Part shown: piece after piece, positions 1 through 53,169 of the stretch | How positions within the stretch are numbered: position 1 is the first letter of the stretch | Layout of the letters: every line of letters starts with the position of its first letter | NCBI GenBank assembly: GCA_024399575.1 | Contig: JAKSNT010000003.1 | Location: 1 to 53,169 of the forward strand | Direction: 5' to 3' | Source: Paludibacteraceae bacterium | GTDB taxonomy: Bacteria; Bacteroidota; Bacteroidia; Bacteroidales; Paludibacteraceae | Length of the DNA stretch: 53,169 nucleotides | Made by a program: the position numbers and the translations under genes | Notes under the pieces: generated by a model | The model's input: the letters and a program-made list of their open reading frames with translations, nothing else | Databases searched by the model: none | What the model was told of the DNA's origin: nothing

Positions 1-3
1 GTA

Positions 4-306
4 TTATATTCGGGTTATTGGTGTGTAACTTGTCGGGTACTTGTCGGGTACTTGTGGGGTACTTAGATTTGGCTGCACACTCCATTCTGCTGTTGGATGA
101 ATATGCAGATAGCGGTTACGCAAGTCCCATTGTTCGCCAAACAATAGATTACGAAAGAAACGCTCAAGATATATTGGGGTATAGTCTATTCCCTTTGCAA
201 TATTGTGATAGTTGGCACGAACCAATGCATTACGGAAATACCAAGAATGCTTTGCGAACAAATCATTGTTCACATCAAATCCCAATGTCCTGTCTTCTGA
301 AGAACT
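4..306 (-). pseudogene. Fic-family protein, C-terminal remnant
   Basis: An open frame of about 100 codons that ends in a proper stop at the left edge of the window but has no N-terminal part. The stretch DVNNDLFAKHSWYFRNALVR followed by ANYHNIAKGIDYT, FFRNLLFGEQWDLRNRYLHI and a PNLSTPQVP-type tail resembles the C-terminal portion of Bacteroidetes Fic/DOC AMP-transferase proteins (from memory of the family). The catalytic HxFx(D/E)GNGR motif should lie upstream, but a TGA stop lies in frame at 307-309 and nothing Fic-like continues beyond it. The first possible start is a TTG at 285. I read this as a truncated, non-functional gene. The tail is written in an 11-bp tandem repeat, which would change frame if copy number changed. 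Confidence 0.6.
28..64. repeat. 11-bp tandem repeat (3 copies plus 4 bases)
   Basis: ACTTGTCGGGT at 28-38 and 39-49, then ACTTGTGGGGT at 50-60 and ACTT. It lies in the tail of the Fic remnant and encodes the PQVPDKYPTSYTP section. The unit is not a multiple of three, so each copy is read in a different frame. Confidence 0.85.
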
Positions 307-404
307 TCACTTATTCGTCTGCTTCTTAGCATACTGCTAAAGGATAGTATATTATCAGCACCTACGTCCACAGGAAAACCTCCTGCTTTGGTAATAACGA
401 ACAT
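270..404 (-). CDS. possible 44-aa ORF fused over the Fic remnant
   Basis: An ATG at 404 opens 44 codons (MFVITKAGGFPVD... to ...QKTGHWDLM) ending in TGA at 270-272, in another frame than the Fic remnant that it overlaps. A consensus-like promoter lies about 110 bases upstream (522-552). I recognise no family. It may simply be the product of the deletion that joined an unrelated promoter region to the Fic 3' end. Low confidence that it is a real gene. Confidence 0.15.
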   Translation of the reverse strand: MFVITKAGGFPVDVGADNILSFSSMLRSRRISEVLQKTGHWDLM

Positions 405-793
405 GTCGGGATGTTGCTAATCTATTGTTTTATTACGGATCAGTAATCGCTTTATTTATCTCGTTCTTGCTGTTTTTATAGGTTACAGTGGGCGTGTGTT
501 TTACAACCGAGCTTCGCACTGCAAAGATACTGCTTTATTTCAAGATACACAAATATTCTGAGCGAAAATATTTAGGTATGTCAGAGGAGCAAATTCGCCG
601 ACCCAGTTTCGTCTCCTGCTTTCCGCAAGATTTTGTCCTAAAAAAGTCATCCTTCTACTAATAAAATAGTTACAAGTCATCAGAAGGTCGTTTTGGGTCA
701 CCTCGTTTCGTTTTATAGGCCATTTTTAGTGGTTAAGCACAAAAAATTCCAATTGATAGGTGTTTTTTGGTGCATGACCGACGAGAGCGGACA
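405..793. other. gene-free stretch
   Basis: Apart from the promoter at 522-552 and a small inverted repeat (ATTAC...GTAAT, 432-447) I see no supported gene. The composition is AT-rich with many stops in all frames. Part of it may be remains of the deleted 5' half of the Fic gene. Confidence 0.4.
522..552 (-). promoter_or_regulatory. Bacteroidetes-type promoter, leftward
   Basis: On the minus strand TATCTTTG (plus-strand CAAAGATA, 522-529) with TTG (CAA, 550-552) 20 bases upstream matches the TTG / TANNTTTG pattern. Transcription would start near 515 and run towards the Fic remnant. Confidence 0.5.
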
Positions 794-1642
794 CTATTTC
801 CTGCTCTTCTTATTGACATAGCTTGCGATGGCAAGTTGCCTTTGCTCGTCGGAGGTGTATTTTTCCAGCATAGGGTTGTTGACAGCAAGAGTCTGGACGC
901 TCGAAAATGCCTTCCTACCCTCGCCACGCTTGCGTACGACTGCCAGTCCACATGCACCCTGACTGCGGAAACAGAGTTTGTTATCTTCGTTGATACGGAA
1001 TTCAAAATCAGGCATATACTGGCTGACAGGAGTTTGGTCTTTGACACCAAGTTCAAATTCACGATATATGCAGCTTGCCACAGGGAGGTCGTAACCACCA
1101 GGGACAGCTTTGCGTAAGGTTTTCTGGCAACATACCATCAGCCCTACCCTATCGCCCCGTCTGAAAAAGTCAGGGTTTCTGAGCGGGATAAGTTCACTAA
1201 GATCAGACATTGTAGCGCATTCATCCACAACCATTCCATTCACGTCAATGTCCGTAACCAACCAATCATCCTCAAGATGATATTCAATCGTGGGGAGAGT
1301 GCCGAAAGAGACGACATACGGAGCAACGACACATGCATGATTCAGATTTTCGTCGTATGTGAGATAGACGGCTGTCTTTACCGTCATGTTGCAGGACTGG
1401 AAACGCGTATAATCCGACTGACAGCCAGACTTTCCCTGGAAATTGTCTTTCAATGCCGTTTTCATGCAACTGTACATGCTGATAATGTTGCGCAACTTCA
1501 GTCTGTTCGTCTGTTGCGACTCGCTTCGCGGATTACGTACGACATCAGGCTTGCTGCTCAATACAGTCACTCCATCATAACTGCGAAATACTCCATCATC
1601 CATAGCTCCCGAAATGGAACCATCAGGTTTTACTATTGCCAT
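794..1642 (-). CDS. DUF6266-like protein
   Basis: 282 aa, ATG at 1642. The opening (MAIVKPDGSISGAMDDGVF, then TVLSSKPDVVRNPRSE and the Q-T-N-R-LKLRN stretch) has the pattern I associate with a widespread Bacteroidetes family annotated DUF6266: a short G-x-(S/L)SG-(A/K) opening, an S-K-P element and an N-P-R-(S/T)-E-x-Q-Q helix. Its function is unknown. No signal peptide or membrane segment is visible; the rest looks like beta-rich soluble protein. A promoter at 2004-2034 points at it across a roughly 355-base leader that carries an 11-bp tandem repeat. It stands alone, with no operon partners. The family name rests on memory of the motif pattern, so the assignment is moderate; that the ORF is a real gene is much more certain. 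Confidence 0.6.
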   Translation of the reverse strand: MAIVKPDGSISGAMDDGVFRSYDGVTVLSSKPDVVRNPRSESQQTNRLKLRNIISMYSCMKTALKDNFQGKSGCQSDYTRFQSCNMTVKTAVYLTYDENLNHACVVAPYVVSFGTLPTIEYHLEDDWLVTDIDVNGMVVDECATMSDLSELIPLRNPDFFRRGDRVGLMVCCQKTLRKAVPGGYDLPVASCIYREFELGVKDQTPVSQYMPDFEFRINEDNKLCFRSQGACGLAVVRKRGEGRKAFSSVQTLAVNNPMLEKYTSDEQRQLAIASYVNKKSRK

Positions 1643-1775
1643 ATTGTTAAAATTTATAAAATTATTTCCTTGTCAAATTGCCGCATAACGTCAATGTAGC
1701 GTCTGAATCATCTTCGAAATATAAATGCGATAACACAGATGTACCCAGAAACCTCCCACGAAACTCTCATAAAAA

Positions 1776-1819
1776 ATGGGAGGTGGATGGGAGGTGGATG
1801 GGAGGTGGATGGGAGGTGC
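1776..1819. repeat. 11-bp tandem repeat (4 copies)
   Basis: ATGGGAGGTGG at 1776-1786, 1787-1797 and 1798-1808, then a fourth copy from 1809 diverging at its last base. A single ACCTCCCA at 1751-1758 is complementary to each copy, so the leader of the DUF6266-like gene could fold in alternative registers. The G-rich strand is the plus strand. Confidence 0.85.
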
Positions 1820-2003
1820 AATCGCATCACGATAATTATGCAATCATTTCTTTCACTCGCTACGCAGGTGAAATTTCAACGTTTCAGATTATGTTAAAAT
1901 AATTAACATTTCATCCTTCGGTATAACTACCACACTATTCAATTCCACCAAGCATACATAAGTTGTGTTTGCCCATGATGTACGCAGCACATCATTTAGA
2001 GTG
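1820..2003. other. leader / gene-free stretch
   Basis: AT-rich, no convincing ORF. It would form the 5' leader of the DUF6266-like gene if the promoter at 2004-2034 is used. Confidence 0.4.
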
Positions 2004-2034
2004 CAAAGTTACGAATTATTTTTGAATTGACCAA
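2004..2034 (-). promoter_or_regulatory. Bacteroidetes-type promoter for the DUF6266-like gene
   Basis: Minus-strand TAACTTTG (plus CAAAGTTA, 2004-2011), 20 bases, then TTG (plus CAA, 2032-2034). The 35 bases around it strongly resemble those around the promoter at 31759-31789 in front of the hsd operon. Confidence 0.65.
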
Positions 2035-2098
2035 ATGTTTTGCAAAAATAATACTTCATAAGCTCCCGCAAATGCAAAATATAGATGCAGATAAAACC

Positions 2099-2128
2099 TT
2101 GCCATATCAAAATAATGTTGTACCTTTG
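2099..2128 (+). promoter_or_regulatory. Bacteroidetes-type promoter, rightward
   Basis: TTG at 2099-2101, a 19-base spacer, then TACCTTTG at 2121-2128; start point near 2135. It immediately precedes a perfect 7-bp hairpin (TTGACGA-GT-TCGTCAA, 2137-2152) and the hairpin array. The next solid gene downstream is the hydrolase at 2661, which would have a leader of about 525 bases. Confidence 0.6.
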
Positions 2129-2136
2129 CAGCGCAA

Positions 2137-2321
2137 TTGACGAGTTCGTCAACAAATAAGGAATATAACTGTTGCTATGTATGTTGATGGGCTGATAGCC
2201 CACGACATATTAGCCTAGGGCAGAGTGCGTAGCACGTCGCCGTAGGTTATGATACCGATATCAATAATACGCTGCAACGCAGCATAACAAATACATGGCA
2301 ATTGTTGTGCCGCGTTGCGGC
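2137..2321. repeat. array of short GC-rich hairpins (REP-like)
   Basis: At least five inverted repeats at short spacing: TTGACGA/TCGTCAA (2137-2152); GGGCT-GAT-AGCCC (2189-2201); CCTAGGGC/GCCGTAGG (2214-2221 with 2239-2246, one mismatch) enclosing GTGC-GTA-GCAC (2225-2235); GCTGC-AAC-GCAGC (2271-2283); GCCGC-GTT-GCGGC (2309-2321). The last two have complementary loops and are themselves inverted copies of one another (about 17 of 20 bases). No ORF runs through. It resembles the intergenic palindromic repeats common in Bacteroidales genomes; whether it acts as RNA or is only repeat DNA cannot be seen. Confidence 0.55.
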
Positions 2322-2349
2322 GTAATACATATATATACACAACATTTGA

Positions 2350-2440
2350 CCTAGGGCGTTAACTATGTTGACTCTCGGCTGCACTCGGCATAATCCAAAT
2401 AGAATTTGGCTTCTGCTCTCATTTGCGCAAGAGTTGTCCC
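2350..2440. repeat. large imperfect inverted repeat around CCAAATAGAATTTGG
   Basis: A perfect core, CCAAAT-AGA-ATTTGG at 2395-2409, is flanked by partly symmetrical arms: ACTCTCGGCTGCACTCGGCA on the left against the reverse complement of the GCTCTCATTTGCGCAAGAGT region on the right. I recall very similar sequence from many Prevotella/Bacteroides intergenic regions, so it is probably a dispersed repeat. Confidence 0.5.
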
Positions 2441-2479
2441 TACGGACTGGTGTATAGGATGGATTACCTCTCTCCAAGT

Positions 2480-2641
2480 ATGATAGACAAATTTGTTAAT
2501 GCCGACATACGCACGGCTGGACGAAGAGATTCGCTTATAAACGAGTGGTTCTCGATTGAAAACTACTACAGGAATCCTGAACTTGTCGCCACATACGTTT
2601 CTAAATTGTATATCGTGGATTTGAAAAAAGATTTAAATTAA
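2480..2641 (+). CDS. possible small hypothetical protein
   Basis: A 53-codon frame from ATG at 2480 (MIDKFVNADIRTAGRRD...) ends 19 bases before the hydrolase start. The N-terminal extension to 2423 overlaps the dispersed repeat and is unlikely to be coding. No family recognised and no clear ribosome binding site. It could be a small gene, a leader peptide or a decayed fragment. Confidence 0.2.
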   Translation: MIDKFVNADIRTAGRRDSLINEWFSIENYYRNPELVATYVSKLYIVDLKKDLN

Positions 2642-2660
2642 AACATGAAAAATTATAGGC

Positions 2661-3911
2661 ATGAAAAAATTGAACATTTTCTCTCTCATCGCTGTAGCGA
2701 TGATGTTTATTGGAAGCTGTATGCTTTCCAGTTGTAAAAAGGATAAAAAAGATGACCCAAAAGATCCAGTAGATCCGAAGACTGAAGATTCCACTGGCAT
2801 CAAAGTTAATAAGGTTGCCGATTATCTATATGAATATACTGCTGAGGGCTATAACACCGAGGCCCCTTCCGAACTCCTGTTTGACGATGGTCCAGTTCCG
2901 ATATTCGGCTGCAGCGCTGTCAGAAACGGTAACTTCTACGGTCGCAATCTGGATTTCAACATCAACGAAATCTGTGAATTCGTAATAAAAACAAAAGCAA
3001 CCGCTACACGTCCTCACGCTTCAATCGGTGTGGCGAACACCTGTTTCCTGAATATTACCAATGATATGGTTAAGGCGGGACTCAGCGAGGATCTGCTCAA
3101 GTATATTCCGTGGATGACCATGGATGGCATCAATGATGCCGGACTGGTTTGCAACATCAATGTCGTGAATGCAGCGGACATCAAGGATTTCCCTCATACT
3201 CATACAAATGAAGGCGCTCCGCAGATTATGGTGATGCAGCTTATCCGCGCACTTCTCGACAACTGCGGAAGTGTTGCAGAGGCCAAGACGTTTATCGAGA
3301 GCCACGACATCAGGCCTATTCCCACGACTTGGGACGGCCACATTATGATTGCAGACCCGAACGAGACCGTGATAGTGGAATTCACGGGCGAGGAAGGCAA
3401 TAAAGTCAAATTTGTGAAGCAGACGCAGATGATTATGACAAACTTCTACAACCACTTATTTAATGAAGAAAAATTCCTGAGTGATCACAATAACATACAC
3501 TTCCCAGCCCACTCCTGCGGTATGGAAAGATACAGGATTCTCTCCGCCAACTTCAATACCGGCAATTCAATGCAGGGTATGTGGGAGTTGCTGAAAAAGG
3601 TCCGCTACACCCAGACGTACGACACGAGCGTCGATCCTTTCTGGTGCTCGGAATATTATGACACTCCCAAGATTCCTACATTCGACGACCATCCTATGTC
3701 CTATTGGACCAAAGATAAGGTACTGACTGAGGAGAAACCTGCCGCAGAAGTTGCAGCATACGAGAAATATGCCGCAACAGGCGAGTACAATGAGGAGGAC
3801 GGCTTGTGGTTTACATCCCATAACAGCACATACGATATTGCTAACAAGACCCTTTGGGTAACAATTCGCGAGAAATACGACAAGCATTACGAATTCAAAT
3901 TGGAGGAATAA
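2661..3911 (+). CDS. linear amide C-N hydrolase (choloylglycine hydrolase-like Ntn) lipoprotein
   Basis: 416 aa. The N-terminus is a lipoprotein signal with lipobox LSSC at Cys25 (an alternative GSC at Cys20), followed by a Lys/Asp/Pro-rich tether (residues 26-42). The catalytic region starts at FGCSAVRNGNFYGRNLDFN: Cys84 is the expected Ntn nucleophile and GRNLDF is the signature of the family that includes bile-salt hydrolases, penicillin V acylases and N-acylethanolamine amidases. WMTMDGINDAGL is the second conserved block. The likely role is hydrolysis of an amide bond in a small acylated substrate at the cell envelope; the substrate cannot be read from sequence. In this family the nucleophile normally becomes N-terminal by processing, which here would cut the enzyme from its lipid anchor. 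The gene is monocistronic, between a hairpin-rich leader and a strong terminator. Confidence 0.8.
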   Translation: MKKLNIFSLIAVAMMFIGSCMLSSCKKDKKDDPKDPVDPKTEDSTGIKVNKVADYLYEYTAEGYNTEAPSELLFDDGPVPIFGCSAVRNGNFYGRNLDFNINEICEFVIKTKATATRPHASIGVANTCFLNITNDMVKAGLSEDLLKYIPWMTMDGINDAGLVCNINVVNAADIKDFPHTHTNEGAPQIMVMQLIRALLDNCGSVAEAKTFIESHDIRPIPTTWDGHIMIADPNETVIVEFTGEEGNKVKFVKQTQMIMTNFYNHLFNEEKFLSDHNNIHFPAHSCGMERYRILSANFNTGNSMQGMWELLKKVRYTQTYDTSVDPFWCSEYYDTPKIPTFDDHPMSYWTKDKVLTEEKPAAEVAAYEKYAATGEYNEEDGLWFTSHNSTYDIANKTLWVTIREKYDKHYEFKLEE

Positions 3912-3936
3912 AACAACCCTAGGACAAATATAATAC

Positions 3937-3972
3937 AAAAGCGGTCTTCCAAGGAATTGGAAGACCGCTTTT
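3937..3972. terminator. strong, probably bidirectional terminator
   Basis: AAAAGCGGTCTTCC (3937-3950), 8-base loop, then a perfect complement GGAAGACCGCTTTT (3959-3972). It sits between the convergent ends of the hydrolase and the 3589-aa protein gene, with A/T runs at both ends of the stem. Confidence 0.9.
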
Positions 3973-3994
3973 GGAGTAGTAGACAAAAAAACAA

Positions 3995-6900
3995 TTATCT
4001 GACTATCAGTTTCTCACCATAGACCTTGCCATCTTTCATGGTAATTCTTACATGGTAAATTCCTGAAACTGTAAAATCCTTTAACTCAATACGTTCATCG
4101 TTGCATTTGATTACTTCGACAACTTGTCCCAACGAGTTGATAACCTCAACTTTTTCCACACTATCATATTCACCTGTCAGATAGGTCGTCTGACCAATGC
4201 TTACAGGATTTGGAATGATTGCCATGTTCATGCTGTAATTTTCTTCAATTCCGTCAATGACGGTCAGATGAAGAGTAACTATTGAGTCACAGCCCTCATA
4301 GGAAGTCAGAGTTTCGTTGTAATCGCCTGGCTTGCTGTATGTGTTGTCGTTCCATGTATAGGTTTCGCCTTTATTTATCGTATGATACTCATCACTATGC
4401 TTTGTTGCAACGAAGTCCAGATGGACATGTGTGAGCGAATCACAGAAACTCTGGTTCTTTGTTCTCACATCAACCGTTGTATCCTGAGTAACGATAAGTC
4501 CGTTAATGCCGTTGCCACTATATGGTATTCCCTGACAAGCATAACTATATGCGTCACCGACAAGTATGCTGTTGACAGACACTGTGACATGGTGGGTCAT
4601 GTCGCAGCCAAATGGATTGACGTGCTTTCGTGTATAGGTGCCTGCAGTGGTGATGACAGTATCAAAAAATAGATATGTTCCACCTTGGCATATATACTCA
4701 GTGTAGAAGGTGTCAGTAGGTACGACATAGAGTGTCAGCAGGTCAGTCTGTTGACAACCTCTTGACCCAATTATAGGCTCTGCATACGTACCAGAGGCTG
4801 TCAGCTCTTTACCATAGAATTGATATGGCAGTTCAGTATAGCATATAGAGACGCTTCTCTTTATTGTATCTGGCAGAACCATGAGATAGAGTGTGTCAAT
4901 AGTCATGCAGCCTAAAGCGTTCAGCGCTGAATCAATGTACATTCCAGGATCGGTCAGGTGGCGTCCGTGGAATGTGTAGGTTCCTCCAGTACAGATTGTA
5001 TCAACAATTACATTTGTAGCAGGCAGCACGTGCAGGTAGAGAATCACAGCAGAGTCGCAACCTGCAGCGGTTGTATAGTTATGTATGTATGAACCTGTGA
5101 CAGGGTTAGGAATATTCCATTCACCTTTGACGTATGACTGCGTCACACAGCATGTGTCGAAGAAATCGGTGTGTATCTGCGGCTCAACGTATAGATGTGT
5201 GGTGAACAGGGTGTCGTTGCCATTGTCGGTTGGCGAGAGTTTGACGCGACTCAACTCGTTGTCTCCTGCATAGAGTTTGTTTGCCTGGACATAGAATCCA
5301 TTGCCGATGTATGGTATGCCGTAGCAGATGGTGTCGTAAACCTCTGGAGCATGGATGAGTCTTGAAACACGAATATCATCTAAGGTTGCTGAGCAGAAGG
5401 TGTTCTGCCCTGGACCATAACTGAGGGCTATTCTTGCTCCATCAGGTGTGCCGACAAATGCCTGGGAGTAACGTTGCATAGTTCCTGTGCCATTGAACTG
5501 CTGAAGTTCTACGAACGAAGAAGGATCGTAAGGATTGGTGACATAACCCATCTTCATTGGACATATGTTTGATGTGCTTTCTGTCATGTACCATAATGAG
5601 AAAGCTACGTCGCTGATGTCACCAACGTCTGGCAAGACAAAGACGAGTGGCTCTATGTCGGAAGCATGAAGACGGAGCGAGCGTACGCCGGAGTGGAGGT
5701 AGTTGGTGTTGTCGATATAGCCATAATATGGTGTTGCGCTTGACCTGTCGTCTATTGCATCATAGTTGAATACATTCCAGCAGATATTCGAGAGGTTGTT
5801 GATGTGGCTGTTGAGCGCAAAGGATTCAAAGCCTTCGCAGTATGGCAGAGCGGTGACTGTTCCGCATGAAGTATGCAGCACGAGGCGTGCCTGTTTCGAT
5901 GAAGCCTCACTGCAAAGTGCTTGGGCATAGATGTAATAAGTACATGATGGCGAGAGTCCTGTAAGGTGCAGGGTGTCGCCTGACACGGTATCTGTCGTCA
6001 ATGGGTTGTAAGGAGAGTCGATGTTGGATAAGGTATAGCGTATTGGTGCTCCATAGTTGCTGCTTGTGACTACAACATCAGCCGTTGTTTCTCCTATGCT
6101 TGCTGTGCGAAGTTTGATAGGGCTGCAGAGGCACTCTGTGACAGAGATGTTGTCGAACGCTACAGGAGGGTTGCCTACGCCTGCTCCTGCGTATGCATCG
6201 TCCTGATTGTACCAATATGCAACTAGATTATAGTCGCCTGTCTTTGTGATGTTTATGATGCTTGTCGTAGTCTCCCATGCTCCTTGGTTGATGAGGGCTT
6301 GGTTATTATCGAGCGAAATAGCATTGCCTGGCAAGGCATTCCAAGTGAGTCCGCTGAGAGGCAGATTGTCTGTAATCTCGACAGACGTAGGAATGAGGAA
6401 GAGACGTCCGAAATCGTAGGCGTGCATGTCGGTAGAGAAGACTCCGTAAGCGCGCCAGTCTGCCGTCACGTCGTAATATCCAGCGTCAAGATGTATGGTG
6501 CGGTATGCGTATGCCGTTGATGTGGTGTAGGTGTCGTAATGGTTATCTGTGCCGTCATCGCTGATATAGAGCGACGAGCCTGAATTGTTCATCACTGCAT
6601 TGCCTATTACGAAATAGTTGGCAGCACCTCTACATGCTATGACCCAGTTGCTGTTCTCATTCATGTCGGCAAACTGGCATACGTAAGGCACTGTCGCTTC
6701 TGTTGCGTTGGTTGTTGCCTCGACCATTCTCCATGGCGATTTGTCAGAATCAGAACATGTATGGCGGACGTAGATGTAGTAATGTGTCTTTGGCGTCAGT
6801 CCTGTCAGGTGCAGAGTGTCGCTCTGTGAACTGAAAATGGTTGCTATGGAATCTGCATTCTCGCAGAGTGATACACCATATTCATACGTTGTCTCGTCAT

Positions 6901-9900
6901 TCAAGTTGTTTGCGACTATGTCGATGGTCGAAGAACGGAGAGAGACGATATCGAGTGATGATGGTGGACGGCAAGTGATTTCTTCGATGCTGAAGTTGTC
7001 GATTGCCAGAGGGAAAGCAGTTGCATCTGAGGCATTGGCATATCCCATGTTGTAGGCGAGCCAAGCAAAGACTATCTTGTAATAACCGGCTGTCTTGACA
7101 TCTGCAGTCATTGTCGAGTGTTGCCATGTCTGGCTGTTTTTCATGCTGCCGGCGAAGAGTTCCATGCTGCCTACAGGATTGCAGTAGAGGTATGTTATCG
7201 CGTCACCAGTCATCTGGGTGGATGCAGGTGCAAGGAAAGCACGTCCATTGGCAAAATATGAGTTGCTGTATTCTCCTGGTACGTATGCATCGCAACGCCA
7301 GTCGAAGGCTGCCTCGTAGATTCCAGGTTCAAGCCAGATAGTACGCATTGCGTACGTTATGTTGTGAACCACTTTGCCTTCTGTTGAGGAAGGAACGCTC
7401 TGTGCATAGGATGCATGGTCGTTTGAGATGTAAAGTCCGTAATTGCCAGTTTTATGTCCTTCGGTGGCACCTGAGATTACGAAGTTGTTATGAGAAGCAG
7501 AGAGGGCAAATTCCCATCCGGCATTGTCCACCGCATCCTCGAACCCTGTCGAGTAGGGAGCTGTCGTTGCATCGCCAAGTGTGCGGAATGTAATGTTCGA
7601 CCATATAGTGCTGTCGTTGCCTGTGCATAGAGTGCGTATCCTTAATGTGTAGTCGGTAGATGGCGTGAGTGTGGTAAATGTCAGTGTGTCGTTATTGGTG
7701 TTACTGCGGAGAGTGTCGTTGTCGCTTGTCAGCACGTATTCGTATGTAGTAGCATCTGCTGCATGACCATATGTGACTGTGACAGATGTAGGACCTGCCT
7801 GACCAACCAATCTGAGTCCGTCAGGGGCGAAACATTCGTCTGCTTTTGTCTCTGCCCTTGCCATTGCCGACCAGTCGGAATAATTATCTTCAGAACACTC
7901 AATTCGTGCATAGATGGCATACATTGAGCCTGCGTTAAGTCCTGCGAACGTGACATTCCCGTCTGTTGTGTTAACCCCTGCGATAGAGTCTGCCACTGAA
8001 GTTTGTCCAGGAATGAATGGTGCAATGACCATTCGTGCGCCACTCTTGCCGCGGAGGTCTATATATGCAGTTGCCGAACTGCTGGTTGTTTCAAGGACAA
8101 AAGGTGATGAAACAGGAGTACGGCATGGCGGATATACATCAAAAGTGACATCATCTACGAATATCCACGTGGTGCTGACATAGAATCCCTCGAACACCAC
8201 ATGATAGTCGCCATAGACATCTTTAGGAATGTCTATGTCTATCAATCGTGGACCGTCAACAGATGCTGTGGGATCGTAGGTGGTGAAGTCGCCGAGTACT
8301 ATAGCATCGCTGCTTGGATATACAGTCTTTGAAAGAGAAACGGTGACATGGCCGAGGGCATTGCTGCTGGTGCGGCGGAAGAGGTAGAACGAGAGGTGAT
8401 ATTCCCTTGCAGAATCTATATGTAATAGAGGTGTTGCAAGAGCTGCTGCCGAGCCGTTGTAGCCACGGAGTTCTGCTGCGCCCGAAGTATGGGAATAGTT
8501 GTCGGTAGGCATAGTTGTCGAGAAATGTCCCCAAGAACCGTCTATAGGTGTGCCGTCCCAGTTCATGCCTTTGACAGTTGAATGGCTCTCCCAGCATGTC
8601 GGAGGGAAGAGTGCTTCGGAGAATGTCTCTACGAATGGATATTGCGTAACAACACCGCAGTCTGTCTGGAATATTGTTTTCTGCCATGTGGATGTTGACC
8701 CGTCAGCACAGAGGTTGCGTACGAAGAGGTAATATCTGGTAGAGTGTGTGAAACCTGTGAGTGTCAGAGTTGAAGCGGTTGATGTTCCGGAAATCTCGTA
8801 TGCCTCTGGTGAGCCCTTGCGTGCTACTCTGTATTCGTAGTTGCTGCTGCCGTTGACATTTATTTTGACCGTAGAGCTTGTTGCTTCGGCAGATACTGAG
8901 AGGTTGTTCGCGCAACCTGCCTTTTCGACAGATACATAGCCGACCGAAAGTGGTGTCTGAAGCATGGATGAAGAATCGTTTGCCCAGAGGAACACAAGGT
9001 TGTATGCCCCTGCACGACCTCTGAGGTCAACTTCCTTCGATATGTGTTGCCATCCGACAAGCCCGTTTATAGGGCCATTGTTGTCAAGTGCGATACATGA
9101 AGAAGGGAAGGCATTGTTTCTATGGTAGTCTGGCGAAGGCTGAGGAACCTCCATAGATGCAGGAATGAGGTATATGCGTGCATAGTCGGTGTTTGAAAGG
9201 CCACCTGAACATCTGTACGAGATGTCGAATTTATATACGGTGTCTTCCAGTGCTATAGTTCTGTATGCGTTGGTAGAAGAAGGTTTGCTGTATTCATAAC
9301 TGAAGTTGTCGCCATCGTCTGCCGACACATACAGAGCTTGTGGAGAAGCAAGCAAAGCCTCGCTGTTGCTGCCTATCAGGAGTTGGGATGCTGACCCTGG
9401 CATTGACGTGAACACCCAGCATACATTGTCCGCTCCTGACGTGAAGTCGGTGTGATAAGGTATCGTTGCAGGGGTTGCAGTAGTCTTGAATGAGAGTCTG
9501 CTCCAGTTGGAATGTTCGGTTGCTGAACATGCTGCCCTCACAACAATATCGTATTCTGTAAGTTTCTGCAGATTGCTGAGCGAGATTGTCCTGCTATTGC
9601 AAGTCACAGGAGTGTAGTCTGTCGGTTCAAGGCCCTTTTCACCTATGATGTATTGCCACTGAGTGTGGCTTGTTGCGGTGTCGTTTATCTGTATTGTCGC
9701 TTCGTTTTCTGCCACAGCACTGAGCGTAAGGCCAGACAGGTCTGTGCAGGAGAATTTCTCCGATATTCGTATGTTATCCACGAATATTGCACCGCTGCCA
9801 TTGTTGGTTGTTGCATTGAATTGCAACTGTATTGTCTCTCCTGCGTATGCAGTGAGGTCGAGTGTGACGTGGGTGAAATTGCCAGGGTTGTTGTCAGAAA

Positions 9901-12900
9901 GACTTTCGATGGAACCTTGAGGTATTGACTTGAGGTTGGATATTGTTCCGTTCTTGAATATCCTGATGTAGAAATTGCCGCAGTTTGCACGATGGCTATA
10001 GTCAAGGTCAAGTTGCCACATACGACCAGCAGGCAGTGATATTTGTGGAGAACGGGTTATTGCAGAACCTCGTGAACCATAGTTTATCAGACGTATCATC
10101 CTGTTGCTGTTGTAACCGTAAGTGTTCCATATCAGGTCAGGATTTGAGCCCGCGTTGACCGAAGCACTTATGTCCCAACAGTTTGGTATTGCGCCTGTTT
10201 TTGAATGTTCGAAACTCTCAGTGTATGGTGCTATGACTGTACCGCATGCTGTGGAATAATAACCCATCATCATGTATTCTGATGTGTCCTGTCCGCATTT
10301 ACAAGCGGTATATAAGATGTAGAGAGTGGATGGCTGGAGATTCTGTATGACGGCAGGTGAAGACTGGCACAGTGTAGATATTGAGGCACCACCCTCGCTT
10401 GGTTTCAGTTTTACGATGACTGGAATCTGTGAGGTCCATGACACCGTAATTGAGTTTGCCGTTGCACTGACAAGCTGAAAATCTTCTGGACCTGTGCATG
10501 ATGGAGTAGGAACTATGTCGATGTCGTCTATATAGAGACGGTCCTTGCCGATATAGGTTATTGCAATGTGACGTGCAGATGGGTCGTCAAGCGTTGCAAA
10601 CTGACATTGCACCTTGTACCATTGATTGGCGAAAGGTACGGTGATGTTAGTAATCTGCTCGAACGTTGATGGGTCGTCTGGATCACTCATCGCACCTATG
10701 CCTAACGTTGCTGAATCTGACGTAGCATAAACCCATGCAGTCATAGTGTTGCCAATCAATGGAGAAGTGAATTCTGGTGAAGATATTGAACCATTGCTTA
10801 CTGTCATAGACGCTATGCCGCTATGGGAATACGATGAAGAACGTCCTGATGATGTCCAACAACTTGCTGTCGTAATGTCTTCGAAGGAGTCGCTGTAAGG
10901 TATTGAGACACTTACGCATCTTGTGGTGAACGACTCAGGTTGCATCCATGCAGAAACCCCAGATTGGCACACTGTGCGAATAGAGTAATAGTAAGTTGTG
11001 GAAGGGTCAAGACCTGGTATGTTGACAATAGTAGATGTAACGTTGTCATTATGGTAAATGTTACCGTGAAGTGTTGACGAAGTGACTATTGGCCTGTCAG
11101 ATACAGCTATTTCCCATCTCGAACCAGTGAATGTATTGATAGCGATGTCTGCTGAAGTGCTTCGTATTGACGAGACGAAAGTTGCCGTAGGAGGTACGCA
11201 TGCTACCTGACGTATAGAAATGTCATCAATGAAAGCAGAGAATGGCACACCTGACACTGGCGAGTTGACATAAAATCCTATATAGTAGTCGCCTGTGGTA
11301 GGTGCTGAAAAATAAATTTTCTTTTCCTCCCATTCAGGAGAAGTTATCAATTGAGGCGCAAGTAGCAATGTCATCTTATTGTGGTCTGGTGACAGACCGT
11401 AATATATTGCTATATTGTACTCTTGCCCTATTGATGATGTCTTGCGTACATTTAGTATGTATTCGTAGTCTGTGCCTGCCTCGAGATGTACGTATGAGTA
11501 ACCGCCCAAAGGTCCATTGCTCATTGCCGGAGTGAGAGCATTGTCTGCCGATATTGCCGAAGTAAGCCCCTTGGAACCGCCTTCGGTATGATTGAATGCC
11601 TCGGCTGACGATGTGACTGCAACTGTCAGTGTGTTGCTATAATAATTCTCGATAGAAATACAGCCTGGTATTGTCCCCGTTGCGGTTGTCTCGAAATCTT
11701 CGATGTAAGGAAGAATTGCGGCTTTGCATGCAGTCTTGAACTCTATAGGATCAGACCATTCACCATAGCCCTGACCGCAAAGTTGACGCACTTTCACCTG
11801 ATATGTCGTATATGGAATGAGGTTGGTTATTGTGGCAGACATATCATTGACAGTGACAGCAGGATTCGCATCAACCATGTACTGCCATGTAGAGCAACCT
11901 TGTGTGACCATTGTCACTACAACAGTTGTGTCGGTGATGCTGTCTATGGAGCACTGCACATCGCTGCATGTAGGCGTATTGCGTATTGTGATATCGTCAA
12001 TGTATGTGCCGCTTCCCGCTTGAGAATGATATACGAACTGAACATACTTGTCACCACTTGAGCCTGCAGGAAAGGCAAATGTGTATGAATGCCAGCCTGG
12101 AACATTCTCGATAGGTGCTAAAGAATAATTCTGAGGAATGGCTCCAAGTAGTATGGCATTTGTGGTGTCGTTTGCAACGGTTGAAAGATATACATACAAT
12201 GCCTCGTCGCTCATGAAACCATTGGCTGTTCCACGGAACATGTTAAATTTCACTTCTGATGCAGTGCCGTTGAGAGTGAATTTAGGTGTTGTCAAAATAG
12301 TACGACCATCTTGATAATGTGATGATGCGTATGCAGAATATCTGCCTAAATGGTGGTATTCGGAATTTATGTACCATGTGTCTGTTCCTATTACGCTATT
12401 TTGTTGCCAGCATAGAGGAGGGAATACGTCTGACTCGAACCCTTCTGTCAAAGGCAATGTTGCTGCCTGGGTGCAAGGTGTCTGGACAAAGAGGTTGAAC
12501 GACACGCTCTCTGATGTGTCCTGATTTCCGCACAAAGATGCAATAGTTCCTGAAATGTTGTAGTATTGACCAGCCGACAGTCCGTTGATGACTATCTGAG
12601 GCGTACTTACTGTCTGCTGGATATTCTGTTGCGATGAAGCACCTGAATACACCTGACAGTTGACTAACCATTGTGATGCTGATCCGTTTTGTGTCCAACT
12701 CAACAATGCAGATGTGCTGCTTTGTGCTGTCGCATTTATGCCTGAGACCTTGCGACATGTAGGTGATGGGATAACTGAAAGGTCATCAATGTAGATGGCG
12801 TTGCTTCCTGCTATTCCTTCAAGCATTATATATTTGTTGCCGCTGGTAGGTATTGGGAACTGGTACATGTACCAGCCGTCAGAAGCCTCGGCAGGATGTT

Positions 12901-14764
12901 CTGTGCGCAGAGCTGACAATGTTCCTAAGCATACTCCCCCTATGGTGTCTGTGGCATCAGGAGTCACCCATACTCTGACATGAGAGTCAGATGTAAGGTC
13001 TCGCCAAATCCATAGGGCGACATCACAATTGCCAGTGAGTGGCAACAGGTTGGTTGAAAGGTATGCCCTGTTGCCAATCTGTTGTTTCGGCAGGGAAATT
13101 GACTGCGTTCCTGTATGACGATATCTTGTTGACGAAGAGAATAGTGATGATCCTGATATTTTCATCAGCCAACCGCTACTCCAGCATTCTGGAGTACCTG
13201 CAGCCTCGAAACTTTCGCTGAAATATGGCGTTGCAGCAATTGCACACAGAGTATGAAATGTTACTTCGTTGGAAAGGTCAGAACTGTCGTTTGACTCACA
13301 GAGTGCTCTTACCTTTGCCCGATAATCGCGATTAGGTGTCAATTCAATGAGATTGATTGAATTTCCGCTTTGCAGATAGTATGTGGTGTCTGATTCTCCA
13401 ATCAGCGTAACACGGTATTGTGCTGCTCCGGTAGAAGTCCAACTGATTGTTGCATTGTCGCTGCCGACATTGCTGGCAGTTACTCCTTCCGGCCTTACGC
13501 ATGTTGGTATTTTCCTTACTATAAGGTCGTCAATATAGATTACGCAGTTTTCGCCTGACGCAAGAAAAATACAAGCCGACATATTGGTGTCACTGAATCC
13601 AATCTGCGATGAATTAGCACGTACCTCAATCCAGTCGGCTCCTGTGGAGAGACTATCGTAGAGTAATGGCATAAACGTGCTTCCGTCCATTGGATCGCTT
13701 ATCAATCCGACAAAGTATTTGCAAACGTAATTGGGGTTAGCACGTTTTACTTTCATTGAAATTTCAATGCTGTCTGCAGAGATAGCAAAACGTGGAGAAA
13801 TAAACGTCGCAGATTCGGTCTTTCCAGCCGACATCTTCATCGAACCATTGAGTGTGCTGATTTCGCATTGTTCAGTTATGCAGCAAGATGGCAAATCCTG
13901 AGTGTTGTCAAAGTCGGCAATAAATGGTAAATTTTGTGGCGTACACAATGTTGTGAAACTCATTGTGGAATATTTAGAGAAACCTTTGCTCGATGATGAA
14001 CAGTCTGACCTCAATGATATAGTGTATTCTGTGTTTGGCGTGAGTCCTTGCAATTGAGTTGAGTAATGCGAAGTCAGAGTCTCGTTCCATCTATGACCGA
14101 AAGCATCGCTCATCTGAAATTGATATTGGTCAGGCAAGACACCTTCGCTGCCAAGGTCCCACCACAGGGTGGCTGATGTGTCGCTTAAATCAGAAGTGTG
14201 GAGATTTATTGGCATCTTGCATATTGGGGAGGCATCTATCTCTATGTCATCTATGCTGAATTCTGTATAATAGACCTTAGGCTGCAGACATGCAGTTGCA
14301 TAGAATACAATCGTTATTGACTGTCCTCTGTATGCTGCAAGTGATACTGAAAAATCAGCCCAGTCAGTAGTATTGACAAGATTGCTATCCAAAGGGTTCT
14401 GCAAATAGGTGGTTCCACCGTCTGTCGAGACATAGACACCGACCTTTCCACAAGATGCAGTGTTCTTAAGTCTGAACATCAACGTTGCATCGTAATTGTT
14501 TGGTAATGTTATGACTGGCGATTTAACCGCAGCCCGTGTTTCGGCAACGTTGTGTCCTGTGAAATGCAATGCTTCGTCTTGCACTGTCCATCTCAGCGAT
14601 GGTGTCTCAGAAGTATAACCGGGATTGACGTAATCATCATTGTCCCAACCATCTGGAAGATTGTTGTACCCTGTAAACGATTCTTGCCATGGCAGTGTCG
14701 TGATTTGTGCGGAAAGGCTTGTGGCAATCACTATAACTGCAAGAATTGCATATAATTTTCTCAT
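3995..14764 (-). CDS. giant modular T9SS cargo protein (3589 aa)
   Basis: Begins with a Sec signal (MRKLYAILAVIVIATSLSAQ). The body alternates MAM/jelly-roll-like 'choice-of-anchor J' domains and fibronectin III-like domains. I count twelve anchor-J starts, each an xPYxxxFE...CW type block, for example LPWQESF, TPYFSESFE, LPYIEDFE, IPYSDSFE, APYTESFE, YPFVETF and LPYCEGFE, each closed by an IYIDDI/FVDDI strand and a Cys-Pro FnIII opening. A tail of seven Cys-rich repeats of the type ICxGxxYxF...GTY...GCDS...LxLxV follows. The last ~85 residues (PNPVSIGQTTYL ... GQVVEVIK ... GIYHVRI ... KLIVR) are a type A T9SS C-terminal domain. It should be exported by T9SS and attached at or released from the cell surface, with an adhesive or binding role inferred from the domains. 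It has its own consensus promoter, and paralogues lie at 14909 and 32249. Confidence 0.88.
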   Translation of the reverse strand: MRKLYAILAVIVIATSLSAQITTLPWQESFTGYNNLPDGWDNDDYVNPGYTSETPSLRWTVQDEALHFTGHNVAETRAAVKSPVITLPNNYDATLMFRLKNTASCGKVGVYVSTDGGTTYLQNPLDSNLVNTTDWADFSVSLAAYRGQSITIVFYATACLQPKVYYTEFSIDDIEIDASPICKMPINLHTSDLSDTSATLWWDLGSEGVLPDQYQFQMSDAFGHRWNETLTSHYSTQLQGLTPNTEYTISLRSDCSSSSKGFSKYSTMSFTTLCTPQNLPFIADFDNTQDLPSCCITEQCEISTLNGSMKMSAGKTESATFISPRFAISADSIEISMKVKRANPNYVCKYFVGLISDPMDGSTFMPLLYDSLSTGADWIEVRANSSQIGFSDTNMSACIFLASGENCVIYIDDLIVRKIPTCVRPEGVTASNVGSDNATISWTSTGAAQYRVTLIGESDTTYYLQSGNSINLIELTPNRDYRAKVRALCESNDSSDLSNEVTFHTLCAIAATPYFSESFEAAGTPECWSSGWLMKISGSSLFSSSTRYRHTGTQSISLPKQQIGNRAYLSTNLLPLTGNCDVALWIWRDLTSDSHVRVWVTPDATDTIGGVCLGTLSALRTEHPAEASDGWYMYQFPIPTSGNKYIMLEGIAGSNAIYIDDLSVIPSPTCRKVSGINATAQSSTSALLSWTQNGSASQWLVNCQVYSGASSQQNIQQTVSTPQIVINGLSAGQYYNISGTIASLCGNQDTSESVSFNLFVQTPCTQAATLPLTEGFESDVFPPLCWQQNSVIGTDTWYINSEYHHLGRYSAYASSHYQDGRTILTTPKFTLNGTASEVKFNMFRGTANGFMSDEALYVYLSTVANDTTNAILLGAIPQNYSLAPIENVPGWHSYTFAFPAGSSGDKYVQFVYHSQAGSGTYIDDITIRNTPTCSDVQCSIDSITDTTVVVTMVTQGCSTWQYMVDANPAVTVNDMSATITNLIPYTTYQVKVRQLCGQGYGEWSDPIEFKTACKAAILPYIEDFETTATGTIPGCISIENYYSNTLTVAVTSSAEAFNHTEGGSKGLTSAISADNALTPAMSNGPLGGYSYVHLEAGTDYEYILNVRKTSSIGQEYNIAIYYGLSPDHNKMTLLLAPQLITSPEWEEKKIYFSAPTTGDYYIGFYVNSPVSGVPFSAFIDDISIRQVACVPPTATFVSSIRSTSADIAINTFTGSRWEIAVSDRPIVTSSTLHGNIYHNDNVTSTIVNIPGLDPSTTYYYSIRTVCQSGVSAWMQPESFTTRCVSVSIPYSDSFEDITTASCWTSSGRSSSYSHSGIASMTVSNGSISSPEFTSPLIGNTMTAWVYATSDSATLGIGAMSDPDDPSTFEQITNITVPFANQWYKVQCQFATLDDPSARHIAITYIGKDRLYIDDIDIVPTPSCTGPEDFQLVSATANSITVSWTSQIPVIVKLKPSEGGASISTLCQSSPAVIQNLQPSTLYILYTACKCGQDTSEYMMMGYYSTACGTVIAPYTESFEHSKTGAIPNCWDISASVNAGSNPDLIWNTYGYNSNRMIRLINYGSRGSAITRSPQISLPAGRMWQLDLDYSHRANCGNFYIRIFKNGTISNLKSIPQGSIESLSDNNPGNFTHVTLDLTAYAGETIQLQFNATTNNGSGAIFVDNIRISEKFSCTDLSGLTLSAVAENEATIQINDTATSHTQWQYIIGEKGLEPTDYTPVTCNSRTISLSNLQKLTEYDIVVRAACSATEHSNWSRLSFKTTATPATIPYHTDFTSGADNVCWVFTSMPGSASQLLIGSNSEALLASPQALYVSADDGDNFSYEYSKPSSTNAYRTIALEDTVYKFDISYRCSGGLSNTDYARIYLIPASMEVPQPSPDYHRNNAFPSSCIALDNNGPINGLVGWQHISKEVDLRGRAGAYNLVFLWANDSSSMLQTPLSVGYVSVEKAGCANNLSVSAEATSSTVKINVNGSSNYEYRVARKGSPEAYEISGTSTASTLTLTGFTHSTRYYLFVRNLCADGSTSTWQKTIFQTDCGVVTQYPFVETFSEALFPPTCWESHSTVKGMNWDGTPIDGSWGHFSTTMPTDNYSHTSGAAELRGYNGSAAALATPLLHIDSAREYHLSFYLFRRTSSNALGHVTVSLSKTVYPSSDAIVLGDFTTYDPTASVDGPRLIDIDIPKDVYGDYHVVFEGFYVSTTWIFVDDVTFDVYPPCRTPVSSPFVLETTSSSATAYIDLRGKSGARMVIAPFIPGQTSVADSIAGVNTTDGNVTFAGLNAGSMYAIYARIECSEDNYSDWSAMARAETKADECFAPDGLRLVGQAGPTSVTVTYGHAADATTYEYVLTSDNDTLRSNTNNDTLTFTTLTPSTDYTLRIRTLCTGNDSTIWSNITFRTLGDATTAPYSTGFEDAVDNAGWEFALSASHNNFVISGATEGHKTGNYGLYISNDHASYAQSVPSSTEGKVVHNITYAMRTIWLEPGIYEAAFDWRCDAYVPGEYSNSYFANGRAFLAPASTQMTGDAITYLYCNPVGSMELFAGSMKNSQTWQHSTMTADVKTAGYYKIVFAWLAYNMGYANASDATAFPLAIDNFSIEEITCRPPSSLDIVSLRSSTIDIVANNLNDETTYEYGVSLCENADSIATIFSSQSDTLHLTGLTPKTHYYIYVRHTCSDSDKSPWRMVEATTNATEATVPYVCQFADMNENSNWVIACRGAANYFVIGNAVMNNSGSSLYISDDGTDNHYDTYTTSTAYAYRTIHLDAGYYDVTADWRAYGVFSTDMHAYDFGRLFLIPTSVEITDNLPLSGLTWNALPGNAISLDNNQALINQGAWETTTSIINITKTGDYNLVAYWYNQDDAYAGAGVGNPPVAFDNISVTECLCSPIKLRTASIGETTADVVVTSSNYGAPIRYTLSNIDSPYNPLTTDTVSGDTLHLTGLSPSCTYYIYAQALCSEASSKQARLVLHTSCGTVTALPYCEGFESFALNSHINNLSNICWNVFNYDAIDDRSSATPYYGYIDNTNYLHSGVRSLRLHASDIEPLVFVLPDVGDISDVAFSLWYMTESTSNICPMKMGYVTNPYDPSSFVELQQFNGTGTMQRYSQAFVGTPDGARIALSYGPGQNTFCSATLDDIRVSRLIHAPEVYDTICYGIPYIGNGFYVQANKLYAGDNELSRVKLSPTDNGNDTLFTTHLYVEPQIHTDFFDTCCVTQSYVKGEWNIPNPVTGSYIHNYTTAAGCDSAVILYLHVLPATNVIVDTICTGGTYTFHGRHLTDPGMYIDSALNALGCMTIDTLYLMVLPDTIKRSVSICYTELPYQFYGKELTASGTYAEPIIGSRGCQQTDLLTLYVVPTDTFYTEYICQGGTYLFFDTVITTAGTYTRKHVNPFGCDMTHHVTVSVNSILVGDAYSYACQGIPYSGNGINGLIVTQDTTVDVRTKNQSFCDSLTHVHLDFVATKHSDEYHTINKGETYTWNDNTYSKPGDYNETLTSYEGCDSIVTLHLTVIDGIEENYSMNMAIIPNPVSIGQTTYLTGEYDSVEKVEVINSLGQVVEVIKCNDERIELKDFTVSGIYHVRITMKDGKVYGEKLIVR

Positions 14765-14790
14765 TGCGATATGATTTTTTTTTCAGTCTG

Positions 14791-14820
14791 CAAAGTTACA
14801 AAAAAATTTTCATATAGCAA
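14791..14820 (-). promoter_or_regulatory. promoter of the 3589-aa protein gene
   Basis: Minus-strand TAACTTTG (plus CAAAGTTA, 14791-14798), 19-base spacer, TTG (plus CAA, 14818-14820). The transcript would begin about 20 bases upstream of the ATG at 14764. Confidence 0.75.
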
Positions 14821-14852
14821 TTCTTTTTTTATTGGAAAATACCTACATATAA

Positions 14853-14885
14853 AACAGGCTACACCTTATAATGATGCAGCCTGTT
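14853..14885 (-). terminator. hairpin after the 1410-aa protein gene
   Basis: AACAGGCT (14853-14860) pairs with AGCCTGTT (14878-14885). It begins 23 bases after the stop of the leftward gene, and the minus strand continues into a TTTTATATG stretch. Confidence 0.65.
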
Positions 14886-14908
14886 AAATAATATCAAACT
14901 ATTGTCTG

Positions 14909-17900
14909 TTATTTGACGATAAGTTTCTGGATCATTGATGTGCCATCGTTTGTGATGAGTCGTACGTAATAGAGACCTGGCATGTTGATGCCTTCAACAA
15001 CGATTGGACTTGCAGTAGGCTCAAATGTACTGATAACCTGTCCGAGGTTGTTTAGAACCTCAACACTCTTCACATCTTCAATGTTGCCATATACGTATGC
15101 AACCTCTCCACCGTTTATTGGGTTTGGAGCAAGGGTGATTACTCTTTCTGCCACGTTCTCTATGCCGGAAACGACACTTACTGTCAATGTCGCAATATAC
15201 TCACAGCCATTTCGTGTATGGCATACAGCCTCGTATGTGCCAGCAGCATTGATTGTCTGACCGTTCCAAATGTAAGTTTCTCCCTGCTTCAACTCGTATG
15301 TCTCGAATGTAGAGTCTGCTGGGTCAAGATAGAGATTTATATGATATAATGTGTCGCCTGATTCACGCTCAAGAACATTGTCGCCATTCTGGAGTTCGTT
15401 GACATTGACATTAAAACCATATCCCAGATAATTCTCTTCCTCACGACACATAGTGTCATTGGCAACAAATGTTGTCAGTGTCCTGATTGCGTAATCGTCA
15501 AAGATTATGCCACGATATGAAGAACTCTTTGGCGCAAATACGTGTACATACATGCCTTCAGTCTGTTCTGCAAGATAGTATGCAGTGTATTTCGTGAATT
15601 CTGAACTTTTGACGGAGTCAACATTAAGTGGTGTAGCTGCCTCGTAGTTTCTGTTGCCACTTACGGCAAATGCCAGATTGTAGTCGCTGTTGGATTTCTT
15701 AGCATAAATAGAAATCTCGTATGCCTTGCCAGCCTCGAACGATACGAAATCGCTGAAACCAAATGCCGCTGACGTAATAGAAGGGATCATGAAAGATTCA
15801 TAGATATTATAGCATATCAAGCCCTTGCTGCCGCCAGTAGTATTGTTGCATGCGTCATCAGCATAGACGTATGGTAGCTCAGAGCCTGTTGCTGGGAATG
15901 CGTTCATGCACTCAGGCAGCGGTGTTGCACTTTCGTACGACTCGAAATCTTCGATGAAAGGAACAGCGTGAGGTGCACATGCAGTCTTGAATGTGATTTC
16001 TTCTGACCAGTCGCTCATATCCTCCTCGCCACATACAAGACGTGCTGCGAAATGATACTCGGTAGATTCGTCGAGATTACTTATGGCAAAGGTGCCGTCA
16101 GTTATGACAGTGTCGTGATACAAAGCGCCGAGCATGTCGCTGAAATCTATAGGCAATACGTCATATACAACTTCGTATATACCTGCGCCTGTGGTGAACA
16201 TTACAGAAGCGGCTGTGTCTTTCTCTGTCATGACAACAACATCAGGGGTAATGCAAGTCACCTCACGGATAGTGATGTCATCGAAATAGTATGTGACATA
16301 ATTGCTGCCCGTTGGAGATGCCTGAATACTGATTGTATAAACGTCATCAGCATCAACTGTGAAATAGGTACGCTGACGTGTCCACTCCATGTTGTCAACG
16401 AGCGTGGTGCCTACTACGTCGTTGTCAACCATAAAGTCAATGTTATAGAGTGCAGAAGCGTATGAGCACTTGCTATATACTGCAATCTCGTATGTCTTGC
16501 CTGCTTCCAATTCGAAGCTGCGCGAGAAAGTCATAGAGCTATTGGTTGAACTAGTCCCAGAAGAAGAGCCATCGGTTGCTGTTGCCAAACCCTTGTTCCC
16601 ACCTTCTGTGTGGTTGCAATCTGCGCTTTCAAATACATTCAGGGTACGGTCATTGGCTGCGCTGAATGTGTAGCATCCACCTAACAAACCTACTGGCATA
16701 TCCTCGAAGTCTTCGACGAATGGAAGTTCATCAACAGGAACACATGTTGTGCGGAACTCGCCTATCATTGACCAGTCGCTGGTGTCTGTGCCGTTGATTG
16801 TGCGGAGTGCATAATAGTATGCTGTGTTAGGTGTGAGACCTGTCAATGCAACAGGTGATGCGGTAACATTGTCATTCGAATAGATACGACCCTGAAAGAC
16901 ATCTGCCTTGACTGTGTCAACAACTATTTCAGTTGCTGGATAAGTTGTGGTGAAATGTATCTCGGCATTGTTTGCACCTATGTTCTGGACATTGATGAGC
17001 GATGGAGATGTACATGCAACCTCTTTGAATTCAATGTCATCATAAATTGGCAAATAGTTCGTCTCGTTGTTATACGAGCGGAATCCTATGTAATATTCGC
17101 CATCCTGAGGAACAGTTACGTAACCAATGACTTTTGTCCAGTCGTTGTTTGTCATGCGTACAGTCTCCCACTGAGCGGCAAGGTTATCCATAGTAGTGCC
17201 TGCAACAAATTCGATGTCGTAAGACACATTTTGATAGCGGTAAGTATAAACCGACATCTGATAAGTCTTGCCAGCCTCAAGCACAACGTTGCGGCAGAAT
17301 GCCTGCTGGTATGGCATCGTGTAAGGGCTTGTGCCAGAAGAGAGCACTGTCACACCCTGATTGCCTTCTGCTGTATGATTATATGCTTCGCCTGCCAGTA
17401 CTTTGAATTTGTATGAACCGCCACTTGCCTTGGTTGCCCACTCGGCACCTGTCCACTCGTCTGCTGTGTAACCCTCGAAGTCTTCACGGAATGGTATTGT
17501 GTCTGGCTCTACCATGGTGATAAACGAAGAAGTAACGGAAAGCACACTTGTGTCGTTACCGTTGATTGCACGCATTGCATAATAATATTTCGTGTTTGGC
17601 TCAAGTCCTGTAACTGAGGCTGTAGTGCCTGTCAGTTCTGCCACTGTTGCTATACGTCCAAGCATTACGTCAGCCTCGACAGTGTCAACAAAGAGTTCTG
17701 CCTTTGGCGAAACGTTTGTGAACGTGAAGTTTGCACTCCTTGATGTTGGCACTGCGCTGATTCCTGTTGGAGGGATGATTGTCAACTCTCTTGCTGCAAA
17801 GTTGTCTGCATAAACATAGTACGAGCCATTGGTTGGCTGGTCCGTGTAGAATCCGAGATAGTAGTCGCCTGTAGTAGGAACCTGGAAATATACCGCCTTC

Positions 17901-19141
17901 TTTGCGTATGTGGTGTGGTTGATGTTGCTTGATTCAATCAGTGTCATGCTGTTGTGATCAGCCACTGTGCCATATACAAAGTTAATGCGATACGACATAT
18001 CACCGTATGCAGCATCATTCATCTTTGCATATACAGAAACCTCATAGTTTTTGCCTGCCTCCAGATGGGTGCTGCGATAAAGAGCAATTGAGCCGCCTGA
18101 AATCGAACCTGCGGATGTCGAAGGAACACTGTATGCTGCCGAGAAGAATTTGTCGCCAGAATATGCTTGGGCTGCATTTTCAACATAGACTGCATAGACG
18201 GTCGAGTATTGACCTACGCAATCTTCGCCATCATAGCATTCGCCTACAGCACCTGATGTGAGGCCGTCGAATGTTTCAAGGAAATCAGAAGTGCTGAGGT
18301 CGATTGCAGGGCAAAGTGTGTACATTGTCTTAGATATTGTATTGTCGCCATACTCCGAACCGCATTTGCGACGGGCAACTATCTCGTAATAAGTGGAAGC
18401 CTGCAGACCTGTCAACTGTATTGTCAGTGAAGATGCTGTGTTTTCAACGAAAGTGTAATCATTTTCTGAGCCTGAAACACGGTATCCTGCTTCCCAACTT
18501 GTGGCGGTTGCATCAGCGATAGTCACATTCATTGAGTTCATGCCTACGTTCGAGATTGTCACTGCACCAGCGATGTCTGGGCAAGAAGGCACTTTGCGGA
18601 GCAAAATGTCATCAACATAGCAGCCACCGCCACCGTCGCTCTCGTAACAGAACACAATGTAAGGGTTTGTTGTACCTAATGGCAGAGCGAATGAATATTG
18701 ATACCATCCTGCTCCTGCCTCTGCGGGCGCATTCTCATAATACGGAGCAATTGTTCCGAGAAGTGCTGCACTTGTAACGTCATTTGCAGTTGACGAAGAA
18801 TAAACCTTCAGGCATTCTGTCTTTGTTGAATACCAGGAAGAATTGTTACGGTACATCCAGAATTTCACCTCGTAAGCTGTATCAGCACTGATAGCTAACT
18901 GTGGTGTGGTGAGGTACTGGAATGAACCTGCTGCTGCCCAGGCAATTGTAGCAGATGCTGGCGCCGAATGTGACTGACCTGTACTCCTATTCCAATTTGT
19001 GGTGTTAGAAGAAGCCTGCGTCCATCCCGTTGGAGGGAACGTGGCATCCGAAAAATCTTCGGTCAACGGGAGATAGATCTGTCCGCTGACAGTTGCAATG
19101 CAGCACAAGATTGCTGCAAGGAGTGTGAATTTTTTTCTCAT
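14909..19141 (-). CDS. modular T9SS cargo protein, shorter paralogue (1410 aa)
   Basis: The start is taken at ATG 19141, which gives a clean Sec signal (MRKKFTLLAAILCCIATVSGQ) and sits about 20 bases downstream of the predicted transcription start; an upstream in-frame ATG at 19198 would lie inside the promoter. Five anchor-J modules (LPLTEDFSD, SDFLETFDG, IPFREDFEG, LPFVEDFED, VPFIEDFES) alternate with FnIII-like domains; several share the LEAGKTYEI(A/S)VY strand. The tail has only two of the seven Cys-rich repeats seen in the large paralogues, matching their first and last units, then a type A T9SS sorting domain (PNPINGGEVAYVYG ... LGQVISTF ... GLYYVRL ... KLIVK). Surface or secreted adhesin-like protein; ligand unknown. 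Confidence 0.87.
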   Translation of the reverse strand: MRKKFTLLAAILCCIATVSGQIYLPLTEDFSDATFPPTGWTQASSNTTNWNRSTGQSHSAPASATIAWAAAGSFQYLTTPQLAISADTAYEVKFWMYRNNSSWYSTKTECLKVYSSSTANDVTSAALLGTIAPYYENAPAEAGAGWYQYSFALPLGTTNPYIVFCYESDGGGGCYVDDILLRKVPSCPDIAGAVTISNVGMNSMNVTIADATATSWEAGYRVSGSENDYTFVENTASSLTIQLTGLQASTYYEIVARRKCGSEYGDNTISKTMYTLCPAIDLSTSDFLETFDGLTSGAVGECYDGEDCVGQYSTVYAVYVENAAQAYSGDKFFSAAYSVPSTSAGSISGGSIALYRSTHLEAGKNYEVSVYAKMNDAAYGDMSYRINFVYGTVADHNSMTLIESSNINHTTYAKKAVYFQVPTTGDYYLGFYTDQPTNGSYYVYADNFAARELTIIPPTGISAVPTSRSANFTFTNVSPKAELFVDTVEADVMLGRIATVAELTGTTASVTGLEPNTKYYYAMRAINGNDTSVLSVTSSFITMVEPDTIPFREDFEGYTADEWTGAEWATKASGGSYKFKVLAGEAYNHTAEGNQGVTVLSSGTSPYTMPYQQAFCRNVVLEAGKTYQMSVYTYRYQNVSYDIEFVAGTTMDNLAAQWETVRMTNNDWTKVIGYVTVPQDGEYYIGFRSYNNETNYLPIYDDIEFKEVACTSPSLINVQNIGANNAEIHFTTTYPATEIVVDTVKADVFQGRIYSNDNVTASPVALTGLTPNTAYYYALRTINGTDTSDWSMIGEFRTTCVPVDELPFVEDFEDMPVGLLGGCYTFSAANDRTLNVFESADCNHTEGGNKGLATATDGSSSGTSSTNSSMTFSRSFELEAGKTYEIAVYSKCSYASALYNIDFMVDNDVVGTTLVDNMEWTRQRTYFTVDADDVYTISIQASPTGSNYVTYYFDDITIREVTCITPDVVVMTEKDTAASVMFTTGAGIYEVVYDVLPIDFSDMLGALYHDTVITDGTFAISNLDESTEYHFAARLVCGEEDMSDWSEEITFKTACAPHAVPFIEDFESYESATPLPECMNAFPATGSELPYVYADDACNNTTGGSKGLICYNIYESFMIPSITSAAFGFSDFVSFEAGKAYEISIYAKKSNSDYNLAFAVSGNRNYEAATPLNVDSVKSSEFTKYTAYYLAEQTEGMYVHVFAPKSSSYRGIIFDDYAIRTLTTFVANDTMCREEENYLGYGFNVNVNELQNGDNVLERESGDTLYHINLYLDPADSTFETYELKQGETYIWNGQTINAAGTYEAVCHTRNGCEYIATLTVSVVSGIENVAERVITLAPNPINGGEVAYVYGNIEDVKSVEVLNNLGQVISTFEPTASPIVVEGINMPGLYYVRLITNDGTSMIQKLIVK

Positions 19142-19168
19142 ATAGATATAAATTAAAATTATGCGCTG

Positions 19169-19198
19169 CAAAGTTAATAATAATTTTTCATTTAGCAA
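19169..19198 (-). promoter_or_regulatory. promoter of the 1410-aa protein gene
   Basis: Minus-strand TAACTTTG (plus CAAAGTTA, 19169-19176), 19-base spacer, TTG (plus CAA, 19196-19198). Confidence 0.75.
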
Positions 19199-19294
19199 CT
19201 ATTTGTTTATAAAAAATAATGTATCGATTGCATTAACCCACAGAAATTCTAATGACCGATTTTGATTTAGACTCGTAAAGTAATAAAAACGCAA

Positions 19295-19327
19295 GCATAC
19301 CTCAAGCGTTTTTCAGATGAGGTATGC
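19295..19327 (-). terminator. terminator at the end of the defence island
   Basis: GCATACCTCA (19295-19304) pairs perfectly with TGAGGTATGC (19318-19327). On the minus strand the stem is followed shortly by GCGTTTTTATT. An overlapping alternative stem (AAAACGC with GCGTTTT, 19288-19313) is also possible. It lies 26 bases after the stop of the small membrane protein gene. Confidence 0.7.
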
Positions 19328-19353
19328 TCTAAAAGATTGATATTTACGTTAAT

Positions 19354-19578
19354 TCATATTGGATCTTTAGTGGTTACTTCAAGGCTGGTGCCACCTTTGC
19401 TGATTTTCACTGACCGTCCAGCAGCGATGGCATCGGGAATCTTTTCGACTACTGCGAACATCAGGAGCAGGCCAACTGCTGTCAGTACCGAACCGTCAAT
19501 CACGCCCATAGGAGGAACAATGAAACCTCCTACTATCAGGGCTATGCTGACAATCAGCGTAACATAGAAGGTTCTCAT
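19354..19578 (-). CDS. small membrane protein (74 aa)
   Basis: ATG at 19578. Two hydrophobic segments (residues ~5-22 and ~29-46) separated by a P-P-M-G-V-I-D-G turn, then a short polar tail ending ...SLEVTTKDPI. The VPPxGVIDGSVLTAVG core is one I have seen in short Bacteroidales proteins, often next to accessory genes such as amidases or VirE-like genes, where a holin-like role is sometimes guessed; none is established here. It follows hsdR on the same strand after a 275-base gap filled by inverted repeats, so it may be a separate transcription unit. Confidence 0.6.
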   Translation of the reverse strand: MRTFYVTLIVSIALIVGGFIVPPMGVIDGSVLTAVGLLLMFAVVEKIPDAIAAGRSVKISKGGTSLEVTTKDPI

Positions 19579-19654
19579 ATGCTTGTCAACTTAAAGGCTT
19601 CGGACAAGAGTCCAGGGAGTGTTCCATCAACCCTCATATCAGCAAGACTGAAAT

Positions 19655-19857
19655 CTGAAAGAACTGAAAGATTCTTTCAGTGTTGGTATGTCTTGCTATC
19701 GTATATTACGACCTGTCAGCAGACCAAGATACGTGAGGTGTTTTTTGCGACCACGAGGAGGTTGCAAAATTTTCCTCCCCGAGGAAAATTTTGCAGGGTC
19801 ACGAGAACTATAGTCCATCCGGATTTCAAAGGTTGCGGTTTCTTTCAGTTCTTTCAG
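19655..19857. repeat. 17-bp inverted repeats bracketing ~170 bp at the hsdR 3' end
   Basis: CTGAAAGAACTGAAAGA at 19655-19671 is the exact reverse complement of TCTTTCAGTTCTTTCAG at 19841-19857. The right arm contains the hsdR stop codon (TGA at 19856-19854 on the minus strand). The interior has no ORF but carries the perfect hairpin at 19763-19795. The layout resembles a small non-autonomous element with terminal inverted repeats, but no target duplication was identified. Confidence 0.6.
19763..19795. repeat. perfect 15-bp stem hairpin
   Basis: TGCAAAATTTTCCTC (19763-19777), CCC loop, GAGGAAAATTTTGCA (19781-19795). It could end transcription of the hsd operon or be the core of a repeated element. 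The stem is unusually long and perfect for a simple terminator, and no long T-run follows on the minus strand. Confidence 0.75.
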
Positions 19858-22800
19858 TTTACGATACTTTCTAATGTCGTTACAAATGGGAGATATCTGA
19901 TTTCACCCCGTCGCTGAGTCTTTAAGATATTTACATCACCTAAATCTGCTGATTGTTGGGGATTATAATCCAACAACAGATACTTTACGGCATCCTTATC
20001 CATTCGGATTAGGTATTCTGATGGAACAGCATCCTTATCAACCAATACCGGTTCTCCGGTCAACAGATAGGCCTTAGGATTACTCCAATAATGAAACATT
20101 AAGTATTTAATGCTCTTGTATGCTGCCATCTGTTCGCCCTTCAACATATCTTCTTTTATACCCAAAGCGATTTTGCCTGCAGACTCCGTCTTCTGGCGTG
20201 CGCCACTTCCAATGGCGTACATCAGAACCAAATCCAAGTTGCCATTAGTCAACTCATTGCGGCTCGTATTAGGCAGGTCAACAGGAATGCTGCCATAGAT
20301 GAAGATGTCTTCAGCTGCCATCATTTGATTTGCGTCTTCTTCTATTGGAGAATAAAGCGAAAGGTCTGCTTTTGACGAATTTCTTTCGATATAATCATTT
20401 TGTTCGTTCTCCTTGAAATTCTCTACCTGCTCCATTACTTCGCGGAACACTTCTGGAGTATATTGTGGAGGATAGCCATTCTTGACAAGGCAAATCTTGA
20501 TGTCCTGTTTCAACTGGTCACGAACCCGCTGGTTGTTGAGCCAATCAGCAAATGAAGACTTTGCATCTATGATATCTCTAATCTTGCAAGCAAGGCTCTT
20601 ACACTTATCATTGATAACAACACCATCCGCCTCTTTGTCTTCTCCGTATTCGAAGTTGTTTTTGTCTCTTAGATGAATTAAGATATCATAAAACGCTTTC
20701 TCTTCAAAAGTAAGTCCTAACTTACGGAAACTCTCTCGGTCTGCTTGCATACCTTTGAGAATGTTTAGAGCCTGCTCTGTGGCATTCTTGATGATACTTT
20801 CCGCTGTTGCTTCCTGAGTAGCGCCAGCTTCTTGCTCAGATAAGAATTTGCGCCTGTCGTGGTACTCTTGAATGGTGGCCTCCAGCATTTCCTGAAATTT
20901 CTTTGATGCTACCTGATTGGTCTTACCATATTCCGTGATTTGTTTACGAAGAAGTTTTATCAGCGTTTCCAACTTTGAAGCTGGCATCTTGATGTCTTCA
21001 AGCCTTTCCGTGAATTCTGGTCCGAAGATATCCATTTCTTCACCTTCTTCAAGAATGCTCTCCACATTATTGTACTTCAAAGCTTCCTCCACCATCTTTG
21101 CCACCCGCCGATTCATGGTATCGGTATCAGGAGCGTCAGTTCCATTCATCTTATATACCATACCTGCAATAGCCATGAAGCATTGTGCCAATGCCGACTC
21201 CTCCTCGCTGAGTTCTCCCGAAGGCTGACAAAGATCGTAGGCCTTTCGCATTCTCTTCACATTTTGTAGGAAATAGGTCTTGAAGGAAACTTTCTTGGTT
21301 TTCTTTCCATCCTTGTTGACAGAGTTGAAACTTTCGTTAGAAAAGAAAACAAAATCTGCTGCTTTTGCCAACAGGGTGTATCTTGTTGCAGGGTCTGTCT
21401 CCGGATTCAGGAATGGTGTCAAATCATAATTTCTGAACAAAGCCTTCAATATCTCCATGTATTCACGGAAGATGAGAGCAGCCTGTTCAATGTCATCTTC
21501 GGTTAATGCAACAGAATTGTCGCCACCATACATCTTCCTGGCTTCCAACATCTGGTCACGAATGCCGATATAGTCAACTATCAAGCCATACTCCTTGCCA
21601 GGGAATTTTCGGTTGGCACGGCTAATGGTCTGTATCAACGAATGCTTCTGCAACGGCTTATCGTTATACATGTAGGTAAGACACTCCACATCAAAGCCTG
21701 TTATCCACATATCCACTACAATGACGATTCGGAAATTGGAATGTACCTGTTTGAAAGCAGCATCCAAGTCTTCCGACCGTTGATCGTTCTTAACGCCTCC
21801 AAGATAATTGTACATGTCTGCCGCATCATTGCTTCCCACGCTGGCCACCATGGCGATAGTAGGCATTTCCTTCAGCTTTTTAAATTCTTCCGACGAAACA
21901 TTGACACCTTCCGGCGTTTTCCGTTCATCAAACCATTCAGGATAATGTGCCTTGAACTTCAACAATAGGTCGTATGCAATCTTTCTGTTTGAGCAAACTA
22001 TCATTGCTTTCTGTACTCTGTCCGGGTCATTGGCAACGGAAGATACATAGTGGTCATGTATATCAACTGCAAGTTTTTCCAGACGGTCGGGCTCGCCAAG
22101 AATCATCTCTAATGAACTCATGGCCTTCTTGCTCTTTGCAATATCTTCTTTGGTCGAGCCTTCATCAGCGCACTTGGCATAATATGCCTCAATCTCTTTC
22201 GCTTTCTCCTGATTCAGCAGTACTTTGGCTATGCGTGGATGATACTTGATAGGCACAGTAATCTTGTCCGCCACTGCCTGATCCATCGTGTAGCGGTCTA
22301 TCTCGTCGCCGAAGGTCTGATAGGTTTCTGCAATAGGTGTTCCTGTAAAGCCAACGAATGTTGCATTTGGCAAGGCTTCACGCAGCACTTTAGCGTATGG
22401 TTTTGATATCATGGCCCGCATATTCTCGTCAGCATCCTCACTGAACTGAATGCGCTTTGAGCCTTCAATTTGCGTGCGATGTGCTTCGTCGCTGAAACAG
22501 ATAATGTTGCTACGCTCATTGATGAGACCTATCGGGTCGTCCTTCCTGTCGCAGAATTTCTGGATAGTGCAGATGAAGAAACCGCCACTGTCACGAAGTG
22601 AAAGTTCCTGACGCAGTATTTTTCTGCTTGGTACGACCGAGACCTCACCCAAGCCCAGAAACTCAGTACTCTTGGTAAAGAGTTTTGCTCCCTGCTTCTG
22701 AAGGTCTTCACGGTCAACAATCATCAGTATCGTAGGTGAACCGAATTTTGCGGCACAACGCAACGAGAGTTGACGGGCAAGGAATGCCATCGTATAGGTT

Positions 22801-23741
22801 TTTCCGCAACCAGTGGCACCAAAGTATGTTCCACCTTTACCGCTTTTTGTCTTAACCGATTTGATGACACTCTCCCTAAGCAGTCGTGTAGCAAAGAATT
22901 GCGGATAACGGCATACAATTTCCTTTTCATCGCTGTCAAAGTTCTCATCTTGGAAATACACATAGTCTCTGAATATCTCCAAAAACCTTTCTGGGCGATA
23001 AACACCTCTCACCATTGTCTCCAACTCATCGAAAGGCATAGTGCTTATCTTGTCGCCATTCTCTACACGTCGCCAAGCATAGAAGTGTTCATAAGGTGTG
23101 CGCACTGTTCCCAATCGTGTCTTCACGCCGTCGCTGATGCAAGCCAGCGGGCAGTAGTGCAGCAGGCTTGGAATATCTCGCCAATAGCGAATATTGATTT
23201 GTTCCCAGGCATCTTCAATCGTGGCATTGGCATCAGCAGGATTCTTCAGTTCTATCACGCAGACGGGGATTCCGTTTACATATAGTAGTACATCAGGACG
23301 GCGGTTCTTTGTCACACCGTTGTTGATGTATTCCACAGTGAACTGATTGACTACGCGGAAGATATTTGTATTCTCTTTTTGTGGATTGTCTAAGCAACCG
23401 AAGTCTATCAAGTTGATAGTCGTTGGCCTTCCGTCTTTATCAACGGCGGTCACACCATTCACTATCCACCTATAGACTTTATGTAATGTGGCAAAATCAG
23501 AATCAGCCCCCACCAGCCTGACGTTATCTGCTATTCTTTGCAGTTCCTCGTCCTTCACATCCTTATTGTTATCTTTCAAGAACTGAAGCAGGTCGTCCAT
23601 ATAAAGCACTTCCTTTCTGTTGGCTCTAAGAATAGAGTCGCCAAATAGGTATTGCCATCCTTCTCGTTCAAGGAAAGCAATGAGAGCGTTCTCGTAATCA
23701 CTCTCCACAAAGTACCCGTTGATGTTCTTTAATTTTGCCAT
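19854..23741 (-). CDS. hsdR: type I restriction endonuclease subunit R
   Basis: 1295 aa, ATG at 23741. The motor and nuclease subunit of a type I restriction system: it cleaves DNA after ATP-driven translocation when the recognition sites are unmethylated. The N-terminal PDDEXK nuclease is visible (RPD at 148-150, ELK at 164-166). Superfamily 2 helicase motifs follow: Walker A GATGCGKT (308-315), SDEAHR (417-422), GFTGTP, and a late VVDMWITGFDVE block. The C-terminal region is the usual helical HsdM-binding part. Full length. It is the last gene of the hsd cluster, 8 bases after the DUF1016 gene. Its first 53 bases are repeated (47 identical) at the start of that upstream gene. Its stop codon lies within a 17-bp inverted repeat arm. 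Confidence 0.95.
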   Translation of the reverse strand: MAKLKNINGYFVESDYENALIAFLEREGWQYLFGDSILRANRKEVLYMDDLLQFLKDNNKDVKDEELQRIADNVRLVGADSDFATLHKVYRWIVNGVTAVDKDGRPTTINLIDFGCLDNPQKENTNIFRVVNQFTVEYINNGVTKNRRPDVLLYVNGIPVCVIELKNPADANATIEDAWEQINIRYWRDIPSLLHYCPLACISDGVKTRLGTVRTPYEHFYAWRRVENGDKISTMPFDELETMVRGVYRPERFLEIFRDYVYFQDENFDSDEKEIVCRYPQFFATRLLRESVIKSVKTKSGKGGTYFGATGCGKTYTMAFLARQLSLRCAAKFGSPTILMIVDREDLQKQGAKLFTKSTEFLGLGEVSVVPSRKILRQELSLRDSGGFFICTIQKFCDRKDDPIGLINERSNIICFSDEAHRTQIEGSKRIQFSEDADENMRAMISKPYAKVLREALPNATFVGFTGTPIAETYQTFGDEIDRYTMDQAVADKITVPIKYHPRIAKVLLNQEKAKEIEAYYAKCADEGSTKEDIAKSKKAMSSLEMILGEPDRLEKLAVDIHDHYVSSVANDPDRVQKAMIVCSNRKIAYDLLLKFKAHYPEWFDERKTPEGVNVSSEEFKKLKEMPTIAMVASVGSNDAADMYNYLGGVKNDQRSEDLDAAFKQVHSNFRIVIVVDMWITGFDVECLTYMYNDKPLQKHSLIQTISRANRKFPGKEYGLIVDYIGIRDQMLEARKMYGGDNSVALTEDDIEQAALIFREYMEILKALFRNYDLTPFLNPETDPATRYTLLAKAADFVFFSNESFNSVNKDGKKTKKVSFKTYFLQNVKRMRKAYDLCQPSGELSEEESALAQCFMAIAGMVYKMNGTDAPDTDTMNRRVAKMVEEALKYNNVESILEEGEEMDIFGPEFTERLEDIKMPASKLETLIKLLRKQITEYGKTNQVASKKFQEMLEATIQEYHDRRKFLSEQEAGATQEATAESIIKNATEQALNILKGMQADRESFRKLGLTFEEKAFYDILIHLRDKNNFEYGEDKEADGVVINDKCKSLACKIRDIIDAKSSFADWLNNQRVRDQLKQDIKICLVKNGYPPQYTPEVFREVMEQVENFKENEQNDYIERNSSKADLSLYSPIEEDANQMMAAEDIFIYGSIPVDLPNTSRNELTNGNLDLVLMYAIGSGARQKTESAGKIALGIKEDMLKGEQMAAYKSIKYLMFHYWSNPKAYLLTGEPVLVDKDAVPSEYLIRMDKDAVKYLLLDYNPQQSADLGDVNILKTQRRGEIRYLPFVTTLESIVN
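23689..23741 (-). repeat. direct repeat copy 1: start of hsdR
   Basis: 53 bases that match 24768-24820 at 47 positions, in the same orientation and the same reading frame. They encode MAKLKNINGYFVESDYEN here and MAKYKNINWHFVENDYEK in the other copy. Confidence 0.85.
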
Positions 23742-23749
23742 AATGCCGA

Positions 23750-24820
23750 TTATTTTTCTTCTTCAAACTCGTAAATATCACGTAGTTTTTGTTGCAGCAG
23801 TGCCTTGTCTGGCAAGTGCAGACGATATTCAGCCACCATAGTGGGTGAAAGGCTTCGACTAAGAGCATATTCTACGACTTCGTCATCTTTATCTTTGCAG
23901 AGCAACACTCCAATACTGGGATTCTCATGCGGTTTCTTTATGTCTCTGTCAAGTGCTTCAAGGTAGAAATTCAGTTGTCCAAGGTGCTCTGGCTTGAACT
24001 TGCCCATTTTAAGTTCAAATGCCACTAAACATTGCAATGCCCTATGATAGAACAGTAAATCAATACGAAAATCGCTGTTACCTACTTGCAGACGATATTC
24101 CTCGTCAACAAATAAGAAATCTTTTCCCAGTTCCAGTACAAAATGTTTCATCTGCCTTATCAGGGCTTTTTTCATTGTGCTTTCGCTTTTATAGTCTTTA
24201 CTGCCAAGAAACTCCAGCACATATTGGTCACGAAACACTTGCTCTGCCTGTGGGGCAATTTGTCTCAACACTGTTGAGAGTTTTGGACCAGAAACTTTTG
24301 TACGTTCATACAGTGCCACATCAAATTGTCTGTTCAATTCACGTGCAGAAAGTCTTTCATTCTTGCACAACATTAGGTAGAACAAACGCTCTTCCTCGGT
24401 TTTTGCTCGGCTCATAATTGTGAGATTGTTTGACCAACTAATTTCTCTCAACAGTGTTGAGTGTCTTTCATCAGTATTGCAATAAGTCTCATAAAATTGC
24501 TTCATACGCCAAAGATTCTTGTCGGAGAACCCCCTTGTATCGGGACTATTTTTCTCTATGTAGGCTGCCAACTGTTTTACCACGCCATCGCCCCATTCCG
24601 AAACGGCTATTTTATTTGATATGTACTTACCCACTTGCCAATAAAGATCTATAAGGGCTGTATTTGCCATGCTTATCACAGTGGACTTTGTACGCCGAAT
24701 CAGTGAGACAATCTCTGCGAACTGGTTGTCTCTATTTTGTATAATGCTCTTGTTTTCACTCATCTTTTTCTCGTAATCGTTCTCCACAAAGTGCCAGTTG
24801 ATGTTCTTATATTTTGCCAT
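23750..24820 (-). CDS. DUF1016/YhcG-family PDDEXK nuclease, copy 1
   Basis: 356 aa from ATG 24820; an internal ATG at 24763 (MSENKSIIQNRDNQF) may be the ancestral start. The N-terminal helical DUF1016 domain (residues ~30-190) includes YWQVGKYI, W-G-x-G-V-V-K-Q-L and FSDKNLWRMKQFY. The C-terminal PDDEXK-type nuclease has FRIDLLFYH (Asp254) and AFELKMG (Glu269, Lys271), then QLNFYLEALD. YhcG-type proteins are often found inside type I restriction loci; their role there is unproven. Residues 1-18 copy the start of HsdR, so the gene looks fused to an hsdR 5' end. It lies between gajB (28-base gap) and hsdR (8-base gap). It is clearly divergent from the second DUF1016 gene at 28704. Confidence 0.88.
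   Translation of the reverse strand: MAKYKNINWHFVENDYEKKMSENKSIIQNRDNQFAEIVSLIRRTKSTVISMANTALIDLYWQVGKYISNKIAVSEWGDGVVKQLAAYIEKNSPDTRGFSDKNLWRMKQFYETYCNTDERHSTLLREISWSNNLTIMSRAKTEEERLFYLMLCKNERLSARELNRQFDVALYERTKVSGPKLSTVLRQIAPQAEQVFRDQYVLEFLGSKDYKSESTMKKALIRQMKHFVLELGKDFLFVDEEYRLQVGNSDFRIDLLFYHRALQCLVAFELKMGKFKPEHLGQLNFYLEALDRDIKKPHENPSIGVLLCKDKDDEVVEYALSRSLSPTMVAEYRLHLPDKALLQQKLRDIYEFEEEK
24768..24820 (-). repeat. direct repeat copy 2: start of the DUF1016 gene
   Basis: See 23689-23741. After the repeat the two proteins become unrelated: HsdR continues ALIAFLERE, the DUF1016 protein KMSENKS. The homology is therefore limited to the first 53 bases. Confidence 0.85.
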
Positions 24821-24848
24821 AGATTTTTACTTAATAATAAAATCAATT

Positions 24849-25973
24849 CTACATAGATGGATTCCAAAAATTAATATCTGTTGCTGAACATGTTTCCTTT
24901 GTCCATACAATACCAACTAGGTAACGTGCTCGTGTTACTGCAACATAAAATTTATTTCTAGATGTTTCCTCTAAACTTTCATTATGATTTTCAATCCACT
25001 TTATCATTGGTTGAGTTGGATAAATCAAAACAGAGTCAAAAGTCATACCCTTTGAATCACCAAAATTCATGACGGCATGATTAGAGTCAATTTTCTTGGT
25101 TAAAATACTATGTCTCAATTGAACACTATCATTGTAATGGGATAAAAAATCTGTTTTATTATTATCCTTGACAAGATAAACTCCACATAATTTATTCTGA
25201 TAATCCGTCAATGATGTGGTTTTGTTGAATACAGGTGTTATGACCGAAGCATACTCGCATATTTCTGGACAGCAACGCCGAGAACTATTCAGCGTATTTG
25301 CGTCAACCTGATATTTGCCCCTTAGCTCTTTTTGTTTCGACAAGTAATCTAATATCTTCCCATTTCGAAAACTTATATTCTTGTTTCCATTATGATTTGT
25401 AAGATATATTGTTTGTCGAGGATCACCTGCTAAAATTACGTTACTTTTTGAAAGAAAAAATAATTTAATCAAATCCAGGTCGTAACCTGCAAAATCCTGT
25501 ACTTCGTCTATATAAATATTTTCAAATATATCACAAAGCCTTTGAATTGACTTTCCGCTAGATTTTTTATTGCAATCATAAGCCAATTCACTAAGTTTTT
25601 CTGTTAACGCTTTTTGATGTTTGGTGAAATAATACTTTTCCCATTTTGCTTTTGGAATTCTATACGCTTTCTTACTTTTTTTGTCAGTACTTTGTACCAT
25701 AGCAAGTCCCTTTATAGCAAAATTGTCATCAGTAAGATAATTTTGATAAGGTTTTATTAAATGCTGGACTAAAAAAGAAAACCATGATTGGATAACAACA
25801 TTTTGTGGAATATATCCTTTCTCTTGATAGAACTTGTTTCTTATTTCTTTTTCATTTGAATCCGTATAAGTCAAAATAAGGACATACTCAGATGAAGATA
25901 AAGCACAAGCTTTCTTCACTAAAGTGGTAGTTTTTCCTGAACCAGCAGCAGCTATATATACCAAATTATTCAT
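24849..25973 (-). CDS. gajB: Gabija protein GajB (UvrD-like helicase)
   Basis: 374 aa from ATG 25973, which forms an ATGA overlap with the gajA stop; this was chosen over an upstream non-ATG start at 25985. Superfamily 1 (UvrD/Rep) motifs are in order: Walker A AAGSGKTT (9-17), LTYTDSNEKEIR (motif Ia), Walker B IDEVQD (155-160), GDPRQTIY (183-190), SSRRCCPEI, a KGMTFDSV block and VAVTRAR (344-350). GajB is the partner that is thought to sense DNA ends or nucleotide changes and activate GajA. It is shorter than the ~494 aa of the well-studied Bacillus cereus GajB, mostly between motifs, but no key motif is lost. Its base composition is AT-rich compared with hsdM or the nqr genes, consistent with acquisition. 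Confidence 0.85.
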   Translation of the reverse strand: MNNLVYIAAAGSGKTTTLVKKACALSSSEYVLILTYTDSNEKEIRNKFYQEKGYIPQNVVIQSWFSFLVQHLIKPYQNYLTDDNFAIKGLAMVQSTDKKSKKAYRIPKAKWEKYYFTKHQKALTEKLSELAYDCNKKSSGKSIQRLCDIFENIYIDEVQDFAGYDLDLIKLFFLSKSNVILAGDPRQTIYLTNHNGNKNISFRNGKILDYLSKQKELRGKYQVDANTLNSSRRCCPEICEYASVITPVFNKTTSLTDYQNKLCGVYLVKDNNKTDFLSHYNDSVQLRHSILTKKIDSNHAVMNFGDSKGMTFDSVLIYPTQPMIKWIENHNESLEETSRNKFYVAVTRARYLVGIVWTKETCSATDINFWNPSM

Positions 25974-27583
25974 TGTACAATCCAATCTATACTGTCATTT
26001 ATGTACTGAGGAAAAGAAAAATCATTCTCTTCTGAAAATACTCTATATGCCCATTCAGATTTGCAGGTTTGCATATAATCGGAAATGGCTTTTTGACCAT
26101 TGTAATTGAGGAACTTTTTTAACTTCTCTTCATCATTGCATGCGACAAAACTAGGCTCTAATGTATATTGATTGTTGTCATTATTAGAGAAAATACCAAT
26201 ATTGTCCTTTCCTGTAAAATCTTTATATCTAACAGTTATATTGTTCTTATAATCGCCATCATTATCTGTAACAATAGCAATTCTTATTGGCAAATCTCCT
26301 GCTAATTGTAAGAATCTCTTAGCCTGTACTCCTTTTACAGAAATAACATCAATATTATCTTGAATAGGCAAGTGACCATTATGCTTTTTCATGTAAGCTT
26401 TTTGAACAATAAGTTCATCCGACGGTCCCTCAACCAATATTGCTTTGTCGGAAAGTATTAACCGCAAAGTCTCAAACCCTGCTAATTTTCTAAAGTACGT
26501 TTGAGTACCTTCATCAACAGCCTTAAAATAGTAGGGCTTTCTTTTACTTAAAAAAATTAAATTCCCAAGTCCTAGTTTATTAGCGACGAAACTACTGTGT
26601 GTTGTAATAATAATCTGCCTATCCTTGTTGCTTTCCTCTATAGATTTTAAAAGAGAATTTAGATTAGTATGAGCAAGATGGTTTTCTGGTTCCTCAATTA
26701 ATACAACATTGCAAATATCTTCACGAATATTGGATAGGGCAAGATTCGTTTTTATTATACTTTGTTCACCTTGTCCAATCTGCGTAAACGGAATCTCATC
26801 AAAATAGGTCATAAGAATATTCTCCCATGCGTTCATTTCCGTAGTATTTACAGATATAGATACATTTTTCCCTGATATGGTCGAATCTTTTGCAATCTTT
26901 TCATTTATAGCAGTTAAGTTATTTCCACTTTTAAAAGTCTCTTTGAGGTCTCTAAAAGCCTGCATAAGAGAAATTTGCTCGGATTTATCCAATCTGTTGC
27001 TGATTATTTTGGAAATATAATAATCACTTCCATTCTTATATTTTGTTCCAGAGGAATCAATTACATTGGGTTTTATGGGAATAGAACGAGATGTAATTTC
27101 TTGGTCGGCAAAGCTTTTCCATTCTATACGATAATACTCAATTGGCACATTTTGATTACTATTTACTTGTTTAAAAGCAGCATACTCATCACTGTAATTC
27201 TCATCAAACATTATTCCCAATTTGATGCCAAAGGTGTCTTGTTTTTTTGAATTACGAGATCCTTTAAGGTTTGCATATACCTTGTTTGATTCATTGGAAT
27301 CAGTTGCGTCGAGATAGACCTCAATCAAAATGTGTGGTGGAATCCCATTTGTATTTTGCCTATATTTTTCAACAGCGTCCTTATTGAAGGAGCATTCATT
27401 CAGCTCATTTTTGATGTATCTTCCGTTAACTAAGCCTGATAGACATAGATTTAAGGCTTCAAGTATAGTACTCTTGCCAGCCTCATTATTTCCCACGATA
27501 ATATTTGTTGAATTATTGAATTCAACATCTACATTTTCATAGCATTTATAATTCTCTATATGTAATGACTTTATATATATCAT
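25970..27583 (-). CDS. gajA: Gabija protein GajA (OLD-family ATPase/TOPRIM nuclease)
   Basis: 537 aa, ATG at 27583, 15 bases after the hsdS stop. An ABC-type ATPase domain comes first: Walker A GNNEAGKST (31-39), signature QGEQS (271-275), Walker B VVLIEEPENHL (293-303), switch His in TTHSS (327-331). A TOPRIM nuclease domain follows: ILVEGPSDE (Glu385), VTDNDGD (Asp440, Asp442, Asp444) and a later TLEPS (Glu476). This is the layout of OLD nucleases. With a UvrD-like helicase translated from an ATGA overlap immediately after it, it forms a Gabija anti-phage system: GajA nicks DNA when nucleotide pools fall, and GajB assists. All expected catalytic residues are present. It is inserted between hsdS and the second DUF1016 gene of a type I system. 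Confidence 0.88.
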   Translation of the reverse strand: MIYIKSLHIENYKCYENVDVEFNNSTNIIVGNNEAGKSTILEALNLCLSGLVNGRYIKNELNECSFNKDAVEKYRQNTNGIPPHILIEVYLDATDSNESNKVYANLKGSRNSKKQDTFGIKLGIMFDENYSDEYAAFKQVNSNQNVPIEYYRIEWKSFADQEITSRSIPIKPNVIDSSGTKYKNGSDYYISKIISNRLDKSEQISLMQAFRDLKETFKSGNNLTAINEKIAKDSTISGKNVSISVNTTEMNAWENILMTYFDEIPFTQIGQGEQSIIKTNLALSNIREDICNVVLIEEPENHLAHTNLNSLLKSIEESNKDRQIIITTHSSFVANKLGLGNLIFLSKRKPYYFKAVDEGTQTYFRKLAGFETLRLILSDKAILVEGPSDELIVQKAYMKKHNGHLPIQDNIDVISVKGVQAKRFLQLAGDLPIRIAIVTDNDGDYKNNITVRYKDFTGKDNIGIFSNNDNNQYTLEPSFVACNDEEKLKKFLNYNGQKAISDYMQTCKSEWAYRVFSEENDFSFPQYINDSIDWIVQ

Positions 27584-27598
27584 ATTGCTTCTTCCTTA

Positions 27599-28717
27599 TT
27601 ATTCTGTTAAACTTCCCCGTATCAAGACGGGGCATATATTTTTGAGTTGTTCTTTGAGCGCTTCGGCTATGCGTTGGCGCTCGATATAACACTTATGTAT
27701 GTTGACTATCTCACGTTGAACAGAGATGTCGGGGATTGGGATTGCCACATCGTTCATATCATCCATAGTAAATACTTCTCTTGCACTTCCCCACGAATTG
27801 AAACGTGCATAGCGGTCGAATTCTGGACGGTCGAAGAACATAAATAGGTATTCGGGCAAAAGCCTTGAAGTGTCTTTGCTCTTGAAAGTAGTATATATGG
27901 AAGATACCAATAATGGGTCTACGCCACGATTCAAAGCAATAGCCATCTTGTCTCCTCTCCTTGAAGTGTCAGGAACATATACAAAAGTGTTTGATTCTAC
28001 AACTTTGTAGGACGTAAGACTGACACCATTTATGTCTGCTTGGGTATCAATAAAGGATTTCTCTGTTGATATTCCTTTAACACTATTCAACTTCAATTGA
28101 TTATCCGAATTCCTCTTATCGTATTGTTCAATGAACTCTCCAATTTTCAATTTTTCATTCTCTGCCTTCAATTTATCCAAGTACCCATCGCAGACAAGTT
28201 TCAATTCTTCCACTTTGCTTTGATAGGCAGCAAGATTGTTTTGGAGAGCCAAATAAACATCAACGTATTTTCGCTGCTGCTCGATGGATGGGAGCGTAAG
28301 TTCCATATCACAAAGAGCATCCCAGGAAAACACTTCTGTAGAACTGCCCCAAGAACAGAAACAAGCTTCACGATCCCATTCTTCTCTATTGAAATGTAAG
28401 AAAAGATATGTTGGGATGACAATATTTAGGGCATCAGCTTTAACTCGAAATGCGATGTTATTCCAACTGATGAGGAAACTCTCCTTGGTATTGTTGAATC
28501 CAAAACCTATCTTCTTACCATGTGTTCGTGGATTGAAGACAAAATTGTCAGGATGAACAACTAAAAATTTTCGTAAGTCAGTATTTGCCACGTCTGCCTT
28601 TGTAGGAATGATTTCTTTTGTGATGGTCATTCCTCGGACATCATTTGGCCCATACTTCCCCTGAGAATTGGTTTCTTCAACCAATTCTATCAGTTCTCCC
28701 AATTTATACTTCTTCAT
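27599..28717 (-). CDS. hsdS: type I restriction system specificity subunit S
   Basis: About 372 aa from ATG 28717 (MKKYKLGELIEL); an ATG two codons upstream (28723) is equally possible. Longer upstream frames would lie deep in the DUF1016 gene. It has two homologous target-recognition domains, each ending in the same pattern: FCSWGSSTEVFSWDALCDME with LPSIEQQRKYV in the first, and FNSWGSAREVFTMDDMNDVA with IPDISVQREIV in the second. Each is followed by a coiled-coil spacer. It determines the DNA sequence recognised by the HsdM and HsdR complexes. The target cannot be predicted. It overlaps the upstream DUF1016 gene by 14 bases. Only one hsdS copy is present and no invertible half-genes or recombinase are visible nearby. 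Confidence 0.92.
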   Translation of the reverse strand: MKKYKLGELIELVEETNSQGKYGPNDVRGMTITKEIIPTKADVANTDLRKFLVVHPDNFVFNPRTHGKKIGFGFNNTKESFLISWNNIAFRVKADALNIVIPTYLFLHFNREEWDREACFCSWGSSTEVFSWDALCDMELTLPSIEQQRKYVDVYLALQNNLAAYQSKVEELKLVCDGYLDKLKAENEKLKIGEFIEQYDKRNSDNQLKLNSVKGISTEKSFIDTQADINGVSLTSYKVVESNTFVYVPDTSRRGDKMAIALNRGVDPLLVSSIYTTFKSKDTSRLLPEYLFMFFDRPEFDRYARFNSWGSAREVFTMDDMNDVAIPIPDISVQREIVNIHKCYIERQRIAEALKEQLKNICPVLIRGSLTE

Positions 28718-29876
28718 CGTCATGCTTTTTCGTATTTTCCAATTCAGCAATAGTGCGTTCGACAACTTCTTGCAACTGATAAGAAGCAACGCCCAGTGGC
28801 TTTTGAATATCTTGCAACGACCATTCAACAATGGTTTTGTCTGTAGATTTGCATATAAGCAAGCCTACAGAAGGATTATCCCCTTCACCGCGCAACAACT
28901 TATCTGCTGCCGTAACATAGAAATTGAGCTTTCCTGCAAACTCAGGGATAAACTTAACAGCTTTCAGTTCTACAACAACATATCTGTGCTGAGGGATATG
29001 ATAGAACACCAAATCAGGGAAAAACGTCTGTCCTCCAGGCATCTGCAATTCCATTTGCCGTCCCACGTAAGAGAATCCACGTCCCAATTCAAGTAGAAAA
29101 CTTGTGATATTATTGGCTAAAGCATTCTCTAAGTCCTTTTCTTTCTTAACCTCCTCTACTGTAACGAAACTCAAATCGTATTCTTTCTTCAACAATTCCT
29201 TAGCCGATTCGCTTTGAGATATTGGTAAGGTCGTATCGAAATTGGTAATAGCTGAGCCTTGTGTTTCATAGAGGTGAATATCCATCTGATGCTCCAAAAA
29301 AGCACGACTCCAACCTTCTGATATGACTTTGCCTATATAGAAAAGTGCCTCGTCAATAGATTGGGCTTTAGAAATTATAATGACATGATGAAACCAAGGT
29401 ACTTGACCAAAAATACCAGGCATCTCTAATGGGTCAGCAGGCTGCTGACTTTTTAATTCTCTGAATAAAAGGTCACCGACTTGGTGGCTAATTTGGTCAA
29501 CGGGTCGTTGACTTTTTGCATCACATTCATTGTAAAACAGATACCAACGCTTCATGTATTTTACATTGGTAAGAGAAAAACCTGACATATCAGGAAAAGC
29601 CTGCTGCATATCGAGAGCAAACTGTTTCACAACACCAGCACCCCAACGTTCTTCAGCTCGTAAGGCCACTAAATCCCTGCCAATGCTCCAATAGAACTCA
29701 AGCATTGTCGTATTCACACGAATAGATGCTTTTATCTGACTTTGGCGAAAACGCGCTTTAACATCTGTCAGCCATTCTACATACTCTTTGTCGGCTGTCA
29801 TACTGTCACGATATACAAACGATGGCTTTTCTGCGTTTTTGCTCTCTTTCACATACTTTTCCTTATTCGATTCCAT
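28704..29876 (-). CDS. DUF1016/YhcG-family PDDEXK nuclease, copy 2
   Basis: 390 aa from ATG 29876 (MESNKEKYVKES), overlapping hsdM by 14 bases; the longer frame would begin with a TTG. The N-terminal DUF1016 helical domain has FYWSIGRDLV, W-G-A-G-V-V-K-Q-F and FSLTNVKYMKRWY. The nuclease domain has FFPDLVFYH (Asp288) and VVVELKAVKF (Glu303, Lys305), then GKLNFYVTAAD. The active site appears intact. It is only distantly similar to copy 1 (23750), so the two are old paralogues or independently acquired, not a recent duplication. Lying between hsdM and hsdS and translationally coupled to both, it is probably made together with the methyltransferase. Confidence 0.88.
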   Translation of the reverse strand: MESNKEKYVKESKNAEKPSFVYRDSMTADKEYVEWLTDVKARFRQSQIKASIRVNTTMLEFYWSIGRDLVALRAEERWGAGVVKQFALDMQQAFPDMSGFSLTNVKYMKRWYLFYNECDAKSQRPVDQISHQVGDLLFRELKSQQPADPLEMPGIFGQVPWFHHVIIISKAQSIDEALFYIGKVISEGWSRAFLEHQMDIHLYETQGSAITNFDTTLPISQSESAKELLKKEYDLSFVTVEEVKKEKDLENALANNITSFLLELGRGFSYVGRQMELQMPGGQTFFPDLVFYHIPQHRYVVVELKAVKFIPEFAGKLNFYVTAADKLLRGEGDNPSVGLLICKSTDKTIVEWSLQDIQKPLGVASYQLQEVVERTIAELENTKKHDDEEV

Positions 29877-31467
29877 AGCCAATTCCCTTAAACGCCTCTT
29901 CGAGCATCTTTTGTGATTCCTTTTCGCGCAACATCAACTCTTTCATCTCCTGCTGAATACGAGCCATTTCCTTAGAATAATCTATATCCAAATCGTGGTC
30001 AATGAACTCAATATACTTGCTTGGTACCAATGTCCAGTTGTTGGCTTCAATTTCGTTGCATCCTACACTTCGATATAACTCTGGCTTTGCAAAGTTGTTG
30101 CCGTCTGTTCCCTCTGACTGCCACTGATGATAGATGTCTGCAACACGCTGAATCTGTTCCGTGATGAGCCGAACTTTCTTCTTCTGTTCACCTTTGACTG
30201 CGTTTTCTGTCCATTGGCGCAAGTCCATAAATAGTATTTCTTTTTCACGGTTACGAAGTTCACGTCCATGATAGCGACCACCTTTCTTATTCTGGTTGAG
30301 AATCCAGAAGGTAACACTGATATCCGTCGTTATGAACAATTCCCTCGGCAAAATAATGATAGCTTCCACTTTATCTTTCTCTATCAATTTCCGTCGGATT
30401 TCAAGGGCATCGGTGTCACCTAAGGCTCCGTTAGCGAGCAGGAATCCTGCCACTCCCGAGAGAGGCTTCAAATGAGAAAGCATATGAAGAATCCATGCAT
30501 AGTTAGCATTACTCTCTGGAGGTGTGGCATAATCCGTCCATCGTAAATCATTCTTCAGGTTGTCATTATACCAGCCTTTCAAATTAAAAGGTGGGTTTGC
30601 CATTATATAGTCAAAGTAAATACCTTTGTGCAGGTCATTGGTGAACGTGGAATCGCTTTCCGAGCCCAGATTATGACTGATGCCGCGCAAGGCAAGGTTC
30701 ATCTTTGCCAAACGGTAAGTTGCCGCTTCTTTCTCCTGGCCATACACATTGATACAGCTGATGTCACCTTGTTTGGCTTTTACTAAATCTGTACTCTGAA
30801 TGAACATACCGCCAGAACCACAACAAGGGTCGTAAAGAGTTCCATCAAAAGGCTCGATTACCGAAGCAATAAGTTGTACAACATCGTGAGGCGTGTAAAA
30901 CTCACCTTCCTCTTTTGTGGCATTAACGGCAAATTCCTTCAGGAAATACTCATATACACGACCTATCAGGTCTTTCTCTTCGCCAAAAGTCTTATGGCTA
31001 ATTTTGTTGACCTCATCCACAATCTTCTTCATGTCGTTGGCTCCAAGATTGCGCTGAGTAAATGTACCCTCCACGAAACAGCCTTTCAGCGTCGGGTTCG
31101 TTTCCCCAATACTGCGCAATGCTGTATCGAGTGCAACATTTAGTTGTGGTGCTGCCGTATTGATGATAGTTGACCAACGAGCCTCTACAGGCAAGTCGAA
31201 AGTTCCATCGGCAAAAGTAGCATCATCGAAGAAAGCCTTGCGTATTTCCTCGTTCTCGGGATCTAATCCTTGTTCAATGAGAGTTTGACGCAATGCTTCC
31301 ACTCCATCCTCGTATTTCTCTCCAATAAAACGCAGGAATACAAGTGTCAGCATCATATCCCTCTTCTCAAAGAACGACCCTGAATTCTTTGCTTGTCTCA
31401 GGATATCCCTACACTTGAAAAGTATATTGTCAAGATTTAGAGTTTCTTCTTTTACTTTCTTTGCCAT
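29863..31467 (-). CDS. hsdM: type I restriction system methyltransferase subunit M
   Basis: 534 aa from ATG 31467 (MAKKVKEETLNLDN); a TTG nine bases upstream extends the frame but is less likely. The N-terminal helical HsdM domain (FLRFIGEKYEDG, residues ~43-55) is followed by an N6-adenine methyltransferase with SAM-binding motif DPCCGSGGMF (213-222) and catalytic NPPF (291-294), preceded by EGEFYTPHDVV. It methylates adenine in the site read by HsdS and forms the core of the restriction complex. First gene of the defence operon. The nearest promoter-like sequence is 290 bases upstream (31759-31789). Confidence 0.94.
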   Translation of the reverse strand: MAKKVKEETLNLDNILFKCRDILRQAKNSGSFFEKRDMMLTLVFLRFIGEKYEDGVEALRQTLIEQGLDPENEEIRKAFFDDATFADGTFDLPVEARWSTIINTAAPQLNVALDTALRSIGETNPTLKGCFVEGTFTQRNLGANDMKKIVDEVNKISHKTFGEEKDLIGRVYEYFLKEFAVNATKEEGEFYTPHDVVQLIASVIEPFDGTLYDPCCGSGGMFIQSTDLVKAKQGDISCINVYGQEKEAATYRLAKMNLALRGISHNLGSESDSTFTNDLHKGIYFDYIMANPPFNLKGWYNDNLKNDLRWTDYATPPESNANYAWILHMLSHLKPLSGVAGFLLANGALGDTDALEIRRKLIEKDKVEAIIILPRELFITTDISVTFWILNQNKKGGRYHGRELRNREKEILFMDLRQWTENAVKGEQKKKVRLITEQIQRVADIYHQWQSEGTDGNNFAKPELYRSVGCNEIEANNWTLVPSKYIEFIDHDLDIDYSKEMARIQQEMKELMLREKESQKMLEEAFKGIGYGIE

Positions 31468-31546
31468 AACAATCAATCTTCTAATGTGTTTATACTTTGT
31501 AGTAATACAGATTATTTCGTTACTTGAATATTCATTATTTCCTATT

Positions 31547-31723
31547 TCATTTGTTGCCCCGCAGTGCGGTTTTATCTTTTAACTTGATATTCCCCGTCTC
31601 CGAAATCCCTTCCAGCGGCAGTTCAGGCAATTCGCCACCTTCCTGCTGCATTTTCTCGAGGTCGCTGCGGAAGAGGCGGTCTTGAATAAATAAACGACTA
31701 AATAATAAATCTGTCAGCCCCTT
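31547..31723 (-). pseudogene. C-terminal fragment of an unidentified gene
   Basis: A 58-codon open frame with no start codon, reading ...LTDLLFSRLFIQDRLF RSDLEK, then a Glu/Pro-rich ELPELPLEG segment and ...KLKDKTALRGNK before TGA at 31547. An in-frame TAA lies just upstream (31724-31726). The regular helix and the Pro-rich tail look like the end of a real protein, and the promoter at 31759 sits just ahead. I do not recognise the family. Likely a leftover at the left flank of the hsd locus. Confidence 0.35.
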
Positions 31724-31758
31724 TTATGAGAGATCCTATCAGCGCAGGTTTTCAATTG

Positions 31759-31789
31759 CAAAGTTAGATATAATTTTTGAATTGGACAA
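31759..31789 (-). promoter_or_regulatory. Bacteroidetes-type promoter ahead of the hsd/Gabija operon
   Basis: Minus-strand TAACTTTG (plus CAAAGTTA, 31759-31766), 20-base spacer, TTG (plus CAA, 31787-31789). It is the best candidate for transcribing hsdM and all downstream genes, with a leader that crosses the gene fragment. Confidence 0.6.
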
Positions 31790-32190
31790 ATGTCTCTGAA
31801 AGTTATTTTGAAAGCTGCTGAAGGATTAGATGCAACACAGAAAAATGAGTAAAGAGTTTTTTAGCTCAATTCGCTGGATTATTGCCATTTAAATAAAAAA
31901 AATCATCACTTTCACCCTTCAGTATTTCGTTTGTGCATTTTCAATGAAAAACAGTCATATTTAGTTAATGAGATACAACTAATTACAAATAAACGTAACA
32001 AATCGAAGAAAACAGTCCAAAAACAGGAAAACAAACAAAATTCGTCAATGCGCCACCCAAAGCCACCCATTTATTGTATGTAACTCACTGCTTTACATTC
32101 TGCACTATGTGATGACGCAAAAAAAGTGATGAAGTCAGGAAGAAGACGTATAAAGATGCATACATACACGAAATTATTCACCTGGAAAGA
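31790..32190. other. gene-free stretch
   Basis: About 400 AT-rich bases without a convincing ORF, RNA gene or repeat. It separates the hsd promoter from the terminator of the third giant adhesin gene. Confidence 0.5.
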
Positions 32191-32232
32191 AAACAGAGGG
32201 TGCGCCAATTCTGCTTGACGCACCCTCTGTTT
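32191..32232 (-). terminator. terminator after the 3231-aa protein gene
   Basis: AAACAGAGGGTGCG (32191-32204) and CGCACCCTCTGTTT (32219-32232) form a perfect 14-bp stem with a 14-base loop. It begins 16 bases after the stop, and the minus strand continues TTTTCTTTCC. Confidence 0.85.
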
Positions 32233-32248
32233 TAATATCGAAACAATA

Positions 32249-35200
32249 TTATTTCACAATAACCTTTCCTATACTTACATCACCTTCGCTGTTGGTAACC
32301 CTGATGTAGTAGATTCCGGCACTCATGATTCCTTCGACTGCTATTGGGTTCGCATCAGCCTTGAATGTGCTTAGAGTCTGGCCGAAGTTGTTCATGACCT
32401 CAACTGTCACCTCATCGTCAAACTCGCCATATACATACATCATATTGCCAATGTTCACTGGATTAGGAACGACATCAACCTTGAACATAGTCACGTTCTC
32501 AGTTCCGTCAGCAGCCATCAGGCGTAATACTACAACCGAGTCACAACCATACTGTGATTGCAATGTCTCGGTATAGTCACCAGGCTTGGTGTATGTCTGC
32601 TCATTCCATGTATATGTGCCATCAGGACCAATCTTGGCGATTACAGTATCGTAGGTTGTTGGCTCAAACTTAACATAGAAGTTAACGATGCTGTCGCAAT
32701 TCTCAGATGTCTTCACAGTCTTAGTGATGAGCGTATCCTTAGTTATGATGATGCCGCCTGCACCATAATCGCTGAACGGCTTGCCTTCGCACGCATGGGC
32801 ATATACATCCTCGGACTTAGGTGCCGTTTCAGTAGCAATGATAGTATAGTTTATCGTACATCCCATAGAACTCCATCTCGTCACATGGTATGTGCCTGGA
32901 ACATTGATTGTGGTATCAGCACCTTCGAGGTCAACAGTCACCGAACCACCACGACAGAACGACACGTTCAGTATCGGATTCACATCAGTCACCGTAAGGA
33001 CAAGTACCTTTGTCAACGGACATCCATGTGCACCGACAGTCTGGTGTCGGTATGTTCCGGCAGTATTTATCAATTCACCATCAAAATCGTAATAGTTCGT
33101 CCCGCATATAGAATCGTATATTGTCACAACCGAATCAACCACTGCAAGATGCAAAGTGACTGTCACTGGGCAGCCTAACGAATTTGTTGTTATCATCGTA
33201 TAATCACCTGCCGTAGTAAGAACCGTGTCTCCGAACTGATAGTTGTCGCCTTCGCAGATTGTGTCATTAGACTCTATGCTCGATGGCAATACGGTCAAGT
33301 CAAGATATATGGTCGAGTCGCATTTGCCAGGTCGGTTTGCGTATGTGTACGAATAACGTGCAGTCACAGGGTTGGCAATCGTACCACCGTCCCAAGTGTA
33401 AGGTTCGCCGCTGCATATCGTTGCAGAACTGTATGTAGCGATAATCGGCGTCACATATACATAAGCCGTGATAAGTGTGTCAGGATTGCCACCAATGCCG
33501 ACATTTGTACGATAGAGGGTGTTGTCACCGTCATTGAGATTCTGTGCAGGTACGTTGAAACCGTGGCTGATGTAAGGCATACCATGGCATATCGTGTCAT
33601 GATATTCATTTCCCTTGACTATCTGCGTAAGGGTAATATTGTCAACATACGCATCATTGTATCCTATAGTCTTGAATGCAAGCCTCTTGGCTACTGCAGG
33701 CAATATTGACAACTGTTTGCTGTAAGCCGTATAACCTGTAGTGGTTGGTGTCAGAATGTCGATTGTCACGAATGTCGATACATCATTTGCGTCAGTGAGA
33801 TAGCCAAAATGGAACGAGTTCGAGAATCTGGTTTCGAAATCATACTGGAACTCAATCTTGAACATTGCCAATGGGTCGTTCATCACTGGTATTGCAGCCA
33901 CCTGCCAATCGCTGCTGTTGCTGCTCGAAGCGTACATCTTGAGTGATTTCTGACCAGCATAAGTCTCCGTATAATTGTCTGTAACGGCTATATTGCCAGT
34001 CGTGTTGTTGCGACCTATGAGCCAGCAGTTGTCTTCAAGAGCAGACTCGCTGCCTGCAGCTATACTCTCGAAATCCTCGATGTATGGATAGGTACCAATA
34101 CCACCGCATATTGTCCTGAACGTAAGGGTGTCAGCCTGCGACTCGTCGCCTGCTCCGCAATACGAACTTACATATACATAATATTGTGTAGCCTGTGCAA
34201 GCTGGTCTATGACAATCTGATTTCCTGTCACAGTATCAATTCTCGTTGCGTTTGCAATTCCAGGAACTGTGCTGACCTTGCATACAAGGCTGTCGCTCTG
34301 GTTCCTGTTGGTAACTGCTATCCTGACCTCGTCAGCTCCGAGGCTGTCCATAGCAATTACAGGTTTGCTGCATGTCATTCCCCTCAACGATACGTTATCA
34401 ACAGCCAATGGTTTCTGATTAATGTATCCTGCGTCATTTATCCACATGAATACCATTCTATACATACCTGGATAGACTATATTGACCGAACCATCAACAT
34501 GGCTCCAGTTGTTGTTCTTGATCAACTTGCTTCCGTTGTCGATTGACATATAGTTGCTTGGCAGGTCGCCATAGACTAATATGTTACTGCCTGCCACGAG
34601 GTTCTCGGATGCTGATACGATGAATGCCCTGCCGAAGTCTGCGTTAAGCTCGCCATTGGCAGTCCAGTCGTAAGCATAGTCATATTCGCCAGAAGCGAGA
34701 TAGAACTCACGGTAAGCATATACTGTTGCGGAACCTGCACCATAATACCATCTCGTTCCGTCGTCAGAGATGAACAATGCTGTCGTGCTGTCGCCTGCTG
34801 CTCTCTCTATCTTGCCTATAGTGAACTTGTTAGCTTCATTTCCGTTTACAAGTGTCCAGCCTGCTGCATCAGCAGCGTTCTCGAAATCGCATACGTAAGG
34901 CAGTGTAGCCTCGGTATTCAGAGTGGTAAATGTGATTGTTGTCCAATCAGACATGCCATCCGAACATGATTTACGCAACATGAACGTGTATGTGGTGTTC
35001 TGCAAGAGTCCTGTCATCCTTACCGAATCATCAGCAGTAGTGCCAGTGATGCCATCGCAAGAATATTCGTATGTGGCACCTGTCTCAGCACTCCATGCAA
35101 CTGTTGCAGCAGTCTCGCCAAGGTTCCTATAGTAGAGACCGCTTGGAGCATAGCAATAATCCTCCTCACTGATTATGCTTACGTTGTTTATCGCCAATGG

Positions 35201-38200
35201 GTAGTTAGGAGTGCCCCAGCCATTGTCATTAATCCATGTGAACACAAGGTTGTATGCACCTGAATCCAATGCGACACTGAGGCTTTCGTGGTTCCATTCA
35301 TTAGGTGACATAACCATTGGAACTCCGCCGTCCAAGGCAATCATCCTTGGGTCATTATTGCCAGATTCAGGCAATTCCACAGAAATGGTGTCAGAAAGCA
35401 GATATGCACGTCCATAGTCATATACCGAGTTAGAAATCTGTTCACCACCAGTACATTTCCAGTCGTATTCTATCATGTAATTGCCATCAGCAGGTATGGT
35501 CAGTCGTCTGTATGCAACTGCCGATGATTGTGAATTCACATTATATGTGTATGCACCGTTGCTGCTTACATAGAGCGCACCGTTGCTTCCGCTCTTGAGG
35601 GCGTTTGCATCAGTGCCGGCAACAAACACATTGCCGCCTTCACTCTCGAATTTCCAATTTGCGTTCTCCTGTGCGTCGTCAAAGCCGCATACGTATGGTA
35701 TCATCGCAGGGACTGATGCAGTCTTGAATACCGAACGTGTCCAATATGATTGTTCAGTTGCGCTACAATATGCACGTGTATATACCTCGTATTCGGTCGA
35801 TGGTGTGAGTCCAGAGAGTGGCAGAACAGTGTTCTGCGTAAGCGTTGCATTTGCCGTATCAGCCATTCCAACCTCGCCATAAGCATATTGCCACTGAGTG
35901 TGGACTGTATCAGTGATGTTGATTGTAGCGACACCTTCGCTGATACCTGAAATTGTGACATCCTGGATGTCGGCACAGCTTCTTGTCTTGGTCACCCTTA
36001 TATCATCGATTGCAGACTTCTTGTTAGGGTACATTCCAGGGAGATATTTGAATCCTATCCTTGCCGCAGCAGGTGCTCCAACAAAATCAGCATCAGCATT
36101 TACGTATGACATACTGAGAGGCAACACCTTTGTGGTATGCCATGTAGTCCAGTTGTTGATATCTGCCATATATCCAACCTCGATGACTCCCGCAGCAATC
36201 TCGTCCTCACTTCTGTATCTGAAAGTCATCTTCAAGCTGTCGGTGTTGCCGTCCATCGCTGGCAACAGGAGATACATTGTGTCAACCGTTGCACTTTCAA
36301 GCAGAAGCGCCTGAGTGCCTTTAGCTACATAATTTGCATCGTCGGTTATTGTATGCAATGCATTGTCAGTATTTATTGCCGTCCAGCAATGATTGGTCAA
36401 TACCGTTGCATCGTAAGTGGTGCTTGCCTCATATTCTTCTTCAGGCTCAAAATCGCAAACGTATGGTATAGCCATCAAATCGCATGTGGTCTTCATGTCA
36501 ACTGCAGGACTGTAGGCTGAAGTGTCGGAAATACCACACAACGAAGCCACTGTCACTTTATAAGTCGTTGCAGGGTCAAGTCCGCTAAACGTCACGGCAG
36601 GAGATGTCACCACCCTGACTATTTCCTGTTTGCCTGCTGCTTTAGCCTTCACTACCCATTGCGTTTCAGTGCCACCAGGCGTCCAGTTCAACATTCCGCT
36701 ATGACTGCCAACGTTGACAACACTGACATTCTTAGGGGTCAGACAGACGAGACCGCTTGTAATCTCAACATTGTCGATGAATATAGAGCCTAAACCTAAG
36801 TTTGATACTGCCTTGAACTGTATCATTATGTTCTCGCCAGCATATTGTGCAAGGTCAATAACCTCGCTCTTGAATTCGCCTGGCTGATACTCATCATAAC
36901 CTTGCGAGACCTCATGCTGGGAGATTCCTATCTGGTTGAATGTCTCGCCTCCATCGGTGGATATTGAAACCTTGAGGTCGCCACAGCCTGCCCTATGAGA
37001 TATGTCGTATGAAAGTGAATAAGCCTCGCCTGCAGCAAGTGCTATTATTGGAGAATTGATTACAACGTCGCCCTGTTCGAGCCAATTGTTGTTCATTCTA
37101 ATCATCTTGTTGCCGCCATACTGATATACACCCCACTTGAACTCTTCGTGTCCCCGCTGGTTTGATGCAAGGGCAGCAACAGTGAGACTGTTGTCCCAAC
37201 AATGAGGAATCTGGTCTTGCGCCATTGCCTCGAAGTTCTCGGTATATGGAGTGCCTGTCAGCTCGCAAGGTGTCTTCACCATGCTGCCCACGAAGTCAGA
37301 GATACTGCCCTCGCCGCATATTGAAGCCACCGAAATATAATATTCTGTCTCAGGGTCAAGTCCGCGAACCTTGGTAGGATTTACAGTCACTGTATCGATA
37401 ATGACAGACGAACTGTCTGTTGCCTCTGCCTTGACTACCCATCTGTTGACACCTTCGTTCATCTCAGTCCATGCTATGTTGACGCTGTCAGCCATGACAT
37501 AACTTACTATGACTGACGAAGGCGACTTGCACTGCGACTCTTCGGCTATCTTGATATCATCGAAATAGACTGTATTGTCACCGTCAACGCTGAACGTCAC
37601 GTACCTTGCACCTTCAAATCCAGAATGATCACCTGCTGTCAACGAAGCAAGACTTACCGAGAATTGTGTCCACTCATTTCTACGAGGTATTGTCACAATA
37701 TCAATCGGTTCTGGAAGATCCATTGGATCCAATGCCACTCCGACAGTCACATTTACCTGTCCGTTGTTTGACAGTGCCCATCCTGTGACAACATAGTTTG
37801 CCAACGACGTTGCATTGAGTTCAGGTGTCACCAGCGAACCGCCGATGACCTTTGCTGCACCCGAGCCTGCATGCACCGCCTCCGAACTTACGCTTGACTG
37901 ACCGCTAAGCGTTTTCCAGCAGTTCAATGCGTCGGCAGTTTCGAATCCCTCTTCGTAAGGCAACTCATAAGCCAAGCACGAGGTCCTGAACGAATGAATC
38001 TGCGTCCAGTCGGATGTGTCGTTTGCACCGCAAATCGTTTTTACAGAATAATAATATAATGTGTTTGGCGTAAGCCCCGTGACAGTCTTGTTCCTTGTGT
38101 TTTCTTCCCCAAGGAACACATCGCCTGTTCTCGACATTGTAGTGCTTATAGCGTAATAGAAGTTCTGTACAGTACCATTCATGATGCTGATAGTCGCACT

Positions 38201-41200
38201 TGTCGAATCAATTGCAGTGATGCTTGTCAATGCCGTGTCGCAAGTCACTTTACGGACAATGATATCATCAATAGCCAAAGGTTTGTCCTGACCGTCAGCA
38301 TGGTCGTTCTTCCAATAGAGTGCGAAATTGTAGATTCCGCCTCTACCTGTCATGTCAATGTATTGGCTGTAAGTGTTCCATCCGTCAGCCTCGGTTCCTG
38401 CACTGAGGTGTATTCTTCCAAACTCGTCAGGGTCCAGACCAATATATCCGTCAGGCCATACAACATCGGTGTACATACCACGACCTTCGCCTCCTGTAAG
38501 TTCCTCAGTTGCTGGAACGAGCATTACCCTACCGAAGTCGGCACTCTGCTCGCCACCTGTACATTTCCATCTGTATGTTATTGAATATTTCGCACTTTCA
38601 AACTCCATCGAACGATAAGCATACGTCTTGGTTTCGTACGATGGATGATATCCGTATGAATAACCTCTTGTCGAGTCTGTTATACACATAGAATGGTTGC
38701 CGGTTGATGTCTCAGCCACTTTCCATTTGTTGCATGGGTAAACGTATGTGCCGTCAACTATTGTCCAGAGTCTGTTCTCTGCCTCGTCCTCGAAGTTGCA
38801 GCTCCAAGGCAATGTTGCCACTGATGAGGTAGTTGTGAAATGTACCGTATCACTCCAGTCGCTGTACTGTCCTGGAGTTCCGCAGCCTTTCCTGACATAA
38901 AGGTCGTATTCAGTCATTGGCTCAAGCCCTGTGAGAATATATGATGTCTCACCTGGCAGTACCTGCACAAGATGTCCACTTGCAGCACTGAATCCTTTAT
39001 GACCATACATTATATCCCAGTTGGATGTCGTGGTGACGTTTACTCTTGCAGTTACATCCTTGACGCTATCTACTGTAGCCGAAATGCCTGCACATGCCGC
39101 CTTCTCGCGTATTTCTATGTCGTCAATGTTCGTTCCATCGCCCATATGACCTTCGAACACGAACATCACATGTTTCACGCCATTCAATGTTGCAGGTATG
39201 TCAAACTCATATTGATAGTATCCAATGTATGACTCTGCTGGCGATGACGAATAGTTCAAGTGTACGAAACCGAGTTCCGTCGCCCCTGCCAAACTGTTGG
39301 CTGTAGGTGTTGCATATACCCTGATGCCTGACTGGTCTGGCAGACCTGGGTAGTCAGTATCGTCTCGGTACATCCAGAATGATACTGTATATCCATTTGC
39401 GTTTGTAAGGTTCAATGCGCCTGTGGTCAGTGCAGCCTTGTCGTAGTTAGGACAATTTGCCATTGCTGAATAGCTGCTGCGATTGTGCGTGGTTGATGGG
39501 GAAAGCATCCATGCTCCCATACCGTCTATCGAACCTGTGCTCCAGCACATAGGCTCCCACAATCCGCTCTCGAAATCTTCAGTGTAAGGGAATACGCTCG
39601 TCGCATCGCATGGGGTGCTGAATGTTCCAGTGAATGGCAAGGCTTCTGACGAGTCGCTGCCGCATACCGTATAAATCTGTGCGCTTACCGAATATCTCTT
39701 TCCGCCTGCTACATTGCCTATCTTGTAACTTGGAGTCTGGGTCCTCACTGTCTCGTGTCTCACCTGTACTCCACCTTCGCTGAGGACATAATCTACAGTC
39801 CACTGTGTTCCAGTAACGGCATTCCAGCTGAGTGTGCATCCCGTAGCATCTGCAGTGCCTAATGACGGTCTCTCAGGAGCCTTGCACGATGGTGCCAGCT
39901 CTATGGTGACATTGTCAATCGCTGATGGGAAACCATGTTTCGACCTTCCCTCGAACATGATAAACACCTTTCCGCTCATCGGTATCTCGAACGTATATTT
40001 ATACCAGCCAGCCTGAGTCTCGACAGGTGGATTCTGCATACAACGGTTTATGAATCCGAGTTCTATGCCACCTGTTGTATCTCCTGGCGCATGTGTTGCC
40101 CATACAGCAATTCCTTCGCCATACATCAGCGATGGACTGGTGAGCGACACCCTTTTCATCCACATCGACACTTGGTATTTGCCCGCAGTGTCTATGTTCA
40201 AAGCCTGTGAAGCAATATATCCTCGTGTACCGCTGCGCCAAGGTTCGGCATCGTAACTGCCGAACTGGAGGCTTCGTGTACCGGAATATGACCCATCACT
40301 TGATGTCCTGAAAGGAGGCAGAGAATAATCTCCCGAAGGATTGTTCCAGAATCCTGTTACCCAGCATTGTGGCAAATTCGTATTCTCAAAACTCTCGATG
40401 TATGTCAAAGGATTGTTCCATGCGTCACAAAGAGTTTGGAATGATATCGCCTCAGACGTTTCGCTGCTGTCGTTGCCTGTACAAATTGCCTGAACCTGAA
40501 TATCGTAAGTCGTCTGTGGAGCAAGTCCGGTAATAGTATATGGATGCGTTGTTGCAGTCTGTTTTGTCACTGCCTGTGTGACGCTGTTCGTAATATAAAC
40601 GACATAATCACTTGCCGTGTGCGTCCAGTCCAATGTAGCACCTTCATCCGTGATGTTGCTAATTGTAAGACTTTCAGGTCTAACACAAGTTGGTATATTG
40701 ATTATCTCAACATTATCAATATATATTTTGTTGTTTGCAGCATTCTGTGCAAAGATACAGAGTGCGACAGGAGTACTCGTGACAGCTGTATTCGCAGTAT
40801 TCACCCTGATTTCCTTCCATCCCTCGCTGCCTAAGACTGTCTGATTGGTAATGAGAGATTCGCTTATATTACTTATTTCGCCAAATGCAGGTCCTTCGAT
40901 GAGACCAACACCGAAACTGGCAGAACTTGTAGGGTCACACGCCACCATGAACCTCAGTTCTATATTGTTTGCCGCCTCAGACACAGCAGGGAATATTATA
41001 TAAGCATCCGTAGCCCCAGATGCGTCAAGTTGCAACGATTTCCCACTTGTGCCCATTATCATGTTACTTGCCAATGTTGCATTGCTGATTGTAGCACAAC
41101 CCAACTGGCTACTACCAATTCCGTCAAAATTGTTTCTGTATGGCAAAGTCTTAGCCGAACATAAAGTAGTAAAATCAAATGTTACTATATCTGTCAATCC

Positions 41201-41944
41201 CGCACTTGCCGCATTGCAATCGCCCTGCAATGATACAGTATATTTTGTATTGGCAGCAAGCCCCGTCGCTGTGCACGAATTGCCCGTAACAGTGGCATTA
41301 CTCCACACTGTGTTTTGGCCTGCATCCTTCACCGTCACTGCTACACTTGAAGGCTGACTTCCGTCAGAGTCATAGCTCCACGACAGGTCAGCACTATTAA
41401 TGGTTATACTGCTTGCAGTAGCATCAACTATCGGTGCACAACTTGCAGCAGCAGCGATGACAATATTGTCTAACATCATTTGGACAAAAGACGTCCCTGT
41501 AGCACAAAAAACTTCGAATACTATCTGCACTGAACCACTATAAGAACTCAATGAATATTCAGCCTCTTCGTAGGAAGTTGATGTCGATGTAACTCCAATT
41601 GCAATCTGATTATCCGTTCCATTTTGTCTGACATATACATTGATCCTTGCAAAATTTTCTGTCAGATATTTAAATCTCAGTTTATATGCCCCATTAAGAA
41701 TCACAACAGGTGAAATCAATTTTGAAGGATTACCAGGGAATAGAGATTGTCCTATAATACAATGACTACCACCAACTCCTCCCCCATCCACAGTCCAAGA
41801 ATTATAAGGTGTAGTTGACCATCCTGTAGGCAACGAATACTGCGCTGTACCTTCAAAATCCTCGTTCAGCAATGTCTGTCCCATTGCCCCAACGCTTATT
41901 GTGACCATAAACAATAAGCATAATAGCACTTTAATATACTTCAT
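32249..41944 (-). CDS. giant modular T9SS cargo protein (3231 aa)
   Basis: ATG at 41944; Sec signal MKYIKVLLCLLFMVTISVGA with MGQ before the first domain. I count eleven anchor-J/MAM-like modules (TLLNEDFEG, LPYRNNFDG, LTYIESFEN, FPYTEDFES, LPWSCNFED, LPYEEGFET, TPYTENFEA, IPYVCDFEP, IPYVCGFDD, LPYVCDFEN, YPYIEDFES) alternating with FnIII-like domains. Then seven Cys-rich tail repeats (from DTICHGMPYISHGF to GTYTWNEQTYTKPGDY) in the same order as in the 3589-aa paralogue, and a type A T9SS sorting domain (VVPNPVNIGNMMYVYGE ... GIYYIRV ... GKVIVK). Predicted to be exported by T9SS to the cell surface, with an adhesin or binding role inferred. Its own promoter and terminator are present. It is separated from its two paralogues by the defence island. 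Confidence 0.88.
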   Translation of the reverse strand: MKYIKVLLCLLFMVTISVGAMGQTLLNEDFEGTAQYSLPTGWSTTPYNSWTVDGGGVGGSHCIIGQSLFPGNPSKLISPVVILNGAYKLRFKYLTENFARINVYVRQNGTDNQIAIGVTSTSTSYEEAEYSLSSYSGSVQIVFEVFCATGTSFVQMMLDNIVIAAAASCAPIVDATASSITINSADLSWSYDSDGSQPSSVAVTVKDAGQNTVWSNATVTGNSCTATGLAANTKYTVSLQGDCNAASAGLTDIVTFDFTTLCSAKTLPYRNNFDGIGSSQLGCATISNATLASNMIMGTSGKSLQLDASGATDAYIIFPAVSEAANNIELRFMVACDPTSSASFGVGLIEGPAFGEISNISESLITNQTVLGSEGWKEIRVNTANTAVTSTPVALCIFAQNAANNKIYIDNVEIINIPTCVRPESLTISNITDEGATLDWTHTASDYVVYITNSVTQAVTKQTATTHPYTITGLAPQTTYDIQVQAICTGNDSSETSEAISFQTLCDAWNNPLTYIESFENTNLPQCWVTGFWNNPSGDYSLPPFRTSSDGSYSGTRSLQFGSYDAEPWRSGTRGYIASQALNIDTAGKYQVSMWMKRVSLTSPSLMYGEGIAVWATHAPGDTTGGIELGFINRCMQNPPVETQAGWYKYTFEIPMSGKVFIMFEGRSKHGFPSAIDNVTIELAPSCKAPERPSLGTADATGCTLSWNAVTGTQWTVDYVLSEGGVQVRHETVRTQTPSYKIGNVAGGKRYSVSAQIYTVCGSDSSEALPFTGTFSTPCDATSVFPYTEDFESGLWEPMCWSTGSIDGMGAWMLSPSTTHNRSSYSAMANCPNYDKAALTTGALNLTNANGYTVSFWMYRDDTDYPGLPDQSGIRVYATPTANSLAGATELGFVHLNYSSSPAESYIGYYQYEFDIPATLNGVKHVMFVFEGHMGDGTNIDDIEIREKAACAGISATVDSVKDVTARVNVTTTSNWDIMYGHKGFSAASGHLVQVLPGETSYILTGLEPMTEYDLYVRKGCGTPGQYSDWSDTVHFTTTSSVATLPWSCNFEDEAENRLWTIVDGTYVYPCNKWKVAETSTGNHSMCITDSTRGYSYGYHPSYETKTYAYRSMEFESAKYSITYRWKCTGGEQSADFGRVMLVPATEELTGGEGRGMYTDVVWPDGYIGLDPDEFGRIHLSAGTEADGWNTYSQYIDMTGRGGIYNFALYWKNDHADGQDKPLAIDDIIVRKVTCDTALTSITAIDSTSATISIMNGTVQNFYYAISTTMSRTGDVFLGEENTRNKTVTGLTPNTLYYYSVKTICGANDTSDWTQIHSFRTSCLAYELPYEEGFETADALNCWKTLSGQSSVSSEAVHAGSGAAKVIGGSLVTPELNATSLANYVVTGWALSNNGQVNVTVGVALDPMDLPEPIDIVTIPRRNEWTQFSVSLASLTAGDHSGFEGARYVTFSVDGDNTVYFDDIKIAEESQCKSPSSVIVSYVMADSVNIAWTEMNEGVNRWVVKAEATDSSSVIIDTVTVNPTKVRGLDPETEYYISVASICGEGSISDFVGSMVKTPCELTGTPYTENFEAMAQDQIPHCWDNSLTVAALASNQRGHEEFKWGVYQYGGNKMIRMNNNWLEQGDVVINSPIIALAAGEAYSLSYDISHRAGCGDLKVSISTDGGETFNQIGISQHEVSQGYDEYQPGEFKSEVIDLAQYAGENIMIQFKAVSNLGLGSIFIDNVEITSGLVCLTPKNVSVVNVGSHSGMLNWTPGGTETQWVVKAKAAGKQEIVRVVTSPAVTFSGLDPATTYKVTVASLCGISDTSAYSPAVDMKTTCDLMAIPYVCDFEPEEEYEASTTYDATVLTNHCWTAINTDNALHTITDDANYVAKGTQALLLESATVDTMYLLLPAMDGNTDSLKMTFRYRSEDEIAAGVIEVGYMADINNWTTWHTTKVLPLSMSYVNADADFVGAPAAARIGFKYLPGMYPNKKSAIDDIRVTKTRSCADIQDVTISGISEGVATINITDTVHTQWQYAYGEVGMADTANATLTQNTVLPLSGLTPSTEYEVYTRAYCSATEQSYWTRSVFKTASVPAMIPYVCGFDDAQENANWKFESEGGNVFVAGTDANALKSGSNGALYVSSNGAYTYNVNSQSSAVAYRRLTIPADGNYMIEYDWKCTGGEQISNSVYDYGRAYLLSDTISVELPESGNNDPRMIALDGGVPMVMSPNEWNHESLSVALDSGAYNLVFTWINDNGWGTPNYPLAINNVSIISEEDYCYAPSGLYYRNLGETAATVAWSAETGATYEYSCDGITGTTADDSVRMTGLLQNTTYTFMLRKSCSDGMSDWTTITFTTLNTEATLPYVCDFENAADAAGWTLVNGNEANKFTIGKIERAAGDSTTALFISDDGTRWYYGAGSATVYAYREFYLASGEYDYAYDWTANGELNADFGRAFIVSASENLVAGSNILVYGDLPSNYMSIDNGSKLIKNNNWSHVDGSVNIVYPGMYRMVFMWINDAGYINQKPLAVDNVSLRGMTCSKPVIAMDSLGADEVRIAVTNRNQSDSLVCKVSTVPGIANATRIDTVTGNQIVIDQLAQATQYYVYVSSYCGAGDESQADTLTFRTICGGIGTYPYIEDFESIAAGSESALEDNCWLIGRNNTTGNIAVTDNYTETYAGQKSLKMYASSSNSSDWQVAAIPVMNDPLAMFKIEFQYDFETRFSNSFHFGYLTDANDVSTFVTIDILTPTTTGYTAYSKQLSILPAVAKRLAFKTIGYNDAYVDNITLTQIVKGNEYHDTICHGMPYISHGFNVPAQNLNDGDNTLYRTNVGIGGNPDTLITAYVYVTPIIATYSSATICSGEPYTWDGGTIANPVTARYSYTYANRPGKCDSTIYLDLTVLPSSIESNDTICEGDNYQFGDTVLTTAGDYTMITTNSLGCPVTVTLHLAVVDSVVTIYDSICGTNYYDFDGELINTAGTYRHQTVGAHGCPLTKVLVLTVTDVNPILNVSFCRGGSVTVDLEGADTTINVPGTYHVTRWSSMGCTINYTIIATETAPKSEDVYAHACEGKPFSDYGAGGIIITKDTLITKTVKTSENCDSIVNFYVKFEPTTYDTVIAKIGPDGTYTWNEQTYTKPGDYTETLQSQYGCDSVVVLRLMAADGTENVTMFKVDVVPNPVNIGNMMYVYGEFDDEVTVEVMNNFGQTLSTFKADANPIAVEGIMSAGIYYIRVTNSEGDVSIGKVIVK

Positions 41945-42004
41945 AATTGTAAGATTATTTTCATTTTAACACCCACAAAGCCAAACTACCCCAATTTCGC
42001 ACTG

Positions 42005-42035
42005 CAAAGTTACAACATTTTTTTCACTCAACCAA
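42005..42035 (-). promoter_or_regulatory. promoter of the 3231-aa protein gene
   Basis: Minus-strand TAACTTTG (plus CAAAGTTA, 42005-42012), 20-base spacer, TTG (plus CAA, 42033-42035). Confidence 0.72.
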
Positions 42036-42050
42036 ATAAAAACCACAAAA

Positions 42051-42089
42051 AAGAGGCCATCCGACTATTTTCCCATCGAATGACCTCTT
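42051..42089 (-). terminator. terminator of the nqr operon
   Basis: AAGAGGCCATCCG (42051-42063) pairs with CGAATGACCTCTT (42077-42089) with two G-U pairs. On the minus strand the stem runs straight into CTCTTTTTTG. It lies 24 bases after the nqrF stop and close upstream of the next gene's promoter. Confidence 0.85.
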
Positions 42090-42113
42090 GTAAAAAAATC
42101 AAACTCTCCTTAA

Positions 42114-43382
42114 TTATTTTCCCCCGAAGTTATCGTACATTATCGACTGCTCGTCAACACCGAGCGAATCGAGCATCTTGACAACTGCAGCCGACATAGG
42201 ACCAGGACCGCACATATAGTACTCGATATCCTCTGGAGCCTCGTGGTCTTTCAGATAGGTATCGTACATTACGTTATGCACAAATCCGGCAGTATATTTC
42301 ACCCCAGCGGCATCTGCAGCAGGGTCTGGACGGTCCAAAGCAAGATGGAAATGGAAGTTTGGATACTCCTTCTCTATGCCGAGGAAGTCCTCCAAATAGA
42401 ACACCTCGTTCAGAGCCCTTGCGCCATAGAAATAGTGCATCTCGCGGTCTGTAGTATGCAGTGTCTTGGTCATGTGCATGATCTGAGCCCTCAGTGGAGC
42501 CATACCTGCACCTCCGCCGACCCATATCATCTCGTTCTTTGTATCGAAATGTGGATGGAAATCGCCATAAGGTCCGCTCATCAGCACCTTGTCGCCTGGC
42601 TTGAGCGAGAATATATACGAAGACGCAATACCTGGATTTACGTCCATGAAACCACTGCGGTCTGGTTTGAACGGTGGTGTTGCAATACGGACCGTCAGCA
42701 TGAATACATTGCCCTCGGCTGGATAGTTAGCCATTGAATATGCACGGATTGTAGGCTCCGTGTTGACACAGCGGAGGTTGAACATTCCGAACTTTTCCCA
42801 TGCGCCAAGGTATTCGTCAGTGATGAGTTCCTTGTCGTATTGCGAGTAACTGATGTCGAATGTAGGAATCTTGATCTGCGCATACGATCCTGGCAGGAAG
42901 TCCATCTTTGCACCCTCAGGCAACTGAACCTTGAACTCCTTGATGAATGTTGCCACATTCTTGTTGGAAATCACGGTGCACTCGTACTCCTTCACTCCGA
43001 GCACCGACTCTGGAACCTGCATCTGTATGTCGTTCTTCACTTTCACCTGACAGCCGAGACGCCAATGGTCCTTGACCTGTTTTCTGGTGAAATGCACTGT
43101 CTCGGTAGGCAATATCTCGCCACCGCCATCAATGACCTGGCATTTGCATTGCCCGCACGAACCCTTTCCGCCACAAGCCGATGGCAGGAAAGTACCGGCA
43201 TTAGCCATAGTGCTGAGCAACGACCCTCCGGCAGGGACGGTCATCTGTTTGTCGCCATTGAGCGTTATCGTGACATCACCCGATGCCACAAGGAATCGCT
43301 TTGCTATCAGCAGTATTACGACAAGCAGCAAAATCACTGCGAGGAACACTGCAAGACTGATTATGATTGCTGTACTGTTCAT
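42114..43382 (-). CDS. nqrF: Na+-translocating NADH:quinone reductase subunit F
   Basis: 422 aa. The electron-entry subunit that oxidises NADH. One N-terminal membrane helix (residues 5-30); a plant-type 2Fe-2S domain with ligands Cys70, Cys76, Cys79 and Cys111 (CGGKGSCGQC ... RLGC); an FAD domain with RAYSMANYP; and an NAD-binding domain with GGGAGMAPLR, YYMCGPGPM and the C-terminal DNFGGK. All cofactor motifs are intact and the length is typical. Last gene of the operon, 15 bases after nqrE, and followed by the terminator. Confidence 0.96.
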   Translation of the reverse strand: MNSTAIIISLAVFLAVILLLVVILLIAKRFLVASGDVTITLNGDKQMTVPAGGSLLSTMANAGTFLPSACGGKGSCGQCKCQVIDGGGEILPTETVHFTRKQVKDHWRLGCQVKVKNDIQMQVPESVLGVKEYECTVISNKNVATFIKEFKVQLPEGAKMDFLPGSYAQIKIPTFDISYSQYDKELITDEYLGAWEKFGMFNLRCVNTEPTIRAYSMANYPAEGNVFMLTVRIATPPFKPDRSGFMDVNPGIASSYIFSLKPGDKVLMSGPYGDFHPHFDTKNEMIWVGGGAGMAPLRAQIMHMTKTLHTTDREMHYFYGARALNEVFYLEDFLGIEKEYPNFHFHLALDRPDPAADAAGVKYTAGFVHNVMYDTYLKDHEAPEDIEYYMCGPGPMSAAVVKMLDSLGVDEQSIMYDNFGGK

Positions 43383-43397
43383 CTCTTTCTATGCTCC

Positions 43398-44030
43398 TTA
43401 AATTTTTAAACCCGAAAAACAGAGGAATGCCATTGCCATCAACCCCACAGTGATGAAGGTGATACCCAATCCCCTGAGCGCCTGTGGCACTTGGTTGTAT
43501 TCCATCTTCTCACGGATTGCCGCCAATCCCACGATTGAGAGCATCCAACCAATACCCGAACCTAATGCATAGAATATCACATCCACTATGTTGTTCAACG
43601 ACTTAGGGTCAGTTTCAGCCATCCCTGTCCTCTGCTGCATGAACAGGGCGCAACCCATGATTGCACAGTTCACTGCTATCAGAGGCAGAAATATTCCAAG
43701 AGAGGCATACAATGATGGCGAGAACTTCTCGACAAACATCTCGACCACCTGCACTATAGCCGCTATGACAGCTATGAAAAGTATAAAACTGAGATAACTC
43801 AAATCAACACCTTCGGCTATGGCACCAGCCTTCAGCACGTACGCGTCGAGCAGATAGTTTATCGGCAGCGTGATAATCAACACGAATGTCACGGCTATTC
43901 CGAGCATGAACGATGTCTTGACATTCTTCGATACTGCAAGATATGAGCACATTCCAAGGAAATATGCAAATATCATGTTGTCCACGAATATCGACCTGAA
44001 TAATAATGTTATTGCGTGTTCCATAATCAT
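43398..44030 (-). CDS. nqrE: Na+-translocating NADH:quinone reductase subunit E
   Basis: 210 aa (ATG 44030; [18 protein letters not shown] from ATG 44024 is an alternative). Six predicted membrane helices. [20 protein letters not shown] matches the NqrE/RnfA family; one of its conserved Cys residues takes part in the iron site shared with NqrD. It pairs with NqrD in the membrane to carry electrons inward. It overlaps nqrD by an ATGA. Confidence 0.95.
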
Positions 44031-44659
44031 TTATCCTGTAAATCCTTGTTAAACGACCTGTGTACCCAGATGACGCATGCCACGAGAATCAAAGCCATCG
44101 ATGGCATCATCATCATACCATTGTTCATATAGCAACCTCCGTTGTCAACATACCAGCTCTCAGGTATGACTCTGTAGCCCATCAACGAGCCTGAGCCAAG
44201 CAACTCGCGGAATATAGCCACAATGATGAGCACCATTGCATATCCACATCCGTTGCCGAGGCCATCGAGGAACGACTCCCAAGGCTTGTTCTGCATTGCG
44301 AATGCCTCCAATCGTCCCATCAATATGCAGTTCGTTATTATCAGTCCGATATATACAGACAACTGTACGCTGACGTCATACACAAATGCCTTGAGTACTT
44401 CTGACACCACAGTCACCAATGCAGCCACAACAACCAGCTGCACTATGATTCGGACTGACGTTGGAATGGTCTTTCTTATCAGCGATATCACCACATTCGA
44501 CAGGGCAACGATGATTGTCACCGACAAACCCATGATCAAAGCCGGTTTCAGTTCTGCCGTCACCGCCAGTGCCGAACAGATTCCGAGCACCTGTACCGCT
44601 ACAGGGTTGTTTTTGTTGAGCGGTCCTAAAAATGCGTTTTCCTTTATCTCAGCCATCAC
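44027..44659 (-). CDS. nqrD: Na+-translocating NADH:quinone reductase subunit D
   Basis: 210 aa. Hydrophobic, six helices. [17 protein letters not shown] is the NqrD/RnfE hallmark, with the conserved Cys in the first helix. It is an inverted-topology partner of NqrE. ATGA overlaps with both nqrC and nqrE indicate translational coupling. Confidence 0.95.
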
Positions 44660-45381
44660 TCGTTCCCTCCCTTGTTTTCTCTATTGTTAATAATGTATTG
44701 TTCGTAATTGTGCAGACTGTTGGCAAACATGCTCTCTACACCTTTCGAAGTGATTGTACCACCCGAAATTGCGTCAACCTGATCCTGCCCGTCAGCGGTA
44801 TCGCCTTTTTTCATGACGGCTATTGACCTCATTACACCCTCTTTCATGATTTCCTTGCCCGTGAACTGCTGGCGGAAACGTGGTGTCACGATGTTTGCAC
44901 CGAGACCAGGAGTCTCCGAATCATGACCGAAATAGACACCATACACAGTGTTGAGGTCGCTGTTGAGAGCCAGGTAGGCTCTGATGCCGCCCCACAATCC
45001 GGCACCAGTCATTGGCAAGACGTATTTCGTCTCGCCGCCGACCTCGGCAGTATATACTGCATATTCTCCCTCTTCCGGCTTCACATCGAAATCCTTCACC
45101 GGATCAAGTTCCTTTTTCACCTTGCCGAACTCGTCTATCAGGAAATATCCTGTGATTGTCTCAGCATAGACCTTGTCGGCATTTTCGTCTTCATAGATTT
45201 TCACCTCAGCATCGTTCTCGAATGTCGAAAGCGACATGAGTATCTGTTTCTTGGTGTCTAACCTCTTGTTGTCCTCCTGTCTTGTATGCAACACTCCGGA
45301 AGTAATCGAAAGCAGCAGCGATACGATGACTACAATGACAACCATATAGATTATGACGTAACTGTTTTTCTGTGTATTCAT
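44656..45381 (-). CDS. nqrC: Na+-translocating NADH:quinone reductase subunit C
   Basis: 241 aa. An N-terminal membrane anchor (YVIIYMVVIVVIVSLLLS) and a periplasmic domain carrying covalent FMN: the attachment motif is DAISGGTITS, where the Thr after SGG is the expected phosphoester residue (SGAT in many homologues). ETPGLGANI is the family's conserved block. ATGA overlap with nqrB and nqrD. The maturation flavin transferase (ApbE) is not in this window. Confidence 0.94.
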   Translation of the reverse strand: MNTQKNSYVIIYMVVIVVIVSLLLSITSGVLHTRQEDNKRLDTKKQILMSLSTFENDAEVKIYEDENADKVYAETITGYFLIDEFGKVKKELDPVKDFDVKPEEGEYAVYTAEVGGETKYVLPMTGAGLWGGIRAYLALNSDLNTVYGVYFGHDSETPGLGANIVTPRFRQQFTGKEIMKEGVMRSIAVMKKGDTADGQDQVDAISGGTITSKGVESMFANSLHNYEQYIINNRENKGGNE

Positions 45382-46580
45382 AACTTACTCCTTTTCATTC
45401 TTCGTTTTATATTGCTCTCTATCACGCACCAGTCGATGAGACATCCAAATATGTTCATCAGCAATATCGCGAGCATCATACCCTCGGCATATCCAGGGTT
45501 GAGCACACGGATGACTATTGCGAGCACACCTATCAGCAGACCATAAATCCATTTGCCAGTTTCAGTCCTTGCCGAAGTCACAGGATCGGTAGCCATAAAC
45601 ACGGCACCGAAAGCGAATCCGCCAAGCACGAGATGCATATACCATGGCAACATCGCCGCTGCATTGTCCTGAGGTCCCCAGGCATTGAAAGCCATTGCCG
45701 TCAGGGCACCACCGACGAATACCGACAGCATTGTCTTCCACGAAGCGACACCTGCGAAAAGCAGCAGTGCAGCTCCTATCAATATACATATCGTCGAAGT
45801 CTCGCCCACAGAACCTGGTATCCAGCCAATGAATGCATCCATGAACGAGAGGTCGTTTCCGAGAGTGTCGTGCAACTGCACTTCACCGCCCGTTGCCGTT
45901 GCCACCTGACCGAGAGGTGTTGCACCTGTAAATCCGTCAACAGCCTCACCGCCCTGCCACCAGAAAGCGTCTCTTGTCCTGACCCATACCTTGTCGCCCG
46001 ACATTTTCGAAGGGTACGAGAAGAAAAGGAATGCTCTTGTCACAAGTGCCACATTGAATATATTGTATCCCGTTCCTCCGAATACCTCCTTGGCAAATAC
46101 CACTGCAAAAGCGGTTGCCACTGCAATCATCCACAAAGGGGTGTCAATTGGCACTATGAGAGGTATGATGAAACCAGTGACGAGGAATCCCTCCTGAATC
46201 TCCTCTTTCTTCCATTGAGCCACCGTGAACTCTATGGCGAGTCCCACAACATACGATACAATGAGTATAGGCAGTACGGCGAGCAGTCCGAACGCAAACT
46301 GCATCCAGAATCCCGCTTCGACGCCTATTGCATTGAAATGCTGATAACCTGCATTCCACATTCCGAACAACATACATGGCACGAGTGCGACCACCACCAT
46401 GATCATCGTTCTCTTCGAATCGTTCACATCGTGTATGTGCACTCCTCCAGCCTTAGCCGTGTCGTTCGGTATCAGCATGAATGATTTGAATCCGTCATAC
46501 AACGAATGCAATGCCGACAACCGACCCCCTTCCGAGAATGTCGGCTCTAACCTGTCGAACATGTTTGTAATGAAATTCAT
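45378..46580 (-). CDS. nqrB: Na+-translocating NADH:quinone reductase subunit B
   Basis: 400 aa. The main Na+-channel subunit with about ten membrane helices; it carries covalent FMN on the Thr of VDGFTGATPLG and binds riboflavin and quinone. GYNIFNVALVTRAFLFFSYP and FMATDPVTSARTETGKW are family blocks. 16 bases after nqrA, ATGA overlap with nqrC. Confidence 0.95.
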   Translation of the reverse strand: MNFITNMFDRLEPTFSEGGRLSALHSLYDGFKSFMLIPNDTAKAGGVHIHDVNDSKRTMIMVVVALVPCMLFGMWNAGYQHFNAIGVEAGFWMQFAFGLLAVLPILIVSYVVGLAIEFTVAQWKKEEIQEGFLVTGFIIPLIVPIDTPLWMIAVATAFAVVFAKEVFGGTGYNIFNVALVTRAFLFFSYPSKMSGDKVWVRTRDAFWWQGGEAVDGFTGATPLGQVATATGGEVQLHDTLGNDLSFMDAFIGWIPGSVGETSTICILIGAALLLFAGVASWKTMLSVFVGGALTAMAFNAWGPQDNAAAMLPWYMHLVLGGFAFGAVFMATDPVTSARTETGKWIYGLLIGVLAIVIRVLNPGYAEGMMLAILLMNIFGCLIDWCVIESNIKRRMKRSKL

Positions 46581-46596
46581 ATCTTTGTCTCTGTTT

Positions 46597-47952
46597 TTAT
46601 TCTACCTCTTTTCTCAAATAATCCAATGCCTCGCGGACTATCTTCTGTGTCTGTATCTTGGATGTACATACGAACTCACATAAAGCGAAATCCTCAGGAG
46701 CCACCTCGTATGCACCAAGTTGTTCCATACGGTCTATATTCTTGGCTATCATGGCTTTCACTAATGGTTCTGGCAAAATGTCCATAGGAAATACTTTGTC
46801 GTATTCACCGCTCATGATGAACGCTCTCTCCGACCCGAGCATTCTCGCATCGAACTTGAATGTCATCTTAGGACAAATCTTCTCCAGAATCCACGAGCAA
46901 TAGAGTCGGGAAGCGGAATATTTCCTGAATCTCGGCCTCATCCAGCCGAACAGTTCGTCCTCATGGTCACCCTCAGCTATCACATTGACGCAATTAGCCA
47001 TTGGCGACAGATAGTCCTCCACGCTCGCTTGCCTTCCTGTGAGTACATTTCCGTTGATAATCCTTACATGTTCATCCTCGATGACGTTGTCCTTTAAGAT
47101 AGTGCCAATCTCAGTGCCAAAATAAGCTTCGACATATCGTGGCTCTTTCACCATCGGACCTGCCACGGCTATGGTATTCTTCATCTCCAGCTCACCAGCC
47201 ACTGCATAATGGCCTATCATTGCGACCGTCATCATTCCGACTGTCCATACGGTTTCGCCCTTGTTGACTGGAGCGATATGGTTAATCTGCACACCGACGT
47301 TACCTGCAGGGTGAGGACCGTCAAATTCGGAGACTGTCACTCCACTCATTCTCTTCAGCCCTTCGAAAGTGTCTTTCCTCACGGAATAATAAACCTTTGC
47401 TATCTTAGCCAATACCTTCAGACCAGCCTGTATGTCGTTGATTCTGTCTTTCAACACAAAGTCGTAATCAGCCGCCAGAGGGGCACTGTCGAATGCCGAT
47501 ACAAATATTGCCCTTGGCAACACTTCTGGGTTTACAACGATGTCATACGGACGTTGTCTCATCAGTGTAGCGAATCCGAGTTCAGCCAGAGCCTTGGCGG
47601 TCTCCTCGGGATCGCTCATAGCCTCAAGACGTGGCAGTTCCTCGTACTGTTCATGCCCGTCACCCCTCTCTATCACCACCTTCTCCAGCTTTCTCCTCTC
47701 ACCACGCTCAACGCTCTTCACCCTGCCAGCTACAGGCGACAACACCTTGACCGACGGATGATTCTTGTCATACAGTATCGTACTTCCCACCTTGACCTCA
47801 TCGCCCTCTTTCACTGCAATTTTTGGCGTGAATCCCACATAATCGTCCGGCACAATGCCTATAGTCTTTGACAATACAGTCCCGTATATCGACTCCTTGG
47901 CCTTGCCCCCAATCTTTATGTCTAATCCCCGCCTGATTTTGATTGTGTTCAT
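46597..47952 (-). CDS. nqrA: Na+-translocating NADH:quinone reductase subunit A
   Basis: 451 aa from ATG 47952 (MNTIKIRRGLDIKIGG). An upstream in-frame ATG at 48051 is rejected because it would lie upstream of the predicted promoter. Soluble cytoplasmic subunit that takes part in quinone binding. The order nqrABCDEF and the presence of nqrA distinguish this from an Rnf complex. First gene of the operon, with a leader of about 50 bases after the promoter at 48010-48040. The complex pumps Na+ outward while passing electrons from NADH to quinone. Confidence 0.95.
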   Translation of the reverse strand: MNTIKIRRGLDIKIGGKAKESIYGTVLSKTIGIVPDDYVGFTPKIAVKEGDEVKVGSTILYDKNHPSVKVLSPVAGRVKSVERGERRKLEKVVIERGDGHEQYEELPRLEAMSDPEETAKALAELGFATLMRQRPYDIVVNPEVLPRAIFVSAFDSAPLAADYDFVLKDRINDIQAGLKVLAKIAKVYYSVRKDTFEGLKRMSGVTVSEFDGPHPAGNVGVQINHIAPVNKGETVWTVGMMTVAMIGHYAVAGELEMKNTIAVAGPMVKEPRYVEAYFGTEIGTILKDNVIEDEHVRIINGNVLTGRQASVEDYLSPMANCVNVIAEGDHEDELFGWMRPRFRKYSASRLYCSWILEKICPKMTFKFDARMLGSERAFIMSGEYDKVFPMDILPEPLVKAMIAKNIDRMEQLGAYEVAPEDFALCEFVCTSKIQTQKIVREALDYLRKEVE

Positions 47953-48009
47953 AATCAGATATATATTTGATATTTCTTTTTCGACAATGCTTACTGCACT
48001 TTCAGCCTG

Positions 48010-48040
48010 CAAAATTACAACTTTTTTTTTACACTGCCAA
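48010..48040 (-). promoter_or_regulatory. promoter of the nqr operon
   Basis: Minus-strand TAATTTTG (plus CAAAATTA, 48010-48017), 20-base spacer, TTG (plus CAA, 48038-48040). Divergent from the aroQ promoter, the two -33 elements being about 70 bases apart. Confidence 0.72.
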
Positions 48041-48108
48041 ACATTTTCCATACAAATATGAAAGACACTGAATTTTGGTTATGAATCATATTTTTTCCAT
48101 ATTTTCCA

Positions 48109-48138
48109 TTGTCATGACAAAAAAAACACGTATCTTTG
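48109..48138 (+). promoter_or_regulatory. promoter of aroQ and the outer-membrane protein gene
   Basis: TTG at 48109-48111, a 19-base spacer, TATCTTTG at 48131-48138. The start point near 48145 leaves a leader of under 20 bases before the aroQ ATG. Confidence 0.75.
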
Positions 48139-48162
48139 CAGGCTTTTTACAGCCATACCTTT

Positions 48163-48591
48163 ATGAAGAAAAAAATAGTCATAATCAACGGTCCGAACCT
48201 CAATCTCGTCGGCAAGCGCGAGCCTTCGCTCTATGGGCATACAGATATGTCTGCCTTCATCGACTCGCTCGTTGCGAGATACTCCTCATCTGCCTCTATC
48301 ACATACCGGCAGTCGAATGTCGAGGGCGAACTTATTGACTTCATACAGCAAGCTGACGGATGCGACGGGATTGTCCTCAATGCTGGTGGCTATACTCACA
48401 CTTCGGTAGCCATAGCCGATGCGGTGGCAGCATGTTCCGCACCAGTGGTCGAAGTGCACATTTCCAACATCCTTGCGCGCGAAGAGCTCCGGCACGTCTC
48501 GCTGCTCTCGAAATCCGCCGTTGGTTCGGTCATAGGTTTTGGCTTGGACGGATATGATATTGCAATAAAATATTTGATTGATAAACAATGA
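48163..48591 (+). CDS. aroQ: type II 3-dehydroquinate dehydratase
   Basis: 142 aa from ATG 48163 (MKKKIVIINGPNLNLVGKRE); the in-frame ATG at 48136 overlaps the promoter. It catalyses dehydration of 3-dehydroquinate to 3-dehydroshikimate, the third step of the shikimate pathway. Family blocks are complete: NGPNLNLVGKREPSLYG with catalytic Arg and Tyr, QSNVEGELID, LNAGGYTHTSVA and EVHISNILAREE with catalytic His. Length is typical of the dodecameric type II enzyme. Its stop overlaps the ATG of the next gene (ATGA), an unexpected pairing with an outer-membrane protein. Confidence 0.96.
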   Translation: MKKKIVIINGPNLNLVGKREPSLYGHTDMSAFIDSLVARYSSSASITYRQSNVEGELIDFIQQADGCDGIVLNAGGYTHTSVAIADAVAACSAPVVEVHISNILAREELRHVSLLSKSAVGSVIGFGLDGYDIAIKYLIDKQ

Positions 48592-51071
48592 AAAAGCTAT
48601 TGTTTTTTGCTCTTCTGCTTCTTGCCTCACCTTTTCTCCACGCTGCTGTAGTCAAAGGTGTCGTCCGTGATGGCGAAGGTACTCCTATTTCATATGTGAC
48701 CATTGCTATTCGTATACAGGGCGAAAAGGTCAACATCACAGGTGCCGTTTCCGACGACAACGGACGTTTTAATATCGACAAACTCGCTGCAGGCAAGTAT
48801 GTCGCCGAATTTTCGTTCATGGGGTACAAGACCATCAGCAAATCTTTCAAGGTTTCATCCCTGAAGGATGTCATAAACCTTGGTACAATCACTATGGCTG
48901 AGGACGCACAGGTGCTTGGCGAAATCGAGGTGATGGGTCAGGCATCGCAGATGCGTTTCGACATCGACAAAAAGGTCTATAACGTTGATGCCAACGTAGC
49001 CGCTGCCGGTGCTTCGGCGACCGACATTCTCGAAAACGTCCCTTCGGTAGATGTCGATCAGGACGGTGAAGTCTCGCTCCGCAACAGCACCAATGTCGAG
49101 ATATGGATCAACGGCCGTCCGTCTGGTCTCAACGAGGAGAACCGCGCACAGATTCTCCAGCAGATGCCAGCCGGCAGTATCGAGTCTATCGAATTGATAA
49201 CCAATCCTTCTGCCAAGTTCAATCCTGAAGGTACAGCAGGTATCATTAACATCGTGCTCAAGAAGGACCGCGCCATGGGCTATTACGGTTCGGTGTCGGG
49301 TGCCGGCTCTATCAACACCAACAAGATGCCAGGTGCCAACGTGAGCGCCAATTTCAACCTCAACCACAAGGTGGTCGATTTCTACATAAACGCAGGCTTC
49401 AACTGGCACAAATTCAACATGCAGAATATCACCGACCGCTACCAGTTCGCCCCTAATACCAACCAGCAGGACACTCTGTCGTTCCTCCGCAATGACGGAC
49501 TCGGCTTCAACAAGGGATGGGGCGTATTTGCCCGCACGGGGCTCGACTTCCACCTCAACGACAAGAACACGCTGTCGGTGTCCGGAACCATGCATTTCGG
49601 CAGGATGGGCTCAGAGAACACAAACAGCTATACCGACGTCCTCTGGGGCATAATGGACACCTCCATTTACCGTAGGGTTAACAGCAACCTCGGTTCACGT
49701 CCGTCGTATAACGTCTCGCTCGAACATCTCTACGAAATAGACCACAAAGGCTCTGAAGTCCGCACCTCAGTGGAATACTCCTATTTCTCGAACTCAGGCG
49801 ACTACAACTATAACCAGATACGCGACTATGGCTGGCGAGCTGCCGAATACCAGCAGATACAGCGCAGGGACGGCCGCCGCCTCGGTGCCACCTTCAAGTC
49901 AGACTATACACAGAAGATTAAGGACAACATGAAGGTCGAGGCAGGAGCCTACGCATCGTGGACCAACCACCTCTCGCCTTCCCGCACATGGAACATGGAA
50001 GGGACAGACTCCGTCCTGCAGCAATACAACGATTTCTCATATAACGAATGGATTGCAGCCCTTTACGCCACATACGGAGCCAAGTTCGGAGGCTTCAGCT
50101 TCTCGGCAGGCCTCCGTGGCGAATACACCAACACCCGTGTCATGACCCGTGATGCCGAGAATGGTGCCTATTCGCGTACCGACACATCCTATTTCAAGCT
50201 ATACCCTACAGTCTTCCTCTCCTACGACTTCGGCAAGGGACACGAACTTCAGGCGAACTACACCCGCCGCATCAACCGTCCGCGCGGCCGCCAGCTTAAC
50301 TCGTTCCGCGACGTGAGCGACTCGACCAACGTCCAGTTCGGCAACCCTTATCTCTCACCCGAAATATCATCGGCAGTCGAACTGAACTATATCAAGTCGT
50401 GGGATTTCCACATGCTCTCCATATCGGCATACTACCGTTTCTCGGACTACTGCATCGAGCGAGTCCGTTTCCTTGACGACCTCGGCGTGATGAACTCTAC
50501 ATTCGAGAATGTAGCAAAACGCCAATCGGCAGGTCTTGAGATTGTCGGGAAGAACAAATTCGCCAACTGGGTGAACATGACCACCACCCTCAACGGCTAT
50601 TTCTCGAACATGGCTGACGTCTATTACGATGTCTATGGCAATGGCGACCCCGTACTGCTCTATGCTAAGACCAACAGTTTCTCGTGGAGCATACGTGTCA
50701 TGCTGAACTTCCTCATCCCTTACGGCATGACAGCGCAGCTGACAGGTCAATACCGTTCATCGAACCTTGTCGCACAGGGTAAGAGCACCGACCAATACAC
50801 GCTCGACTTTGGCTTCCGCAAGAGTTTCCTCGACAAGAAACTGAACCTCGCCCTCTCCATCCGCGACATCCTCAACTCCCGAAAATGGGCGACAACCACC
50901 TGGGGCGACAACTTCTGGCAATATCAGGCACACATGCCTCATGGAACCAACTTCAAGCTCACACTGACCTACAACTTCGGAAACGGCAATACCGACCAGA
51001 AAATGAAGAAACGTAGCAACCAGACGCAGGACGACATGGGCGGCGATGAGGAGATGGGCATGGACTTCTGA
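48588..51071 (+). CDS. outer-membrane beta-barrel protein, TonB-receptor-like with carboxypeptidase-regulatory-like domain
   Basis: 827 aa. Signal peptide MKKLLFFALLLLASPFLHA; a carboxypeptidase-regulatory-like Ig fold (residues ~21-100: VVKGVVRDGEGTPISYV ... LAAGKYVAEFSFMGYKT); a plug-like domain (~120-230: ILENVPSVDVDQDGEVSLR ... INGRPSG ... GTAGIINIVLKKD); then a long beta-barrel typical of the outer membrane beta-barrel family 3 (PF14905). It ends with an acidic Met/Asp/Gly-rich tail instead of a canonical aromatic barrel end. No SusD partner follows, so it is not an obvious polysaccharide-utilisation pair; it probably transports or senses an unknown ligand. GC content is visibly higher than in the rest of the window. 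Translation is coupled to aroQ. Confidence 0.88.
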   Translation: MKKLLFFALLLLASPFLHAAVVKGVVRDGEGTPISYVTIAIRIQGEKVNITGAVSDDNGRFNIDKLAAGKYVAEFSFMGYKTISKSFKVSSLKDVINLGTITMAEDAQVLGEIEVMGQASQMRFDIDKKVYNVDANVAAAGASATDILENVPSVDVDQDGEVSLRNSTNVEIWINGRPSGLNEENRAQILQQMPAGSIESIELITNPSAKFNPEGTAGIINIVLKKDRAMGYYGSVSGAGSINTNKMPGANVSANFNLNHKVVDFYINAGFNWHKFNMQNITDRYQFAPNTNQQDTLSFLRNDGLGFNKGWGVFARTGLDFHLNDKNTLSVSGTMHFGRMGSENTNSYTDVLWGIMDTSIYRRVNSNLGSRPSYNVSLEHLYEIDHKGSEVRTSVEYSYFSNSGDYNYNQIRDYGWRAAEYQQIQRRDGRRLGATFKSDYTQKIKDNMKVEAGAYASWTNHLSPSRTWNMEGTDSVLQQYNDFSYNEWIAALYATYGAKFGGFSFSAGLRGEYTNTRVMTRDAENGAYSRTDTSYFKLYPTVFLSYDFGKGHELQANYTRRINRPRGRQLNSFRDVSDSTNVQFGNPYLSPEISSAVELNYIKSWDFHMLSISAYYRFSDYCIERVRFLDDLGVMNSTFENVAKRQSAGLEIVGKNKFANWVNMTTTLNGYFSNMADVYYDVYGNGDPVLLYAKTNSFSWSIRVMLNFLIPYGMTAQLTGQYRSSNLVAQGKSTDQYTLDFGFRKSFLDKKLNLALSIRDILNSRKWATTTWGDNFWQYQAHMPHGTNFKLTLTYNFGNGNTDQKMKKRSNQTQDDMGGDEEMGMDF

Positions 51072-51130
51072 AATAAATTCATTAAATAAATTATCGGCAG
51101 GATTCTGATTGAGATAATTGAAATAATTGA

Positions 51131-51169
51131 TACAAACGAGGGGGCGTTATATTATGCCCCTCGCTTGTA
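51131..51169. terminator. bidirectional terminator between convergent genes
   Basis: TACAAACGAGGGGGC and GCCCCTCGCTTGTA pair across a short AT loop, with one bulge and one mismatch. It lies 60 bases after the outer-membrane protein stop, and its right arm includes the last codons of the leftward VirE/DUF3987-like gene. Confidence 0.8.
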
Positions 51170-53169
51170 TTTGTCAGTCTTCTCGTACATTTCCGTTTCG
51201 TCGTTGAAAGATATGTACCCTCGGTGAGCCCATACTGAAAGCATGTGTTTAGTTCCTTCAACCTCTAAATTAGCCTGTTTCCTCATCTGTTGTGCATCTG
51301 GCAGCGAGAAGACGTCAGGCAGATGTGTCAGCATGTTCACCCTACCAGTCTTCTTCCTTGGACGTGAGTCGGTGCGTGCATCCTGAATAGCCTCGCCAAA
51401 GAAGTAGTTCTTGCACCATAGGTCGTAATCCAACGACCATTCGCAAAACTCGTCTATCGACTTATCCCAAGTCATGTCGTTGGCGATGTAGAGCACCATT
51501 GCCTTCATATATGCAATAGTTACAGCACGATAGGCGAACTCTTGATATATAACATCCTCGGTCTGCAGGGCTATCTCGGTGCATTTCTGCTGCAGGCGTT
51601 TTGCCATTGTCAGGGCTTGCGGGCATGAGACTTCGCCTTTGCAGAGGTTCAGGTTTGTGATGTAAGGTTTCAACTCTGCCGCATACTGCTCATCGTAGTC
51701 GCCGTACTTGAACTCTTTCGACTCATCATTGATTATCGTGCAGAAATTCACACGGGAGAGCGTACCGTCTATCAGACGATTGCGGAAGAAGTCACGACCC
51801 TTCTCGATTGTAGAAGAGGCATTCCAATTCCAGCGCAGAGGCAGCAAGGCAGTTATGGATTGCAAGCCAACACGCTCTTGACCATACGTGCCGTTGTCGA
51901 AGCATAGGCAGATGATTTTACCAACGTCTTTTGTGCCGTTTGTCTGCAGCTGCTTAAGCAGGTCAAGCTCCTCAAGGTTAGTGTAGATATACTTGCCGTT
52001 GGCGTCTTTCAGTCGCTGCACGAAGGCAGCGTTGGTCATGTCTGTCACGAGCATCTGAACACACAAATCCTCTGGACGTTTAGGTTTCTCCTTGTTCGAG
52101 CCTTTTGTGCCTACCGAGTCTTTCCACTCCTGTTCGCGTCTGCGGTTGATGTCATCACGCTCCTTGATGTCCGCCATGATGTATTCTATCGGCTTGTTGA
52201 CCGAGGCTTTTCCTGACGACTGTCGTGCCATGTTCACGCACATGAAGGTTGCCTCCTTCTTCGTGCCGTCTATCAGACGGAAATTTACCTCCGAGAGGTG
52301 GGTGGCGAGTGCAGGGAAGACACCATGAGCAACCGAAGGACGGCAGACCTCAGGCACGTTCTTGATAAGGTGCCTTATCAGTTTCGGCAGTTTCTCGGGC
52401 ATCCGAGGTGGCTTGTCGGGATCTGCCACCGCGCCTCGCAGTTCCGCCCCAGCCCCTGTGCCCCGCAGTTCCGCTGCCCCTGTACCCCGCAGTTCCGCTG
52501 CGGGTTTAATAGCCCCCGTGTCCCGCTGTTCCGCCGCAAGGTTAACCCTCGCCATCTCAATCGCCTTCAGCATCAGGTTGGGGATGTTGCGTACCTGGTT
52601 GCGGCTGCAGGCACTCTTGATTGTCGCCATCCAGCGTTGCTCGTTCTCGCCGTAGTTTGGGAGGATCTTGGCAATCCACTGTGGGTCGTCGTTGCAGATA
52701 GAGCGGAGCATACATGCCATCGAGAAGATTTGCGTGTTGCGGTTGCCGTGTTCCGGCTTTCCGCCATAGAGGGTTTCGAGGGCATCGACGATTGCCGTAT
52801 ATGGGATGCCTTTGTAGGTCTCTTCATAAACGACATTCTGTAGTAACGTGGCATGCTGGGTCTCTACGTCTGCCCCTGCGCCTTGCTGTTCCGCTGCGGG
52901 TTTTATAGCCCCTATGCCCCGCTGTTCTCCAACCCCTGCGCCCCGCTGTTCCGCTGCGGGTTTTATAGCCCCTGTGCCCCGCTGTTCTCCAACCTCTGCG
53001 CCTTGCTGTTCCGCTGTGGGTTTTATAGCCCTTGTGCCCCGCAGTTCCGCTGCGGGGTTAATCCTCTTCCCCCCAAACAACGCCTCGCTGTCGATATAGA
53101 GCCAATACCCCCGAGGCACCACGAACGACAACCTCGCCAGGTCCTTCGTGCAACCATCCACGCCCTGCA
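51152..53169 (-). CDS. VirE/DUF3987-like mobile-element protein, 5' end outside window
   Basis: About 672 codons, open to the right edge, so N-terminally incomplete. The first ~30 residues seen (CTKDLARLSFVVPRGYWLYI) look like the end of a BT4734-like (PF08800) domain. A repeat linker (residues ~39-98), a conserved segment (TQIFSMACMLRSICNDDPQW ... NIPNLMLKAIEMA), a second repeat linker (~207-247) and a long C-terminal DUF3987-like region follow (RHLIKNVPEVCRPSVAHG; ARQSSGKASVNKPIEYI with a Walker A-like GKAS). Such proteins occur in Bacteroidales mobile and accessory loci, and a replication or primase-helicase role is often supposed but unproven. The repeat linkers, rich in Ala-Glu-Gln/Leu-Arg-Gly, are unlike the rest of the protein. 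Confidence 0.7.
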   Translation of the reverse strand, partial: QGVDGCTKDLARLSFVVPRGYWLYIDSEALFGGKRINPAAELRGTRAIKPTAEQQGAEVGEQRGTGAIKPAAEQRGAGVGEQRGIGAIKPAAEQQGAGADVETQHATLLQNVVYEETYKGIPYTAIVDALETLYGGKPEHGNRNTQIFSMACMLRSICNDDPQWIAKILPNYGENEQRWMATIKSACSRNQVRNIPNLMLKAIEMARVNLAAEQRDTGAIKPAAELRGTGAAELRGTGAGAELRGAVADPDKPPRMPEKLPKLIRHLIKNVPEVCRPSVAHGVFPALATHLSEVNFRLIDGTKKEATFMCVNMARQSSGKASVNKPIEYIMADIKERDDINRRREQEWKDSVGTKGSNKEKPKRPEDLCVQMLVTDMTNAAFVQRLKDANGKYIYTNLEELDLLKQLQTNGTKDVGKIICLCFDNGTYGQERVGLQSITALLPLRWNWNASSTIEKGRDFFRNRLIDGTLSRVNFCTIINDESKEFKYGDYDEQYAAELKPYITNLNLCKGEVSCPQALTMAKRLQQKCTEIALQTEDVIYQEFAYRAVTIAYMKAMVLYIANDMTWDKSIDEFCEWSLDYDLWCKNYFFGEAIQDARTDSRPRKKTGRVNMLTHLPDVFSLPDAQQMRKQANLEVEGTKHMLSVWAHRGYISFNDETEMYEKTDKYKRGA
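52421..52543 (-). repeat. in-frame repeat cluster 2 in the DUF3987-like gene
   Basis: Encodes AAEQRDTGAIKPAAELRGTG, then AAELRGTGAGAELRGAVAD: shorter and less regular units of the same motif as cluster 1. The DNA contains CCGCAG-TTCCG-CTGCGG palindromes. Confidence 0.8.
52868..53047 (-). repeat. in-frame 60-bp tandem repeat, 3 copies
   Basis: Three 20-residue units: ELRGTRAIKPTAEQQGAEVG, EQRGTGAIKPAAEQRGAGVG and EQRGIGAIKPAAEQQGAGAD. The DNA of each unit has a short GC-rich inverted repeat (CCCGC...GCGGG). The unit length is a multiple of three, so copy number changes would keep the frame. Confidence 0.88.

Follow-up and report, generated by a model that had tools for sequence, protein, structure and literature searches.

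The window analysed here, 53,169 nucleotides of a Paludibacteraceae contig (JAKSNT010000003.1), contains a type I restriction-modification operon, predicted to methylate and restrict DNA, whose methyltransferase, translocase and PD-(D/E)XK nuclease motifs are all intact. Accessory defence genes occupy two slots of this operon. We consider it likely that one promoter serves all of its genes, that the second of its two DUF1016 genes (DUF1016b) entered at the start of hsdR, and that the modules act as independent layers. The slot between hsdM and hsdS holds a DUF1016 nuclease (DUF1016a), which related operons also carry there, and the slot between hsdS and hsdR a short Gabija pair together with a probably later-arriving DUF1016 nuclease beside hsdR.

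Organization and expression of the operon

Seven genes, in the order hsdM, DUF1016, hsdS, gajA, gajB, DUF1016 and hsdR, lie tightly packed on the minus strand (Table 1). Measured from the likely starts, the successive spacings from hsdM to hsdR are overlaps of 14 and 14-20 bp, a gap of 15 bp, an overlap of 4 bp and gaps of 28 and 8 bp. The presence of hsdM, hsdS and hsdR in one operon identifies the system as type I, and the hsdR product scores 425.6 bits against TIGR00348 (NCBIfam), over the model cut-off. Foreign defence genes lie between hsdM/hsdS and hsdR on the same strand and at tight spacing, the arrangement that characterizes embedded defence. Both DUF1016 genes encode DUF1016_N and YhcG_C domains with a D..ExK site, and both receive the PADLOC label PDC-S02. 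The first-pass annotation had described a closely spaced seven-gene operon with its catalytic motifs kept, a description borne out by coordinates, profile scores and motif inspection; its claims that a type I operon here encloses both genes of a Gabija-type system, and that accessory genes lie between hsdS and hsdR, proved equally sound.

Table 1. Coordinates of the operon, its repeats and its upstream flank
Feature	Coordinates	Strand	Evidence
Hairpin 3' of the preceding gene (32249-41944), outside the operon	32190..32233	-	Position and T-rich tail; not listed by the terminator scan
Promoter-like site TTTG-N20-TAACTTTG, upstream of hsdM	31759..31790	-	Match to assumed consensus
hsdM, N6-adenine methyltransferase subunit	29863..31467	-	N6_Mtase 296.7 bits; NPPF
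DUF1016a, YhcG-type PDDEXK nuclease, M-S slot	28704..29876	-	DUF1016_N + YhcG_C; PD..ELK
hsdS, specificity subunit	27599..28723 (start 28717 or 28723)	-	Methylase_S 35.7 bits (Pfam); PADLOC Specificity_I 415.5 bits
gajA, short form, OLD-type ATPase + TOPRIM nuclease	25970..27583	-	PADLOC GajA PDLC00102 631 bits
gajA motifs			Walker A and B, TOPRIM E385, D440/D442, E476, K508
gajB, short form, UvrD-like SF1 helicase	24849..25973	-	PADLOC GajB PDLC00148 383 bits; SF1 motifs
hsdR-start copy, 54 bp, 89%, front of DUF1016b	24768..24821	-	Sequence comparison
DUF1016b, second DUF1016 nuclease, cargo adjoining hsdR	23750..24820	-	ID..ELK
Matching hsdR start, reference copy of the repeat	23689..23742	-	
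hsdR, restriction and translocation subunit	19854..23741	-	HSDR_N, SWI2_SNF2, T1RH-like_C; PD..ELK, Walker A, DEAH
HsdR C-terminal extension, ~180 residues	19857..20393	-	Without family match

At 1295 aa the HsdR of the window is longer than its relatives in loci L033 (1153 aa) and L034 (1112 aa). Its C-terminal extension matched no NCBIfam family, and a search of 101 genomes returned only the window's own copy and one weak partial match.

The site upstream of hsdM matches TTTG-N18-22-TANNTTTG, which we take to be the Bacteroidota-type promoter consensus. On the minus strand no further match occurs between that site and the end of hsdR; the one match inside the operon (30596-30628) is on the opposite strand. 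The whole window holds 8 matches to this consensus versus 1.03 expected in shuffles, and a scan for sigma-70 promoters and terminators was uninformative (39 promoter-like sites versus 34.4 expected). A single promoter is plausible, as the lone same-strand match stands in front of the operon, and gene order, spacing and this match together suggest that all seven genes are probably expressed from it on one transcript. The hairpin further upstream is the probable terminator of the preceding gene, and a remnant upstream of hsdM matched none of the other sequences compared.

A short form of Gabija

The gajA gene (product 537 aa) is followed directly, and overlapped, by gajB (378 aa), which is the gene order of Gabija. 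In an alignment of 28 sequences the GajA residues K37, E297, H329, E385, D440, D442, E476 and K508, which cover the ATPase and TOPRIM functions, are invariant; 28 sequences were aligned for GajB as well, and its SF1 helicase motifs are present. The pair is a short, divergent form of Gabija, for which complex formation and anti-phage activity are predicted. Phmmer searches of the PDB with GajA and GajB, and a PDB search with a 9-row GajA profile, gave no chain named Gabija or GajA among the matches listed, and neither protein scored above the cut-off of any NCBIfam model, although the PADLOC GajA and GajB models match strongly. The GC content of gajAB (31.6-32.5%) is lower than that of the host operon (43-44% in hsdM and hsdR).

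The short pair also stands alone, and it is found within or next to restriction operons of the type III, IIG and IV-like kinds. Operonic restriction genes were found at no fewer than 10 of the 80 GajA loci, a lower bound, and the four plasmid relatives inspected all lie outside restriction operons. At 1e-30 the GajA model PDLC00078 matched 4 of 395 genomes in the window's phylum, three of which carry the short form already found, and these four genomes were too few to serve as a control for the restriction linkage of classical Gabija. A supposed Gabija in L163 was rejected, the OLD-like ATPase there being followed by a GmrSD protein and not by GajB.

Cargo of type I operons

Type I loci of the window's phylum, which we infer to be Bacteroidota, were sampled by way of HsdR. 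In 62 of the 73 loci, hsdS and hsdR are separated by 200 bp or more, an interval that mostly contains diverse defence genes. The cargo of the slot comprises 130 proteins in 82 clusters, and annotated genes occupy the same position in 10 of 12 chosen plasmid loci. Nesting of cargo in type I operons is thus the rule, and the earlier view of it as exceptional found no support in the survey. Nor is the arrangement confined to this genome: the exact seven-gene order was found nowhere else among the loci examined, but gajAB in the slot between hsdS and hsdR recurs in L033, L034 and L039. Six of the seven genes recur in L033 in the same order, with DUF1016b absent, and a DUF1016 gene holds the place of DUF1016a in L033, L233, L235 and L236.

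Copies of the hsdR start

The first-pass annotation recognized the second DUF1016 gene but overlooked that a 54-bp copy of the start of hsdR is fused to its front, so that DUF1016b begins with hsdR-like codons. Most likely the gene came in at the beginning of hsdR and doubled that stretch, a route that we infer from the repeat and from the absence of the gene in L033. In the alignment to the top-scoring DUF1016 profile, residue 14 of DUF1016b falls on profile position 10, so the first 19 residues need not all be foreign.

In 12 of 100 loci (7 of them strong) pieces of the hsdR N-terminus are found upstream of the gene itself, beside cargo genes, and control segments gave one match in 600 tests; L225 was left out of the count as a positional artefact, since every segment tried there gave a self-match. 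In L179 and L184 the piece forms an open reading frame of 79 aa that has kept 49-51% identity to the HsdR start and shares 4 bp with the gene on either side; it is 15 residues long in L039 and L242, soon runs into a stop in L159, and is present as two stacked copies in L246. None of the 12 plasmid loci carries such a piece, and copies of the hsdS end were found in the slot of 1 of 62 loci. We propose, from these repeats, that cargo arrives at the beginning of hsdR and that its insertion doubles this part of the gene.

Discussion

An alternative reading of the locus is an integrated machine in which HsdR breaks unmethylated DNA, GajAB recognizes the ends and the DUF1016 proteins provide a link, the modules performing poorly apart. 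HsdM, GajA, GajB and HsdR do diverge in step between the window, L033, L034 and L039, as would be expected from joint inheritance or coupling, although the last three are loci found through GajA. Cargo is shared in only 6 of 100 locus pairs at 60-70% HsdR identity, and the pairs window-L034 and L033-L034 are two of these six; gajAB was thus kept longer than most cargo, and it persists in two phyla at an HsdR identity of 68%. Gabija works on linear DNA ends, according to the text available of PMC12407980, and several kinds of restriction operon repeatedly carry the short pair or lie next to it. We nevertheless judge such a machine unlikely. When 393 genomes from the window's order were searched with HsdR, they yielded L233, whose HsdR is 80% identical to that of the window and whose operon reads M-DUF1016-S-R with no gajAB. 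The pair is therefore not a constant companion of this type I lineage, and obligate coupling, for which the in-step divergence had seemed persuasive, was dropped. Operonic restriction genes were seen at only 10 of the 80 GajA loci, a lower bound, and cargo is otherwise highly exchangeable. The interdependence of Gabija and type I suggested at first also finds no support in the four plasmid pairs outside restriction operons or in the precedent of TgvAB, which in the accessible part of the report protected similarly when embedded with the HsdR nuclease mutated (PMC11411939). The same text gives tgvAB alone 10- to 100-fold less protection than the whole cluster, which, together with the in-step divergence, may favour some link. 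The tie between the two systems is a loose one; the layered defence first envisaged, in which HsdR-made ends could feed GajAB, is possible but unsupported, and no finding requires it. Still less probable is a chance neighbourhood, a defence island whose order is without meaning. It would accommodate diverse cargo and a full order seen once, but not the six genes in order in L033, the gajAB of L034 and L039 in the same slot, or tight spacing with one promoter match.

It could also be that the hsdR-start fragments are useful small elements, leader peptides or mini-proteins that couple translation of cargo and hsdR, and not insertion scars. The open ORF of L179 and L184, with its 4-bp overlaps, speaks for such an element; the other fragments, however, are short or continue in another frame (L039, L242, L159) or, in the window, fused to the next gene, and we regard this explanation as improbable.

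The preferred reading is thus that of independent modules in a type I operon entered at hsdR. HsdMSR would cut unmethylated foreign DNA and GajAB would attack linear DNA lacking host end-processing protection, as proposed for a Pseudomonas Gabija. A wider and more tentative idea, which falls somewhat short of being probable, is that the hsdR start codon is a fixed landing site where type I operons collect defence genes, each arrival duplicating the first 15-60 hsdR codons, and that the operon is a general collector, as integrons are for resistance cassettes, by another route. Each cassette would therefore be flanked by a fossil copy on its upstream side and by the working hsdR on its downstream side, and the stacked copies of L246 would reflect repeated rounds of insertion. 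If this is true, the fossils order the arrivals, and cassettes could leave cleanly by recombination, with hsdR restored. A second hsdR start next to an incoming gene is a plain DNA signature, open to search in any genome; it shows in which order the genes arrived and leads one to expect excision circles and empty sites, and entry of this kind would help to explain the variability of the slot between hsdS and hsdR. The known setting of short Gabija is also broadened by the survey, which places the pair within or next to restriction operons of types I, III and IIG and of a type IV-like kind, as well as outside them.

Embedded defence is already published, and no report of an hsdR-start scar was found in the literature searched. 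Candidate embedded systems (Payne et al. 2024, 10.1101/2024.01.29.577857) are likewise, as other papers cite them, defence genes inside other defence operons, and PDC names derive from the embedded-candidate approach, as far as the accessible text of PMC12988326 describes it. In the RptR island of an enteropathogenic E. coli, DarTG2 is similarly a separate defence system between hsdS and hsdR under one promoter, at a site that its authors consider a potential recombination hotspot; it is, however, a toxin-antitoxin pair and not Gabija, and the text available describes no hsdR-start copy (PMC12255303). TgvAB of Vibrio pathogenicity island 2 is also a two-gene system in a type I operon that works without HsdR cutting, but the available text identifies it as a GmrSD-type modification-dependent enzyme (PMC11411939). 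The pair in the window, in contrast, resembles Gabija in its adjacent OLD-type ATPase/TOPRIM and UvrD-like helicase genes with conserved motifs, and differs from it in belonging to a short, divergent subfamily and in lying inside a restriction operon.

Organization of the operon in the window

The seven minus-strand genes lie where the first-pass annotation had placed them, and their domains and motifs are as it described. Measured from the likely starts, DUF1016a (the DUF1016 nuclease gene between hsdM and hsdS, the M-S slot) overlaps hsdM by 14 bp and is itself overlapped by hsdS by 14-20 bp; 15 bp separate hsdS from gajA, gajB overlaps gajA by 4 bp, and gaps of 28 and 8 bp precede DUF1016b (the second DUF1016 gene, adjoining hsdR) and hsdR, respectively. 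A pattern scan, using a consensus for Bacteroidota-type promoters, gave one match in front of the operon and no second match inside it on the minus strand; across the window the pattern matched eight times versus 1.03 expected. The GC content is 32.5% for gajA and 31.6% for gajB versus 43.2% for hsdM and 44.1% for hsdR. The source genome is a draft of 1.66 Mb, 86% complete; its phylum is probably Bacteroidota, judging by the promoter type and by L033, the closest operon, which belongs to a Bacteroidales draft.

The remnant upstream of hsdM, which had no match among the other fetched sequences, resembles the tail of a gene that has since been lost. Toward the Nqr cluster there is no defence island. 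No NCBIfam family matched the C-terminal extension of HsdR, and a search of 101 genomes gave no good relative for it; HsdR of L034 stops before it, and that of L033 has only a different short tail.

Features of the window and of individual loci fetched from other genomes or plasmids (L numbers); M, S, R, A and B denote hsdM, hsdS, hsdR, gajA and gajB
Sequence	Positions	Strand	Class	Feature
Window	3995-14764			open frame, 3589 codons, flanking the region
Window	19854-31467	minus	type I	operon
Window	19857-20393			HsdR C-terminal extension, ~180 residues
Window	31550-31723			open remnant, 58 codons, between promoter match and hsdM
Window	31759-31790	minus		Bacteroidota-type promoter match
Window	32190-32233			hairpin, 3' of gene preceding operon
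Window	32249-41944			open frame, 3231 codons, flanking the region
Window	42114-48051			Nqr (sodium-pumping NADH dehydrogenase) gene cluster
L033, L034			type I	gajAB in S-R slot
L039	10004-14658		type I	gajAB in S-R slot, then DUF6088 and AbiEii
L087			type I	R-M-S-A-B
L099			type I	R-A-B, at contig end
L043	8076-17981		type III	gajAB between mod and res
L044			type III	gajAB after res-like gene
L054			IIG	
L045			type IV-like	GmrSD
L093			type IV-like	DUF2357-PDDEXK_7
L029 (outside the 80)	5215-13779		IIG-linked	AbiEi after gajAB
L030 (outside the 80)			IIG-linked	genes similar in size to those after gajAB in L029
L127 (outside the 80), viral-collection contig	5081-12750			mod-res-A-B, small overlaps, gajAB directly after mod-res
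L246	5571-6726			two stacked hsdR-start fragments between successive cargo genes

The interval between hsdS and hsdR is a cargo slot

Of 395 genomes searched with HsdR in the window's phylum, 102 gave matches, and 80 stretches chosen from this match list were surveyed for the interval between hsdS and hsdR (the S-R slot). Upstream of hsdR, hsdS was present in 73, with at least 200 bp between the two genes in 62 and less in 11; five stretches ended too early and two had no hsdS in view. At one of the 62 (L217) the sole sizeable open reading frame in the interval was itself hsdR-like. Cargo proteins of at least 120 residues numbered 130, in 82 clusters. A family match was obtained for 24 of the 27 different cargo proteins scanned and none for three (thresholds 1e-5 and 1e-20), the families being GmrSD, RhuM, Schlafen AlbA_2, Shedu, SIR2, AbiEii, McrBC, TIR, NYN, PDDEXK_3, M78, DUF1828/1829, OLD- or AriA-like ATPases, HerA, helicase, AAA proteins and candidate defence families. 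Annotated genes also lay between hsdS and hsdR in 10 of 12 plasmid loci, picked for variety among the matches listed (50 of 208 records), 11 of them from other phyla.

Among operon pairs in which both members carry cargo, which are not independent of one another, a cargo homologue was held in common by 9 of 15 at 90% HsdR identity or above, 2 of 14 at 80-90%, 4 of 77 at 70-80% and 6 of 100 at 60-70%; window-L034 and L033-L034 account for two of the last six. Genes annotated as Fic, nucleotidyltransferase/HEPN-type or VapC occupy the M-S slot of plasmid loci L259, L260, L262 and L264; this slot thus takes cargo too, as with DUF1016a.

The short Gabija pair and its tie to restriction operons

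GajA and GajB of the window match the short PADLOC subfamilies PDLC00102 and PDLC00148, and the ATPase and TOPRIM residues of GajA and the SF1 motifs of GajB are conserved in 28 aligned sequences each. The PDB matches listed included no chain under the name Gabija or GajA and neither protein reached an NCBIfam cut-off, so the label 'Gabija' is based on the PADLOC models together with the motifs and the order of the genes. Near the window this family is rare, elsewhere widespread: among the 395 genomes of the phylum 4 carry it (own genome counted; E up to 1e-40), and it occurs at no fewer than 80 loci of a species-genome scan and in 1715 plasmid records (E up to 1e-20), mostly at ~27% identity in rows spread over the ranking. 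None of the four plasmid contexts opened lay inside a restriction operon.

Operonic restriction genes accompany the pair at 10 or more of the 80 species-genome loci. This is a lower bound, as the screen of neighbouring genes relied on a small set of local models, with Pfam applied to 40 selected proteins, of which some came from loci beyond the 80. L089, where M-S-R is followed by another open reading frame and a 408-bp gap before gajA, was left out of the count. The GajA tree, built on 115 rows, groups the window with L033 and L034 in a single clade (SH-aLRT 100); on it, the type I label requires four changes versus the other labelled rows, three of them forced by well-supported branches.

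The operon nearest to that of the window is L033, in a Bacteroidales draft, where HsdM, GajA, GajB and HsdR are 91, 89, 84 and 91% identical (HsdS 48%); the same proteins are 70, 66, 61 and 69% identical (HsdS 45%) at L034, from Spirochaetaceae, and 47, 49, 41 and 40% (HsdS 38%) at L039. The in-step identities of HsdM, GajA, GajB and HsdR look like joint inheritance, although these loci had been reached by way of GajA. When 393 genomes of the order were searched with HsdR, 20 matched at 1e-200, the window's own genome among them. The first-pass annotation had proposed that the locus might act as one layered defence, to be compared with loci lacking gajAB: the nesting does recur in the S-R slot at L033, L034 and L039, but in genome G509, obtained by the HsdR search and with an HsdR 80% identical to that of the window, the operon (L233) runs M-DUF1016-S-R and contains no gajAB. 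The HsdR tree (81 rows) requires two changes, both forced, to account for the four rows that bear gajAB. A DUF1016 gene stands in the M-S slot at L033, L233, L235 and L236, and DUF1016a therefore appears to be the older companion.

Copies of the hsdR start at cargo boundaries

At its start, DUF1016b shares 89% identity over 54 bp with the hsdR start 1079 bp away, the repeat beginning one base before the ATG. PADLOC DUF1016 profile PDLC04831 begins at DUF1016b residue 20; the best-scoring profile, PDLC04795, aligns residue 14 with its position 10, a measure by which the foreign stretch may span fewer than 19 residues. In L033, whose HsdR is 91% identical, DUF1016b is absent and hsdR comes 25 bp after gajB.

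When the first 60 residues of each HsdR were searched against the 8 kb upstream of its own gene (tblastn, E up to 1e-3), partial copies of the hsdR start were found at 10 of 80 loci and 2 of 20 further loci (12/100). The 80 include the window, L033, L034 and L039, of which the window and L039 score; leaving aside these four GajA-found loci, the count is 10 of 96. A match at L225 was dropped as an artefact and is not among the 10. Control searches with six internal hsdR segments were positive in 0 of 480 and 1 of 120 tests. Seven of the twelve hits have E values under 1e-5 and count as strong (window, L159, L174, L179, L184, L205 and L246); the weak ones, in the 1e-4 range and down to 15 residues, are those of L039, L166, L171, L175 and L242. 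At the DNA level, part of the first 150 bp of hsdR was copied in 3 of 46 loci (window, L159 and L174), and nine other segments gave 2 positives in 414 tests, both short. The fragment begins 0-29 bp past the stop of the upstream cargo gene in eight loci, overlaps that gene by 6 bp in L166 and 16 bp in L174, and begins ~124 bp past it in L171 and L175. As L171/L175 and L179/L184 are near-duplicates, the twelve loci represent about ten events. Copies of the hsdS end were present in the slot at 1 of 62 loci. These data show where the fragments lie, that they are specific to the hsdR start and that they are associated with cargo boundaries. Their occurrence at 0 of 12 plasmid loci carries little weight at the observed rate, and the proposed entry scar is known here from the window's phylum only.

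Discussion

We infer that incoming DNA carrying cargo and an hsdR start would join at the resident hsdR start, possibly through single crossover of a circle. Such joining would leave the cargo between direct repeats, and the cargo could borrow the old hsdR start, as in DUF1016b. In a variant of this route whole cargo-hsdR segments would be exchanged, which would fit the fossils of L179 and L184, only ~50% identical to their own hsdR.

The modules of the operon most likely act as independent layers. A preprint describes a Pseudomonas Gabija as acting on linear DNA that RecBCD does not process (PMC12407980), so that DNA ends made by HsdR could be Gabija substrates.

In a collection of open-licence papers we found no single paper that brings together Gabija, type I restriction and DUF1016, and no mention of duplicated hsdR starts in the titles or abstract openings listed; within those titles and abstract openings the hsdR-start scar has no earlier report that we found, and one may exist in print. 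Payne et al. (10.1101/2024.01.29.577857) reportedly described embedded candidate systems. DarTG2 sits between hsdS and hsdR, at a site called a possible recombination hotspot (PMC12255303). For the embedded TgvAB pair, similar protection is reported when the HsdR nuclease is mutated, though 10- to 100-fold less protection from tgvAB alone than from the whole cluster (PMC11411939).
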